Shown one piece after another: positions 1 through 64,000 of a DNA stretch of 64,000 nucleotides. Both the position numbers and the translations under genes were made by a program. This stretch comes from Protonemura montana (taxonomy: Eukaryota; Arthropoda; Insecta; Plecoptera; Nemouridae), in contig OX387611.1 in assembly GCA_947568835.1 (NCBI GenBank), positions 4,220,001 to 4,284,000 on the forward strand, given 5' to 3'. Every line of letters starts with the position of its first letter. Within the stretch, counting starts at the first letter, position 1. The notes beneath the pieces were generated by a model, which was not told the DNA's origin, did not search any database, and saw only the letters and a list, made by a program, of their open reading frames with translations.

Positions 1-585
1 TTTGGGAGAGAGGTTGGAGGAATGAAAGTTAAGCAACACTGCGCTGGGTCACGTATTGGATGTGTGACCATCATACACATGACCAGTTCTGTTCGGGAGA
101 GAGGTTGGAGGGATGAAAGTTAAACGACACTATGCTGGGTCAGGTATTGGATGGGTGACCATCATACACATGAACAGTTCTGTTCGGGAGAGAGGTTGGA
201 GGAATGAAAGTTAAGCAACACTGCACTGCGTCAGGTATTAAATGGGCGACCATTACACAAATGACCAGTTCTGTTCGGGAGAGAGGTTGGAGGGATAAAA
301 GTAAGTACAGCAACTTAACTCGCCTTGCTTATCAACCTCTCGACAGCATGGATTTGTGGAAGAAACCTGTTGTTCGCGTTGTACCGTCCTTCGGAAGGGA
401 CGTTAAGCCGGTGGTCCCCTTGGTCTTCGACAGGAGTAGGCTACGTGCTGGCACCGGGTTTCCTCTTATAGGCTAAGTTCAACATCATAACCATCCTTTC
501 ATTCACCGACGCCATTAGACCAGTGCCACATGGCCAGCTATCAAAACAGAGCGTCGCTAAACACTAAAAATCAACCAGTTGTGAG
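1..585 (+). mobile_element. 5S-derived SINE, expanded copy cut by the window start
   Basis: About three 91-bp units (1-310), each with the 5S-like box A and box C, lead into the SINE body (CGACAGCATGG, CCGTCCTTCGGAAGG, GTTAAGCCGGTGG) and the 3' tail with GCGTCGCTAAAC near 570. Its 5' head lies before the window. Confidence 0.9.
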
Positions 586-1745
586 GAACGTAAGATTGCA
601 AATTTAGATTAGATTCTATTTAAAAAATATATAGTTTTGTAACGTAACTTTGCACATAGACATTTTCAATCCAAACGTAGTAGACACTCTAATAATTAGC
701 TTTGCATTGGAAGCAGACTTAAGATTACCATATTAACACCTAACTGAGACATATCATATAAATACCTTCAATTAATTTACGAACCAACATGAGATAAGAC
801 TTTGACTTGAGAGTGATACATACGCAATTAAACAAGCGTCCTATCATCTTCATTACTTTATTTCCATCTTCATCAACCGGTCATTTCATCACAGAGATAT
901 CAATGACTTAAAAATAATGTTTATAATTAATAATTAATCGTAACGAATTGATAATTTTGAATATTCAAATCACATCTTAGCAGCAGGTATAATTAACATA
1001 TTTTAATTTAAATATCACAAGCCTAACTAAAAAAAAAAAAAAAAAAATTGAATTTTTTTATCGTCTAGCGTAATGTGCTTCTACAAAATCACTTCTAGGA
1101 GTTTAAATTTAATCACCAATTATCACTAGACTTGGCTTAATTCTGTTTTAAGCACCGCTTTGTTCATCACGTATCTTTCAAAAATCCCTAGGCGTTTCCT
1201 TTCCAACCTAAAGGGCTAACACCTAATGAGACCCAACGAGTTCCTACACACCTTTAGAATAAAAATCCCTTAGCCTATCGATTAAATAGCATCAGCTCAT
1301 TATTTATAAATAATCAATTAATTTAAGTGAAACTAGCATAAAGAATAGCGCGTTACAGAGGGATAGGGGGACGTAATCAGCTAGATTTTTAATTTTCAGA
1401 AGCTGTTGCTAAAGATAGAATGGACATAAACATCTTTGATAACTGGCTGGAAATAATTCGAATTTAATTTAGGGGTTGGATTTTTTTTTCGAATAACGAG
1501 CTTCAGGGCGTCACATGAATATTTTTAAAGTATGAGGCATGTTTTTTCACGAGGAGGGAGGCTCTTATGTCCAGGGTTTTGAAAAATATTAAGACTTTTC
1601 TTGTACAGGCTTTTCTCGAAGTCTTAAAAATTTATAAAAGTGTAATTTTCACAGTCGTTCGCTTATCAATTGATACATATTTTTGACACAAAATTAGAAA
1701 ATTAAACAAGAAAAAGCGCAGTCATTTGAATTTGTTATGCTATAT
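586..1745. other. AT-rich stretch without recognised features
   Basis: No convincing ORF. Contains an A-run at 1029-1047 and scattered AT-rich sequence only. Confidence 0.6.
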
Positions 1746-2510
1746 TCAGAATCCCGGTGCTAAAGTTAAACGTTCTGCCGAGCCCGGCAACACGTGGTAA
1801 CGGTAGGTGCCACCCGATGGCGCTTGCTGCTGAGCAAACGAGGCCGGCAACACGTGGTAACGGTAGGTGCCACCCGATGGCGCTTGCTGCTGAGCAAACG
1901 AGGCCGGCAACACGTGGTAACGGTAGGTGCCACCCGATGGCGCTTGCTGCTGAGCAAACGAGGCCGGCAACACGTGGTAACGGTAGGTGCCACCCGATGG
2001 CGCTTGCTGCTGAGCAAACGAGGCCTGCAACACGTGGTAACGATAGGTGCCACCCAAAGGTGCTTGCTGCTGAGCAAACGAGGCTGGCAACACGTGGTAA
2101 CGGTAAGTGCCACCCGATGGCGCTTGCTGCTGAGCAAACGAGGCTGGCAACACGTGGTAATGGTAGGTGCCACCAGATGGCACTTGCCGCTGAGCAAACG
2201 AGGCCGGCAACATGTGCTAACGGTAGGTGACACCCGAACGCGCTTGCAGCTGAGCAAACGAGGCCGGCAACACGTGGTAACGATAGGTGCCACCAGATGG
2301 CGCTTGCGTCCGTTTTTTTAACAAATCTCTACAATTAAATAATTACGACTCAAAATATCGCGATACATGTTTATCAATCGTTGAGGTTAGCCATAATAAA
2401 GATTAATTGAGTGTAAACCAGTTTCAAATGCGAGTAATCTGCGAGAAATAACGAAATTAAATTTATTAACACTCAAAACGACGGTGGCTCCCTCTGGCGG
2501 CATCAGACTT
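1746..2510 (+). mobile_element. Element E, copy with expanded 60-bp unit (9 units)
   Basis: Begins with GGTGCTAAAGTTAAACG, then nine 60-bp units (about 1788-2310), nearly all with ACACGTGGTAA (one reads CATGTGCTAA) and GCAAACGAGG. The 3' part (TCTACAATTAAATAAT, CAAATGCGAGTAATCTGCG, AAAACGACGGTGGCTC) recurs at 33.9, 38.2, 45.9, 56.5, 57.9 and 58.5 kb. Long open frames on both strands are by-products of a 60-bp period. Confidence 0.9.
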
Positions 2511-3003
2511 TTTTTTCCGTCAAGTACTCGATTGGCGGGTATTGGTTATTGTTGCTACACTCAATTAAAACTCTATGCATATAAATCTGGGTGATCTTTT
2601 GCCTTCTATCTTCTCTCCGTTTATTATTTATTCTTATATTCTTGTTCACATGTCCTCTTCTTCTCGATTAAAGCAAATTAAAAATCGACCTGTAATAAAG
2701 GTAATATGCCGACGATTATTATTTATGATGCTGCATACCTACAGCACAGCCAATCAAAGATGAGTTGGTGTGAGAAACACTTAGCAGACTTGAATTCGAT
2801 TCTCAACTCAAAGCCGAATCAAAAAATTACAATTTAGGTTCTTCTCCATTTTAGTTGCTCTGGCCAACTTTGCTTTTATGAGTTAAACGTTTATAAAATT
2901 GCAAGTAAAAGTGTAGAAAATTTGGGTAACAGTCAAATTAAGTGAACCAAACTGATTTTTAAGAATTTTGGTGATAAAGTAGATTGATTGATTTATTGTT
3001 GTG
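2511..3003. other. No recognised feature
   Basis: AT-rich; short ORFs only. Confidence 0.55.
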
Positions 3004-4232
3004 TTTAAAGACGCACTGTTTTGACATTTGGTCATGCGGCACTGGTCTAATGGCGTCGGTGAATGAGAGGATGATGATGAGCATAACCTAGCCTGGAAGG
3101 TAGGAAGAGAAATCTGGTACGAACACGTAGTCTACACCTGTTGAAGACCAAGGGGACTACCGGCTTAACGTCCCTTCCGAAGGACGGTACAACGCGATCA
3201 ACAGGATTCCTCCACAAATCCATGCTGTCGAGAGGTTGATAAGCAAGGCGAGTGAAGTTGCTGTACTAACTTTCATCCCTCCAACCTCTCTCCCGAACAG
3301 AACGGGTCTTGTGTATGATGGTCACACATCCAATACCTGACTCAGCGCAGTGTTGCTTAACTTTCATCCTTCCAACCTCTCTCCCGAACAGAACTGGTCA
3401 TGTGTATGATGGTCACTTATCCAATACCTGATCCAGCACAGTGTTGCTTAACTTTTATCCCTCCAACCTCTCTCCCGAACAGAACTGGTCATGTGTATGA
3501 TATTCACCCATCCAATACCTGATCCAGCGCAGTGTTGCTTAACTTTCATCCCTCCAACATCTCTCCCGAACAGAACTGGTCATGTGTATGATGGTCACCC
3601 ATCCAATACATGACCCAGCGCAGTGTTGCTTAACTTTCATCCCTCCAACCTCTCTCCCGAACAGAACTGGTCATGTGTATGATATTCACCCATCCAATAC
3701 ATGACCCAGCGCAGTGTTGCTTAACTTTCATCCCTCCAACCTCTCTCCCGAACAGAACTGGTCATGTGTATGATATTCACCCATCCAATACCTGATCCAG
3801 CGCAGTGTTGCTTAACTTTAATTCCTCCAACCTCTCTCCCGAACAGAACTGGTCATGTGTATGATGGTCACTCATCCAATACCTGACCCAGCGCAGTGTT
3901 GCTTAACTTTCATCCCTCCAACCTCTCTCCCGAACAGAACTGGTCATGTGTATGATGGTCACTTATCCAATACCTGATCCAGCACAGTGTTGCTTAACTT
4001 TTATCCCTCCAACCTCTCTCCCGAACAGAACTGGTCATGTGTATGATATTCACCCATCCAATACCTGATCCAGCGCAGTGTTGCTTAACTTTCATCCCTC
4101 CAACATCTCTCCCGAACAGAACTGGTCATGTGTATGATGGTCACCCATCCAATACCTGACTCAGCGCAGTGTTGCTTAACTTCGGTTATGTCATGAGAAC
4201 CGGTGTTTCCAACACGCCAAACCGTACCACCT
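3004..4232 (-). mobile_element. 5S-derived SINE, full length, about 10 tandem units
   Basis: Reading the minus strand, the 5S-like head starts near 4232 (GGTTTGGCGTGTTGGAAACA), then about ten 91-bp units (4180-3270), the body, and a tail ending in GTCTTTAAACAC at 3004. Head, array, body and tail are all present, so this is a complete expanded copy. Confidence 0.93.
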
Positions 4233-5214
4233 TTGGTAGTCTCTAATAGCACCAGGATGGGATTATTCGACGGTTTTGATTGTCAGCCTTGCAGTTTCTT
4301 TGAGTCTACATTTCCCATAAGCTTTGTTGAAATCTTGAAGGAAGTAGGCGGTCTGGAGTTCCCATTTATTGGTGTCTGAAAAGAACAAATCGCAAAACGG
4401 TTTCTGTTTTGTTGTAAACATTTTGTAAACCTATACATCAACACATGTGAATGTGTAGAAAAAAAATGAATGTTCACTTTTTAGTTAATTTGTTGCACGT
4501 GGTTTTTAAACGTTGTAAATGAGTCTACTTTTTTTTTTAAGTTGTAAACTGAAAGTGAAGGCTCCATAGGACAACTAATAGTTTAAAACAAGTTTGGAAA
4601 TTTAGTGTTCAAAGTGATTTGTTAAAATCTATGGCATGAAAAGGTAAAAAATTGTGGAATTTTATACAAAAATGTCTTAAAATTGATGAAAAAGCTTGTT
4701 TAAAAAAGGCAAATACTGCACCTTTCCTCACTACTGAATTTTACTAAAGGCAGCGTTTTTTAATAAAGCAACTATAGGTTTTTATCCTGAAAATACTGAA
4801 GGTTTGGGTACATTTTTGTGTCCTTGGTGATCTGAAGGTTCCCTTACTTTCGCTAAACGCACATTAAAAAAAAAAAACCACTTTAAAAAATTGTACCAAC
4901 TCTATGATAAAAAAATGCTTGGTTCTAAAAACTTTGATATTAATTCGATCATTAACAAGCATTAGCCATGCAGTTATTTCTTGGCAATCGATCTATGGAA
5001 ATTAAATCACGTACACCGAACTGGCTCCAACATTTTATTATTGAAATTTGCATCTAATTTTTTTTCTCACACGTCTCGTTGGACAATATTCTAAAGTTGT
5101 TATCGTCATGGTAACGTGTTTTTTAATTTCACACTTGCCTCCAATAAACAACAATGTGAGTTATCCTTGGCACGGGATAAAATTACATAATAATAAAATC
5201 ACAGGGAAATTTAG
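4233..5214. other. No recognised feature
   Basis: AT-rich with A- and T-runs; no supported gene. Confidence 0.55.
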
Positions 5215-5870
5215 TTGCCCTTTACGTAGCATTCAAAACCCAGTTGAAATAGTTTTTGTTAGAACTAGTGCTAAGATTAAATCAAGTAGACATGAGTCTA
5301 AAAACCATCATACAATTACAGACCACTTGTACGCATGTGTAGTGCGTCGTAAATATGTTTCAACTCAAGGGGGGGGGTAATTTTTTGGGGTTCAGTCAAA
5401 CATTTTGGTTCCTGTTTCGGATGGTAATATTTTAGGGACCCAAAGAAAATTAGCAAATTCTCTAACACTGTTTTAACAAAAACTATTTGAAATGGGTTTT
5501 GAATGCTAAGTGAAGAACACCTAAATTTCCAGGCGTTTCGTAACTTGTACCTGTTACTTCTTCAAGGGTTAAGGACTGCTTAAACCCTTGATAAAGTAAC
5601 AGGTACAAGTTACGAAACGTTGGGAAATTTAGTTGTTCTTCACTTAGCTTTGAAAACCCAGTTGAAATAGTTTTTGTTAAAACTAGTGCTAAGTTTACAT
5701 CAAGTAGACATGAGTCTAAAAACAATAATTTAAAAAACAGTTTTTACAAAAAAACTATTACAACTGGGTTTTGAATGCTAAGTGAAGAACAACTGAATTT
5801 CCCAACGTTTCGTAACTTGTACCTGTTACTTTATCAAGGGTAAGAGCAGTCCTGACAATTTTCCAATAAC
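5215..5870. mobile_element. Element F cluster with foldback
   Basis: A partial copy (5220-5305) is followed by two further copies. Arms at 5510-5575 and 5585-5655 are inverted copies of each other, around GTAACTTGTACCTGTTAC and GTAACAGGTACAAGTTAC. A third inverted copy runs 5740-5865. Shared blocks include AAAACCCAGTTGAAATAG and AGACATGAGTCTAAAAAC. No coding capacity seen. Confidence 0.8.
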
Positions 5871-6364
5871 AAAAGAAGTTCCTACAAAACTAAGTCTCTA
5901 CAGATATATATTTGCAGAATATTTTTGACGGCTGGCAGCCGACAGGTTATTTTCTTACTGAAAACTACAAAAAAAAAAGTTAATTGGACGTCGCAAAATT
6001 TGGAATATCTCCACTAAGAAAACGCACAGATCGCATTTTGTAGCTCATGCAATCGCTTTGAATCTCAGACACAAAATGGCCGACGTTTTGACAGCTTACA
6101 GTTGGTCAACTAGCAGTTACCCGTCAAATTATTTTGAAATCACTAATAAAATTGGTATAACACTTAATAAAAATTGTATCATAATTAATCACAGTCTCAG
6201 TTTTAAAGTTTATTTGCTTTGTTAATTCGTTTTTAGCGATGAAAATACGGATTTTAACAAAGCTTTATCGACATAACCTAAAACTTGTTATGGGGTTTTG
6301 CGCGTACAGCTAAAACGCTTTCCAACCGTACATCACAAAATGTGAAGCCCCTTGATTTTGTGAT
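5871..6364. other. No recognised feature
   Basis: AT-rich; nothing supported. Confidence 0.5.
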
Positions 6365-6462
6365 TGATTCTTGTGATAAACGACGCATTTTTGACATCTG
6401 GCCATGCGGCACTGATCTAATGACGTCGGTGAATGAGCAGATGATGATGAGGATGATGATTT
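6365..6462 (-). mobile_element. 5S-derived SINE tail fragment
   Basis: Matches the 3' end of the SINE on the minus strand: GATAAACGACGCA, CATGCGGCACTG, TAATGACGTCGGTGAATGAG and the ATGATGATG stretch. 5'-truncated. Confidence 0.85.
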
Positions 6463-7734
6463 GGTTGCGTAAACCACGCAACGGAAGATAATTATCATTT
6501 TATCTGTAATTCGCTTACAAATAATGCGTATTATTTTGCCCCGTCTACGTGCTACACAACGAAAAATCGAAACGACCAAATGAAAAAAAAATATGATTAC
6601 GAAATCTTTTGCCACTCGATCAAACTAGATTATTTCTAAAACAACGATAATCAGGTAATTATAACGTGTTCGACACGTACCACCAAGGTGGCCAACTTAA
6701 ACAGGAACAGGTGTAAAACTCGATACAATAAATCGCGGCTACGATCACGATCTTCTGAAATCAAGACACGAATTACATTTCCCCTTCAGATTTGCAAAAC
6801 AAAATTTTTTTTTTTATAATTTTTTTTTAATCAACCAATCGTTGTTGATCCACAATCATTATCATATGATCAGTCGCAATTTAAGCGCGAACGTGTTACA
6901 CAATTTTCTGACGTGATATGTCAAATTTTCACCTATTACAAGCACCTAGTAATCAAAAAATCTCTAACCCTTCGTTAGAGTGTTTTTGAAATTTTAATTC
7001 TACCGTTTAACCATTTATCCAGATCGACATGCCTTTAAAATCTTAGTTTACGTCGTTTCCAGACATAAACATGATATCCGTATACGTTCATTAAAAAAAA
7101 AAGGTTAACAGGTGTATGTTTTTTTTTCTCAAAAATATAGCATCAAATTTGATTTCTGTTTAAGAAAATCGAGTGTTAAATGTTAAATTAACGCCACAGC
7201 AGACTTTTGAAATAGGTACAAACAGAAACCTTCCACATTTTTTTTACACTTCCTTTTCAAAATCTGTTCAAAAAAACTGATACAATCTGTTTCTCATTGT
7301 TGGGAATCATGTTAATTTGTCAATTATTCAGCATCAAAGGGATATTCTTTCTGTCCATTCACCACATTTCCTTCCCGAAGTGACAAGAAAAGGGTTGGCA
7401 ATTCAAACCCTTTTTTCGGGCGGAAATCGACAGAAATCTAACGGGATAATATATCAAGTGGGTAAAGGGTTGGCATGTACTCAGATTTGAAAGATGCCTT
7501 TTCAAAACACTTCGTATCCGATATCTTGTGGAGATCTAACGGTAAACATTAATAGGTACATGAGGTATATCCGATATCTTAACCTTAATCTTGTGATCTA
7601 AGATCGCCTATCTTGTTAAGTTTGGGATGGTTAAACTACCCCTTTCTAGTTTCATATAAGAAGCTAATTGAATTCTCGTTTTATTGTGTATTAGATTGAG
7701 ATTTATTTCAAATATTTTGACCCAAAGTAAATCT
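6463..7734. other. No recognised feature
   Basis: AT-rich, with homopolymer runs near 6810-6830 and 7094-7130. Confidence 0.55.
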
Positions 7735-8285
7735 GTGCTGAGTCAGGTATTGGATGGGTGACCATCATAAACAAGACCAGTTCTGTTCGGAAGAGAGGTT
7801 AGAGGGATGAAAGTTAAGCAACACTGAGCTAAGTCAGGTATTGGATGGGTGGCCATTACATACATGACCAGTTCTGTTCGAGAGAGAGGTTGGAGAGATA
7901 AAAGTTAAGCAACACTGCGCTGGGTCAGGTATTAGATGGGTGACCATCACACACATGACCATGAGCAGTTAGAGCAGTTCTGTTCGGGAGAGAGGTTGGA
8001 GGGATGAAAGTTATTAAAGCAACTTCATTCGCCTTGCTTATCAACCTCTCGACAGCATGGATTTGTGGAGGAATCCTGTTGTTCGCGTCGTACCGTCCTT
8101 CGGAAGGGAAGTTAAGCCGGTGGTCCCCTTGGTCTTCGACAGGAGTAGGCAACGTGCCGGCACCGGGTTTCCCCTCCTCCCTTCTAGGCTAGGTTAGGTT
8201 CATTATCATCCTCATCATCATCCACTACACCGACGCCGGCCAAAACGCCCGTTGTCAAAACAATGCGTCGTTAAACCCCACGAAT
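7735..8285 (+). mobile_element. 5S-derived SINE, about 3 units plus body and tail
   Basis: Starts inside box C (GTGCTGAGTCAGGTATTGG), has about three units, one carrying a small insertion near 7966-7978, then the body and a degraded tail (GCGTCGTTAAAC at 8262). The 5S head is missing. Confidence 0.9.
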
Positions 8286-8894
8286 TAATCAAGAATCTTA
8301 AAACCTCAAATTACATTCCTGTCAGCCTTTGTCGTAAAACTACTTTGCTTTACCCATATTAAAACTTCCAAAGCAGAAGTATAAAATCCCAGCCTTAACA
8401 AAAATTAAAATAATCTTTTATTCGGAAACCTTTTAAGTTCATTTTGGTGGCACATTCAACTGGCTTCTAGCTGAACTAAGATTTCTACTGAATCATTTTC
8501 AGAGTAAGCTTCACCTTTCAAGCAATCTTCTTCGAGAATCAGACACGAACTGAAAACAACCCCTATTCGCTTCACGGCTTTACGGCAACAATTGAATTTT
8601 TCTCTTCATTGCCGCACTTCGAATTGAGATTTATTGGCCCACGTCGAATATCAAAAGGGTTGGCTGCGGGCTTTGTGAGGGTAGGTATAGTCGTTCTAAT
8701 TTGACGGTGCATAGTTCTGTGATATCTTTTTAAATGAACAATGTTAGCGAGCTAGACCTGACGCCTTTACTGACATTAATCGAACATCATTTGGAAAAAA
8801 AAATTAGAAAATACAGAGGAAAAGAGGTGAGAGGTTAACCTCCCCCTCTTACCGGACTCTGACTGTAACTATCAACCAAATGCTAATAATGTGG
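8286..8894. other. No recognised feature
   Basis: No supported gene or repeat. Confidence 0.5.
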
Positions 8895-9320
8895 TTGTTT
8901 AATTTGTGGTGTTTAACGACACACTGTTTTGATAACTAGCCATGCGGCACTGGTCTAATGGCGTCGGTGAATGAGTGGATGATGATAAACCTATCATAGC
9001 GTTCAAGCGAGGAGGGAAAACCCGGTGCCGGCACGTAGCCTACTCCTGTTGAAGACCAAGGGGACCACCAGCTTAACTTCCCTTCCGAAGGACGGTACAA
9101 CGCGAACAACAGGATTCCTCCACAAATCCATGCTGTCGAGAGGTTGATAAGCAAGGCGAATGAAGTTGTTGTACTAACTTTCATCCCTCCAACCTCTCTC
9201 CCGAACAGAACTGGTCATGTGTATGATGGCCATCCATCCAATACCTGACACAGCGCAGTGTTGCTTAACATTCATCCCTCCAACCTCTCTCCCGAACAGA
9301 ACTGGTCATGTCATGTCACC
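8895..9320 (-). mobile_element. 5S-derived SINE, about 2 units, head truncated
   Basis: Minus-strand tail starts at TTGTGGTGTTTAACGACAC (8898). The body runs to about 9175 and two units follow before similarity stops near 9320. Confidence 0.9.
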
Positions 9321-11664
9321 TATCCACTTACAAAATCTATTGACCCAATGAAAACCCTCTCAATATCCATAAACGCAAGTAAATCAAGACACATTTCTAA
9401 ATCCAAGCCCAGCATTTCTACTTAGACTGTACCTCAGGAGATTATTACAGAGCTCGACTGGCAGTAGGTGGGGGTGTTCACTGGGCTCTCTTCTAAGCAC
9501 CTGCACATCAAAACCGGTCTCGCCCACAATACCTTGACCCTCCAGTCTTCCCACTCTATCCAACAACAACCCGAATACCTTCGTCTCACTCACCCACGTT
9601 CTACCTCGCATTCATTCCCTATCTATCATAATCGCGTTTCCATCTTTGTCCAATGAATCGATTTCACATAGCACTGTCTCACTCACAGGTATTATAACCT
9701 TTTCTATGACCCATCTCTTTCAAATGGGCCAATGATTCAAAGCGTAAAAAAAAACGTATCCTTCTAAAATTTCAAGCTATTATTAACAGTTAAATGCATC
9801 AATAAATTAGTATGTTTATTAATTATGGCTAGAGTTTTGTTTTCTACAGGTGTTAGGTTTGAAATTATGATAATTTGAGATGTGCATTTATGTTCTGATC
9901 GTAATCGATCATTACGTATCGATTAGTGATCGATATTGTCGATCTCGATCTCGTTGCTTCGGGGTTGAGCGACGTGTGTGGGGCAGTAAAATGAAACGTT
10001 TGAAAACGGATTTGCTATTCAACGAGTCATTTCACAGAATAACTTAACTTCAGTTCGGTGCTACTCGTTATTTGTTGGATCTGCCGCAGTTCAACGTCAC
10101 GGGAATCCGAGTGAATGGTTGAAAATCTGTCATTCTACGTTTTTAAAATGTGAGGTTAGGTGGTAATTTCGTGACTACTCAGCTGTTGGTAAGTTTGTCA
10201 ACGTTCAACAGTTGGCTCACCTGAATATTTAAAATTTTTCGGCACGGATTTTTACCGAATTACGATTTCAGTTGTTAACTTGTGTAATTCGATGTAAATC
10301 ATCAATGTTTTAGATGGAATTTTACTGATATTCTTTCAGAAAGTAGACAAGGATTTATTACAATCCGTGGCGGAATCCACGAAGCAAATTTAAAGCGTAA
10401 TCCTGATAGATTTAAAGGTTATGTTGTTATCACCGTGGTATGAACTGAATATAAAATAAAACACAGACTGTAATTGGTTGTTAATCTTTAAGTTCTAGTG
10501 TTGTAGAGCCGGCCTCTGATAAAAGTTCACAATCTTTTATTACCCGCTAAAAAGTCAGAATTATAACAATTGGGTAAAAAAGATCGAAATAACGGCTGGA
10601 TGCATTTCGTTTAGAAAATATTAGCCCAAACACAAACCAACGGAATTAAAATATCTAAACCAATTGAATAAAAAGCCTACCTTTGAAATGTCAAACGTAA
10701 CCAACCAAAGACCAGTCATCGAAAATCGACCCACTCACACATTTTTTTTGGCCCTCACCAAAGCGTGCGTGGTAACCGAGGTCCACCCCGGTCCACGCTT
10801 TCGTGTATTAGGTACCCCCATTCCATCATCCGCCTCTACCCATGAGTAGTCGGCCACATTTACAACGGTTCCAGTAAAAGCACCCATAAGCCCCCCGAGG
10901 GCTCCAAATAGCAGGTGCAACCAACTTCTTCGTCCACCACTCGCTCTGTCTACTTCGCTCTCTGTCCCACTAACATCGAGCACTGCTTTATTGGGGGCTT
11001 TGTCAAAGAACAATATCTTTCTCCTCGTCTTCGTCTTCTTCTTTATCTTCACGGCGAAGAGAAACGAGCCTTGTTGTAATCTTGAAGCTAGCCGAGGCCA
11101 TCGTCATTTTTCTCTGTGCTAGAGAATTCAAATTTAGATGGAGATTTTGTCTTTGGGGACTTTTTTGCTGGTTAAAATTTCGATATGGCTGTGTTCAGTA
11201 AAAAGGTGGTACTGTTGCAGCCTTTTGCCTCTCTCAATGCAAAGAACCATGAGTATGCCAGAACTTTGTTCGTATTTTGTGAGCTACACAATATTTGATA
11301 TGGATGTATTAGTATTTAAGAAGTCAATTAGTTGGATTGAGGTTTATCAGAAGATACAGACGCTATAAAAGTCTATAAATTGGGAATGCTGATCACGTCC
11401 GAGTTAAAAGTAATTGGAATCGGCTATACATTTTGCCAAGTTTCGATTTTAGCGCATTGAACCAAACAATGGGATGCGTTCTTTGAATGTCTCGTGCTGG
11501 TCCGTAGCCAATTGACAAGTGACTTTGAAGGTAAACCATAGATACCTTTTATAGAAGTGAAGCAAATGGTATTTGGACACCGTTCTCGGGCGATTCGGTC
11601 CAAGAAAGCTTGGAGACAACACATTGTTATTTGTTATCGTACACGGCTTTAACCTTATACATTG
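9321..11664. other. Mostly unannotated; CGAT cluster and a GC-richer patch
   Basis: 9340-9660 is C/T-rich without a gene I can support. 9899-9950 holds clustered CGAT motifs (listed separately). 10750-11110 is GC-richer and holds a 34-codon minus-strand ORF (11107-11003) of charged residues, too short to call. Confidence 0.5.
9899..9950. promoter_or_regulatory. CGAT/CGATA cluster
   Basis: Five CGAT tetramers in about 44 bp, including TATCG (9917-9921) and CGATA (9931-9935). In Drosophila, clustered CGATA sites bind BEAF-32 and overlap DREF sites. Function here is inference only. Confidence 0.25.
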
Positions 11665-11945
11665 AGTGAACATCATACACATGACCAGTTCTGTTCGGGA
11701 GAGAGGTTGGAGGGATGAAAGTTAAGCAACACTGCGCTGAGGTCAGGTATTGGATGGGTAACCATCATACGCGTGACCAGTTCTGTTCGGGAGAGAGGTT
11801 GGAGGGATAAAAGTTAGTACAGCAACTTCACTCGTCTTGCTTATCAACCTCTCAACAGCATAGATTTGTGTAGGAATCCTGTTGTTCACGTTGTACCGTC
11901 CTTCGGACGGGATTTTAAGCCGATTTTCCCCTTGGATTTCCAACC
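11665..11945 (+). mobile_element. 5S-derived SINE fragment, both ends truncated
   Basis: One and a half 91-bp units followed by the start of the body (CGACAGCAT-like, CCGTCCTTCGGACGG). Similarity ends near 11945; no tail or head. Confidence 0.88.
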
Positions 11946-13289
11946 CAAAAAAGATTATTCTAACTAAAATCACATATTATTTATTATGTGAAATTACACA
12001 AGGACTGACAAGCCAGCTACCAAACCCAGTTAGTAGTTTGTAATGCACAAGGACAATAAATAAATTTAAAAATTTAAATTTTCTCTTTTTTTTTTCAATA
12101 GCAATTTGTTATGTTCGATAATACCCAGATAGCGGTTACCAATCTCTAGTCTTCTGCAGCGACGCCAGGGGCGCCTGGGCGGATCGGAGACGCTTTGCGT
12201 TTTGAGCCACACATATGGTTAGAGATACTCTTGGGCGGCGCCGCGCGATTTGCGATTTAAACCGACAAAAAAAATACTATTGTGTAATTTAATACAATTC
12301 AGAAGTAGACAGTGGAGTAAGCAACATTACAGAGCGAAGAGATTGACAGGTTTCATCTCGTGATGCTACTCTTAACGCCACGTTATGTTATTAACGGACT
12401 GTTAACGAACGAAAAAATATATTTGCTGGTAACAAACAGATAAAAAATTAACGGATAGTTACGTTATTAACGGACCACTGGGATGAGGTTTTACAGAAAA
12501 TAATGATGGTTCTAAAATTTTTTTTTTTTTTTTGCTCTTTTGTAATTGATTTAAATGTCAACTGACATCGTCGACCATTGAAACCGTTCTAACCTTAAAT
12601 CTATGATTTTTGTTATTTCTAAAAATCCCTTTTATTTGATTTCAATTCGCTTACAGAAAGGTAAAGTGGTTCTCCTTATGATTGAAATAATATGCTTGTA
12701 CTAATTCGAGAAAGCTTTATATTTTCTATAAAATCGTCGAAAGTCTCACGATTCTCCAGTCAATTCAACCAAAGTTCATCAAATAGCTATCAATTAACCA
12801 AACTCCCCAACTTTGATCCTCAAAACAGCGTTTCAGCCTAAACCTCAAACATTTCTGGGTAAAATTGTTTAAAACATGGAAAAAAACCACTGAAAATCTG
12901 CAAACTTTGTCTGCGATCGGCTCTTCAATCTACAAACTCCAAAAAATAAATTGCACTTTGCGGATCCGGCAACAGTAATTTGAAAAAATCATGCGTGCAG
13001 ACCAAAGAAAGTCGGACGCTAAAAGATTCTCAAAACATAAAAATACCAAAATTGACTTTAAAAATGTTTTCAAATTTTTATTATTTTGTGTAACGTGCTC
13101 CAGTCCCTACTGATGGTAACCCATCTCGTTCCGCCACTGTTAAATTCTGCAGCGAAGCTTGCCGAGCTAAGTAGTGGTTGCAGCGGCTGCGCATGGGAGT
13201 GTTGACTCGGCTGCACAGCCGCCAGAGATCGCAATCTGACTGCGATGATAGCTCTATTAACAAAATTATCGACACCACAAGCTAGCTGG
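11946..13289. other. No gene; GC-rich patch at 12140-12260
   Basis: 12140-12260 has two GGCGCC sites in a GC-rich island within AT-rich DNA. 12366-12484 resembles 34148-34258 on the opposite strand (GGTCCGTTAA blocks), a short repeat family. 13090-13290 is GC-richer and leads into the tRNA-like array. Confidence 0.45.
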
Positions 13290-14440
13290 TGAATGTCCCA
13301 GGTTCGATCCTGGTGGCCGGCGATCCTGGTAGTGAGAGCGCCATGTCTGCCTTGCATTCAGAAGGTTCCAGGTTCGATCCTGGTGGCCGGCTATCCTGGT
13401 AGTGAGAGCGCCATGTCTGCCTTGCATTCGGGAGGTCCCAGGTTCGATCCTGGTGGCCGGCTATCCTGGTAGTGAGAGCCTCATGTCTGCCTTGCATTCA
13501 GAAGGTTCCAGGTTTGATCCTGGTGGCCGGCTATCCTGGTAGTGAGAGCGCTATGTCTGCCTTGCATTCGGGAGGTCCCAGGTTCGATCCTGGTGACCGG
13601 CTATCCTGCTAGTGAGAGCGCCATGTCTGCCTTGCATTCAGGAGGTCCCAGGTTCGATCCTGGTGACCGGCTATCCTGGTAGTGAGAGCGCCATGTCTGC
13701 CTTGCATTCGGGAGGTCCCAGGCTCGATCCTGGTGGCCGGCTATACTGGTAGTGAGAGCGCCATGTCTGCCTTGCATTCGGGAGGTCCCAGGCTCGATCC
13801 TGGTGGCCGGCTATCCTGGTAGTGACAGCGCCATGTCTGCCTTGCATTCGGGAGGTCCCAGGTTCGATCCTGGTGGCCGGCTATCCTGGTAGTGAGAGCG
13901 CCATGTCTGCCTTGCATTCGGGAGGTCACAGGTTCGATCCTGGTGGCCGGCTATCCTGGTAGTGAGAGCGCCATGTCTGCCTTGCATTCAGAAGGTCCCA
14001 GGTTCGATCCTGGTGGCCGGCTATCCTGGTAGTGAGAGCGCCATGTCTGCCTTGCATTCAGGAGGTCCCAGGTTCGATCCTGGTGGCCGGCTATCCTGGT
14101 AGTGAGAGCGCCATGTCTGCCTTGCATTCAGGAGGTCCCAGGTTCGATCCTGGTGGCCGGCTATCCTGGTAGTGAGAGCGCCATGTCTACCTTACATTCA
14201 GAAGGTTCCAGGTTCGATCCTGGTGTCCGGCTATACTGGTAGTGAGAGCGCCATGTCTACCTTGCATTCAGAAGGTTCCAGGTTCGATCCTGGTGGCCGG
14301 CTATCCTGGTAGTGAGAGCGTCATGTCTGCCTTGCATTCGGGAGGTCCCAGGTTCGATCCTGGTGGCCGGCTATCCTGGTAGTGAGAGCGCCATGTCTGC
14401 CTTGCATTCGGGGGGTTCTAGGTTCGATCCTGGTGGCTGT
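13290..14440 (+). repeat. 70-bp tRNA-Ala-like minisatellite (17 T-arms)
   Basis: Period 70, read from GGTTCGATCC at 13301, 13371, 13441 and so on to 14421. Each unit has GGTAGTGAGAGCG (D-arm-like), CTTGCAT (anticodon-loop-like, TGC) and CCAGGTTCGATCCTGG, a T-arm with a B box that is perfect in almost every unit. GGCCGGC recurs every 70 bp and contains the palindrome GCCGGC, so adjacent copies can pair like an acceptor stem. D and anticodon stems are imperfect. Not a functional tRNA gene cluster as far as I can see. The 3' flank (ATTTGAGATATCATAGGG) may be the body of a tRNA-headed SINE. Confidence 0.95.
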
Positions 14441-15169
14441 CATTGCTGGCATTTGAGATATCATAGGGTTGCCTCTAAGTGCCTTTTATTTGCATAAAGA
14501 TTCGTGATTTTAGCAAAAATTTTAATAATTTTTCGGATCAAAAAGCAGATTTAGCTATATGATTTGTAACAAAAAAAAATGTATTTTTGATGAGAAATGA
14601 GATATAATTTAATGAGAGCGAGATCTTGCGTGAGCCTAAAGCTAAACAAACATTGGTTGTCGATAATCATTATTAAAATAAAAAATTCTAACCAAGAACG
14701 TGTTGTCAGATTAATTCGATTTCCCCACGAAAATCTACACGGCTTGCCGTCGAGCCACGCGCGTGGCCAATCATAGAATAGATTTTACAGCTGTATCTGA
14801 AACAAAAGGTGAACTAATTCGAGGAACAAACAGCGATTAACTCGACGGCCGAGACGTTTGGACGAAATTGGTCACAAAAAAAACGCATGGCGCGTGCGTT
14901 CGGACCAGATCACGCGCAGTCACGCACGCGCATGGTCGCATGGCAACGCACAATCATGAGCCCGGGCTGGAAAACAAGCGTCCAGTTTTATACATTTTTT
15001 TTTTTCGGATTCCTTAACGATTTTTCGTTTCTCTTGTTTGATTTTTTTACCAAAAGCTATCGAATTATTTTACAAGCAATCGCTGAGCCTACTAAACCTA
15101 AGGCTATGTCTGTACTTAAATTTACCTTTAATTAGGTTCAAAAAAATCTTCATCATTTTAAACTCGTTC
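14441..15169. other. No gene; CpG-rich patch at 14720-14960
   Basis: 14740-14770 and 14885-14955 are rich in CGCG and GCGC within AT-rich DNA. A short ORF there has no recognisable domain. Confidence 0.4.
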
Positions 15170-16100
15170 GCGATTAGACCAGTGTCACATGGCCCGTTGT
15201 CAGAACAGTGACAAAACAGTTTGAAGTGTTGGAAACATCGGTTCTCATGAGATCACCGAATTTAAGCAACACTGCGCTGAGTCAGGTATTGGATGGGTGA
15301 CCATTATACACATGACCAGTTCTGTTAAGGAAAGAGGTTGGAGGAATGAAAGTTTAGCAACACTGCGCTGCGCTGTGTCAGGTATTGGATTGGTGACCAT
15401 CATACACATGACAAGTTCTGTTCGGGAAAGAGGTTGGAGGAATGAAAGTTAAGCAACACTGCGCTGCGCTGAGTCAGGTATTGGATGGGTGACCATCATA
15501 CACATGACCAGTTCTGTTCGGGAGAGAGGTTGGAGGGATGAAAGTTAAGCAACACTGCGCTGGGTCAGGTATTGGATGCGTGACCATCATACACATGACC
15601 AGTTCTGTTCGGGAGAGAGGTTGGAGGGATGAAAGTTAAGCAACACTGCGCTGGGTCAGGTATTGGATGGGTGACCATCATACACATGACCAGTTCTGTT
15701 CGGGAGAGAGGTTGGAGGGAAGAAAGTAAAGCAACACTGCGCTGGGTCAGGTATTGGATGGGCGACCATCATACACATGACCAGTTCTGTTCGGGAGAGA
15801 GGTTGGAGGGATAAAAGTTAGTACAGCAACTTCACTCGCCTTGCTTATCAACCTCTCGACAGCATGGATTTGTGGAGAAATCCTGTTGTTCGCGTTGTAC
15901 CGTCCTTCGGAAGGGACGTTAAGCCGGTGGTCCCCTTAGTCTTCGACAGGAGTAGGCTACGTGCCGGCACCGGATTTCCCCTCGTCCCTCGTCCCATCTA
16001 AGCTATGCTAGGTTCATCATCATCCACTTATTCACCGACGCCATTAGACCAGTGCCACATGGCTAGATATCAAAACAGTGCATCGTTAAAAATAATAAAA
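15170..16100 (+). mobile_element. 5S-derived SINE with head, about 6 units, body and tail; older tail fragment in front
   Basis: 15170-15225 is a SINE tail fragment (AGACCAGTGTCACATGG). A new 5S head follows directly (GTTGGAAACATCGGTTCTCA, GATCACCGAATTTAAGC), then about six units, the body and the tail. Two early units carry an extra GCTGC duplication inside the 5S part. Confidence 0.92.
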
Positions 16101-16806
16101 TCCCTAATTAATTGGTTTAGTTATTAAGGCCAATTTTTCGGGTGATTGTGCATCGAAAGTGTTAAATTTAATAGTTATTTGATGAATTGCTATTTTAAGT
16201 GAGATGTATTTTACCCGCCTGTAGTTTTACATAGCATTCTTCAACCTGCATTTCAGTTTACACATCTTCATCTTCATCTCGGTCTTGCAATTATCAATTA
16301 AAGAATGCAGAGCAAGAATAAACGGCAAAAGTCAATGATCCGAAGACGCCGTTTTACAGAGGCGTGACTCCCCGAGTTTGTTTTGACATAAACGGGCAAT
16401 CGGTCATCCTGAAAATTGGCTGTGGCCAGCGCCCAACATAAAACAGCAGGAAATCGTGAAAGAAATGGCAAGATCAACGCTTTAGTAGCTACCAAAGTAG
16501 TCAACAAGATTTGTAATGCAGACTACCTGTAGATCATGAAGCAGTTGTTGGCAATCCTCTCTCAAATAAATTATTGTCTATTATAGGATATCGTAAATTT
16601 CTGTTTTTCGACGTTCATTTAAATACCAGGCTCTCAGATTATCTGCAAGCGATCAAAGATGCAGCGAGTGAACGTACTTTTATCCGGCTTGGGAGCCGCT
16701 AGTCGTTATGGGGTGTCATGTGGGCAAACTGTCATTTTAAAAAACACTAAAAATCACCTCCGCCAATATCCGCCATTTCCCTTTCGCTCTAAAGCTTTTG
16801 GCGTGC
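16101..16806. other. No recognised feature
   Basis: Short ORFs only. Confidence 0.5.
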
Positions 16807-16832
16807 CAAGATTTTCAATCTTGAAAATCTTG
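16807..16832. repeat. Perfect 12-bp-arm hairpin at the array edge
   Basis: CAAGATTTTCAA and TTGAAAATCTTG separated by two bases, immediately before the first 54-bp unit. Confidence 0.9.
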
Positions 16833-17795
16833 TGCTGGTATCTTCACTCACGGGCTAGACTGTAGCAATGCAGGGGACAGTCCTTGTGCTGGTATCTTCT
16901 CTCACGGGCTAGACTGTAGCAATGCAGGGGACAGTCCTTGTTCTGGTATCTTCTCTCACGGGCTAGACTGTAGCAATGCAGGGGACAGTCCTTGTGCTGG
17001 TATCTTCTCTCACAGGCTAGACTGTAGCAATGCAGGGGACAGTCCTTGTTCTGGTATCTTCTCTCACGGGCTAGACTGTAGCAATGCAGGGGACAGTCCT
17101 TGTGCTGGTATCTTCTCTCACAGGCTAGACTGTAGCAATGCAGGGACAGTCCTTGTGCAGGTATCTTCTCTCACGGGCTAGACTGTAGCAATGCAGGCGA
17201 CAGTCCTTGTGTTTGTATCTTCTCTCACGGGCTAGACTGTAGCAATGCAGGGACAGTATTTGTGCTGGTATCTTCTCTCACTGGCTAAACTGTAGCAATG
17301 CAGGGGACAGTCCTTGTGCTGGTATCTTCTCTCACGGGCTAGACTGTAGCAATGCAGGGGACAGTCCTTGTGCTGGTATCTTCTTTCACGGGCTAGACTG
17401 TAGCAATGCAGGGGACAGTCCTTGTGCTGGTATCTTCTCTCACAGGCTAGACTTTAGCAATGCAGGGGACAGTCCTTGTGCTGGTATCTTCTCTCACAGG
17501 CTAGACTGTAGCAATGTAGGGGACAGTCCTTGTGTTTGTATCTTCTCTCACGGGCTAGACTGTAGCAATGCAGGCGACAGTCCTTGTGTTTGTATCTTCT
17601 CTCACGGGCTAGACTGTAGCAATGCAGGGACAGTATTTGTGCTGGTATCTTCTCTCACTGGCTAAACTGTAGCAATGCAGGGGACAGTCCTTGTGCTGGT
17701 ATCTTCTTTCACGGGCTAGACTGTAGCAATGCAGGGGACAGTCCTTGTGCTGGTATCTTCTCTCACTGGCTAGACTGTAGCAATGCAGGGGGCAC
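16833..17795 (+). repeat. 54-bp minisatellite, about 18 units
   Basis: Period 54 (GGTATCTTCT at 16837, 16891 and on), with some units one base short. Each unit has GACTGT and ACAGTC around a 13-base spacer, a potential hairpin. Confidence 0.98.
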
Positions 17796-17834
17796 CTTTA
17801 TTGCCTACTTTGAAAATAAGAAAATATTATGATT

Positions 17835-18260
17835 CAGATGGGATTCAGTGGTGGATTCAATGTTTTGCTAGCCATGGAGATGCTGAGATCGCTTGACAGA
17901 GCTTCTCAATTCTGCTATCTTATGTTACCACGCGTATATCATGGCCTAGCATAGGAGGTTCAATGGTCGATTCAACGTTTGGTAGCCATGGAGATGCTGA
18001 GATCGCCTGACAGAGCTTCTCAATTCTGCTATCTTACGTTACCACGGGTATATCATGGCCTAGCATAGGAGGTTCAATGGTAGATTCAACGTTTGGTAGC
18101 CATGGAGATGCTGAGATCGCTTGACAGAGCTTTTCAATTCTGCTATCTTATGTTACCACGGGTATATCATGGCCTAGCATAGGAGGTTCAATGGTAGATT
18201 CAACGTTTGGTAGCCATGGAGATGCTGAGATCGCCTGACAGAGCTTCTCAATTCTGCTGG
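17835..18260 (+). repeat. 114-bp tandem repeat, about 3.7 units
   Basis: TTCAACGTTT recurs at 17971, 18085 and 18199, so the period is 114. Units include AGCCATGGAGATGCTGAGAT and ATATCATGGCCTAGCATAGG. Starts about 40 bp after the 54-bp array. Confidence 0.97.
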
Positions 18261-18588
18261 ACAAAGTGGCTTTTCCTTAAAAATAACAAACTATAAATCA
18301 AACAATTTTAAATCAAATTTCCGCTGCCAAAAAACTAAAAAGTATTTTTCTTGATAATTCTCTTAACTGGCAACGACTAGGTGGTGAAACCGAGGAACGT
18401 GCAAGCTCTGATATCGGGTCACGCTAGCGCAGCTCGCGTGTTTTGCCCGAAACATCTAATTATTTATCGTCGATTAAGTCCCACCTCGTCACGATCGTGT
18501 GGCCGGCGCGGTGTGCGGCTGCGCGTTTGAAAACGGTTCAAAGTTGTAAAATTATATGTTTAAAATATGAGCACCGGTTTTAGGAGGA
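18261..18588. other. No gene; GC-rich patch at 18370-18530
   Basis: GC-rich, with several CGCG and CACG motifs; no ORF of note. Confidence 0.4.
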
Positions 18589-18589
18589 T

Positions 18590-18621
<32 letters not shown>

Positions 18622-18643
18622 CTGGGGGGGGGGGGGAGGGGGG
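18590..18643 (+). repeat. Long poly-G tract
   Basis: 32 G, then CT, 13 G, A and 6 G. Could fold as G-quadruplexes. Exact length is likely unreliable in an assembly. Confidence 0.95.
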
Positions 18644-18929
18644 CTCGCTCCAGGTTTAAAGTTTACTAATGATCCAATAATTACGTGTGCTATTTGATAT
18701 TCTGGTACACGTCAATTTTATTTTTATTTTTATATGGTCAAATTTATGTTAATTATGTTTTCTTGAAGAAATAAATAAGTTGGTAAAATACATTTTTCAA
18801 TTATTATAGTTTTACTGGTTTTTTAATGAATTTGGTGAGATTTCATCAATTATGAAAATATGCTGAAAAGCCTGAATAGCCCAAAGACAGAAATTTGTTG
18901 ATAGAATTGAAAATTACTGAACTGAAAGA
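18644..18929. other. AT-rich spacer
   Basis: No supported feature. Confidence 0.5.
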
Positions 18930-19580
18930 ACCCTGAGTGTGGTCACCCATCCAATACCTGACTCAGTGCAGTGTTGCTTAACTTTCATCCCTCCAACCTC
19001 TCTCCCGAACAAAACTGGTCATGTGTATGATGGCCACCCATCCAATACTTGACCCAGCGCAGTGTTACTGAACTTTTATCCCTCCAACCTCTCTCCCGAA
19101 CAGAACTGGTCTTGTGTATGATGGTCTCCCATCCAATACTTGACCCAGCGCAGTGTTGCTTAACTTTCATCCCTCCAACTTCTCTCCCGAACAGAACTGG
19201 TCATGTGTATGATGGTCGCCCATCCAATAACTAACCCAGCGCAGTGTTGCTTAACTTTCATCCCTCCAACCTCTCTCCCGAACAGAACTGGTCATGTGTA
19301 TGATGATCACCCATCCAATACCTGACTCAGCGCAGTGTTGCTTAACTTTCATCCCTCCAACCTCTCTCCCGAACAGAACTGGTCATGTGTATGATGGTCA
19401 CCCATCTAATACCTGACGCAGCTCAGTGTTACTTAACTTTCATCCCTCCAACCTCTCTCCCGAACAGAACTGGTCATGTGTATGATGGTCACCCATCCAA
19501 TACCTGACTCAGCACAGTGTTGCTTAACTTCTGTGATCTCACAAGAACCGATGTTTCCAACACGACAAACCGTTCTGTTT
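18930..19580 (-). mobile_element. 5S-derived SINE, about 6.6 units with head, no body
   Basis: Minus-strand head at 19580-19530 (GTTTGTCGTGTTGGAAACAT, CGGTTCTTGTGAGATCACAG) followed by units down to 18930, where it stops inside box C. Body and tail are absent. Confidence 0.93.
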
Positions 19581-20425
19581 ATTCTCTGTAATTGAACGTT
19601 ATTAAAAATCAACTTTGCTTATCGAAGCGGTAACGAATCAAAAACCACAAAACCACATCAGGGCTGCGGTAGATCGACATTTGAATATCTGATAAAATAA
19701 TTGCTCCTATTCGTACAACGGCACGTGGCTGTTAATGTCATCATCGAATGAATTCAGATAAAGAAAAATACGAATCGAGACCGAAATCACCTCGAATTCT
19801 TCTCAGCCTTCGAAAGAAAGTCACGAAATCGCCTCAAGACTCGACTGAAATATCACTCATACGATACGTAATTGTATGGTATTACTGAAAAATGTCGACA
19901 TGGTTTTTGAATTTCTTGACAGATTCCATTTGAAATGTCATTGGACTCTAAAATCAAGAATTGTCTGATTGGTTGATTGGTTGAATTGTCTGGTTAAGTC
20001 TAAGTAGCAGGTGATATTGTTCTTTTGGCTGATCAATCATAGGTTTTGCTGAGAAGCAAACATGCAATTATAGTCACATGTCGTTTTTATCAAACATATC
20101 ATTAATTTTCTGTATCATTATTTCTGTACGCTTGTTTTATGTATCCAGTTAATATGACAGCTCGGTTTTGTTTTTTTGAATATAGTTAGTTACTTCCTAG
20201 TGACTTTGACAGAAGCGGCCGGTGGAATTGTTTGAAGTTTGCTGTGGTTGTATATCGTCGAAGATATTGATTGGAATCTTTCTTGACTTTGATTTGTTTT
20301 CTTTTGTTTTTGAAATCTTAAAAGTGGGGACGACGATCGGTTTTACCGGTTGATATACGGTTGACACGAATAGTTTCGAAATCTAAATGGTAAGTAAAAG
20401 TTATTACAATTTAGTCAAGACAAAA
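19581..20425. other. No recognised feature
   Basis: AT-rich; nothing supported. Confidence 0.5.
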
Positions 20426-21960
20426 CTGATGGTCACCCATCCAATACCTGAACCAGCGCAGTGTTGCCGAACTTTCATCCCTCTAATCTCTCTCCCAAAC
20501 AGAACTGGTCATGTGTATAATGGTCACCCATCCAATACCTGACCCAGCGCAGTGTTGCCGAACTTTCATCCCTCCAATCTCTCTCTCGAACAGAACTGGT
20601 CATGTGTATGATGGTCACCCATCCAATACCTGACCCAGCGCAGTGTTGCTTAACTTTCATCCCTCCAACCTCTCTCCCGAACAGAACTGGTCATGTGTAT
20701 GATGGTCACCCATCCAATACCTGACCCAGCGCAGTGTTGCTTAACTTTCATCCCTCCAACCTCTCTCCTGAACAAAACTGGTCATGTGTATGATGGTCAC
20801 CCATCCAATACCTGACCCAGCGCAGTGTTGCTTAACTTTCATCCCTCCAACCTCTCTCCTGAACAAAACTGGTCATGTGTATGATGATCACCCATCCAAT
20901 ACCTGACCCAGCACAGTGTTGCTTGACTTTCATCCCTCCAGCCTCTCTCCCGAACAGAACTGGTCATGAGTATGATGGTCACCCATCCAATACCTGACCC
21001 AGCGCAGTGTTGCTTAACTTTCATCCCTCCAACCTCTCTCCCGAACAGAACTGGTCATGTGTATGATGGTCACCCATCCAATACCTGACCCAGGGCAGTA
21101 TTGCTTAACTTTCATCCCTCCAACCTCTCTCCCGAACAGAACTGGTCATGTGTATGATGGTCACCCATCCAATACCTGACCCAGCGCAGTGTTGCTTAAC
21201 TTTCATCCCTCCAACCTCTCTCCCGAACAGAACTGGTCATGTGTATGATGGTCACCCATCCAATACCTGACCCAGCACAGTGTTGCTTAACTTTCATCCC
21301 TCCAACCTCTCTCCCGAACAGAACTGGTCATGAGTATGATGGTCACCCATCCAATACCTGACCCAGCGCAGTGTTGCTTAACTTTCATCCCTCCAACCTC
21401 TCTCCCGAACAGAACTGGTCATGTGTATGATGGTCACCCATCCAATACCTGACCCAGGGCAGTATTGCTTAACTTTCATCCCTCCAACCTCTCTCCCGAA
21501 CAGAACTGGTCATGTGTATGATGGTCACCCATCCAATACCTGACCCAGCGCAGTGTTGCTTAACTTTCATCCCTCCAACCTCTCTCCCGAACAGAACTGG
21601 TCATGTGTATGATGGTCACCCATCCAATACCTGACCCAGCACAGTGTTGCTTAACTTTCATCCCTCCAACCTCTCTCCCGAACAGAACTGGTCATGTGTA
21701 TGATGGTCACCCATCCAATACCTGACTCAGCGCAGTGTTGCTTTACTTTCATCCCTCCAACCTCTCTCCCGAACAGAACTGGTCATGTGTACGATGGTCA
21801 CCCATCCAATACCTGACCCAGCACAGTGTTGCTTAACTTTCATCCCTTCAACCTCTCTCCCGAACAGAACTAGTCATGTGTATGATGGTCACCCATCCAA
21901 TACCTGACCCAGGGCAGTGTTGCTTAACTTCGGTGAACCCGAGAAGCCAAACCGTTAATC
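20426..21960 (-). mobile_element. 5S-derived SINE, largest array (about 16 units), no body
   Basis: Minus strand. A degraded head at 21960-21930 leads into about 16 units of 91 bp, ending at 20427 inside box C. A higher-order pattern is visible: a block of units (around 20930-21230) is repeated almost unchanged at 21300-21600, including the AGGGCAGTATTG variant. This implies recent multi-unit duplication. Confidence 0.96.
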
Positions 21961-21977
21961 GAAATGACGGCGAGTGA

Positions 21978-22012
21978 TTCATTTGTAGTGTTTGACGACG
22001 CACTGTTTTTTA
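21978..22012 (-). mobile_element. SINE tail fragment
   Basis: TTTGTAGTGTTTGACGACGC plus ACTGTTTT matches the SINE 3' end on the minus strand. It lies 20 bp from the head of the previous array. Confidence 0.65.
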
Positions 22013-23029
22013 CTTTTCCTGCGATACATGCCCATAATGACTACCAAGATATTTGCAGAATTTGGGTATACTTTCCAAATATCCATTTTCAGTTTCGTAA
22101 ATCCTTTACCACTAGCAAAATAAGGAATAAATCCACTTTAAAATATTAAGTTTTCTAGTAAAACACCTTGCACTATAATTCTTTACACACTCCCGTAATT
22201 TTCCACCATTCATGAATATTTTCTAGTTTTTTTTCTGTTCATTTTTTCAAAAGTTTAAACCACATGATTTCAGATTTTCAGTCGTAAAGCACAAATCAAA
22301 ATCATTTTCATGCCTGAAACCAAGAATTATGTAAAACAATGCTAACATTGGTCGACAACGAGCTTGTCTAAAAATCGTATCGATTCAAATGACTGTAATC
22401 ATCAAAAGAACCCAAACAATCAAAATCAACGGAAGCATAATCCATTCAACTGTAATTTCCTAAAAAAAAGCCGAAAAACCAAACACCCTAGACAAAAAAA
22501 TAGCTTTTTTCCCACAAATATATGGAAATTTTAAGTCAATTCGCACCTGCCAATCTATCATCGACTCTGATATAACGCCTGATGCTATAGAACTCACACG
22601 GCTCATGCAGCTCTAGCCACCTTGCTTTTTTGAATTCGAAAATTATACGGGTCTGTATTTCTTTGTATTGCCGCTGCGGGCGCTTCGGTAGCTTATGTTA
22701 ATGAAGGGGTAAGCCCCGGAATTCTTTGGTTACCCATCTCATTAAGTATTAGCTGATTATGTAGGGTGCTAGGTTGTTCGGAGAGGATAAATAGTGGTGG
22801 TCATCGATCAGTATAGGTACCTATGTGATATAATATGTGAGAAATCTGGTTCGAAGCATAATGCTGATGAGATAGATGGCCGTTTGAATTTTATCATGAA
22901 TTGTTGGACAGTCGATTGGCGTTGGTTTAAACCGTATCAGAATTATTTCTTTGAAAAGGTGAATATTTTAAAATATAAAAAATATTTTATTATTGTTATG
23001 TTCAACATTAAGAAATATATTGACTGGTC
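22013..23029. other. No recognised feature
   Basis: AT-rich; an 81-codon frame at 22794-23039 has no recognisable features. Confidence 0.5.
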
Positions 23030-23125
23030 TTACCCTTGATAAAGTAACAGGTACAAGTTACGAAACGTTGGGAAATTCAGTTGTTCTTCACTTAGCATTC
23101 AAAACCCAGTTGAAATAGTTTTATT
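23030..23125 (-). mobile_element. Element F copy upstream of the unnamed gene
   Basis: Matches element F in reverse: ACCCTTGATAAAGTAACAGG, TACAAGTTACGAAACGTTGG, AAAACCCAGTTGAAATAG. Confidence 0.85.
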
Positions 23126-23520
23126 GATATATATATAATTTTTTTTAAATACTTATTGACTGTTTTTAAATAACTTAATTACCAAGAAAGCCCCGGAAAG
23201 TCATAGAACGCCATTTTTATAGTAAATCTGAATGTTGTTTGATTGATTTATAAGAAATACTTTTGGAAAAAAAAAGATTTTTATTATATATATAGGACTT
23301 TGTCAATTTTGGCGAAAATTAAATTTTTTTATAATTTCTCGGATTGTTTTTGAGTAGACAATCAAGTTAAGTCAGCCATTTTGAACCAGAATTTCAATAC
23401 TTTTTATTCCTTTTCAACCAACAATGCTTAAACAAAACAATCAGCATCAAAGAAAAAAACCATAGCAACAGAGCACTAAATTAAATAACTCCCAAAGATC
23501 AAAATTCCCTTCCCGTTGTA
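23126..23520. other. Upstream region of the unnamed gene
   Basis: AT-rich. No clear TATA or initiator pair identified. In-frame TAA at 23482. Confidence 0.4.
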
Positions 23521-23842
23521 ATGTCATCCGAATCCAAAATGGTCGCATTCGAGCGACAACTCCAACGCACAAAGCTGCTCGTGACGTTGACAACTGAAGC
23601 CAGAGACAAATTGCTCCTCAACGAGAAGTACCTTCGCCACTTACGAGGACTCCTGGAAGAAGGTAACAAGACCAGTGTTGACCTGAAACTCTGCCACGAA
23701 GAACGGTTCAACGAGGCTGTCGCGGCTATCCAAGAACTTGCCAAGGCGGTCGATGGCGTTGACAGAAACAAAGAAGCCGTTGATCAACTTCGAGAAAGAG
23801 TAACTGCACTCGGACTCAAAATCAGTATGCCGAATGCCACTG
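23521..23842 (+). CDS. Unnamed gene, exon 1
   Basis: 107 codons plus one base, ending ...KISMPNAT then G before the GTAAGA donor. It is clearly more GC-rich and codon-like than the AT-rich DNA before it. The charged heptad-like pattern suggests a long helix. Confidence 0.75.
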
Positions 23843-26211
23843 GTAAGACATTTTGCTGGCAAAAGTCTGGCTTAGTCTTGTCCCTTTGACACACTGTGTT
23901 GGCAGCTCCTGTCCAACAGCACCAAGGACCGGCCACCGCTTAGCCTTGTCACTTTGACACACTGTGTTGGCAGCTCCTGTCCAACAACACCAAGGACCGG
24001 CCACCGCTTAGCCTTGTCCCTTTGACACACTGTGTTGGCTACTCCTGTCCAACAGCACCAAGGGCCGGCCACCGCTTAGCCTTGTCACTTTGACACACTG
24101 TGTTGGCTGCTCCTGTCCAACAGCACCAAGGACCGGCCACCGCTTAGCCTTGTCCCTTTGACACACTGTGTTGGCTGCTCCTGTCCAACAGCACCAAAGA
24201 CCGGCCACCGCTTAGCCTTGTCACTTTGACACACTGTGTTGACTGCTCCTGTCCAACAGCACCAAGGACCGGCCACCGCTTAGCCTTGTCACTTTGACAC
24301 ACTGTGTTGGCTGCTTCTGTCCTACAGCACCAAGGACCGGCTACCGCTTAGCCTTGTCACTTTGACACACTGTGTTGACTGCTCCTGTCCAACAGCACCA
24401 AGGGCCGGCCACCGCTTAGCCTTGTCACTTTGACACACTGTGTTGGCTGCTTCTGTCCTACAGCACCAAGGACCGGCTACCGCTTAGCCTTGTCACTTTG
24501 ACACACTGTGTTGACTGCTCCTGTCCAACAGCACCAAGGACCGGCCACCGCTCAGCCTTGTCACTTTGACACACTGTGTTGGCTGCTCCTGTCCAACAGC
24601 ACCAAGGACCAGCCACCGCTTAGCCTTGTCCCTTTGACACACTGTGTTGGCTGCTCCTGTCCAATAGCACCAAGGACCGGCCACCGCTTAGCCTTGTCCC
24701 TTTGTCACACTGTGTTGACTGCTCCTGTCCAACAGCACCAAGGACCGGCCACCGCTCAGCCTTGTCACTTTGACACACTGTGTTGGCTGCTCCTGTCCAA
24801 CAGCACCAAGGACCAGCCACCGCTTAGCCTTGTCCCTTTGACACACTGTGTTGGCTGCTCCTGTCCAATAGCACCAAGGACCGGCCACCGCTTAGCCTTG
24901 TCCCTTTGTCACACTGTGTTGGCTGCTCCTGTCCAACAGCACCAAGGACCGGCCACCGCTTAGCCTTGTCACTTTGACACACTGTGTTGGCTGCTCCTGT
25001 CCAATAGCACCAAGGACCGGCCACCGCTTAGCCTTGTCCCTTTGTCACACTGTGTTGGCTGCTCCTGTCCAACAGCACCAAGGACCGGCCACCGCTTAGC
25101 CTTGTCCCTTTGACACACTGTGTTGGCTGCTCCTGTCCAACAGCACCAAGGACCGGCCACCGCTTAGCCTTGTCACTTTGACACACTGTGTTGGCTGCTC
25201 CTGTCCAACAGCACTAAGGACAGACCACTGCTTAGCCTTGTGGATTAAATTAGGATAAGACAATAAAACTAATTTAGCAAATAGTAAATGTTTGCAACTA
25301 TCCAGGTTTAGGTGTCGGAAGTCCTGCTCTAGCAACGACTGCAACGCAAAGCCTCCCGGTGTTGGCCAACGCCGGACCCGACGTTGGCGCCAAACCCAAA
25401 CGAGTCCACAGTGGAAGTCCTGGGCTGTCGACGAGCACTGGTGGCACTGTCAGGCGCCCGATAGAAACTTGCCCGAAGACCTACACGAAGAACTCGATCA
25501 TCAAGCACTTTGACTTGCCCAGAAATAGTGATGAGATGTTTAATGTAAGAGAAAACTTGAATTATTATTGTTTTTAGACTCATGTCTACTTTATCTAAAC
25601 TTAGCACTAGTTTTAACAAAAACTATTTCAACTTGGTTTTGAATGCTAAGTGAAGAACAACTAAATTCTCCAACGTTCCGTAACTTGTACCTGTTACTTT
25701 ATCAAGGTAAGAGCAGTCCTTCATTTATATCTTAAATTATATCTTATAATTATAAATATATTTATATATTTATATGTATGCATATTTGTTTTGAAATTTG
25801 ATTTCTTTTTTACTCACAGATAACTCGCATTTGAGACTGGTTTACCCTCAATTAATCTCTATTCATACTAACTTCAACTGTTTAATTTAATATTCAATTT
25901 AATTTGTCAAAAAGAGTTGGCATTCAAAACCCAGTTGAAATAGTTTTTGTCAAAAACCACTCTTATAACTAATGCTTGACAACTTTAATTGATCTCCATA
26001 AGAAAAACACGGAACTAGAAACTGTAAAATGGTGTTTTGCACATAATTAAAATGCATTTCTAGATGACTTTGTACCTGTTTTGTTTGTCTGCAGAATTGC
26101 CGGAGTGACCAGCCCCCGGAGAGGTTTGTAGAGGTGCATCGAAGACTTGCAATTATCTCTGAAGAACAGGAGGCTGAGAAACCTCACGGTGGCCACACCC
26201 CTATTATGTGA
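23521..26211 (+). CDS. Unnamed spliced gene, coiled-coil-like protein of 223 residues
   Basis: Predicted coding exons are 23521-23842, 25312-25544 and 26095-26211 (stop TGA 26209-26211), total 672 nt. The first ATG follows an in-frame TAA 13 codons upstream. Junctions: GTAAGA donor at 23843 with acceptor TTTAG ending 25311 (phase 1; an in-frame alternative acceptor ends at 25305); GTAAGA donor at 25545 with acceptor CTGCAG ending 26094 (phase 0). Residues 8-97 are rich in Leu, Glu, Arg and Lys and look helical or coiled coil. Residues 109-150 are Ser/Thr/Pro/Gly-rich and probably disordered. A basic stretch ending KTYTKNSIIKHFDLPRNSD and an acidic tail follow. I do not recognise the family. 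Three junctions that keep one frame to a stop make a real gene likely. Intron 1 is nearly all 68-bp minisatellite. Confidence 0.72.
23874..25240 (+). repeat. 68-bp minisatellite filling intron 1 of the unnamed gene (about 20 units)
   Basis: Period 68 read from successive GCCTTGTC blocks (23943, 24011 and on). Units differ by few bases (CCC/CAC, GGC/GAC, AACAGC/AATAGC). Each contains TGTTGG and CCAACA ten bases apart, a short inverted repeat. The array starts about 30 nt after the donor and ends about 70 nt before the acceptor. Confidence 0.98.
25312..25544 (+). CDS. Unnamed gene, exon 2
   Basis: Follows TTTAG; the first two bases complete a Gly codon. Encodes a Ser/Thr/Gly-rich segment, then VRRPIETCPKTYTKNSIIKH and FDLPRNSDEMFN up to a GTAAGA donor. 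An acceptor 6 nt earlier (CCAG, ending 25305) would add two residues in frame. Confidence 0.7.
25569..25715 (+). mobile_element. Element F copy in intron 2 of the unnamed gene
   Basis: Begins 25 nt after the exon 2 donor. Contains AGACTCATGTCTAC, CTATTTCAACTTGG, GTAACTTGTACCTGTTAC and ends near AGAGCAGTCCT. Confidence 0.88.
25805..25960 (-). mobile_element. Element E fragment joined to element F fragment
   Basis: 25815-25860 matches the E 3' part in reverse (CTCGCATTTGAGACTGGTTT). 25918-25958 matches F (AAAACCCAGTTGAAATAGTT). Both lie inside intron 2 of the unnamed gene. Confidence 0.7.
26095..26211 (+). CDS. Unnamed gene, exon 3 with stop
   Basis: Follows TTGTTTGTCTGCAG. 38 codons, NCRSDQPPERFVEVHRRLAI then an acidic and His-rich end, and TGA. 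In frame with exon 2. Confidence 0.7.
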   Translation, partial: NCRSDQPPERFVEVHRRLAIISEEQEAEKPHGGHTPIM

Positions 26212-26373
26212 CAAGCCAAGACTTGTCCTTCATGAAGCAGCTGCGGCGTTTTAACACTTTTGGGTTATTTTCGTGAAATACCAAAATTGAGAGTAAATGT
26301 ACCTATGTATTTTGTTATATAAATTTGTTTCAATGGATTGGTTTTATTTTTTGTGAGTTTTAAATGCGTTTAA

Positions 26374-26383
26374 AATAAATAAA
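26374..26383 (+). terminator. Overlapping poly(A) signals of the unnamed gene
   Basis: Two overlapping AATAAA hexamers 163-172 nt after the TGA, a normal distance for an insect 3' UTR. Confidence 0.5.
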
Positions 26384-27172
26384 CAAATAACAAGTATAAC
26401 ATTTTTTTATTCATTTTCATGTTCATTCATTTTTAATTTTTACAATTTAATAAAAATTAGTAGACATAACTAAATTAAAAGCATGATACTTGATTATGCC
26501 AAATAATTATCTTCATCTTCAAAATACTTTTCATAAATCAATTACTTCCATACATATTTTTCAAACCAACCTTCTTTCCCTTCTTTTCACTCGATTTTCC
26601 TCTTTCCCCCACATCATTTTGTACTTTTGTATCCATCTTTCTCAATTGGTCTTCCCACCCCTTCTCTCATATTCCAAGCTTAAACTTTTCCTCGGCAATC
26701 TTTCTTTATCCATTCCCATAATTTTCAATTTAATTTTATATTAAAATATTTGCAATAAATTGATTCTAATATTGCACAAAACATGGCGGCCATTCTGTGT
26801 TCGTTTCTGTCAGATGAATCAAGTTTGAAGCAGAAAAGCTGACGTTTTCCTGCTCCAGTCTTGTAGGTAGTTTGTGTTGGAGCAAAAACAAATGTACAGT
26901 GATAAAGATTATCTACAATTCTTTGGGTAACGATCATGTAACTTTATCGCTATAAATCACGAAAGTTATCTCGTTAATTAACGTGCATTAATCATGGCTT
27001 TAGAGTTCGTTAACTTTAACGAAATGTTATAAATGATCCATAACCATAAGTGTTAAAGCTTCCCTCATTTGTTCTCGAATAAATTATCTTACCCGCCATG
27101 AAATTTAAAAAGTTCCACAAAGCAGTGACCCACAGCATAAAAGGCGCTAAATTTCAAATACAGAGAATAGTA
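26384..27172. other. AT-rich stretch after the unnamed gene
   Basis: Past the poly(A) signals nothing is supported; a T/C-rich run spans 26480-26740. Confidence 0.5.
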
Positions 27173-27308
27173 TGAGAATGAAATCTCATTTAAATTGCAA
27201 ACGCTTGCAATGCGCGGGGTATTTTATTATTATCAACACTATAACCGTCTGAAAAATAAAATACCCCGCGCATTGCAAGCGTTTGCAATTTAATTAAGAT
27301 TTCATCCT
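27173..27308. mobile_element. tRNA-headed SINE tails arranged as an inverted pair
   Basis: Left arm ATTGCAAACGCTTGCAATGC plus GCGGGGTATTTTATTATT; right arm is its reverse complement. Between them lies ACACTATAACCGTCT. The two tails point outward, so the tRNA-like heads have been lost from the middle. Confidence 0.85.
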
Positions 27309-27480
27309 AATACAGCAACGAATCCAACGTCAAATTGGAGTTATTCGAGATTGACAGGTTGTGACTTGGTATAGCGTCACTAGAATCAGAGTGACTGTGA
27401 GTTTTCACAGCCTCTTGGTTCTATTCCTTGGAGATCCGTCATTCTCATCAAATAAACTAAAATCGTCTCAAAAATCCAGT

Positions 27481-27592
27481 GTCCAAATAGCTCAATGGTT
27501 CAGAGCAACACCCGCGATAGGTGGAGACCGGGGTTCGAGTCCGCGTTTGGGCATCAATTTCTGAGACGGTTATAGTGTTCAAAATAATAAAA
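27481..27592 (+). mobile_element. tRNA-headed SINE, head plus short tail
   Basis: 27481-27553 is tRNA-like: GTCCAAA pairs with TTTGGGC, GCTC pairs with GAGC, and GGTTCGAGTCC is B-box-like. Then CTGAGACGGTTATAGTGTT. Similar heads at 32.8 and 58.6 kb mark it as a dispersed repeat, not a unique tRNA gene. Confidence 0.8.
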
Positions 27593-28253
27593 TACAGAGG
27601 ATAGTTTTCAAAAAATAAACGGGTAAATTCTATTTATATTTCCAACGCAGCCGATGACCCTTTTTTAGTTGTCAATCGATATCAACGATAAAAAACTAAT
27701 TAAAAAAATCACGAATTCTTCTTGTGTGGCCATTTCTACGATTTCCTCAGCATTTTTGCAAATTACAGTGATCCCAAAAATCACAGGCCAACGGCCGCTT
27801 TTTAAAAACTTTAAAATTTCGTTTTTTTTGTTGTTTAATTCCAACTTGAGCGGTGTCGAATTCGTTTTAATACCTCAGTCCGAAATCTCAATCACATAGA
27901 TCAAAGGTACCTCGGCCGTAAAATTACAGGGATTATTAATCCGAGTCTATATTGTGCTACAACCTTGGCAAGGTCTGGCGATTCGATTCACTTCCGCGCA
28001 AGGTGCTATTACTTAGAAGGCGGTGTGTAATTAACAAGAAAGGATTGTTAGTTTGGTCGATTGGCCCAGGGGCCACCCAGTATTCGATCTTGAGATCTGG
28101 GTATTGTTGCATTTTATGCGTAGGGTTGGACAGACTGCTTTTTAGAGCGAAAGCAAGGTGATTTGGTCACTGCCCACCTACCCAAATAAAATATTAAAAT
28201 ACGCAATTTTAGGTTTTCTATTGTGTCAAAGAATCCCTTTTGACAAACCTTTT
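27593..28253. other. No recognised feature
   Basis: Nothing supported. Confidence 0.5.
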
Positions 28254-28261
28254 AAATAGTA

Positions 28262-28702
28262 GGGAAGGAGGGGTCTAAAAGTCTCAGGGGCAAGTTGTCT
28301 CAGTGTTCAAATCTCGACTCCAAATGGTATCAGAAGCAAAATACTGATCAGTGCTGCTTCGACGTCTAAATATCTTACTATTCTGAAAATTGTATTCGTT
28401 TCGGTGCATAATTCACACTCCTGGAAGAGATTGTTTGTTTTGACAGGTGGTTAGTAAATTTTCTGCTACTAAGTTATTTCGTATTTTAGGTAAAAATATC
28501 CATATAATTGAATGTGTATATTTATATTCTTTTAAGCAAACATATTGTCTGTTTATAAATTATAAACTATAAATTAAAAATTAATAAATTAATAAATGAA
28601 AATTAATAAAAAAAAAAAAAAAAAAAAACATAAGAATAACATCATTTTTCTAGAAGATTGCACACATAGATAGATTTTGAGACAACTAGACCCCTCCTCC
28701 CC
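28262..28702. mobile_element. Possible MITE (441 bp) with 16-bp terminal inverted repeats
   Basis: GGGAAGGAGGGGTCTA (28262-28277) matches the reverse complement of 28687-28702 at 15 of 16 bases. Flanks AAATAGTA and AAATGGTC agree at 6 of 8, compatible with an old 8-bp target-site duplication. No ORF. Contains poly-A near 28609-28628. Superfamily not determined. Confidence 0.6.
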
Positions 28703-28710
28703 AAATGGTC

Positions 28711-29242
28711 GTGGGAGAGAGGTTGGTGATGTGAAATTTTGAAATCTACTTCAATTTCCATTACAGTCAATTTTCACATGTGTTTTACTTAATTTTTTTA
28801 TCTTCAACTTTTTTTTTTTTTTTTTTTTGGTAATGTTTGGTTACATTAAAAGAAAAATCTTCGTCCTAATTTCTTGGAACCCACTTCAAGATAGCTGAAT
28901 GAAAAGCTTCATTTATAAATATATTTAAATTGCAGTTCGCTGATTTATAACGCTTTTCTGAAACCTCTGAAAGACCGCTTAAAAATGAAAGTTACAAGAC
29001 TGCACCTTTTAAAGCTGCAAAAAAAAACACGAACAATGCAAAGAAATCAACCTTTGGGGCAAATAACTAACAAAAGCGAATTAATCCCACGCCACGCGAC
29101 CGAAATCTTGCATAATAAACGATTGCCGAACAAAGGGAAAACAAAAACTCAGTTGAATCAAGTTTTAAAATTTTTAAGTGGTCTTCCTTTGATTCATTTT
29201 CATCTTGCTAAATGTCAATATCTTAATTCGACCAATCAAACG
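28711..29242. other. No recognised feature
   Basis: T-run at 28809-28828; nothing else supported. Confidence 0.5.
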
Positions 29243-30385
29243 GTTTGTCGTGTTGGAAACACCGGTCCACGTGATATCACCGAAGTTAAGCAACACTGCG
29301 CTGAGTCAGTTATTGGATGGGTGACTATCATACACATGACCAGTTCTGTTCGGGATAGAGGTTGAAGGGATGAAAGTTAAGCAACACTGCGCTGGGTCAG
29401 GTATTGGATGGGTGACCATCATACAAATGACCAGTTCTGTTTGGGAGAGAGGTTGGAGGCATGCAAGTTAAGCAACACTGCGCTGGGTCAGGTATTGGAT
29501 GGGTGACCATCATACACATGACCAGTTCTGTTCGGGAGAGAGGTTGGAGGGATGAAAGTTAAGCAACACTGCGCTGGGTCAGGTATTGGATGGGTGACCA
29601 TCATACAAATGACCAGTTCTGTTTGGGAGAGAGGTTGGAGGCATGCAAGTTAAGCAACACTGCGCTGGGTCAGGTATTGGATGGGTGACCATCATACACA
29701 TGACCAGTTCTGTTCGGGAGAGAGGTTGGAGGGATGACAGTTAAGCAACACTGCGCTGGGTCAGGTATTGGATGGGTGACCATCATACACATGACCAGTT
29801 CTGTTCGGGAAAGAGGTTGGAGGGATGACAGTTAAGCATCACTGCGCTGGGTCAGGTATTGGATGGGTGACCATCATACAAATGACCAGTCCTGTTTGGG
29901 AGAGAGGTTGGAGGCATGAAAGTTAAGCAACACTGCGCTGGGTCAGGTATTGGATGGGAGACCATCATACACATGACCAGTTCAGTTCGGGAGAGAGGTT
30001 GGAGGGATAAAAGTTAAGCAACACTGCGCTGGGTCAGGTATTGGATGGTTGACCATCATACACAAGACCAGTTCTGTTCGGGAGAGAGGTTGGAGGGATG
30101 AAAGTTAGTACATCAACTTCACTCGCCTTGCTAATCAACCTCTCGACTGCAAGGATTTGCGGAGGAATCCTGTTGTTCACGTTGTACCGTCCTTCGGAAG
30201 GGACGTTAAGCCGGTGGTCCCCTTGGTCTTCGACAGGAGTAGGCTACGTGTCAGCACCGGGTTTCCCCTCCTCCCTTCTAGGCTAGGTTAGATGTATCAT
30301 AATCCACTTATTCACCGACGGCATTAGACCAGTGCCACTTGGCCCGTTGTCAAAACAGTGCGTCGTTAAATATAATCAATCAATC
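29243..30385 (+). mobile_element. 5S-derived SINE, full length with about 9 units
   Basis: Head ACGGTTTGTCGTGTTGGAAA then ATCACCGAAGTTAAGC, about nine units (29280-30100), full body and tail (GCGTCGTTAAATATAATC then ATCAATCA). Alternating unit variants (CATACACATG / CATACAAATG with GTTTGGGAG) show that pairs of units were duplicated together. Confidence 0.95.
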
Positions 30386-31001
30386 AATTGAATCGACCAT
30401 CTAAGCTGCGTTGCCAACTCACGTACCTACCCCCACCCCTTCCCATCAGGTAAAAACCAGAAATAGAATTGCAGTGCAATGACAAATATTTTATTATTAT
30501 CCAAATCAATCAATTCTGACAGCTGTCATGTTTCAGAGCTCAATATTGATCTCAAAAATTTAAATAAAATTATCTTTTTGGAAGAAAGTGATAATTAAGT
30601 TTTTTTGGATAGACTGTAACATATTATTTTTACTGTACCGAATTGTTCGTCTATAAAGACCGAGATTAAGTTATGCAGATCGATGAAGCAAAGGGTTTGG
30701 TGCATCTTCCAAGACGGCAAAATGATTCGAATTTCGACATCGAATTAAGTTACGGACCACAGCGAAGCTGACACCCAAATTGCTACCCCTTAAGCTTTTC
30801 GATCTTGTCGAGTGAATAAATTAAAATACCGTATAGATTATAGCAGAGGATGCAATTTGATCCACCCATATTTTTATGTACAGGCCAGTGGAGCATTTCA
30901 TCTGTAGATTACTTTTAAAATGCTAATAAGAATCGCTTGAACTAATTGGTATCTTTGCACTTTTAGTGCATTTAAAAGTTTTGCTTTGCAATACTGGTTT
31001 T
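30386..31001. other. No recognised feature
   Basis: Nothing supported. Confidence 0.5.
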
Positions 31002-31165
31002 TAGACCTCATGTCTACTTGATCTAAACTTAGCACTAGTTTTAACAAAAACTATTTTAACTGGGTTTTGAATGCTAAGTGAAGAACAACTAAATTTCCTA
31101 ACGTTTTGTAACTTGTACCTGTTACTTTATCAAGGGTAAGAGCAGTCCTGACAATTTACCAATTT
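31002..31165 (+). mobile_element. Element F, cleanest single copy
   Basis: From AGACCTCATGTCTACTTG through TTAGCACTAGTTTTAACAAA, GGGTTTTGAATGCTAAGTG, GTAACTTGTACCTGTTAC to AGAGCAGTCCTGACAATT. Useful as a reference for the family. Confidence 0.88.
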
Positions 31166-31309
31166 ATATACATCTTTAAATTGTATTTTTAATTACTATT
31201 GTATTTTTGAAACAATTGTCTAAATTTACGATCGTGAAATGATTTCGTGGATCTATCACTGATCAAAAATGTAGGTATTAGAAAAAAATGTATAATTTTT
31301 TTATATTAG

Positions 31310-31545
31310 GAATCCAGTTGTTCGCGTTGTACCGTCCTTCGGAAGGGACGTTAAGCCGGTGGTCCCCTTGGTCTTCGACAGGAGTAGGTTACGTGCTGAC
31401 ACCAAGTTTCCCTTCTCCCTTCTAGGCTATGTTAGGTTTATTATCATCCTCATCATCATCCACTCATTCACCAACGCCATTAGACCAGTGCCACATGACC
31501 TGATGTCAAAACAGTGCGTTGTTAAACACCAATAATCAATAAATT
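31310..31545 (+). mobile_element. 5S-derived SINE, body and tail only
   Basis: Starts at GGAATCCAGTTGTTCGCG and ends GTTAAACACCAATAATCAAT. 5'-truncated, so the 5S promoter part is absent. Confidence 0.93.
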
Positions 31546-32140
31546 TCCTAAATGTCTTGAGATCTACAGCCAAAATCATGCATTTCAACACATTTTTTTG
31601 TTGGTCCTCACAAAATATTAACGTAAATTTTGCTGCTGATATAAAGAACTAAAAATCTGTGCAGAGTACAGATAATTTTCACCGCTATAAAATCTAAAAA
31701 TATCAAACTTCAATGGAGACATTAGTAATTTAAGAAACCAGTTTTTGCATTATCGAAATTTAATAACTTTCAAATGTTCTGCTATACATATTTTTTTTAA
31801 GCAATCTTATTTCGGCGAGCAATTACCTTCAATTTAACTAGTACACTTATTAACTATAATTATTTAAACTTAATTACTTAATGTTAAGTTTTTGGGACAT
31901 ACAAAAACCTACTTTTAATTCTACTAAACATTATGCAATGAACTGATTTTTCCAGACAACAGGTGGTGTCTGATTTTTAAAACACGATATACCTACATTC
32001 AGTATATACATTTATAATATTTCACAAAGAATAAGTTGCGAACAATACAGTTCAGAAAAATGTCAGCTGTCAGAATTAATTGAAATTGGGCTTCGATGAC
32101 AAATGTAACAAATGTAAGTTATCAAAATTATCCTAAATTT
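31546..32140. other. No recognised feature
   Basis: AT-rich. Confidence 0.5.
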
Positions 32141-32690
32141 GCAGCTAGAATGCAGGCCGAGTCCAGGAAATCCCTGCTAGCCACGTGACCTAGCTGATAT
32201 GGAACTCTGTGTCCCAGCGTTTGCAGCTGGAATGCAGGCCGAGTCCAGGAAATCCCTGCTAGCCACGTGACCTAGCCGACATGGAACTCTGTGTCCCAGC
32301 GTTTGCAGCTGGAATGCAGGCCGAGTCCAGGAAATCCCTGCTAGCCACGTGACCTAGCCGACATGGAACTCTGTGTCCCAGCGTTTGCAGCTGGAATGCA
32401 GGCCGAGTCCAGGAAATCCCTGCTAGCCACGTGACCTAGCTGATATGGAACTCTGTGTCCCAGCGTTTGCAGCTGGAATGCAGGCCGAGTCCAGGAAATC
32501 CCTGCTAGCCACGTGACCTAGCCGACATGGAACTCTGTGTCCCAGCGTTTGCAGCTGGAATGCAGGCCGAGTCCAGGAAATCCCTGCTAGCCACGTGACC
32601 TAGCTGATATGGAACTCTGTGTCCCAGCGTTTGCAGCTGGAATGCAGGCCGAGTCCAGGAAATCCCTGCTAGCCACGTGACTTAGCTGTC
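32141..32690 (+). repeat. 82-bp minisatellite with palindromic E-box, about 6.7 units
   Basis: TTGCAGCTGG at 32221 and 32303 gives a period of 82. Units are nearly identical. All but the last hold GCTAG-CCACGTGAC-CTAGC (first at 32176-32194), a 19-bp near-palindrome centred on CACGTG; the last unit reads GTGACTTAGC. The GTCACGTGGC form matches USF/MITF-type sites. Confidence 0.97.
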
Positions 32691-32766
32691 ACGGCAAAAA
32701 AGATTCTTGAAATGCAAAATTGAAACATATGAAGGAATATTAGCAAGAAGCCAGAATTTTTTTTTT

Positions 32767-32949
32767 AACAACACTATAACCGTCTCAAAAATTGATGAAC
32801 AAACGCGGACTCAAACCCCGATCTCCACCGATCCCAATGGGGTTCGAGTCCGCGTTTGGGCATCAATTTTTGAGACGGTTGTAGTGTTGTTAATAATAAA
32901 ATACCCCGCGCATTGCAAGCGTTTGCAATTTAAATAAGATTTCATCATA
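32767..32949. mobile_element. tRNA-headed SINE as head-to-head inverted dimer
   Basis: Left arm ACACTATAACCGTCTCAAAA and an inverted tRNA-like head; right arm GGTTCGAGTCCGCGTTTGGG, TTTTTGAGACGGTTGTAGTG, then the tail with CGCGCATTGCAAGCGTTTGC. The heads meet near 32830. The arms would form a long hairpin. Confidence 0.85.
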
Positions 32950-33865
32950 AGCCTGAATTGATTTTGGTATTTAACCACTCAATTGAATGAAATTGTCTCA
33001 AAGATTAAGGTTGTAATTAAGTATTTGAAAAGTAGTCTTTAAATACCATGGTGCTAACGAGTTACTGTTGTAGTTGAAGCCATGGACGTGGCACAAATTA
33101 GAAATAATTATTTTAACATTTTTTTCCTATAAGATCATTAACAATCTAAAAAAAATGCAAGTAAACTACCAACTTCAAAGCGCATTAGTCCCTAGCATCA
33201 GTCATTTTGCTAACCTAAAAATCAGCAACTCTATCATTATCATAATGTCTTAATCACGGTTGGTCAGAGATTGATTACTTATGACTCGTCTAATGATAAT
33301 GACTGCAAAGTTAAAAATCTTAAAATAATTCTTCTAATCGTTTTTTTTTTCTGGTAAAGAAAGATCTTCATGTTAAGTTTTTTTTTTTTTATAATTTGTA
33401 ACTTGGTATAAGAATATTTTTGTACATTTTTGGGTGGTGGCCGTGGTTCAGGCTTCGGTAGTTTTGTCGGCGCTTCAGGCCCTTTCCAAATAAAAAAACT
33501 GAAGCGTGTGTGTGAGGTTTCAAAAAGGGCATTGGGCTTCACCGATTTTTTTTTTTTTTTATGTCGGTTGACTATTGTGAGACCAAAATTGTTCTGCCTT
33601 ATTAGAGGATTTTATTGCTCGCCTGGGGCAATTCAAATTAAATAAAGGAGGTACCTTTATAGGAATGGAAATCAACGAAATAATCTGAATCAAAAGTGAC
33701 AGCCTGCACCTGACTTAGTTGTGAACGCATTTCGGAATCAATGCTGTTGAAAATTGCAAAGAACACCTAAGTTTTAATTTGTTTGCCTTAAGGCTATTAA
33801 AGTTCTGTCAGTCTTTTCCTGAAATTAACGAGAAACTTCAAATACATTGTTTTTTCTGGTGCCAT
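32950..33865. other. No recognised feature
   Basis: Homopolymer T runs near 33341, 33380 and 33550; no supported gene. Confidence 0.5.
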
Positions 33866-34075
33866 TGAGTGCCATTGGGCAACACGAGGTAACGGTAGGT
33901 GCCACCCGATGTCACTGGTGGCCGCCCTGTTTAAAAAACCTCTGAAATTAAATAATATCTACTAATAATATCTATACATATTTATTAATTGTTGAGGTTA
34001 GCATAAATAAAGATTAATTGAGCGTGAACCAGTCTCAAATGCGAGTAATCTGCGAGAAATAACGATACAAAATGC
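33866..34075 (+). mobile_element. Element E, single-unit copy
   Basis: One unit remnant (AACACGAGGTAACGGTAGGT, CCACCCGATG) and the E 3' part (GTTGAGGTTAGCATAAATAA, CAAATGCGAGTAATCTGCG). Confidence 0.85.
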
Positions 34076-34147
34076 CCTTTAATGATGATTTTCAAAAATC
34101 TGATTTTGACATATTTGATCAATTGCGGCCTAGTTATTCAGCGGCCA

Positions 34148-34258
34148 GTTGGTCCGTTAAAGATAACAGTCCGTTAATTAGTTATTTGATTAAAACAGCC
34201 AATCAGAATTTATTTGTTAATTTGTTAACAGTCTGTTAATTAACTAACTTGACAGTGA
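34148..34258. repeat. Short repeat shared with 12366-12484
   Basis: AGTTGGTCCGTTAA, AACAGTCCGTTAATTA and TTAACAGTCTGTTAATTAA correspond to blocks at 12366-12484 in reverse orientation. Diverged; nature unknown. Confidence 0.45.
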
Positions 34259-34794
34259 AAATCCGACGCTAAGGCTAGAACGATTTTTGATCGTATTTAA
34301 CTTAAAAATAAATCAAACTCTACGACTGAATTACTCAAACAATAAACGTTATTTTGACAAATGTGTTTGGTGAAATGGTTTTTAATGTTTTTCAAGTTTA
34401 TCAGGGTTAAATTTCAACCCCTAATTTGCCCTGTGGGTATCTGTAAATAAACGGAGGACCGCAGTATTTGAAAACTATCATTTTGAAAAGATGAGAATTT
34501 TGACTGAATGAAAATAACACGGTTTTCATTTAAGTGAACCCCATTATTATTGAAACATGTGCAGAACCTTTTTCTTTAATGGTACTGGACCAATTGAACA
34601 TTATAAAAATTTTACAAATGTCCTTCTTTGAGGTTATAAATAATTGATGATGCGCATGATTAACGATGTTTAAACGATTACTGCCTGACTTATGGATTTT
34701 TTGTTTATTGCTTCATGATATCTTAATTTTCGACGCATTTTATATCAAGTATCTAATGAAAGAAATGAACTAGCAGACAAATTATTAAAAAACA
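34259..34794. other. No recognised feature
   Basis: AT-rich. Confidence 0.5.
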
Positions 34795-35770
34795 TTTCGA
34801 TTCAGAACACTGCGCTTGGTCAGGTATTAGATGGGCGACCATCATACACATGACCAGTTCTGTTTGGGAGAGAGGCTGGAGGGTTGAAAGTCAAGCAACA
34901 CTGCGCTGGATCAGGTATTGGATGGGTGACCATCATACACATGACCAGTTCTGTTCGGGATAGAGGTTGGAGGGATGAAAGTTAAGCAACACTGCGCTGG
35001 GTCAGGTATTGGATGGGTGACCATCATACACATGACCAGTTCTGTTCGGGATAGAGGTTGGAGGGATGAAAGTTAAACAACACTGCGCTGAGTCAGGTAT
35101 TGGATGGGTGACCATCATACACATGACCAGTTCTGTTTGGGAGAGAGGTTGGTGGGATGAAAGTTAAGCAACACTGCGCTGGGTCAGGTATTGGATGGGT
35201 GACCATCACACAAATGATCAGTTCTGTTCGGGAGAGAGGTTGGAGGGATGAAAGTTAAGCAACACTGCGCTGGGTCAGGTATTGGATGGGTGACTATCAT
35301 ACACATGACCAGTTTGGTTCGGGAGAGAGGTTGGAGGGATGAAAGTTAAGCAACACTGCGCTGGGTCAGGTATTGGATGGGTGACCATCACACACATGAC
35401 CAGTTCTGTTCGGGAGAGAGGCTGGAGGGATGAAAGTTAAACAACACTGCGCTGGGACAGGTATTGGATGGGTGACCATCATACACATGACCAGTTCTGT
35501 TCGGGATAGAGGTTGGAGGGATGAAAGTTAAGCAACACTGCGCTGGGTCAGGTATTGGATGGGTGACCATCATACACATGACCAGTTCTGTTCGGGATAG
35601 AGGTTGGAGGGATGAAAGTTAAGCAACACTGCGCTGGGTCAGGTATTGGATGGGTGACTATCATACACATGACCAGTTTTGTTCGGGAGAGAGGTTGGAG
35701 GAATGAAAGTTAAGCAACACTGCGCTGGGACAGGTATGGGATGGGTGAACATTATACACATGACTAGCTC
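34795..35770 (+). mobile_element. 5S-derived SINE array only, about 10.5 units
   Basis: Starts in the 5S part (AACACTGCGCTTGGTCAGG) and ends after a last box C (ATGGGTGAACATTATACACA). No head, body or tail. Confidence 0.95.
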
Positions 35771-36849
35771 TGAAAACACAACCAATAAATTAAAATTGTT
35801 TATCAGGCAATATAAATTAAACTTAAAAATGAATTTTAGTGTTTTTTAAAGTGTACCAGAGTTGGATTTTAAAAAATAATAACAAAAAAATGTAATTTGT
35901 ATACAAATAAAATGTATTACAATATAATCTAACGGAAGTCAGCCAAGAAATTGACCTACTTTGCAAAGAAAATAATCCGCACAATCTTGCTCCAAAAACT
36001 ATCCACCCTTGTCTTTGATCTTCTACGTTGCAACCGCACTGAGTTTGAGCCGAGACCTGCCTAAAGGCGAACAAGAACCCTCTTATGCAGGGTGGTCCAC
36101 TGCTTCCATATCCACACCTTGCATTTTCAAGAGAGTGAAAGGTACCGCCCTTCGAAAAACCCATGCGCTGCATCAAAATCATCCCCTATTGTCTGGAGAT
36201 CACGTGACTTGGGCCTATTGTTGGATTGCGTGTGGTCAAAGGCAGCTGTAGGGCGGTCATTGTTGGTGTGCCATTGTGTGAGGAGTGATTTTTAGGTGGC
36301 GTGAACGCGGTGGTCATCACGTTTTTTGGTTTTTGGCATCTTTAAATTGTTAATTTCTAAGCTGTACTGTTTGGTTGCATAGGAGATAAAAAATTTCTGA
36401 CAAAATTTGCAGAAGTATACATGCTATATATCAATTTATTTTCGTAAATATATTTTTTTTTGTGTTTTCTTTAAATAACCACAGTCAATGCAAGTAAATT
36501 TGCTAATTTCCTTTTTTCAAAAATTTGTGTTGCTCGGTTCCAGTGATTTTTTTCAGGGCGAATCAAAAATTAAAGCTTTAACGCTGATCCTATGACAGTA
36601 ACTCAAATCGAAAATACTGACAAAGATTTGAATTTAATATCAACTAAACAACAACAATAAACACTTTAAAACAACAATAAAATGAAACAATACATATTCC
36701 ACTACCTTTATAGATTTTTACAGAAGGTTAAGCAAAAATAGAATTCAACAATAGCTAGGTTTCAACAATCAACGAATTTGGGCTCGCGCTATGGTGTTCA
36801 AAAGTCAAAATTGTATTTAAGAAAGATCCTAACAAATATTTTACCAAAA
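35771..36849. other. No supported gene; GC-richer patch at 35990-36260
   Basis: The patch has open frames on both strands (about 120 codons on minus) and one TCACGTGA at 36199-36206. I see no recognisable domain or splice structure. Confidence 0.4.
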
Positions 36850-37525
36850 TGACAGCTGGCCTGCGGCACTGGTCTAATGGCGTCGGTGAATGAGCGGATG
36901 ATGATGAACCTAACCTAGCATAGACGGGAAGAGGGGAAACCTGGTGCCGGCACGTAGCCTACTCCTGTCGAAAACCAAGGGGATCGCCGGCTTAACGTCC
37001 CTTCCGAAGGACGGTACAACGGGAACAACAGGATTCCTCCACAAATCCATGCTGTCGAGAGGTTGATAAGCAAGGCGAGTGAAGTTGATGTACTAACTTT
37101 CATCCCACCAACCTCTCTCCCGATCAGAACTGGTCATGTGTATGATGGTCATCCATCCAATACCTGACTCAGCACAGTGTTGCTAAATTTTCATCCCTCC
37201 AACCTCTCTCCCGAACAGAACTGGTCATGTGTATGATGATCACCCATCCAATACCTGACCCAGCGCAGTGTTGCTTAACTTTCATCCCTCCAACCTCTCT
37301 CCCGAACAGAACTGGTCATGTGTATGATGGTCATCCATCCAATACCTGACCCAGCGCAGTGTTGCTTAACTTTCATCCCTCCAACCTCTCTCCCGAACAG
37401 AACTGGTCATGTGTAAGATGGTCACCCATCCAATACCTGACCCAGTGCAGTGTTGCTTAACTTTCATCCCTCCAACCTCTATCCCGAACAGAACTGGTCA
37501 TGTGTAAGATGGTCACCAATCCAAC
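36850..37525 (-). mobile_element. 5S-derived SINE, body and about 5 units
   Basis: Minus strand: tail part from CTGCGGCACTGG (36861), body to about 37095, then about five units to 37525. The extreme tail and the head are missing. Confidence 0.93.
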
Positions 37526-38194
37526 CCAACATCTTTCAAGGTGGTGCTCAAAAATCTCTGAAGAAAATTACACCAATAAAACAAAAATGTAATGAAATTA
37601 TTTAACCTCCATTATAAATCAGGTTTGGTCTATTAGATTAGAAAGCTTAGGTTCATTATTATGTTATTTACATATTATGAGGGCATGTCACTATAGTATT
37701 GTGATTGGTTATAACTGGTTGGTATAATTACTTGAATAATTAGCACAACATGCTTCAATATAGAAATTAGCCTGCTCCAAGCACAAAATTCCTTTCATGA
37801 CCAAATTTTTGAATAAATTAACGTTGAAAACAACAGATGCTACGATTTTTAGCGAATTTAAGATCTAGGCTAACTTTGTAAAGATGTCAACGATGTAGCT
37901 ATGATTGACGGTTTTTTTTTACATTTTCTGTGAAATGGAACGAAATTAGAATATTTCATTAGGTTTTAATGAAATAATAATGTGTTGTTGGTCGTCTTTG
38001 ATGTGGATTTGCTTTTAATAGCTAATAAATCAGGAATTTGCAATGAAATCGTCTAAGTTAAGTATTGAATTGCCTTGACGAGTGCAGGTTGGGTGGTCGT
38101 GGTTTTGAACAAAGCCTAAACCACCATTATCACATCACCGGGACAAATTTAAGGCTGCCACAAGGCACTGTCGATTTTGTGTTGAGAAATTTGA
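37526..38194. other. No recognised feature
   Basis: AT-rich. Confidence 0.5.
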
Positions 38195-38415
38195 TTTCGT
38201 TTTTCTCGCAGATTACTCTAATTTAAGACTGGTTTACGCCCAATTAATCTTTATTGATGATAATAATGCAGCGAGTCATAATTATTTAATTGTAGAGATT
38301 TGTTAAAAAGGACGGTCGCAAACGCCATTGGGTGGCACCTACCGTTACCACGTGTCGCCGGTCTCGTTTGCTCAACAGAAATTAAAAAATTAGCACTGGA
38401 ACTCTGAATATAGTT
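38195..38415 (-). mobile_element. Element E, single-unit copy
   Basis: Reverse of E: CTCGCAGATTACTCTAATTT, AATTAAT, then GGTGGCACCTACCGTTACC, ACGTGTCGCCGG, CTCGTTTGCTCAAC. Confidence 0.85.
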
Positions 38416-38886
38416 AGAAACTTAATGGTTATTTGGATGTTGTTTGGGATACGTTTAGGATAAGAAAAAAAATCAAAATTTAAAATATAGTTTGATTTTT
38501 TTTAATCAATAATATATAAATTGCATTTAACATAAATTCAGGTATATAGTTGTATTTAAATATATAAATATTGTACAATTTTTTTCTCTATATGTAGTTT
38601 AAAACATAAGCAATGCTTAAACCAAATAAAAGAAAGAACTTAGATTGATTGGAAGACAAAGTGATTGTTGCTGTATAGCAAAGGCACTTCATTAAAATTA
38701 AAAATAAGTTTACACAAAAATTTACAACAAAAAAAAAGAAGATATTTATAAACAATTTTTTTTTACAGAGTACGCAACAGATTTAACTCTCTCCACCGAA
38801 ATAATCTGTTGATAAAAATCGATCCCAACAGAGATAAAAAAATTAAAAAAAAAATACATACATAAAGAGACGGCTTCTATTCTTTC
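38416..38886. other. AT-rich stretch before the possible leader ORF
   Basis: Long A/T runs; nothing supported before the promoter-like motifs at 38861-38892. Confidence 0.45.
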
Positions 38887-38930
38887 TCAGTCTTAACCGA
38901 CAAGCTTATTATTTTCAAATCAATTTCAAG

Positions 38931-39023
38931 ATGATAAAAAAGATGAAACTCTTTCATCATGTTGCTTTTGTTGTTCCCGCTTGTGTGAGTCTTGTTGCTA
39001 TGGCGAGAACCCAAGTCATCTAA
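38931..39023 (+). CDS. Possible leader-peptide ORF or first exon of a secreted-protein gene
   Basis: A 30-codon ORF (MIKKMKLFHHVAFVVPACVS then LVAMARTQVI) with a basic start and hydrophobic core, like a signal peptide. Upstream is TCAGTC (38887-38892), a good insect initiator, with CATAAA about 26 nt before it. A GTGAGT inside the ORF (after ...VVPAC) could be a splice donor, making this a first exon. No downstream exon was identified. Could be chance in AT-rich DNA. Confidence 0.25.
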   Translation: MIKKMKLFHHVAFVVPACVSLVAMARTQVI

Positions 39024-39725
39024 CCAAGGAATGTATCAAGGAAAATCATCGTCTAATGATCTGGCATCAGTATGGGCTTGTGAGATCATCTACTTGCTCG
39101 TTAGCTTTCAGCTTCTGCAATGCTATACGCCGACCGGATCCACACAGTCTTTAAAGATGAGGTTTTTACAGAATTTTCAGGTCTTTCGATGACAGTGATA
39201 ACAACTCTACCCCAAATTGATTGGGCTTCAACTCTGCTTTGGATATCTGACACCAAATACATTACTTTAGTAACATAACAGGTCTATCATGTATGATAAT
39301 TCTTACAGTTTTAGGGTCAAAATTTAGAAAAATTCGAATTAAAATCACAAATCTCTATCGAAGAAGCTTCTTTTATCTATTAAGTTCAAATTAAAAACGC
39401 AAAATAATCATATTTTCCAAAAGCCCTTTCACGGAATGTCCAATCTCGTTTACGATGTTAAATTTTCTTTTTTTATTTCAATTATAAGTCAGTCTGTTCG
39501 TAATAACTACTCGTTGCCCCTAGCTAGCTCATCTCACGATCTAATAACGTTACAGGGTGCCGACGGTTGCTAGGATACTAACGAACGGTAGGTTGATTAG
39601 CGGCAATGACTGGCTCATAACAGCTAAATTAACACCGCCGTCTTCGGCTCATTATTGGCCTCATTATGTACCTCATTTCAGTACAAAGCAAAGAAGAATA
39701 ATCAGAATAAAAAGTATATATGGTT
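39024..39725. other. No recognised feature
   Basis: Nothing supported. Confidence 0.5.
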
Positions 39726-40135
39726 GTCTTCGTAAAGGAGTGGACACACGCCGTCGCCTCTGTGCTGGACATTCCGTGACAGGGTGCTTGTTTCACTCCA
39801 CGCAAAGGAGCGGACACTCGCCGTCGCCTCTGTGCTGGACATTCCGTGACAGGATGCTTGTTTCGCTCCATGCAAAGGAGCGGACACTCGCCGTCACCTC
39901 TGTGCTGGACATTCCGTGACAGGGTGCTTGTTTCGCTCCACGCAAAGGAGCGGACACTCGCCGTCGCCTCTGTGCTGGACATTCCGTGACAGGATGCTTG
40001 TTTCGCTCCATGCAAAGAAGCGGACACTCGCCGTCGCCTCTGTGCTGGACATTCCGTGACAGGATGCTTGTTTCGCTCCATGCAAAGGAGCGGACACTCG
40101 CCGTCGCCTCTGTGCTGGACATTCCATGATACGTT
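39726..40135 (+). repeat. 70-bp minisatellite, about 6 units, downstream of hairy
   Basis: AAAGGAG-type starts at 39734, 39804, 39874, 39944, 40014 and 40084. Most units carry GCTCC and GGAGC around seven bases, a potential hairpin. Overlapping minus-strand frames here are repeat artefacts. Unrelated in sequence to the 70-bp array at 13.3 kb. Confidence 0.97.
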
Positions 40136-41090
40136 GTTTCGTGGGTGATTTAGCATAAACGCCTTTTTGCATACAAATATAATTCAAGTAAGTTTGGGAA
40201 TTTCGGCAAGTGCCCACTCCTTTGTTTCTGGTCGGTTTTATGTCGCGATTTAACCTCAAGGCGTGAGGTTACCTATGAAATTGAGTTCATTAAGCTTGGT
40301 TCACACAGACATTACTTCCTGGTTTCGACGTTTGTATTGTCATCGACCAAAACAGCTGCCTGATGGAAAATCACAGATGGGTGACATGACCCTTTTTTTA
40401 TTCCGATGTGCACGAATCTTCAATGTGCTCTACGGAAGTTAATTTTTTAAAGGCACCTCGGGAGTGCATGAGAGAACGTGATTCGGTTTTAACGAACTTG
40501 AGCCGCGAGCGCACGTTTCTGATTTCTTATACGCCGAGTCGGTAATTGACGTTGTGATTTGGACGTTTTTTTTTGCCTATGCCGGCACTGGCTATTCACG
40601 GTCGAGAGTGATTTTTAATTTTGAGGACGGTCTTTCTTACTAATGTCAGTTCACACCAAGAGTTTTTTTTGTTTTTTTTATTACTTTAGCCTCAAGTTAG
40701 ACAGTGTTAGGATGAGTTATTAAATTGCTGCCTTTTGAAAGTATCACATGGGACCGAATACAAAAGGGCTAGAATAAAAGATGAGCAGCCAATCACAGAT
40801 AGTGTTTGCAGACTTTTAGGGGTTGTTACCACAAATTACCTCGTAATGTATTGGGTCTGATTTGTAAATGTGGCCCACGAGGGACGTGAAATTCTTTAAA
40901 ATGGACACTTCTCAACTTGATGAAACTCAACAATAAACTTATTTAAAAATATATTCTCTCTGCTGTTGTAAAAAATATTCTGTTAGCTATTTCATTCAAA
41001 AACACTTTTATAATTACATAATTACATAATAACAAAATCTTTCATAACATTAAAAATTCTACAACCCTCTAAACAACATCAATAGCAAAT
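40136..41090. other. 3' flank and probable 3' UTR of hairy
   Basis: From about 40660 to 41090 this is probably 3' UTR. The rest is unannotated. AGCCAATCACAGAT near 40788 recurs loosely near 54884. Confidence 0.4.
40677..40682 (-). terminator. h: Possible poly(A) signal for hairy
   Basis: AATAAA on the minus strand about 410 nt after the hairy stop codon. No perfect AATAAA was seen nearer. Closer variants such as AATAAG could be used instead. Confidence 0.3.
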
Positions 41091-41843
41091 CTACCAAGGC
41101 CTCCAGACTCCATCCTCGTCCTGGATCTCTTCCGTTCTTTTCCTCATCACCAAAGAAATCGGCTTGTCCATTGGACTACATGGTCCTTCCTCTTCATAAC
41201 CATCATACTCTTCACTCGAACGCTCGTACACAGGACTTGTCGCTCTATCCCTTGAAGACACCGTGAGTCTTTCAAAGGCAACAGGACTCGAACAAGTGCT
41301 TGAACTGGCACTCGTCGACGACGCAGTCCTTTGGGGGATAGGTATCAGCATTGGAAGCGGGGACGACGAGTTCGAAGATGAACTCGGTGCTGGAGAAGTC
41401 GTTCTGAACTGATGCGTACTTCCGGACGGTAGTACAAGAGCAATATCACCATTCGGAAGTCTTGTAGGTACTAGTTGGAGACCCCCGGAAGTGGTACTGA
41501 AGTAAATCGAGGGATTCTGTTGTGGTGGCGCTTGTGTTTCGGGGTGTGGTAGTATGTGGACTTGCACGGACTGCGACGGAGTTTCTGTCGAGGTTGACGT
41601 CGGAGTTCCGGAGCCGTTGAGGCAGTTTGAAAGGTGGGTGAGGAGGCGTCTTCGGACGGGTGAGTCTAGACCTGGGAAACGGCCGACCTCGCCGGCACAT
41701 TCGGTGAATCCTGCTCGGAATTTGTTGACGACGGCTGGGTCTGAAGCGGCTGTCATGGCTACTTGTTGCCGTTGAAGGGTTTCTAGGTGTTTCACCGTCA
41801 TCTCGAGGATGTCGGCTTTCTCGAGCTTTGAATGTCTTGCGGG
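41091..41843 (-). CDS. h: hairy coding exon 3 (helix 2, Orange domain, WRPW)
   Basis: Starts after the acceptor CCACAG (41849-41844) with [20 protein letters not shown], which completes the HLH. It holds the Orange domain, the Ser/Thr/Pro-rich linker, PISLV and the C-terminal WRPW, then TAG at 41093-41091. 250 codons plus stop. Confidence 0.97.
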
Positions 41844-44800
41844 CTGTGGACAAAAGATTTACAAGAATTAGATTTGTGTGTTCAATGGTATGATGATTAA
41901 ACGTAAGGCAACATTTTGTCGCCTTGACCTACGATATTAATTGATTGATTTCTGAATAGATTTGTGGTGTTTAACGACACATTGTCTCTGTGGCAGTGGT
42001 CTAATGGAGGCAGCGAATAAGCTACTCCTGTCGAAGAGCACCACGGGAACCACCGGCTTAAATTCCCCTCCAAACGACGGTGCAACAAAAACTTGAGGTT
42101 CTTCGCTAATCAATCCTGTTTAGAGATTGATAAGAAAAGCGAGTGAAATGGTTATTTATGTGAAGTCGATTCCTCGAACCTCTCTCCCGAATAAAATAAG
42201 CTGCAACCAGTTTAAAGTCCTTTCCAAAGGACAAGTTTGTTTTACCGCGAGTATAACGACAGATGAAAGCAATGTTGAAAAATGTGCACATTTTTTGGAA
42301 ATATCTAAGGTTGTTCTAAAAGATAAGTTTCGAGCAACGGCGGCGACATCTTGCTATTTTAATTAGTCATCGAGTATTCCAAAAACTCGTGTACATCATG
42401 TTCTAATTTTTTAACATGTCTAGAAGTGAATGTTTAGCTATGAAACATGTTAGCTGTCTGAATTGATTGATTGGGCTTCGTTGCCGAATGTATTACCTTG
42501 CATTGGCAATTATATTTTTGATGTGTTATATTCCGGGCGGGTTTGTGATTTGGCGACACAGTTTAGATGGTCGAGTCAAGACAGATTGAAATCTTAACAC
42601 TTGGGAATGAACATGAATCGAATAAAGATCCTTTTAATTGTCAATTTTGAAAGGTAATGCACCTGAATTTTCGGAACGTACCATAGCTGTAGGCTGTACG
42701 GTGTTTTGAAAAGTAGTAATGGTTTTGAGGATCTTGTTTGCAATATTTGTTGAAACCACATTTTCAGTTCACGCAAAAATGTCCCCCTTCTTTCGTTGCT
42801 CGAGAGGAGCAACAATCTCTCGGCAATTATGTACAGGCATTTAAAGGTTTTTTTTTTCTGTCTTTTTTTTCCTCCAAGTTTTATTATTGCTCATCCATTA
42901 CGTCGCAATCTGGCGAGAACTTCTGGAATCCTAAACGCGTTCGTATTTTTATTATAGTTAATTTTTATTGCCTGGCATTTCGAAAAGACTGCGCAGTGTC
43001 TTCATGTTTTTTTTTTGTTGTTTTTTTTTTTGTAATAAAACACGCAGTCAAAAGGATCTGCCGTGGGATAGTTTTTTTTGTCCTTCAAAGAGAAATTTTA
43101 CGAAGATGTAATTTTGCAAAAAAATAAAAATGCTGCTAGCAATTTTCTGAAGCGCATTTTTAATAGTTTTTTTTCCGTTTGTTTTAATGGCTGTAAAGAA
43201 TTTTGCGAATGCAATGCAAGTCTTACGCCTGCGCTTTGTGTAGGAGAAGTTTTTTTAAAAAAAACGGAGAAAATTAAAATGGCAATTTATATACATTTTT
43301 GGTTCAGGTTTTAAGCATTTACGCATTTTTTTTTTCGGTGAGGGGCTCTTGTCGAGGTCTTTAAAGGTTATGACAAACATTGCAGCGACTTTTGTCTCAA
43401 GAAACTTTTCGAATATCCGATCCTAAAATATCCTAAAAATTTTCATCAACCTTACCTTACATTTTCAAAGTTAGTGCAATTTTATTTCATCAACGGCTTA
43501 ACAACTACCCCAGCAAGTCAGGGGTGGCTAATAATCTTACTTTCAAAAGAAAACAGCAGACGTTTTTAAGAAGAAACTTACATCTTTCTTCATTGCGTCG
43601 AGGATCAGCGTCTTCAGCTCGTTCAGACAGTTGTTGATTCGTGCCCGACGTCGCTTTTCCATTATCGGTTTGTTGCTCTGTAAACAATAAGAACACAATG
43701 TAAGTCAGCGATAGTCTTAAAATGTTAAGCAACACTGCGCTGTGTTAGGTATTGGATGGGTGACCATCATACACATGACCAGTTCTGTTTGGGAGAGAGG
43801 TTGGAGGGATGAAAGTTAAGCAACACTGCGCTGGGTCAGGTATTGGATGGGTGACCATCATACACATGACCAGTTCTGTTCGGGAGAGAGGTTGGAGGGA
43901 TGAAAGTTAAGCAACACTGCGCTGAGACAGGTATTGGATGGGTGACCATCATACACATGACCAGTTCTGTTCGGGAGAGAGGTTGGAGGGATGAAACTTA
44001 AGCAACATTGCGCTGAGTCAGGTATTGGATGGGTGACCATCATACACATGACCAGTTCTGTTCGGGAGAGAGGTTGGAGGGATGAAAGTTAAGCAACACT
44101 GCGCTGAGTCAGGTTCTGGATGGATGACCATCATACACATGACCAGTTCTGTTCGGGAGAGAGGTCGAAGGGATGAAAGTTAAGCAACACTGCGCTGAGT
44201 CAGGTTCTGGATGGATGACCATCATACACATGACCAGTTCTGTTCGGGTGAGAGGTTGGAGGGATGAAAGTTAAGCAACACTGCGCTGAGCCAGGTATTG
44301 GATGGGTGACACAAAAAATGTTGAAAATCTTAAAAGAGGGGAAAAATTAATCAGAATTTTTATCAAAACAATGTCAAAAGATATTGCACGTGTTTTTCTG
44401 AAAAAATCACGCAATCACGAAAAACTGGCGTGCGTTAAAATAAGTGAGTGGCACGTGACATCATCTGGCGTCGATAAGGAAGGGTCGGCGCCGGGTCGGG
44501 TCAGTCGCCAACGAGGCCACTAAGTACATTCGGTTTTTTTGGAGTTTGCCCCCCCGAAAGTGATAAGCGATCACGCTCGTATTAAAAATAAGTTGTTTTT
44601 TTGTTTTGTTTTCGGTGTCTGGAAATGACATAATATTTCATTTTGCTATTCTGTTTTTAAGAATTAAAATCTTCTTATTTTTATATTACATCTACATAGA
44701 CTTTGTGGATAGTTGTAAAAAATGCTAGCTATAATTGAATTATGTAAAAATATCTTTTAATTTAAACGATTGCAAGACTTTTTTTGAATAATTTTACGAA

Positions 44801-47800
44801 CTTATTTAATTAGTGGTAAAGACATTTACTTCTTATCTATTTAAAATAATTCCCAACATTTTTATAACTGCTAGAAAAATTCTTTCTACTCTGCTTTATA
44901 CTTTAAATTCTGCTCGAAAAACAAAACGATTTAGCACGACAGACGGTTTAGAGCAAAAAGAAAAATGACGGAAATCATGATTTGTAATTTTTTTTTTAAA
45001 TGACAGTCAGACCACATGTTATCCCAAAACGATTTGCAAGAAAACTATATTCACTCGCTGAAAGAATTTGATTATTTGCTTTGACATATCACAAAAAAAC
45101 TGTCAAATCTTTACGCCCATGGGTGACATATTCAAGCAATTATTTTCAAATCGAAGAACTTGTAAACCTTATCAGCCGGGATAAAATCAGCAGAAAACAT
45201 TACCTATAAATTGATTCCTATAAAACCTCACCTAACTTTAATCAACAAACTCTACAATGCAATCTAACATTCGTCGAACATAAACCAAGCCTGAAGCCAG
45301 ACAGAAAAATAGCCACGATAAATCAGAGACGTCTGCAAGGATTGTGAACTTCTTGTGCATAACTCGAATAGGTATTGGATCAACCATTGCAGAAATCTAG
45401 CCTCGGGCTGTTCGACCGAATGCAGGTGTTCACAAAATTCACGGTCACTCCTTCCTGCACGAAGCGTGCTCGTCTAAGATATATAAGTACTTAGCAATTG
45501 CAATATGTGTAATGCAGTGTACTTACTAACTTGCATTTTATGTTAGCTGTATGAACTGGTTAGACAGCAAATAATAAAAAATCTGGTCGTCTGTATCCAT
45601 AGTGATTATGGAATTATTATGAGTGACTCTATGGTGTGAATATGCAATTGAGAACATGTTAATTACCTTGATGAGATGTTTAATGACTTCATTTGAAATT
45701 GTAGGCTAGTTTTGATGTCAGTTTTTGACGGTATTGGTGGTTGTAAAAATTTGTATTCGGCAATGTGGTTTATGGTTAAGTCGTAAACATGACTCTGATC
45801 TCAAGAATTTTTTTTTTTTTTTTTAAGTAAAGTGGTTTTGGTGAAATTTTATAAGTTTCTTAAGACGTTCTCGAAACCTAAAACTTTAATAGTTTATTTA
45901 AAGGGTAAAGAATTAAATTTTTCAACACTCGAAACGACGGTGGCTCTATCTGCTAGCATCCTCAATTTTTGTCGCAATGCAGTAATTTGGTGGTTATTTT
46001 TGGCGAGTACAGTTCAACATTATGGTTTTGTTAGTTTGGTCTTTAATTCACAGGATTTTATTTTATTTTTGTTTTATTTTGGCAAACTTTTACACCTTTT
46101 TAAATTGCGTGCTAAGCTATGGTGAGCCCACCCCATGCTAAAGCAACATTTGAATTCGACCTGAGGCCCCACTTTAAGGCCCACTTCATAATGCACACGA
46201 CCCATTGCGTTTTACGACCGCAAGATGCATTTTATTGCAATTCGTGTTGCGTTCTAAAGATGCAATCATTGATAATTGTGCACATTTTTTTTCAACAATC
46301 TACGCAAGTTGGCAAGTAATGGAACACTTTTACGTTCGTGGCTGTTGGTGAGAGACCGTTTTTTTTTTTATCGCTTTTAGCTAATGTTTAGTGAGAGAAC
46401 AGCAATTACTTGGCAAGGTAATTTTTTTTCTCTCTGTTTTCAGTGGGTATTAATCACAATAAACAAAAATTGAAAAAATTTGATAAACTTAGAGCCAGTT
46501 TTAAATCTTCCAATTAAACTATTAGCTACTCATCTCCGTGGTCACAGTCAATCAGTTAATTTTAATTTTTCTCAATTTCCTGTCGCAGTTTTAAATGGAC
46601 ATTGTTAAATTGGGCCCAAGACAGCAATCTCGAATTTGACAAATATATGTTTAATTTTTTTTATTTTTAAATACATTCTTTAAACAGAAAAAACTACTTA
46701 TTTAAAACAGCCTTTGGGCGGATGGATATCAATTACTTTTTAAGTTGAATTAAAAATGAAAAAAAAAATATTTTTTTTTCAAATGATATTTAAATTCATA
46801 GCAAGTATTATGGTCGATTTAGAATTGATGCTCTTTTAAGTTAATAGGTAGTAACTTTTAATGATGATATCGTCAATGAAGAAAGCGTTCACGCACGCAC
46901 GCACATCAAGTATTCGCGGCGTGTGATATTAATACCAAGCATTTTATTGTTTATCATAAAATTTTCAAATTGCTTCCAGCATTTTTTTTTTTTTTTTTTT
47001 ATAATGCGAATTGCTAATTTCAAATCAGTAAGTATCACCATTCAAATATCTTTTATTTATATGGGGCAGGACAGCTAATTATGCAAGAGGATTAAAAAAA
47101 TAAACACCTGTCACATATATGTAAATCAATCCTAATCAACCACACTAATTCATGATTTAAACAATTTTGAAAAAAATGTTTCTAGAAAATTTTAAGTGGC
47201 CGTCCGAATTTTCTAGCCGTGTGAAATTTAAATGGACTCAATTTAAGACCGATTTCGCCACGTCCTTAGCAACAGCCGTGAACATCTTAAATCTCCCCTA
47301 AAGCAACCTGATTTTATGTCGTCGCGAAATTTATTCAAATCACGACTGGAGAAAAACACGTCAAATAATTAGAGCTGTCACGTTTTTTCTCACACCATCG
47401 CTGCTCAGAATTACAAACGGTGTCCACAGTCATTTTTAATTTCACACTCGACTTGCGAATAATTACATGAAATTACGCTGGCAAAGTCTTACTAAATCGG
47501 CGGAATGATCGGTTATTACCAGTAGTTATTACCCTTGTTTAGATTAAATACCAGGCTACTACAAGGTAGGTACGTGCAAAGACTGTTACAGTATTATCAA
47601 AGGCGTAACCAGTAGCGACGGTATTTTTTTCAAACATTTCCAGCGCTAATTTGATATGGTGAAAATGACAAGCGATCAGGAGGTCTATATTATTTTAATA
47701 AAGCTACAAGTTATAGACGAGAAAATAAAACAAAAACATTGACTTTCTCGAACGTTAAAGTTTCCAAAATGTTTTAGATTTTATTTCGGCTGCTATTTTC

Positions 47801-50800
47801 AGCACAACGCTGTTGGTCTATTTACTTTGACACAAATACCTCATCGAAGTTAAGTAACACCGCGCTGGGTGAAGTATCGGATGGATGACCGTCATACACA
47901 TGACCAATTCTGTTTGAGAGATAGGTTTGAGGGATGAAAGTTAGTACAGCAACTTCACTGCCTTGCTTAACCTCTTGACAGCATGGATTTGTAGAGGAAT
48001 CCTGTTGTTCACGTTGTACCGTCCTTTGGAAGGGAAGTTAAGCTGGTGGTCCCCTTGGTCTTCGACAGGGGTGGGCTCAGAACAGACACGTTCACCCTCT
48101 TTTCGTTTATGTTAGATTCGTCATAATCAAATTAATCCTTGACGCCATTAGACCCGTGATCATTGTGAAAACACTACGTCGTTAAACAAAAAATAAATTT
48201 TATAATTATCAGTCTTTTTTTTTGTATTGTACAGAGAATATATGTGCACGCGTCTTGCAAGACCTTGTCGCACAAGATTAAAGAGGTGATTGTTTATTCA
48301 GACCACGAGCTGTCGATGCCGCGGTCCATACATGGTGCTCTAGGTTGGATAGTTGGAGGTTGGACCTGCTGCCGAGTGGTGTACCAAGCATCGTGGGAAA
48401 CAGACCACGCGTCGTGGCTGTAGCGGGCTTGGCTAGCTTGGTTCAATGCCAACCAGATTTTCATGCCAAGGTGGTGGGGATAAATGACGCAGACATTTTT
48501 TGGTTGAAGGAATGGAATGGAAAATAAGTTTCGGTACTTCACGGGTCTGATTTTTTTTTTTTTTTTCACCCACATTGTTTGTCTGGGACCAGATTGACGA
48601 AGTAGAGCTTCAGTTATTTCCAGATTCTTAGACGTTTTTTTCAAATTAACCTCAACATTTTTAGAAGCTAAGTATAAATTCTGCTTTGTGAATTCGGCCC
48701 CTGAATTTCACTGCAGGTGTTTTTTTATTTATTTTAGTTACATTTTCATCTCGCCAATTTGAAAACAAAATCCCTGCAATCAAAAATTCTGATGTCAGTA
48801 ATTCATTTTTCTTAACCGATAAGACCTAATTTTATCGTTTCTATAGGTGCTATATTTGAAAAAATATATATATAATCAAAAATAGTAGCCATGACAATTT
48901 TCGCTAATTTTACTGTCAGAGTTGCTCGCTCTCGAGTCACTCCCGGTGCACTTTTCTTGCCCAATAATTTCGACAATACAATTGAAAAAAAAAAATGCAC
49001 TAACAGCTACTTTCGGGTGTTTTCGATTCAGAACGGCCTCATTACAAATCCAGTCGACAGCAAGCTTCAAACACGCCCTGATTCAGACCAGTCGAAAACG
49101 ACAATGGAATCTACTGGTGCCTCCGCCACTGTTTTGCATTGTCGCCATCTAAATCGGCTATCAATCACAGACCTGTTACCAAAAACTTGCGCCACGTGTG
49201 CGTTTGCTGATTATGCAAACCATATGGCAGAGTAGATCTTGTTTCTATTTGGCTGACACAGGCTAACACTGCTCGCATGCGATTACTGGCAACAGCTCTA
49301 GACCTTATCATGCGGCGCTTGGGGCAGTGGCACCTTGTTAAGATTTCACGTCCTCGTTAATGTATGGGTTGGATTGCATATGATTAAAGGTGAATGCTAT
49401 TGGAAATTTTACTTTGATTTTTTAGGATTTTTTTTTTGTAACATGAGCTTTTGATTTTTGATTGCGGTGGTTTTTGAAGCTTGCAGTCAAATATTGTGAT
49501 ATGTTTTGAAAATGTTAAGCTTTGCGATTTCATATTTGTCATCAGAAGATTGGCAAGCATAGAAATGAAACTAAATTCAGAAAAAAAGTAATTATCGTCG
49601 CACCAAAATTTAAAAACTAAAAAACTAATATTTGAGAGGTAATAAAATATCATAATTATAATATTAAAAAAATTTGTTTGAATTGTATGAATGTAATATT
49701 TTGTGGTCGATTTTGTGGTCGGCTATGTCGATTTTTGAGATTATTTCCAGATGTTTTGTAAAATGCATTGCTCCTCGTGCGTTGATCTCTCCATGCAAAG
49801 CAATGTGACCGGGCAATTCAGATTTTCGCCCATATTTTCTAACACTCAGCTCATGGGGTGCTTTAGCCAACAAAATTTCAACTCGAATGAGTAATTAATA
49901 AAATATTTATAACATAATTAATTTTTCTATCATTTCTGATGTAAAATGAAAAAATCTGAAATCAGCATACGGTTATCGTTTAGGAAAGCGATGTCGCCAA
50001 ATGACACGGTACCATAAAAGTGCATTTTTATTTCACTTCGTTCACAACAATCGTGACAGTTAGTTTTCCAACGATGGCAATTTGATATCCATGAATTCAG
50101 ATCGGGGAGCATTAATAAGACTTCATTTTTTACAGCAAATTTTAATATGAATGTCAAGGTATATTAATTTGCTTATCAATTTGGCTTCCAAGTATCCGGT
50201 GTCTTTGATAGGCCAACTCTGGGTGCATTCCGTTAAGGAAAAAAATCATAAATTGACCGAAAACTGGGAAATATCAAAATTAGACTTAGGAGTTTTTAAC
50301 TAAAAATGTAATTGATGTCAATGTACTTTAAGTGTTGAAGCCATGTCCTAAGATTGAATTCAGGTGCCATATTCGCAAAGCAAAGTATAAGCTTAACGCC
50401 CATAAATTTACTGGTAAATTAATTGGTTACAAATCTTGAAAATTTGGAAACACAGTCCTTGATTGGCTAATCAAGTTACAGCTCTAGGGGCTAACAGTTA
50501 CTGTGATAAAATTTCACATAATTAACGTCGAAGCTATTTTTTTAAGTTGTGTTTAATTAATTTTTTTAGCCCACCTAGAAAAAAATCGCAAATTTGTTCT
50601 AGTTTCTATAACATTGTGCAATGATCCGTCATCAAATACTTAGGTCCTTAAAAAAAACGATCATCACGCGATTTTAAAACCGTAAAAAACCTCTTCGCAA
50701 GCAGATAGATCAAAAAAATGTGTATTTTTATAATTTCCTGAAAATAAAGTCTTAAAACTCACGCCTATTTCAATTTTTGACAAGATTTTGTTGGAATTTT

Positions 50801-51039
50801 ACCCTTAAAAAGGCCAAAACAATCTTAGAATTGTAACGTACCCTTCTATTCTCGCCCGGTCTCCTCTGGGGCGACGGTAATCCATCCAAAGAGGTTGTCG
50901 GCGAGGCGAGGCCACTGGCAGCGACTGCGTTGGTAGAACATTGCACCGCCAACGCAACCCCAACGCTAGACGTCTGATTGGCAACGACAGGCAAAGTTGG
51001 CCCAGCGCTGGACATCATCGTTTCCACACTTGGTGTCAT
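41091..51039 (-). CDS. h: Hairy, bHLH-Orange transcriptional repressor (three coding exons)
   Basis: Coding exons on the minus strand are 51039-50842, 43677-43582 and 41843-41091, giving 348 residues. Exon 1 encodes a Ser/Thr/Ala-rich N-terminus. The bHLH runs at about residues 67-121, with the family's proline in the basic region ([14 protein letters not shown]) split from residue 66 by intron 1. The Orange domain is at about 137-175 ([20 protein letters not shown]). A long Ser/Thr/Pro-rich linker follows, then PISLV (326-330), a match to the CtBP-binding PLSLV motif, and the terminal WRPW (345-348) that recruits Groucho. Known role of the family: DNA-binding repressor in segmentation and neurogenesis, nuclear. 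The length is close to Drosophila Hairy (337). Orange and bHLH residues fit Hairy better than Deadpan or E(spl). Intron phases are both 0. ATG 51039 is the first ATG in frame; the frame runs open a little further upstream from a GTG. Introns are 7164 bp and 1738 bp, and both contain SINE copies. Confidence 0.96.
41950..42195 (-). mobile_element. Old, diverged 5S-derived SINE in hairy intron 2
   Basis: Recognisable tail (TTTGTGGTGTTTAACGACAC), GTGGTCTAATGG, CTACTCCTGTCGAAG, ACCACCGGCTTAAATTCCC and CGAACCTCTCTCCCGAA, with many substitutions and small deletions. Same strand as hairy. The array and 5S head are not recognisable. Confidence 0.8.
42196..43581. other. Rest of hairy intron 2
   Basis: AT- and T-rich intron sequence; open frames here are low complexity. 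Confidence 0.6.
43582..43677 (-). CDS. h: hairy coding exon 2 (basic region, helix 1, loop start)
   Basis: A 96-bp exon of 32 codons, from [16 protein letters not shown] to LILDAMKKD. The acceptor is TTTACAG just upstream (43684-43678) and the donor is GTAAGT (43581-43576). A CTGAC that fits a branch point lies at 43708-43704, about 27 nt before the acceptor. A tandem SINE array begins only 46 nt upstream of this exon. Confidence 0.97.
43724..44312 (+). mobile_element. 5S-derived SINE array in hairy intron 1, about 6.5 units
   Basis: Array only, antisense to hairy, from GTTAAGCAACACTGCGCTG to AGGTATTGGATGGGTGAC. Two neighbouring units share the variant CAGGTTCTGGATGGATGACC, showing local duplication. 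Its edge is 46 nt from the bHLH exon. Confidence 0.95.
44313..47834. other. Hairy intron 1, middle part
   Basis: Mostly AT-rich. Contains CACGTG at 44387-44392 and 44452-44457, an element E 3' fragment at 45915-45970 (CACTCGAAACGACGGTGGC), T-runs at 45809 and 46982, and a perfect Su(H) consensus (TTTCTCACA) at 47386-47394 that is expected by chance at this length. Confidence 0.5.
47835..48200 (+). mobile_element. 5S-derived SINE, unexpanded and diverged, in hairy intron 1
   Basis: One 5S promoter segment only (TCATCGAAGTTAAGTAACAC, GTATCGGATGGATGACCG), then body and tail (CTACGTCGTTAAAC). No tandem array. Antisense to hairy. Confidence 0.88.
48201..50841. other. Hairy intron 1, 5' part
   Basis: Includes a GC-richer open frame on minus (48537-48294) and a CACGTG near 49195. 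No gene supported. Confidence 0.45.
50842..51039 (-). CDS. h: hairy coding exon 1 (N-terminus, 66 codons)
   Basis: Starts at ATG 51039-51037 and ends in ...GENRR before a GTACGT donor (50841-50836). It joins in phase 0 to SNKPIMEK in exon 2, rebuilding the [10 protein letters not shown] sequence typical of Hairy proteins. The encoded peptide is low complexity (Ser, Thr, Ala, Val). A second pair of Met codons lies seven codons downstream, so the exact start is the least certain part. Confidence 0.85.
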
Positions 51040-52009
51040 TTGAAAGTCGAAAACAACACTCGCAATTCCCTCAAAAACGTTTTTTTTTTTTAATCCCCTA
51101 ATCACTGGGATATCACGTTTAATATATTTTGGAGCACTTTTTAAGAAATCGCACTAAAATAAAGTCACGTTTGCTTTTAAAGGCACTCACTGAAAAAAAT
51201 CCATTTCGATTTCTTTTCCGCCGATTTGTTTCAAGTTGTTTCACCCTTATGGCCCTTAGAAAAACTTGCAAGTTTACCGAAAAGTTGAGCAAAAGATGTC
51301 AAAACAGTGTTAATTTTTTTTTTATTTAATCGTAAACAAAGACAAATCAATAAAATGCGTAACCACTTCAAAATAATTTTAAAAAATATATTAAACGCAC
51401 TTTTCTCTCAAAGTCTGACGCGCACGATCGCAAATCAAAAACCGCACGCACTTCTGTCGCACGTCCTTCCTCCGTTACTTCCCGCCAACAAGTGGGGGTC
51501 TTACGCCTGACGCATGTCGCTCGCGCCTGGCTTGCCTCGCTTCGGCTGTTTCCGTCGCCTTGCACACGTCCCGAACATACCCGAAGTGCGGCGTGTGCGG
51601 CGAGCGTGGAGTGTGAGAACGTCGTGCTCCTGCCGGGTTCCCGTACCACCACACCCCGCCGCCTGTCGGTGCCTAAAGTGACCTACGTCGTGATTTCTGT
51701 GCCTCGCCTATCTTCTTATAATGCTTTCCACTCTAAGAGGTGCTGGAGATATTTGGTGGTTGATACCAGCGACGAGTTAAGACTTGCTGGAAGATGGAAA
51801 AGATCTGTTTTCTTATAATATGAGTGTGGTTAACTTGTCGATAGACCCAATTATGAACTAATTGGATTGGTAATAACTGATGAGAAATTCTGCGATGGCT
51901 AAATTGCAGATAATCCAAGTTTATCAACCCTTAGTTTCAGTAAAACACAAGCTTTACTTCAAAATTGTATGGTTTTTACCCAGTTTTATCAAAATCTTGC
52001 CTCCTATTT
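51040..52009 (-). promoter_or_regulatory. Hairy 5' flank with GC/CpG-rich block at 51415-51690
   Basis: A CpG-rich block directly upstream of hairy is the likely 5' UTR or promoter region. Contains one TGTGAGAAC (51612-51620), a perfect Su(H)-type match. I cannot place the transcription start. Confidence 0.5.
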
Positions 52010-52375
52010 GAAGTGTTTGTTGAAACTGTTGCCATGACGACTTCCAATCACATGCAGTGAAATTCAGATGTTTCTGAGAGCTAGAGATCCAACTTATAGT
52101 TGAACATTTTGTTGAAACTGTTGCCATGACGACTTTCAATCACATGGAGTGAAATTCAGATGTTTCTGTGAGCTAGAGATCCAACTTATAGTTGAACATT
52201 TTGTTGAAACTGTTGCCATGACGACTTCCAATCACATGCAGTGAAATTTAGATGTTTCTGTGAGCTAGAGATCCAACTTATAGTTGAACATTTCGTTGAA
52301 ACTGTTGCCATGACGACTTCCAATCACATGCAGTGAAATTTAGATGTTTCTGTGCGCTAGCAGCTTAACTCAGTG
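52010..52375 (+). repeat. 92-bp tandem repeat, about 4 units, 1 kb upstream of hairy
   Basis: TGAAACTG at 52021, 52113, 52205 and 52297 gives a period of 92. Units include TTGCCATGACGACTTCCAAT and CACATGCAGTGAAATT. Confidence 0.97.
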
Positions 52376-52519
52376 TTAATGCTGATTAATCTGGACGTAA
52401 TTACGTTCAAAATTGTCGAAAATTACTAATATGAGTTCGTAAAAGATTCCCAAAATGCTTGAACCTGAATTGCCTTAATAATGGGATTAACCATAAGTGA
52501 ACAAAGGTGAAAAAATTGT

Positions 52520-52605
52520 ACCTACTGACGGTTTCAGACGTTAAACCAGTGCAACAGGACCCATTGTCAAAACATTGCGTCGTTAAACACAGCAAATCAA
52601 GGGCT
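52520..52605 (+). mobile_element. 5S-derived SINE tail fragment
   Basis: TTAAACCAGTGCAACAGGACC, TTGTCAAAACATTGCGTCG, TTAAACACAGCAAATCAA. 5'-truncated and diverged. Confidence 0.8.
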
Positions 52606-55594
52606 TAGGGTCGATTTTATTAGAAGAACAAACCTATTTCTTGAAAGTTAATTGTACTTTTGACAAACAATCTAGAATCGACGCAATCTTATATCTTTGA
52701 TTGGACTGTATTCTGTGATTCAGTGAACTTAAGATTTATAAAAGTGCGTGGGCCAGAGTGACGCACACGCATGTCCTTGTCTCGGGACTCGAATGCGGGT
52801 GCGTCGGAAGTCACTGCCTCCTTGACCTTTCACCGCGGGTCGCGCAGGTTTCAGAAGGCTGTGATCTCATCCGGCGGTCGGTACAGAATCAATGGAATAA
52901 TCTTGATAATTAGAATTCATTTTTGTTTTCTAATGGAAATGAGGAAGTAATTAGCATTACAAGATTCTTCTTCTTTGATGTTTTCACATCCTTGTTGATT
53001 GGCAGCTTTTATTCAGGCTTTCCTTGAGTTATTTTGGAGTTATTTTGCTAAATTTTTTAACCAGTTTCATCTTGATACTGGGTTAATGAAGAGATTGTTA
53101 GAGAAAATAAAACCATTTCTTAAAAAACAGCCGTTGATTGCGTTTGTAATTAAGTTCGTTGAAATAGACTTGGTGATTTGTTTATCGCCATGGTAACAGC
53201 AATTTTAGCACAGCGGGTAGCGACCGGCTAGTTCACAAGATGATCAATAGATGGCGTTGCCTACACCTTCCAAAGTCTGCTCTAAAGATTCGAACTTAAT
53301 TTCGAAGTTCAGAAGTCTTTTGACAGTTCAATTTCAATTTGACGTGTTGGCATTTTGTTTAATAGCGCTATTTGCACATAGTTTAAACAATGTTACAATG
53401 ATTTCTTATTTTTAATCTATAGGAATTCAATTAGTTTCATTAATGCAATGGGAATTGCATGATATTTGCATGGTATATCTCAATTTAGCGGTGGTGTTTA
53501 CGTTGGGTTTACGTATAACTGTCATAAAAATACATTCAGGTACGCTAAATGCTAAATAAAGTTGAAAATAAAAACTTTTTTCTAGTTCAATTATCTTACT
53601 TAGCTTTTCCTTATTTATTACTGATCGATTTTTCGCTAACAATACGCCAAAAATAAAATAAAAACAGCCACAAAAATCTCACGAAAACCGGAAATCGCTA
53701 TGCAGGCATTTCTAAATTACGAACCACTTATTTTTCCCCAGGGATTTATTCACCTGAGCGTATAGACAGGAAATTTACAAGCTGAAAAAAACTAAAAACA
53801 CCACCACTAATTTCTTTTGCGATCACGTTCCAATGTTTAGAGACACAGCTTTTAGGGGAAAAATGGGGGGAAAAAAATAGAAAACTTGACAAATGTAACA
53901 GCGTCTAGTAATCTTAGATAAAAAACCAAAAGTTAAACCGAAGTTCAGTCAATCTTCGACCGTTTTTCTAGATTTCCAGTAGCTATTACCATGGCGACAA
54001 CAACTTAACGTCAGTTTTCTTAGAGCCAAACATAAACTGCATTTAGCAGATCCGAACCACAGACTTCACAATAAAAACAACCGAAAACCACTGTCAATTT
54101 CCGCCAATTTCTCGCCCATATGCTACTGCATCTCTTACTTTACCCGCACTATACACAGCGGCTGTCTCGTGAGAAAGCCGCCTCGTAGTAGCTTCCCATA
54201 ACCTTATCCTCTCGCTCACTCTTCTACCCATACAACCATCTCACTCGACACGGCATGCGTCTACCGTGCCATTGGTCAGAGTACCTGCCACATTCTTGTC
54301 ATCTCACCTCTCTCTCAAACCAACAAACCTCTCACATCTTCTCGCTCTCTCATCAACCGAACCACACTCCTTTTTAATCGGTCATTTCACGACAATCACC
54401 GCGTCTCTCTCACTCCTATGCGTTTAACCTAACGCGCTGTCTCTCTCTTTCCTCTATCGTCTCCGATTATCCGGGTATAGGCGTTTTGTAGTTGTCTCTT
54501 TCTCGTTATTAGGTAGCCGTATAGCTTTTTCTCTGTCTGACCACGCTTACACGTGCCTTCAGATACTCCCGCTACATTGTATCGTGTTTCTTCGTCTGGC
54601 TTATGGCGTTTGAGATAAGTGTGTCTCTTTTGCTGGCATCCGACATGGTGGTTCTCGCTCTGTTTCGTGATGTCTTAGAGCAGTTTTCTCTGTTGTTCTC
54701 ATGGGAGTGTTATATGAGTAATCACTGGAGTAAGTAGGAGAGATGCTGTATTGATGTCATTGAGATTTGCCGACTGTGAGATTCTTTTGTGTGTCCAATA
54801 AAAATTTTGATAAATGGTCTCGAAAATGGTCAGATATTATTTTTGAAGTTTAGGTTAGGCACCATATGTAGTTTATCAGCCAATTACAGATGTTTTTCAG
54901 GATTTTCAGGGGCTGTTGTTATGGTGGTATCAACCTAACTTCCAAATCGATCAAGTTTCAGGTTAAACTTAGCTTTGCATATCCATGAAACCACAAAAAA
55001 AGCCCCCACAAAATAGCTACGTTGGTCAGATTTGCATTGATGCGTTTCAGTATACGTCCCATAGATTTGGTAGACATTTTGGTTACCCCCACCCTCTGAA
55101 AATCTGGAAACACTATCTGTAGTTGTCTGAACATCAAAGACTTTATGAATCGTTAGAAATAATTTTGAAAAAAAAAGTGCAAAAATTGCCCAGCAAAGAG
55201 TAAAATCATTTTTTTACCTCATGCTCGGCTATATTTTATATCGAACTCGTATTAAAACTCAGCTAATTTTTCAGGTTTTGAATACCATTTCCTAATTCAT
55301 GCCAAAACGCATGTCGTTTGGTGCCCATCCCTAGCTTCTAAGTCTACCTAGATTATGAATTGGTTCATTTTTGTCACCTTTTCTCACAAACACCTGTCAG
55401 TCACCTCGCTGGGATTGTCGCACTATATTTACCAACCTGTTGCTGCTTATCTGTTTGTTTACCAAGCAATAAACCTGTCGAAGGTTTGATGCAAAAAGCC
55501 AACAAAGTCAAATACTAAAATATCATTTTCAAAACTAGCACGCGCAAGGTCATGCATCTTCCAATAACTTAGTTTTATAAATGAGTTCATGGAC
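52606..55594. other. Hairy upstream region, GC-rich and CT-rich patches
   Basis: 52745-52880 is a GC-rich island in AT-rich DNA. 54120-54620 is rich in CTCTC/TCTCT (GAGAG on the hairy strand). Both could be regulatory, but no gene or known element is recognised. Confidence 0.4.
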
Positions 55595-56560
55595 ATGTTT
55601 AGTCAGAATCACAGCGCTAATGTTAAACGTTCTGTCATTGGGTTTACAGGTTTAGTCAGAGTCACAGCGCTAATGTTAAACGTCCTGTCATTGGGTTTAC
55701 AGATTTAGTCAGAGTCACAGCGCTAATGTTAAACGTCCTGTCATTGGGTTTACAGGTTTAGTCAGAGTCACAGCGCTAATGTTAAACGTCCTGCCATTGG
55801 GTTTACAGGTTTAGTCAGAGTCACAGCGCTAATGTTAAACGTCCTGTCATTGGGTTTACAGGTTAAGTCAGAGTCACAGCGCTAATGTTAAACGTTCTGT
55901 CATTAGGTTTACAGGTTTAGTCAGAATCACAGCGCTAATGTTAAACGTCCTGTCATTGGGTTTACAGGTTAAGTCAGAGTCACAGCGCTAATGTTAAACG
56001 TCCTGTCATTGGGTTTACAGGTTTAGTCAGAGTCACAGCGCTAATGTTAAACGTCCTGCCATTGGGTTTACAGGTTTAGTCAGAGTCACAGCGCTAATGT
56101 TAAACGTCCTGTCATTGGGTTTACAGGTTAAGTCAGAGTCACAGCGCTAATGTTAAACGTTCTGTCATTAGGTTTACAGGTTTAGTCAGAATCACAGCGC
56201 TAATGTTAAACGTCCTGTCATTGGGTTTACAGGTTAAGTCAGAGTCACAGCGCTAATGTTAAACGTCCTGTCATTGGGTTTACAGGTTAAGTCAGAGTCA
56301 CAGCGCTAATGTTAAACGTCCTGTCATTGGGTTTACAGGTTTAGTCAGAGTCACAGCGCTAATGTTAAACGTCCTGTCATTGGGTTTACAGGTTTACTCA
56401 GTCACAGCGCTAATGTAAGCGAGCCTGCGACACGTGGTAACGGTAGGAGCTACCCGATGACGCTAGCTGCCGTCTTTTTTAACAAACCTCTACAATTAAA
56501 TAATAACGACTCAAAATATCGATACATGTTTATCAATCGTTGAGGTTAGCATTAAGGTAG
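55595..56560 (+). mobile_element. Element E, copy with expanded 53-bp unit (about 15 units)
   Basis: TTTAGTCAG/TTAAGTCAG starts recur every 53 bp from 55598 to about 56395, each with TCACAGCGCTAATGTTAAAC. Then a single CACGTGGTAACGGTAGG segment and the E 3' part (TCTACAATTAAATAATAACG). Here the left segment is amplified and the 60-bp segment is single, the reverse of the 1.8-kb copy. Confidence 0.93.
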
Positions 56561-57934
56561 GGTGACCATCGCAGCATAAAGCGTATTCTTTTACGAACAA
56601 ATCAGAGACAAAGCCAAACAAAAATATATTGCCTCCTAGATAATTATATAGACTTGAATTTAGAATGAAAAATGTTTCTGTATTGCAAAAGGGCGTTGCT
56701 GAAATCTATTTAAGCCAAAAGAATGTCTGAACCATCATCTCATTTAGGTGAAGTCAGTGATATTTGATTAAATTACCAACCGTTGCCTGCAAATTACTCC
56801 ACAATATGGGCAAGACATGCTTCAGTTTAGTATACATACAAATTGCATTCCACTGGGCACATTAATTCTGATTGAATATGAAATTATTCTTAATAAAAAT
56901 AACCATTAAAAATGAATAGGTAATAAAATCTCAGTGATGGTTATTCTGTTATGCAAATGATAAAAACGCTTGGGGTTTGAAATTGTCAATCTTATTGGAG
57001 TTTGAACTGTAACATTATTGTTGTGGTGATTGACGGACTTGCTCTGTTAAAGTTGACACGTGGCCCTGAATCGAACATAAAAATGTCACATGTCATTTAC
57101 AACTAACCAAAGACAACTAACCATCCATCGAAGCTCATATAACTGGTAATATTTGACGTAAATACACACAACTAGCAATGGTTAATTTGTAACGAAAAAG
57201 TTGGGTACGCTCTCAATTCATGTGCTGTCCTAGATCGTGCGTTTTCTTGGGTGTGGGATGGAGGAAGCTGTGCCAAAAGACGAGAAACACAGAAACAATA
57301 TCTATACCCTCGCTATGCTTTGTCGGCGCTGCCTAACAAAGGGTAGCGTTACCCGAGCTTAGCTAAGCTTAGCCTTGCTATCGCTTTGCGTGGTCATAAT
57401 TATGAGCTTGTGTATCTGGCATTTATTTTTCAGAATGACAAGATTCTGTGAATATACCGAATGCCATTTCCAATTAAAATGTTCACCAATACTTAAAAAT
57501 GACGTGTGTTTCTTGAATTTAAATGTAGAGTAGACGAAACTTTTCCCGGAATGAGTGATCGACGTGCACAATTGCAAGAAAGGGTGGGTACGCGAGCGTA
57601 CGCGCAAAATAACCATTGATAACCAGGAACAAAGGACTGAATTTGTTCAAATTATTGCATCCTGGGATATTTTATTGTCGCTAAGCAATCAGGATCTTAT
57701 TGTCAAACATTACCGGCTCACGGCAGACGCAGGGCACTCTAGCTTACCCGAGAGAGGACCATCGGAGATGTTTCCAAAGAAGCACGTGGTCAATATCTGG
57801 CCAATGTCCATATTTTCAATTAGCTGGTAGTAAAAGTGGACCCGCATTAGGTGGATGCCTTTACCCAACCTATCCCGACCAAGAATCTGACTCAACTTAG
57901 AGAAAAAAAATGGCAAATTTACCGTTACAACCCA
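56561..57934. other. No recognised feature
   Basis: AT-rich with short ORFs. Confidence 0.5.
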
Positions 57935-58005
57935 CCATTAATAAAGATTAATTGAGTGTAAACCAGTCTCAAATGCGAGTAATCTGCGAGAAATAACGAA
58001 ATGAA
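57935..58005 (+). mobile_element. Element E 3' fragment
   Basis: AATAAAGATTAATTGAGTGT, CAAATGCGAGTAATCTGCG, GAAATAACGAAAT. Confidence 0.85.
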
Positions 58006-58379
58006 AAGAATGGTCAAAACAGTTGACCAGTAAGCCCAATGATTTTTCGTAGTGTCCAACTAGAGTTTTTAGGAGTGTATTAGATTAAAAAAAAAATTAT
58101 TTTTCAGAAACCAGACGCATGATTGGCCCCTGATTTTCTGGGTGGGCCAAAATAGTTTTTGTGATTGACGGCTATCCTCTCCCTAAACATCAACCAAAAC
58201 ACTTTTTTTTTAAAGCAGGTGTTGCTTAACATAATTATTTGAGAAGAATTTGTCACGGCAATCGTTGGTGTACAAAATAAAATAAAAAAATTTGGGGCTT
58301 TGTTAAAAAATATTGCAAATCATTTCGGAATCCAAACTAATCATTAATATAAATTTCAACTGCTATACTACCTACAGCA

Positions 58380-58830
58380 CTGACTTTACAGGTATAGTCA
58401 GAGAACCAGCGTTAATTTTAAGCTTTCTACTAAGAAAACGAGGCCTGCAACACGTGGTAACGGTTGGTGCCACACGATGGCACTTGCTGCCGTCCTTTTT
58501 TAACACACCTCTACAATTAAATAATAACGACTCAAAATATAGCTACATGTTAATCAATCTTTAAAGTTACCATTTCAAAGATTAATCCAAGTAGCTCAAT
58601 GGGTTAGAGCAACACCCGCGACAGATGGAGACCGGGGTTTGAGTCCCCGTTTGGGCATCAATTTTTGAGACGGTTATAGTGTAGGTATATGTTGCAAGCG
58701 TTTGCAATATAAATCAGATTTCATCTAAAAAGAGTGTGAACCAGTTTCAAATGCGAGTAATCTGCAAGAAATAACGAAATATCTTAACGCTCAAAACGAC
58801 AGTGACTCCAGCAGCATCTTAAAATTGTTT
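58380..58830 (+). mobile_element. Element E, unexpanded copy split by a tRNA-headed SINE
   Basis: 58380-58584 has both E segments in single copy (GGTATAGTCAGAGAACCAGC; AACACGTGGTAACGGTTGG) and the start of the 3' part. The E sequence resumes at about 58733 (GAGTGTGAACCAGTTTC). The SINE sits at the AAAGATTAAT junction. Confidence 0.88.
58585..58730 (+). mobile_element. tRNA-headed SINE, complete monomer
   Basis: 58585-58657 is a 73-nt tRNA-like head: ATCCAAG against TTTGGGC, GCTC/GAGC D-stem, and a perfect T-stem CGGGG-TTTGAGT-CCCCG. The tail has TTTTTGAGACGGTTATAGTG, GTTGCAAGCGTTTGCAAT and ends AGATTTCATCTAAAA. Confidence 0.85.
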
Positions 58831-59249
58831 AAATACATTTTGACATCAGCGCTATGGTAGCACGCCTACATGTTCATGACATTTTTCATCATCAATTTTT
58901 CATCAAGATTCGTATGATCTAAGATCTCTCAATAAGGGAATTATGATTCATGAATATGACTAACAGCAAATAGTCGCCGAACGAATCATCTCGAGTTTCG
59001 ATTCCTTGCACCACCCAAAGCAAATAAGATATCAATTATCTTAACCACACAAGACGTAGCCACACCGACAGCATGAACGCATCTAAGATGGTAAATATTT
59101 GCCCATCTCAACAAGGATATACAGGTAGAGAGACGGTCCCAGACATCTACTAGCTTACTGCTTAAGAAAGTTCCCACACTTGCCTGAAATGAGACAGAAC
59201 CATAAGACCAAACATAGAAGCATAAGAGATAGCGCTTTTTCGATTGTGC
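58831..59249. other. No recognised feature
   Basis: A 95-codon minus-strand frame (59273-58986) has no recognisable domain. Confidence 0.45.
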
Positions 59250-59560
59250 TCCTCTAAAGTGCGATAGAGGCAATGATGATGAAGTTTTTGTTAGCGTGAG
59301 AGAGATGATACGTGTTTTCTGGTTGCAAGGAATTTGTGTGGGAGAAAGAGAGAAGGTGTGCTTGATTTTTAGATTGGTGGAAGAGAGAGGAGGATGTTGA
59401 TGGGGTATTTGAGATAATATTGGGTCGTGCGTAGAAAAGGAAGAACGCCACGCTTAGGTGTGCAAGAGAGAAGGTTTATTGGTGTGGCACGTTGATTGAA
59501 AAGAGAGAGAGGATGCGGGTGGAGATACCGGTTTTATGAGCTCTGAACGACTGTAAGATT
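59250..59560 (+). other. GA-rich tract
   Basis: Repeated GAGAG, GAGAGAG and GGAAGAG on the plus strand, resembling the CT-rich patch at 54120-54620 in composition. No gene supported. Confidence 0.6.
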
Positions 59561-59697
59561 GGAACTAGTAAATGGTATGTGAAATTTTTGCAGACAGTTT
59601 TGTTAATGTGGAGTTTAATGGTTATTCACCACGAATAGCTCAAGGACTTTTTTGACGTTTCGGTCAGAGTTTTATAACTCAAGTTTTCGGTGCAAAT

Positions 59698-59810
59698 CTT
59701 ACTGGGGGCGTTAAAACCGGTGGTCGTCTTGGTAACTTTTGATAACTATGCTAAACATCGCCGCAGGGGGTTTCCCCTCCTTCCTTCTAGGCTAGATCAC
59801 GTTCTCATGG
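59698..59810 (+). mobile_element. 5S-derived SINE body fragment, diverged
   Basis: GGCGTTAAAACCGGTGGTCG and GGGTTTCCCCTCCTTCCTTC match the body. Just upstream of the next copy. Confidence 0.75.
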
Positions 59811-59835
59811 CTAGGTGCACCATATACCAAAGATT

Positions 59836-60705
59836 GTTTGGCGTGTTGGAAACACAGGAACTTGTAGGATCACATAATTTAAGCAGCACTGCACTGGGTC
59901 AGGTATTGGATGGGTGGCCATCATACACATGACCAGTTCTGTTCGGGAGAGAGGTTGGAGGGATGAAAGTTAAGCAACACTGCGCTGGGTCAGGTATTGG
60001 ATGGGTGACCATCATACACATGACCAGTTCTGTTAGGGAGAGAGGTTGGAGGGATGAAAGTTAAGCAACACTGCGCTGAGTCAGGTATTGGATGGGTGAC
60101 CATCATACACATGACCAGTTCTGTTCGGGAGAGAGGTTGGAGGGATGAAAGTTAAGCAACACTGCGCTGAGTCAGGTATTGGATGGGTGACCATCATATA
60201 CATGACCAGTTCTGTTAGGGAGAGAGGTTGGAGGTATAAAAGTTAAGCAACACTGCGCTGGGTCAGGTATTGGATGGGTGACCATCATAGACATGACCAG
60301 TTCTGTTAGGGAGAGAGGTTGGAGGTATGAAAGTTAAGCAACACTGCGCTGAGTCAGGTATTGGATGGGTGACCATCATACACATGACCAGTTCTGTTCG
60401 GGAGAGAGGTTGGAGGGATGAAAGTTAGTACGAAAACTTCACTCGCCTTGCTTATCAACCTCTCGACAGTATGGATTTGTGGAGGAATCCTGTTGTTCGC
60501 GTTGTACCGTCCTTCAGAAGGGACGTTAAGCCGGTGGTCCCCTTGGTCTTCCACAGGAGTAGGCTACGTGCTGGCATCGGGTTTCCCCTCCTCTTTACTA
60601 GGTTAGTTAAGCTTCATCATCATCACGAACTCATTCACCGACGCCATTAGACCAGTGACACATGACCCGTCGTCAAAACAGTGCGTCGTTAAACACCACA
60701 AATCA
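59836..60705 (+). mobile_element. 5S-derived SINE, full length with about 6 units
   Basis: Head TTTGGCGTGTTGGAAACAC, about six units (59880-60425), body and tail ending GTTAAACACCACAAATC. Several units carry CTGTTAGGG in place of CTGTTCGGG. Confidence 0.95.
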
Positions 60706-60754
60706 GAATCACTGATTACATCAGTCAAATCAAACCCGAAAAAATTCTAAAACA

Positions 60755-60822
60755 TAGATCACCAAAGTTAAGCAACACTAAGCGTCAATGGCATTTTGGG
60801 TGGGCGACCGCTTCGAACCACG
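60755..60822 (+). pseudogene. Second, distinct 5S rRNA-like fragment
   Basis: GATCACCAAAGTTAAGCAAC followed by TTTTGGGTGGGCGACCGCTT resembles 5S box A and box C but differs from the SINE and keeps the 5S-like GACCGCTT after box C. Not followed by the SINE body. May be a 5S pseudogene or another SINE head. Confidence 0.55.
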
Positions 60823-61359
60823 GCCTTCACACAACACCAATCTCATTATTGTTGTAAAAAAAAAAAAACTCAGTCATGATTGAAATCTCAGACATGAAAT
60901 TAGATGCAATTGCTCTGGCAGTTTGCACTGTTATGTTGGCAGCATCGTCACAAATGAATCCACCCATGAGTACCAACTTTAATATCATCAATCTAAATTA
61001 TTACTCGTTTTCATTTCACTCTAAGGTTTAGGCTGCAAATCACCAATTGTTGCAGAAGTTTCTTTTGTTTCTTAATTTTAGTCGCCATCTTGATTTGTTT
61101 TTTGAAAAAAAAAACCCATTTTAACATCTTCTTGTTCTTGTACTCATTATTGCTGCAGTTCTGATCGTTAATTTCAGAGTCCAGCTGTTGGCTGTGAACT
61201 CGTTATGTCAATTCTGGTTTACAATTTCATGTGGTGTTTTAGGTTCTAACGATTAAGAGATGCAATTTTTATTCTGATATTAGTTCAAGACATTTTCTGG
61301 ATAAAAATCGAGTACCACTTCAAATGGGAAATATTATGAATAGGTAGATATGTTAGGAT
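60823..61359. other. No recognised feature
   Basis: AT-rich. Confidence 0.5.
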
Positions 61360-61412
61360 GAAATCTGATTTAAATTGCAAACGCTTGCAATGCGCGGGGT
61401 ATTTTATTATTA
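61360..61412 (-). mobile_element. tRNA-headed SINE tail fragment
   Basis: GATGAAATCTGATTTAAATT then GCAAACGCTTGCAATGCGCG, the tail in reverse. Confidence 0.85.
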
Positions 61413-61694
61413 AGTGAAGTCCTGAATTTCACTATCAATTTAAATTTTAAAATTTAAATTTAAATTAAATAGAAATTAAATTAAATTGAAATTTTTTCAA
61501 TTTCAGGTATTTTTTTCATATTTTCTTGATTTTTCTCAATAGCTTTCCAAATATATTTCTTCGGCTTTCAAATCCAAGGGTTAAGTGGTTAGATCCCTAC
61601 TATATATATAATTTCATTCCTTTTAAGACCCAAAATATCGAATGCTAATTTTTTCCAATTAATAAAAATTTTTTGGTAGTTGTGAAAAACGTTT
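61413..61694. other. AT-rich spacer
   Basis: Low-complexity AAATTTAAATT stretches; nothing else. Confidence 0.5.
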
Positions 61695-61800
61695 TCCAAT
61701 CACAGTCCCAGCTTTAGTGTTAAACTTACTGTTACCACGTTTTACCGGCCTCGTTTGCTCAGCAGAAATTTTAACATTAACACTGTCAATCTGACTTTAC
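61695..61800. mobile_element. Element E fragment, rearranged
   Basis: AGCTTTAGTGTTAAACTTAC then CTGTTACCACG and CCGGCCTCGTTTGCTCAGCA in reverse sense. Parts of E in both orientations lie side by side. It is the insertion target of the next SINE. Confidence 0.65.
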
Positions 61801-61807
61801 CTATGAA
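61796..61807 (+). repeat. Target-site duplication, left
   Basis: TTTACCTATGAA, identical to 62247-62258, flanking the SINE. Confidence 0.9.
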
Positions 61808-62246
61808 ACCGAACGGTTTGGCGTTTTGGAAACACCGGTTCTCGCTATAATCACCGAAGTTAAGCAACACTGCGCTGGGTCAGGTATTGGATGGGTGACC
61901 ATTATACACATGACCAGTTCTGTTTGGGAGAGAGGTTGGAGGGATAAAAGTTAGTACAGCAACTTTACTCGCCTTGCTTATCAACCTCTCGACAGCATGG
62001 ATTTGTGGAGGAATCCTGTTGTTCGCGTTGTACCGTCCTTCGGAAGGGACGTTAAGCCGGTGGTCCCCTTGGTCTTCGACAGGAGTAGGCTACGTGCCGG
62101 CACCGGGTTTCCCCTCCTCCCTTCTAGGCTAGGTTAGGTTCATCATCATCCTCATCATCATCGACTCCTTCACCGACGCCATTAGACCAGTGCCGCATGG
62201 CCAGATGTCAAAACAGTGCGTCGTTAAACACCACAAATAATAATAA
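61808..62246 (+). mobile_element. 5S-derived SINE, complete and unexpanded (reference copy, 439 bp)
   Basis: Bounded by a perfect 12-bp duplication. Layout: 5S-like head with ACACCGGTTCTCG, ATCACCGAAGTTAAGCAAC (box A), GGTATTGGATGGGTGACC (box C), one GAGAGAGGTTGGAGGGAT segment, body, and a tail with GCGTCGTTAAAC and (AAT)n. Transcription by Pol III from the internal promoter and LINE-driven insertion are inferred from the structure. No ORF of its own. Confidence 0.95.
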
Positions 62247-62258
62247 TTTACCTATGAA
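62247..62258 (+). repeat. Target-site duplication, right
   Basis: TTTACCTATGAA directly after the (AAT)n tail. Confidence 0.9.
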
Positions 62259-63234
62259 CTTAATCCTGATTCTCTAAAAACGCCATCATATTCTTGGCCA
62301 TTATTGTTCGGTATTTGCTGTTTTATCTCAATGTCGAAACGATCCTGCTCTGAGGTAACAGAGATTACAAAAATAGCTAAAAATAATCCGGTAAAGCGCA
62401 TTTGATAAATAAATGAACGCCATTTAGTTCTTGACAGATTTAACGCTTTTGTATGTCTATAATAGCAGAATGCATTTTGTCGCCATATTTAATTATATCG
62501 CCACAAAACGACAGTAATTTTAGGCAATGAGTCTGAAGACTTCAAGCATCCAAGATTCAAACCTAATCTGACATCTTAATAACACTTTGGCGCCAAAAAA
62601 AAAACGGTAAAACAGCCAAAGAAAAACATAAATCTTGTAGCATTTTTGAAAAAGGAACAAAATTGCGGTCTATGTTATTTCACCGCCAGCCAAAAACGTA
62701 TTGAATTCTCGGTCAAAAGCAGCCTTGCTGTTTTTGCAAGAAAAGTCAGATCCAATTTCAGGTTGGGTTAGTTTATCATCGCAAGTAATTCTATGTACTT
62801 GTCAAGTTGCTATAAAAGTTGCAATAAAATCATTACTTGCATATATTTTTGTTATTAAAATTTCACTGAAGTATTGAACTATATGAAAACCTATCTTTTG
62901 CATTAATTTGCAACCAAATTAATTGTGAGGCTTTTTGAAAATGGTTCAAACCTAAAAATATTCTTTACGGATTGAGCAAAATTAAAACATTTGGCATACC
63001 TTCTGTAGTAACTATTAATTATTAACAATTATTAATTATTAATTATCGATTAACTATTTATTCGTTTTGTTTAGCGTCGAACTGGCTTGCTAACGGAAAC
63101 AGCAACTAGTTCATTTTCCAGTGAAATGAAATATAATTATAAACCTTCATTTTCTCTGGGTTTAGCATTTAAAATACATCCTATTTCACCTAATTTTATT
63201 CCACTGGCAAATAGTCCTGTCAAAAAGAACCACT
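62259..63234. other. No recognised feature
   Basis: AT-rich; ATTAATTATT-type simple sequence at 63010-63055. Confidence 0.5.
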
Positions 63235-63660
63235 GGCAAAGCGTCCCTTCCGAAGGACGGTACAACGCGAACAACAGGATTCCTCAACAAATCCATGCTG
63301 TCGAGAGGTTGATAAGCAAGGCGAGTGAAGTTGCTGTACTAACTTTCATCCCTCCAACCTCTCTCCCGAACAGAACTGGTCATGTGTATGATGGTCACCC
63401 ATCTAATACCTAACCCAGCGCAGTGTTGCTTAACTTTCATCCCTCTAACCTCTCTCCCGAACAGAACTGGTCATGTGTATGATGGTCAACCATCCAATAC
63501 CTGGCCCAGCGCAGTGTTGCTTAACTTTCATCCCTCCAACCTCTCTCCCAAACAGAACTGGTCATGTGTATGATGGTCAACCATCCAAAACCTGACCCAG
63601 CGCAGTGTCGCTTAACTTCGGAGATCTCACGAGAACCTGTGTTTCCAACACGCCAAACCA
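63235..63660 (-). mobile_element. 5S-derived SINE, head, about 3 units and partial body
   Basis: Minus strand: head at 63660-63615 (TTTGGCGTGTTGGAAACAC, AGATCTCCGAAGTTAAGC), about three units, and the start of the body. Similarity stops near 63240, so the 3' half is missing. Confidence 0.93.
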
Positions 63661-64000
63661 TTATTTAAAGAATATCGCTTAAAATCCACCAGTCATTTAA
63701 GAATTTTCAAACACCTGCATCCACTAAAAACACGGAAATACGTGACGCAAAAAGTTATTTCCTTTTCCTACATCGCTTCAGACAAAAATTCGAAACACAA
63801 AAGGAAATTTGAAAATAACAAACGAGAAATAAAATACAGACCTCTATTGAATTAATTGTTCTTTTACCATTTTTTATAAAAAGATTTTTTTTCTGATTTG
63901 AAATTTAATCCATTTCAGCGTCTTTTACATATTTTTTCCCCAATTTTTTTTAGCTATAATACAACATTTCAATACATTTTCATTTCCGAATGAAGTTCTT
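63661..64000. other. No recognised feature
   Basis: AT-rich to the window end. Confidence 0.5.

Follow-up and report, generated by a model that had tools for sequence, protein, structure and literature searches.

Expanded copies of a 5S rRNA-derived SINE in the stonefly Protonemura montana appear to retrotranspose, such that arrays of a 91-bp unit containing the element's own 5S-like control region are inherited together with the element. We consider it probable, taking the explanation as a whole, that a duplication of the two-part unit (segments A and B, described below) was followed by retrotransposition of multi-unit RNA and then by local reshaping of the arrays. An initial annotation of the window (the whole 64,000-nucleotide stretch of DNA that was analyzed) had offered transposition of expanded copies or local expansion of the segment as alternatives; both can be traced, the former through target-site duplications and the mixture of unit types at 25 of 32 loci, the latter through higher-order repeats.

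Structure and abundance of the element

Parsing of the window and 24 fetched loci into 63 blocks (including a few spurious simple-repeat matches, at L023, L030, and L031) revealed that full copies have the form head–(AB)n–tail and are often cut short. The head (48 bp) spans the start of 5S to just before box A, segment A (44 bp, unit positions 1–44) holds box A, the intermediate element (IE), and box C, segment B (47 bp, unit positions 45–91) completes the unit, and the tail is ~280 bp long; the locations of the three boxes in head+A follow what we take to be the box positions of 5S. This composition agrees with the earlier description of the unit as a control region plus about 45 bp.

The proposed 5S origin is borne out by two lines of comparison. 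Five window heads score above the gathering threshold of the Rfam 5S rRNA model (best 51.2 bits, E 9.2e-8), as do heads in L026, L040, and L046, and an ungapped alignment of head+A with the 5S gene of this genome has 70 identities in 92 positions, where none of 2000 shuffles exceeded 42; the origin therefore stands when set against random alignment, the check proposed with the initial annotation. Segment A is identical to the genome's 5S at the beginning of box A and over its own final 14 bp (box C), with unchanged spacing, while the 3′ end of 5S is missing from the element and B bears no 5S likeness by eye. As in the SINE3 class, a 5S rRNA-derived 5′ region with boxes A, IE, and C is present in a dispersed element of high copy number whose 3′ end is a variable simple repeat (AATAAT-type). 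The unit had also been described as free of any run of four T; this is true of a 418-bp consensus but not of 2 of the 16 units in the array at 20.4 kb, and absence from the consensus is uninformative because 28.6% of its shuffles likewise lack TTTT. The 5S genes themselves recur on both strands in the first 106 kb of contig C11, where the initial 50 kb show a period of ~9.5 kb; they may be part of a larger ribosomal DNA repeat.

The window contains only a small part of the family. Across the 258.5-Mb genome (34 contigs), 24,375 unit–unit, 6,698 unit–tail, and 5,275 head–unit junctions were counted at up to two mismatches, alongside 5,980 matches to the tail core, and reversed-pattern controls for the junctions gave 0 each genome-wide. 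The ~3.6 unit–unit junctions per tailed copy should be read as a high estimate because tail-less arrays are counted too. A second register of 92 bp, in which head+A is repeated with A joined straight to the head, contributes 1,622 junctions genome-wide; box A, IE, and box C are kept with 5S spacing in both registers (91 and 92 bp). One copy, at L046, combines the two (seven head+A units and five B units, then the tail). Pure head+A arrays that have neither B nor tail and end inside a head were seen at L030 (4133–4637) and L050 (1430–1607). On contig C1 (33.1 Mb), inspected with the subtelomeric preference of SINE-derived satellites in mind, the 74 exact tail matches listed comprise 15 below 1.4 Mb, 53 above 26 Mb, and 6 between, a distribution that describes exact matches on a single contig whose ends are not shown to be telomeres. 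Between 28.84 and 32.19 Mb of the same contig, the plus strand carries 42 of the 43 exact tail matches that were listed, and head matches occur on both strands; this excess may be a real bias or an effect of listing.

Units occur at 16 loci of the window (a lone B fragment near 42 kb excluded). The full-length reference copy (61808–62246, plus strand; Rfam 5S score 51.2 bits) has one unit between head and tail and is flanked by a 12-bp target-site duplication (61796–61807 and 62247–62258, plus), and an old copy with a tail divergence of 14.7% (47847–48196, plus) is likewise single-unit, the parse confirming the initial annotation for both. Head and tail enclose 10 units at 2996–4225 (minus), 9 at 29239–30370 (plus), and 6 at 15215–16099 (plus; two units share a private 5-bp insertion, and the tail remnant of another copy lies directly 5′); a degraded head precedes 6 units and a tail at 59836–60709 (plus, again with another copy's tail remnant 5′), and a head, 3 units, and a partial tail occupy 63212–63662 (minus). 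Four copies are 5′-truncated, consisting of part of a unit, 4 units, and the tail (36850–37524, minus), 3 units and the tail (7725–8285, plus), part of a unit, 1 unit, and the tail (8902–9311, minus), and part of a unit, 1 unit, and a partial tail (11663–11940, plus). At least 3 units and a tail at 1–571 (plus) are cut by the window edge. The remaining loci are tail-less, with a head, 6 units, and A at 18941–19578 (minus), ~10 units without head or tail at 34806–35772 (plus), 6 units and A without head or tail at 43724–44310 (plus), and the array at 20.4 kb to which we return below. Among 32 multi-unit loci, head and tail are both present at 17, the tail only at 8, the head only at 2, and neither at 5, a tally in which some loci are cut by region edges and tailed copies are favored by the sample.

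These arrays lie in a genome that is minisatellite-rich. Over 254 kb (the window and L023–L042), TRF detected 28 arrays of the 91-bp unit and 28 others belonging to 20 families (period at least 25, at least 2.5 copies). Eight further minisatellites of the window have units of 53–114 bp (1779–2307, 16829–17791, 17844–18258, 23870–25241, 32138–32688, 39734–40129, 52016–52360, and 55593–56416). Dispersed loci also carry a repeated tRNA-like head with a unit of 52 bp (13,070 unit–unit junctions genome-wide; arrays at 3775–3975, 4510–4823, and 8487–8951 of L040 and 7925–8394 of L026), with an intact A box and a weak B box when judged against the consensus motifs that we assumed, and 16 overlapping tRNA-like units of 70 bp are found at 13295–14437 (plus; tRNA score 27.4 bits, under the gathering cut-off). 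Multiplied Pol III-type heads therefore occur at least twice, where much else is multiplied. Elsewhere in the window, an open frame on the minus strand (41091–41858) with Hairy-Orange and HLH matches and WRPW at its end resembles a Hes/hairy-type transcription factor exon.

Probable transmission of multi-unit copies

Exact target-site duplications of at least 9 bp, a further property of SINE3 elements, flank 10 of 35 tailed copies (chosen for an almost complete tail and the presence of both flanks) as compared with 0.25% of mismatched pairs; the flanks of the other 25 share no exact match of that length. The ten copies hold 1, 1, 1, 1, 1, 2, 3, 4, 6, and 8 B units, and tailed copies end in the variable AATAAT-type 3′ end. 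In 17 of the 35, the match to the element starts at the first base of the head and the flanks are unrelated. The copy with 8 B units, at L025, is 5′-truncated, consisting of part of a unit followed by seven full units within a 14-bp duplication; since it was cut inside a unit and retains seven more, its RNA must have held at least two. At L043, a single B accompanies a duplicated head+A within a 12-bp duplication.

The distribution of unit variants points in the same direction. Position 22 (G/A) is a common polymorphism outside CpG, and both states are found at 25 of the 32 multi-unit loci (24.5 under random reassortment), with other non-CpG sites mixed at a mean of 3 loci and a maximum of 11. 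The first unit of headed copies carries A at this position in 11 of 19 cases, where drawing a unit at random from the same locus would give 6.1 (p 0.002); the last unit has no such excess (10 of 25, expected 9.1). Sampled internal units carry A in 27 of 119 cases, and genome-wide exact head+first-unit matches divide into 726 with A and 810 with G, a set that also contains one-unit copies and inner head+A units. Exclusive clustering of the units of a locus, named earlier as the pattern contrary to transposition of expanded copies, was seen at 0 of 27 loci. Unit number is not higher in copies whose tails are more diverged (43 copies, rho −0.17, p 0.27), and the 25 copies with a tail divergence below 6% already hold 0–8 B units; ages in this comparison are divergences from a consensus that may lump subfamilies.

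The duplications, the mixing of units, the first-unit signature, and the lack of exclusive clusters speak against growth out of one inserted unit at most sampled loci, although gene conversion between loci is another possible source of mixed arrays. Loci L023–L042 lie on contig C1 and, apart from the off-target L042, were chosen to surround exact tail matches (19 of 20), because of which the C1 sample is biased toward copies that are young and have a tail; the window, for its part, is a single dense region. L023, whose parse was confused by simple repeat, is excluded from the unit and target-site statistics, and L043, L049, and L050 from the unit set. An assembly artefact is unlikely, as dispersed copies have their own flanks and target-site duplications.

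How such a lineage could arise is suggested by a short stretch that A and the tail have in common at their starts, which may have aided an early duplication of A+B. The tail begins AAGTTAgtacAGCAAC and A begins AAGTTAAGCAAC; owing to this resemblance, short direct repeats in array register already bound an element with one unit, an arrangement that would be suited to slippage or template switching. Multi-unit RNAs would then be copied and inserted by target-primed reverse transcription, and after insertion slippage or unequal exchange would add, lose, and homogenize units locally; some arrays, that at 20.4 kb among them, lack tail or head.

Putative promoter role and local growth of the units

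A further claim, compatible with retrotransposition of expanded copies, is that the extra units form a promoter array under selection, increasing transcription or allowing 5′-truncated copies to remain active. That both registers retain the three boxes at 5S spacing is consistent with this, as is the multiplication of a tRNA-like family. However, A is no better conserved than B (divergence 4.1% vs 3.4%, p 0.09), such that neither promoter constraint nor selection on extra promoters is visible in the sequence, and just two of the 20 other array families, the two that were examined for it, look tRNA-like. Selection of this kind is accordingly possible but doubtful, and given the many other arrays the multiplication of a promoter may be incidental.

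By analogy, the extra units might act as Pol III promoters in the way that monomers of mouse L1Md, whose promoter is of the Pol II type, do for that polymerase. Each unit might also bind TFIIIA/TFIIIC and a Pol III transcript might cross the array, as the initial annotation suggested. We tentatively entertain a Pol III counterpart of the L1 monomers, that is an active SINE lineage with serial type 1 promoters inherited via retrotransposition, in which a start at an internal unit would keep 5′-truncated copies promoter-competent and to which the tRNA-headed element would be a parallel. An internal unit would then start RNA ~48 nt upstream of its box A, at unit position ~44–45. The starts of two headless copies that have target-site duplications fall close to this position (L037 at unit position 47, L025 at 48–53), while the starts of headless copies overall are spread. 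5S-type promoters in retroposed copies are presumed weak or silent, after Kapitonov and Jurka as given in the accessible text of PMC3272025, and a mobile tandem type 1 control region would show one means by which a SINE could escape that state. The family would also link SINE retrotransposition directly to the birth of minisatellites, and its copies, natural constructs that number in the thousands and have from 1 to over 20 putative promoters, would allow Pol III initiation, the binding of TFIIIA, and the growth of arrays to be tested.

More than one Pol III-derived head per SINE is likewise a feature of the Twin SINE of Culex and of dimeric SINEs, which differ in being fixed dimers of the tRNA type. 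The initial annotation knew of no family with serial control regions. For 5S SINEs none was found in the accessible parts of the open-access literature searched, which does not extend to Repbase or Dfam, but tandem arrays of SINE parts (PMC10702118) and serial promoter monomers (PMC6454616) have been published, and from the accessible text of these papers the nearest precedents are the SINE-derived satellites of reptiles and the monomers of mouse L1, respectively. In the latter, the internal promoter consists of a variable number of tandem 5′ UTR monomers, thanks to which promoters are held to survive a truncation-prone mode of retrotransposition; the two models considered are second-strand priming and unequal crossing-over (PMC6454616, accessible text). 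L1Md is an autonomous LINE with monomers of ~200 bp and mapped transcription starts (same text), whereas the present family is a SINE and presumed Pol III-transcribed; copying of arrays by retrotransposition, the point of likeness, is indicated here indirectly, by target-site duplications, mixed units, the first-unit signature, and the 0 of 27 exclusive clusters. With the SINE3 examples HaSE3, PxSE4/5, and AfuSINE3 (PMC3272025, PMC8010984, and PMC5063351, in their accessible main texts), the element shares a head that resembles 5S, boxes A, IE, and C included, on an unrelated body, and target-site duplications occur at some HaSE3 relatives; the word tandem is absent from those main texts, and a multiplied head is not described in them. 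PcH-sat of Patella, tandem DNA that likewise comes from part of a SINE (Nin-SINE), is a pericentromeric satellite without Pol III boxes according to the accessible text of PMC11121367, whereas the 91-bp unit has boxes.

The squamate satellites (sSats) are the model for an alternative in which single-unit SINEs insert and each then expands in place, expanded copies themselves not jumping. As described in the accessible text of PMC10702118, sSats are tandem units of ~70–290 nt, each a piece of a SINE, and in most snakes they occupy thousands of loci; unit number varies widely, locus-specific subvariants alternate, and the 67-nt unit of snakes includes promoter box B. Both systems multiply a portion of a SINE in tandem at numerous loci. 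In contrast to sSats, which are tRNA-derived (PMC10702118, accessible text), the family here is 5S-derived and repeats a whole type 1 control region in two registers; an sSat array is usually joined to one SINE end (same text), whereas here both ends are present at 17 of 32 multi-unit loci; and the terms target site and TSD are absent from the main text of PMC10702118, whereas duplications flank expanded copies here.

Local reshaping is nonetheless real, and several of its traces would also be expected from growth in place. L053 and L054 contain four-unit and two-unit higher-order repeats, private variants recur in at least two units at 7 of 27 loci, the nearest neighbor of a unit is from the same locus in 29% of cases (3.7% by chance), units of the same locus differ at 3.9 of 91 positions and those of different loci at 5.3, and one 5-bp insertion variant is restricted to a single locus. 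Rarer variants have no shared order between loci (308.6 observed vs 328.7 ± 19.0 shuffled), and the 28 other arrays in 20 families attest to a minisatellite-prone genome. Tracing of a second unit variant (13 units at six loci, with differing backgrounds at the two loci fetched) is not decisive, a few chance recurrences being expected from variant frequencies. Against growth in place alone stand both position-22 states at 25 of 32 multi-unit loci, a first-unit signature common to dispersed loci, array size that does not increase with age, and the truncated copy at L025 with its multi-unit RNA; we therefore regard this alternative as unlikely, and favor retrotransposition of multi-unit copies with subsequent local reshaping.

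Tail-less arrays and the locus at 20.4 kb

Arrays without a tail stand apart as a class. All eight with a known end terminate at unit positions 42–68 (window arrays at 19.0, 20.4, 35.8, and 44.3 kb, and L030, L033, L053, and L054); L043, L046, L049, and L050 were excluded from this survey, and artefactual rows for the 7.7-kb copy (which has a tail), the head+A array of L030, and L038 (head present) were set aside. A self-cleaving ribozyme was considered as the cause of these ends, and no Rfam ribozyme match reached the gathering threshold in the window. That arrays, or at least tail-less ones such as that at 20.4 kb, spread as DNA (circles or rolling-circle transposons) and not as RNA would accommodate both the clustering of their 3′ ends and the outcome of a search for target-site duplications at five of them (an 8-bp candidate at 43.7 kb, nothing clear at three, and one mis-anchored, the result for the 19.5-kb array being void as its end motif matched an inner unit), but is very improbable in the face of the duplications and variable AATAAT-type 3′ ends of tailed copies.

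The array at 20.4 kb, which the initial annotation had presented as a SINE with a multiplied promoter and about 16 units, is a derivative without a tail and with a damaged head, and not an intact SINE. The unit count itself is confirmed by TRF (20427–21930; period 91, 16.5 copies, 96% matches), and the parse resolves the array on the minus strand as h[5-30](AB)16A, i.e., 16 full units of A (44 bp) and B (47 bp) followed by a last A. Its 5S-like head (21931–21956, minus) is shortened by internal deletions. Immediately 5′ of this head is the 3′-end remnant of a separate SINE copy (21981–22009, minus); such tail remnants close 5′ of another copy's head are found in the window at 15.15, 59.7, and 22.0 kb.
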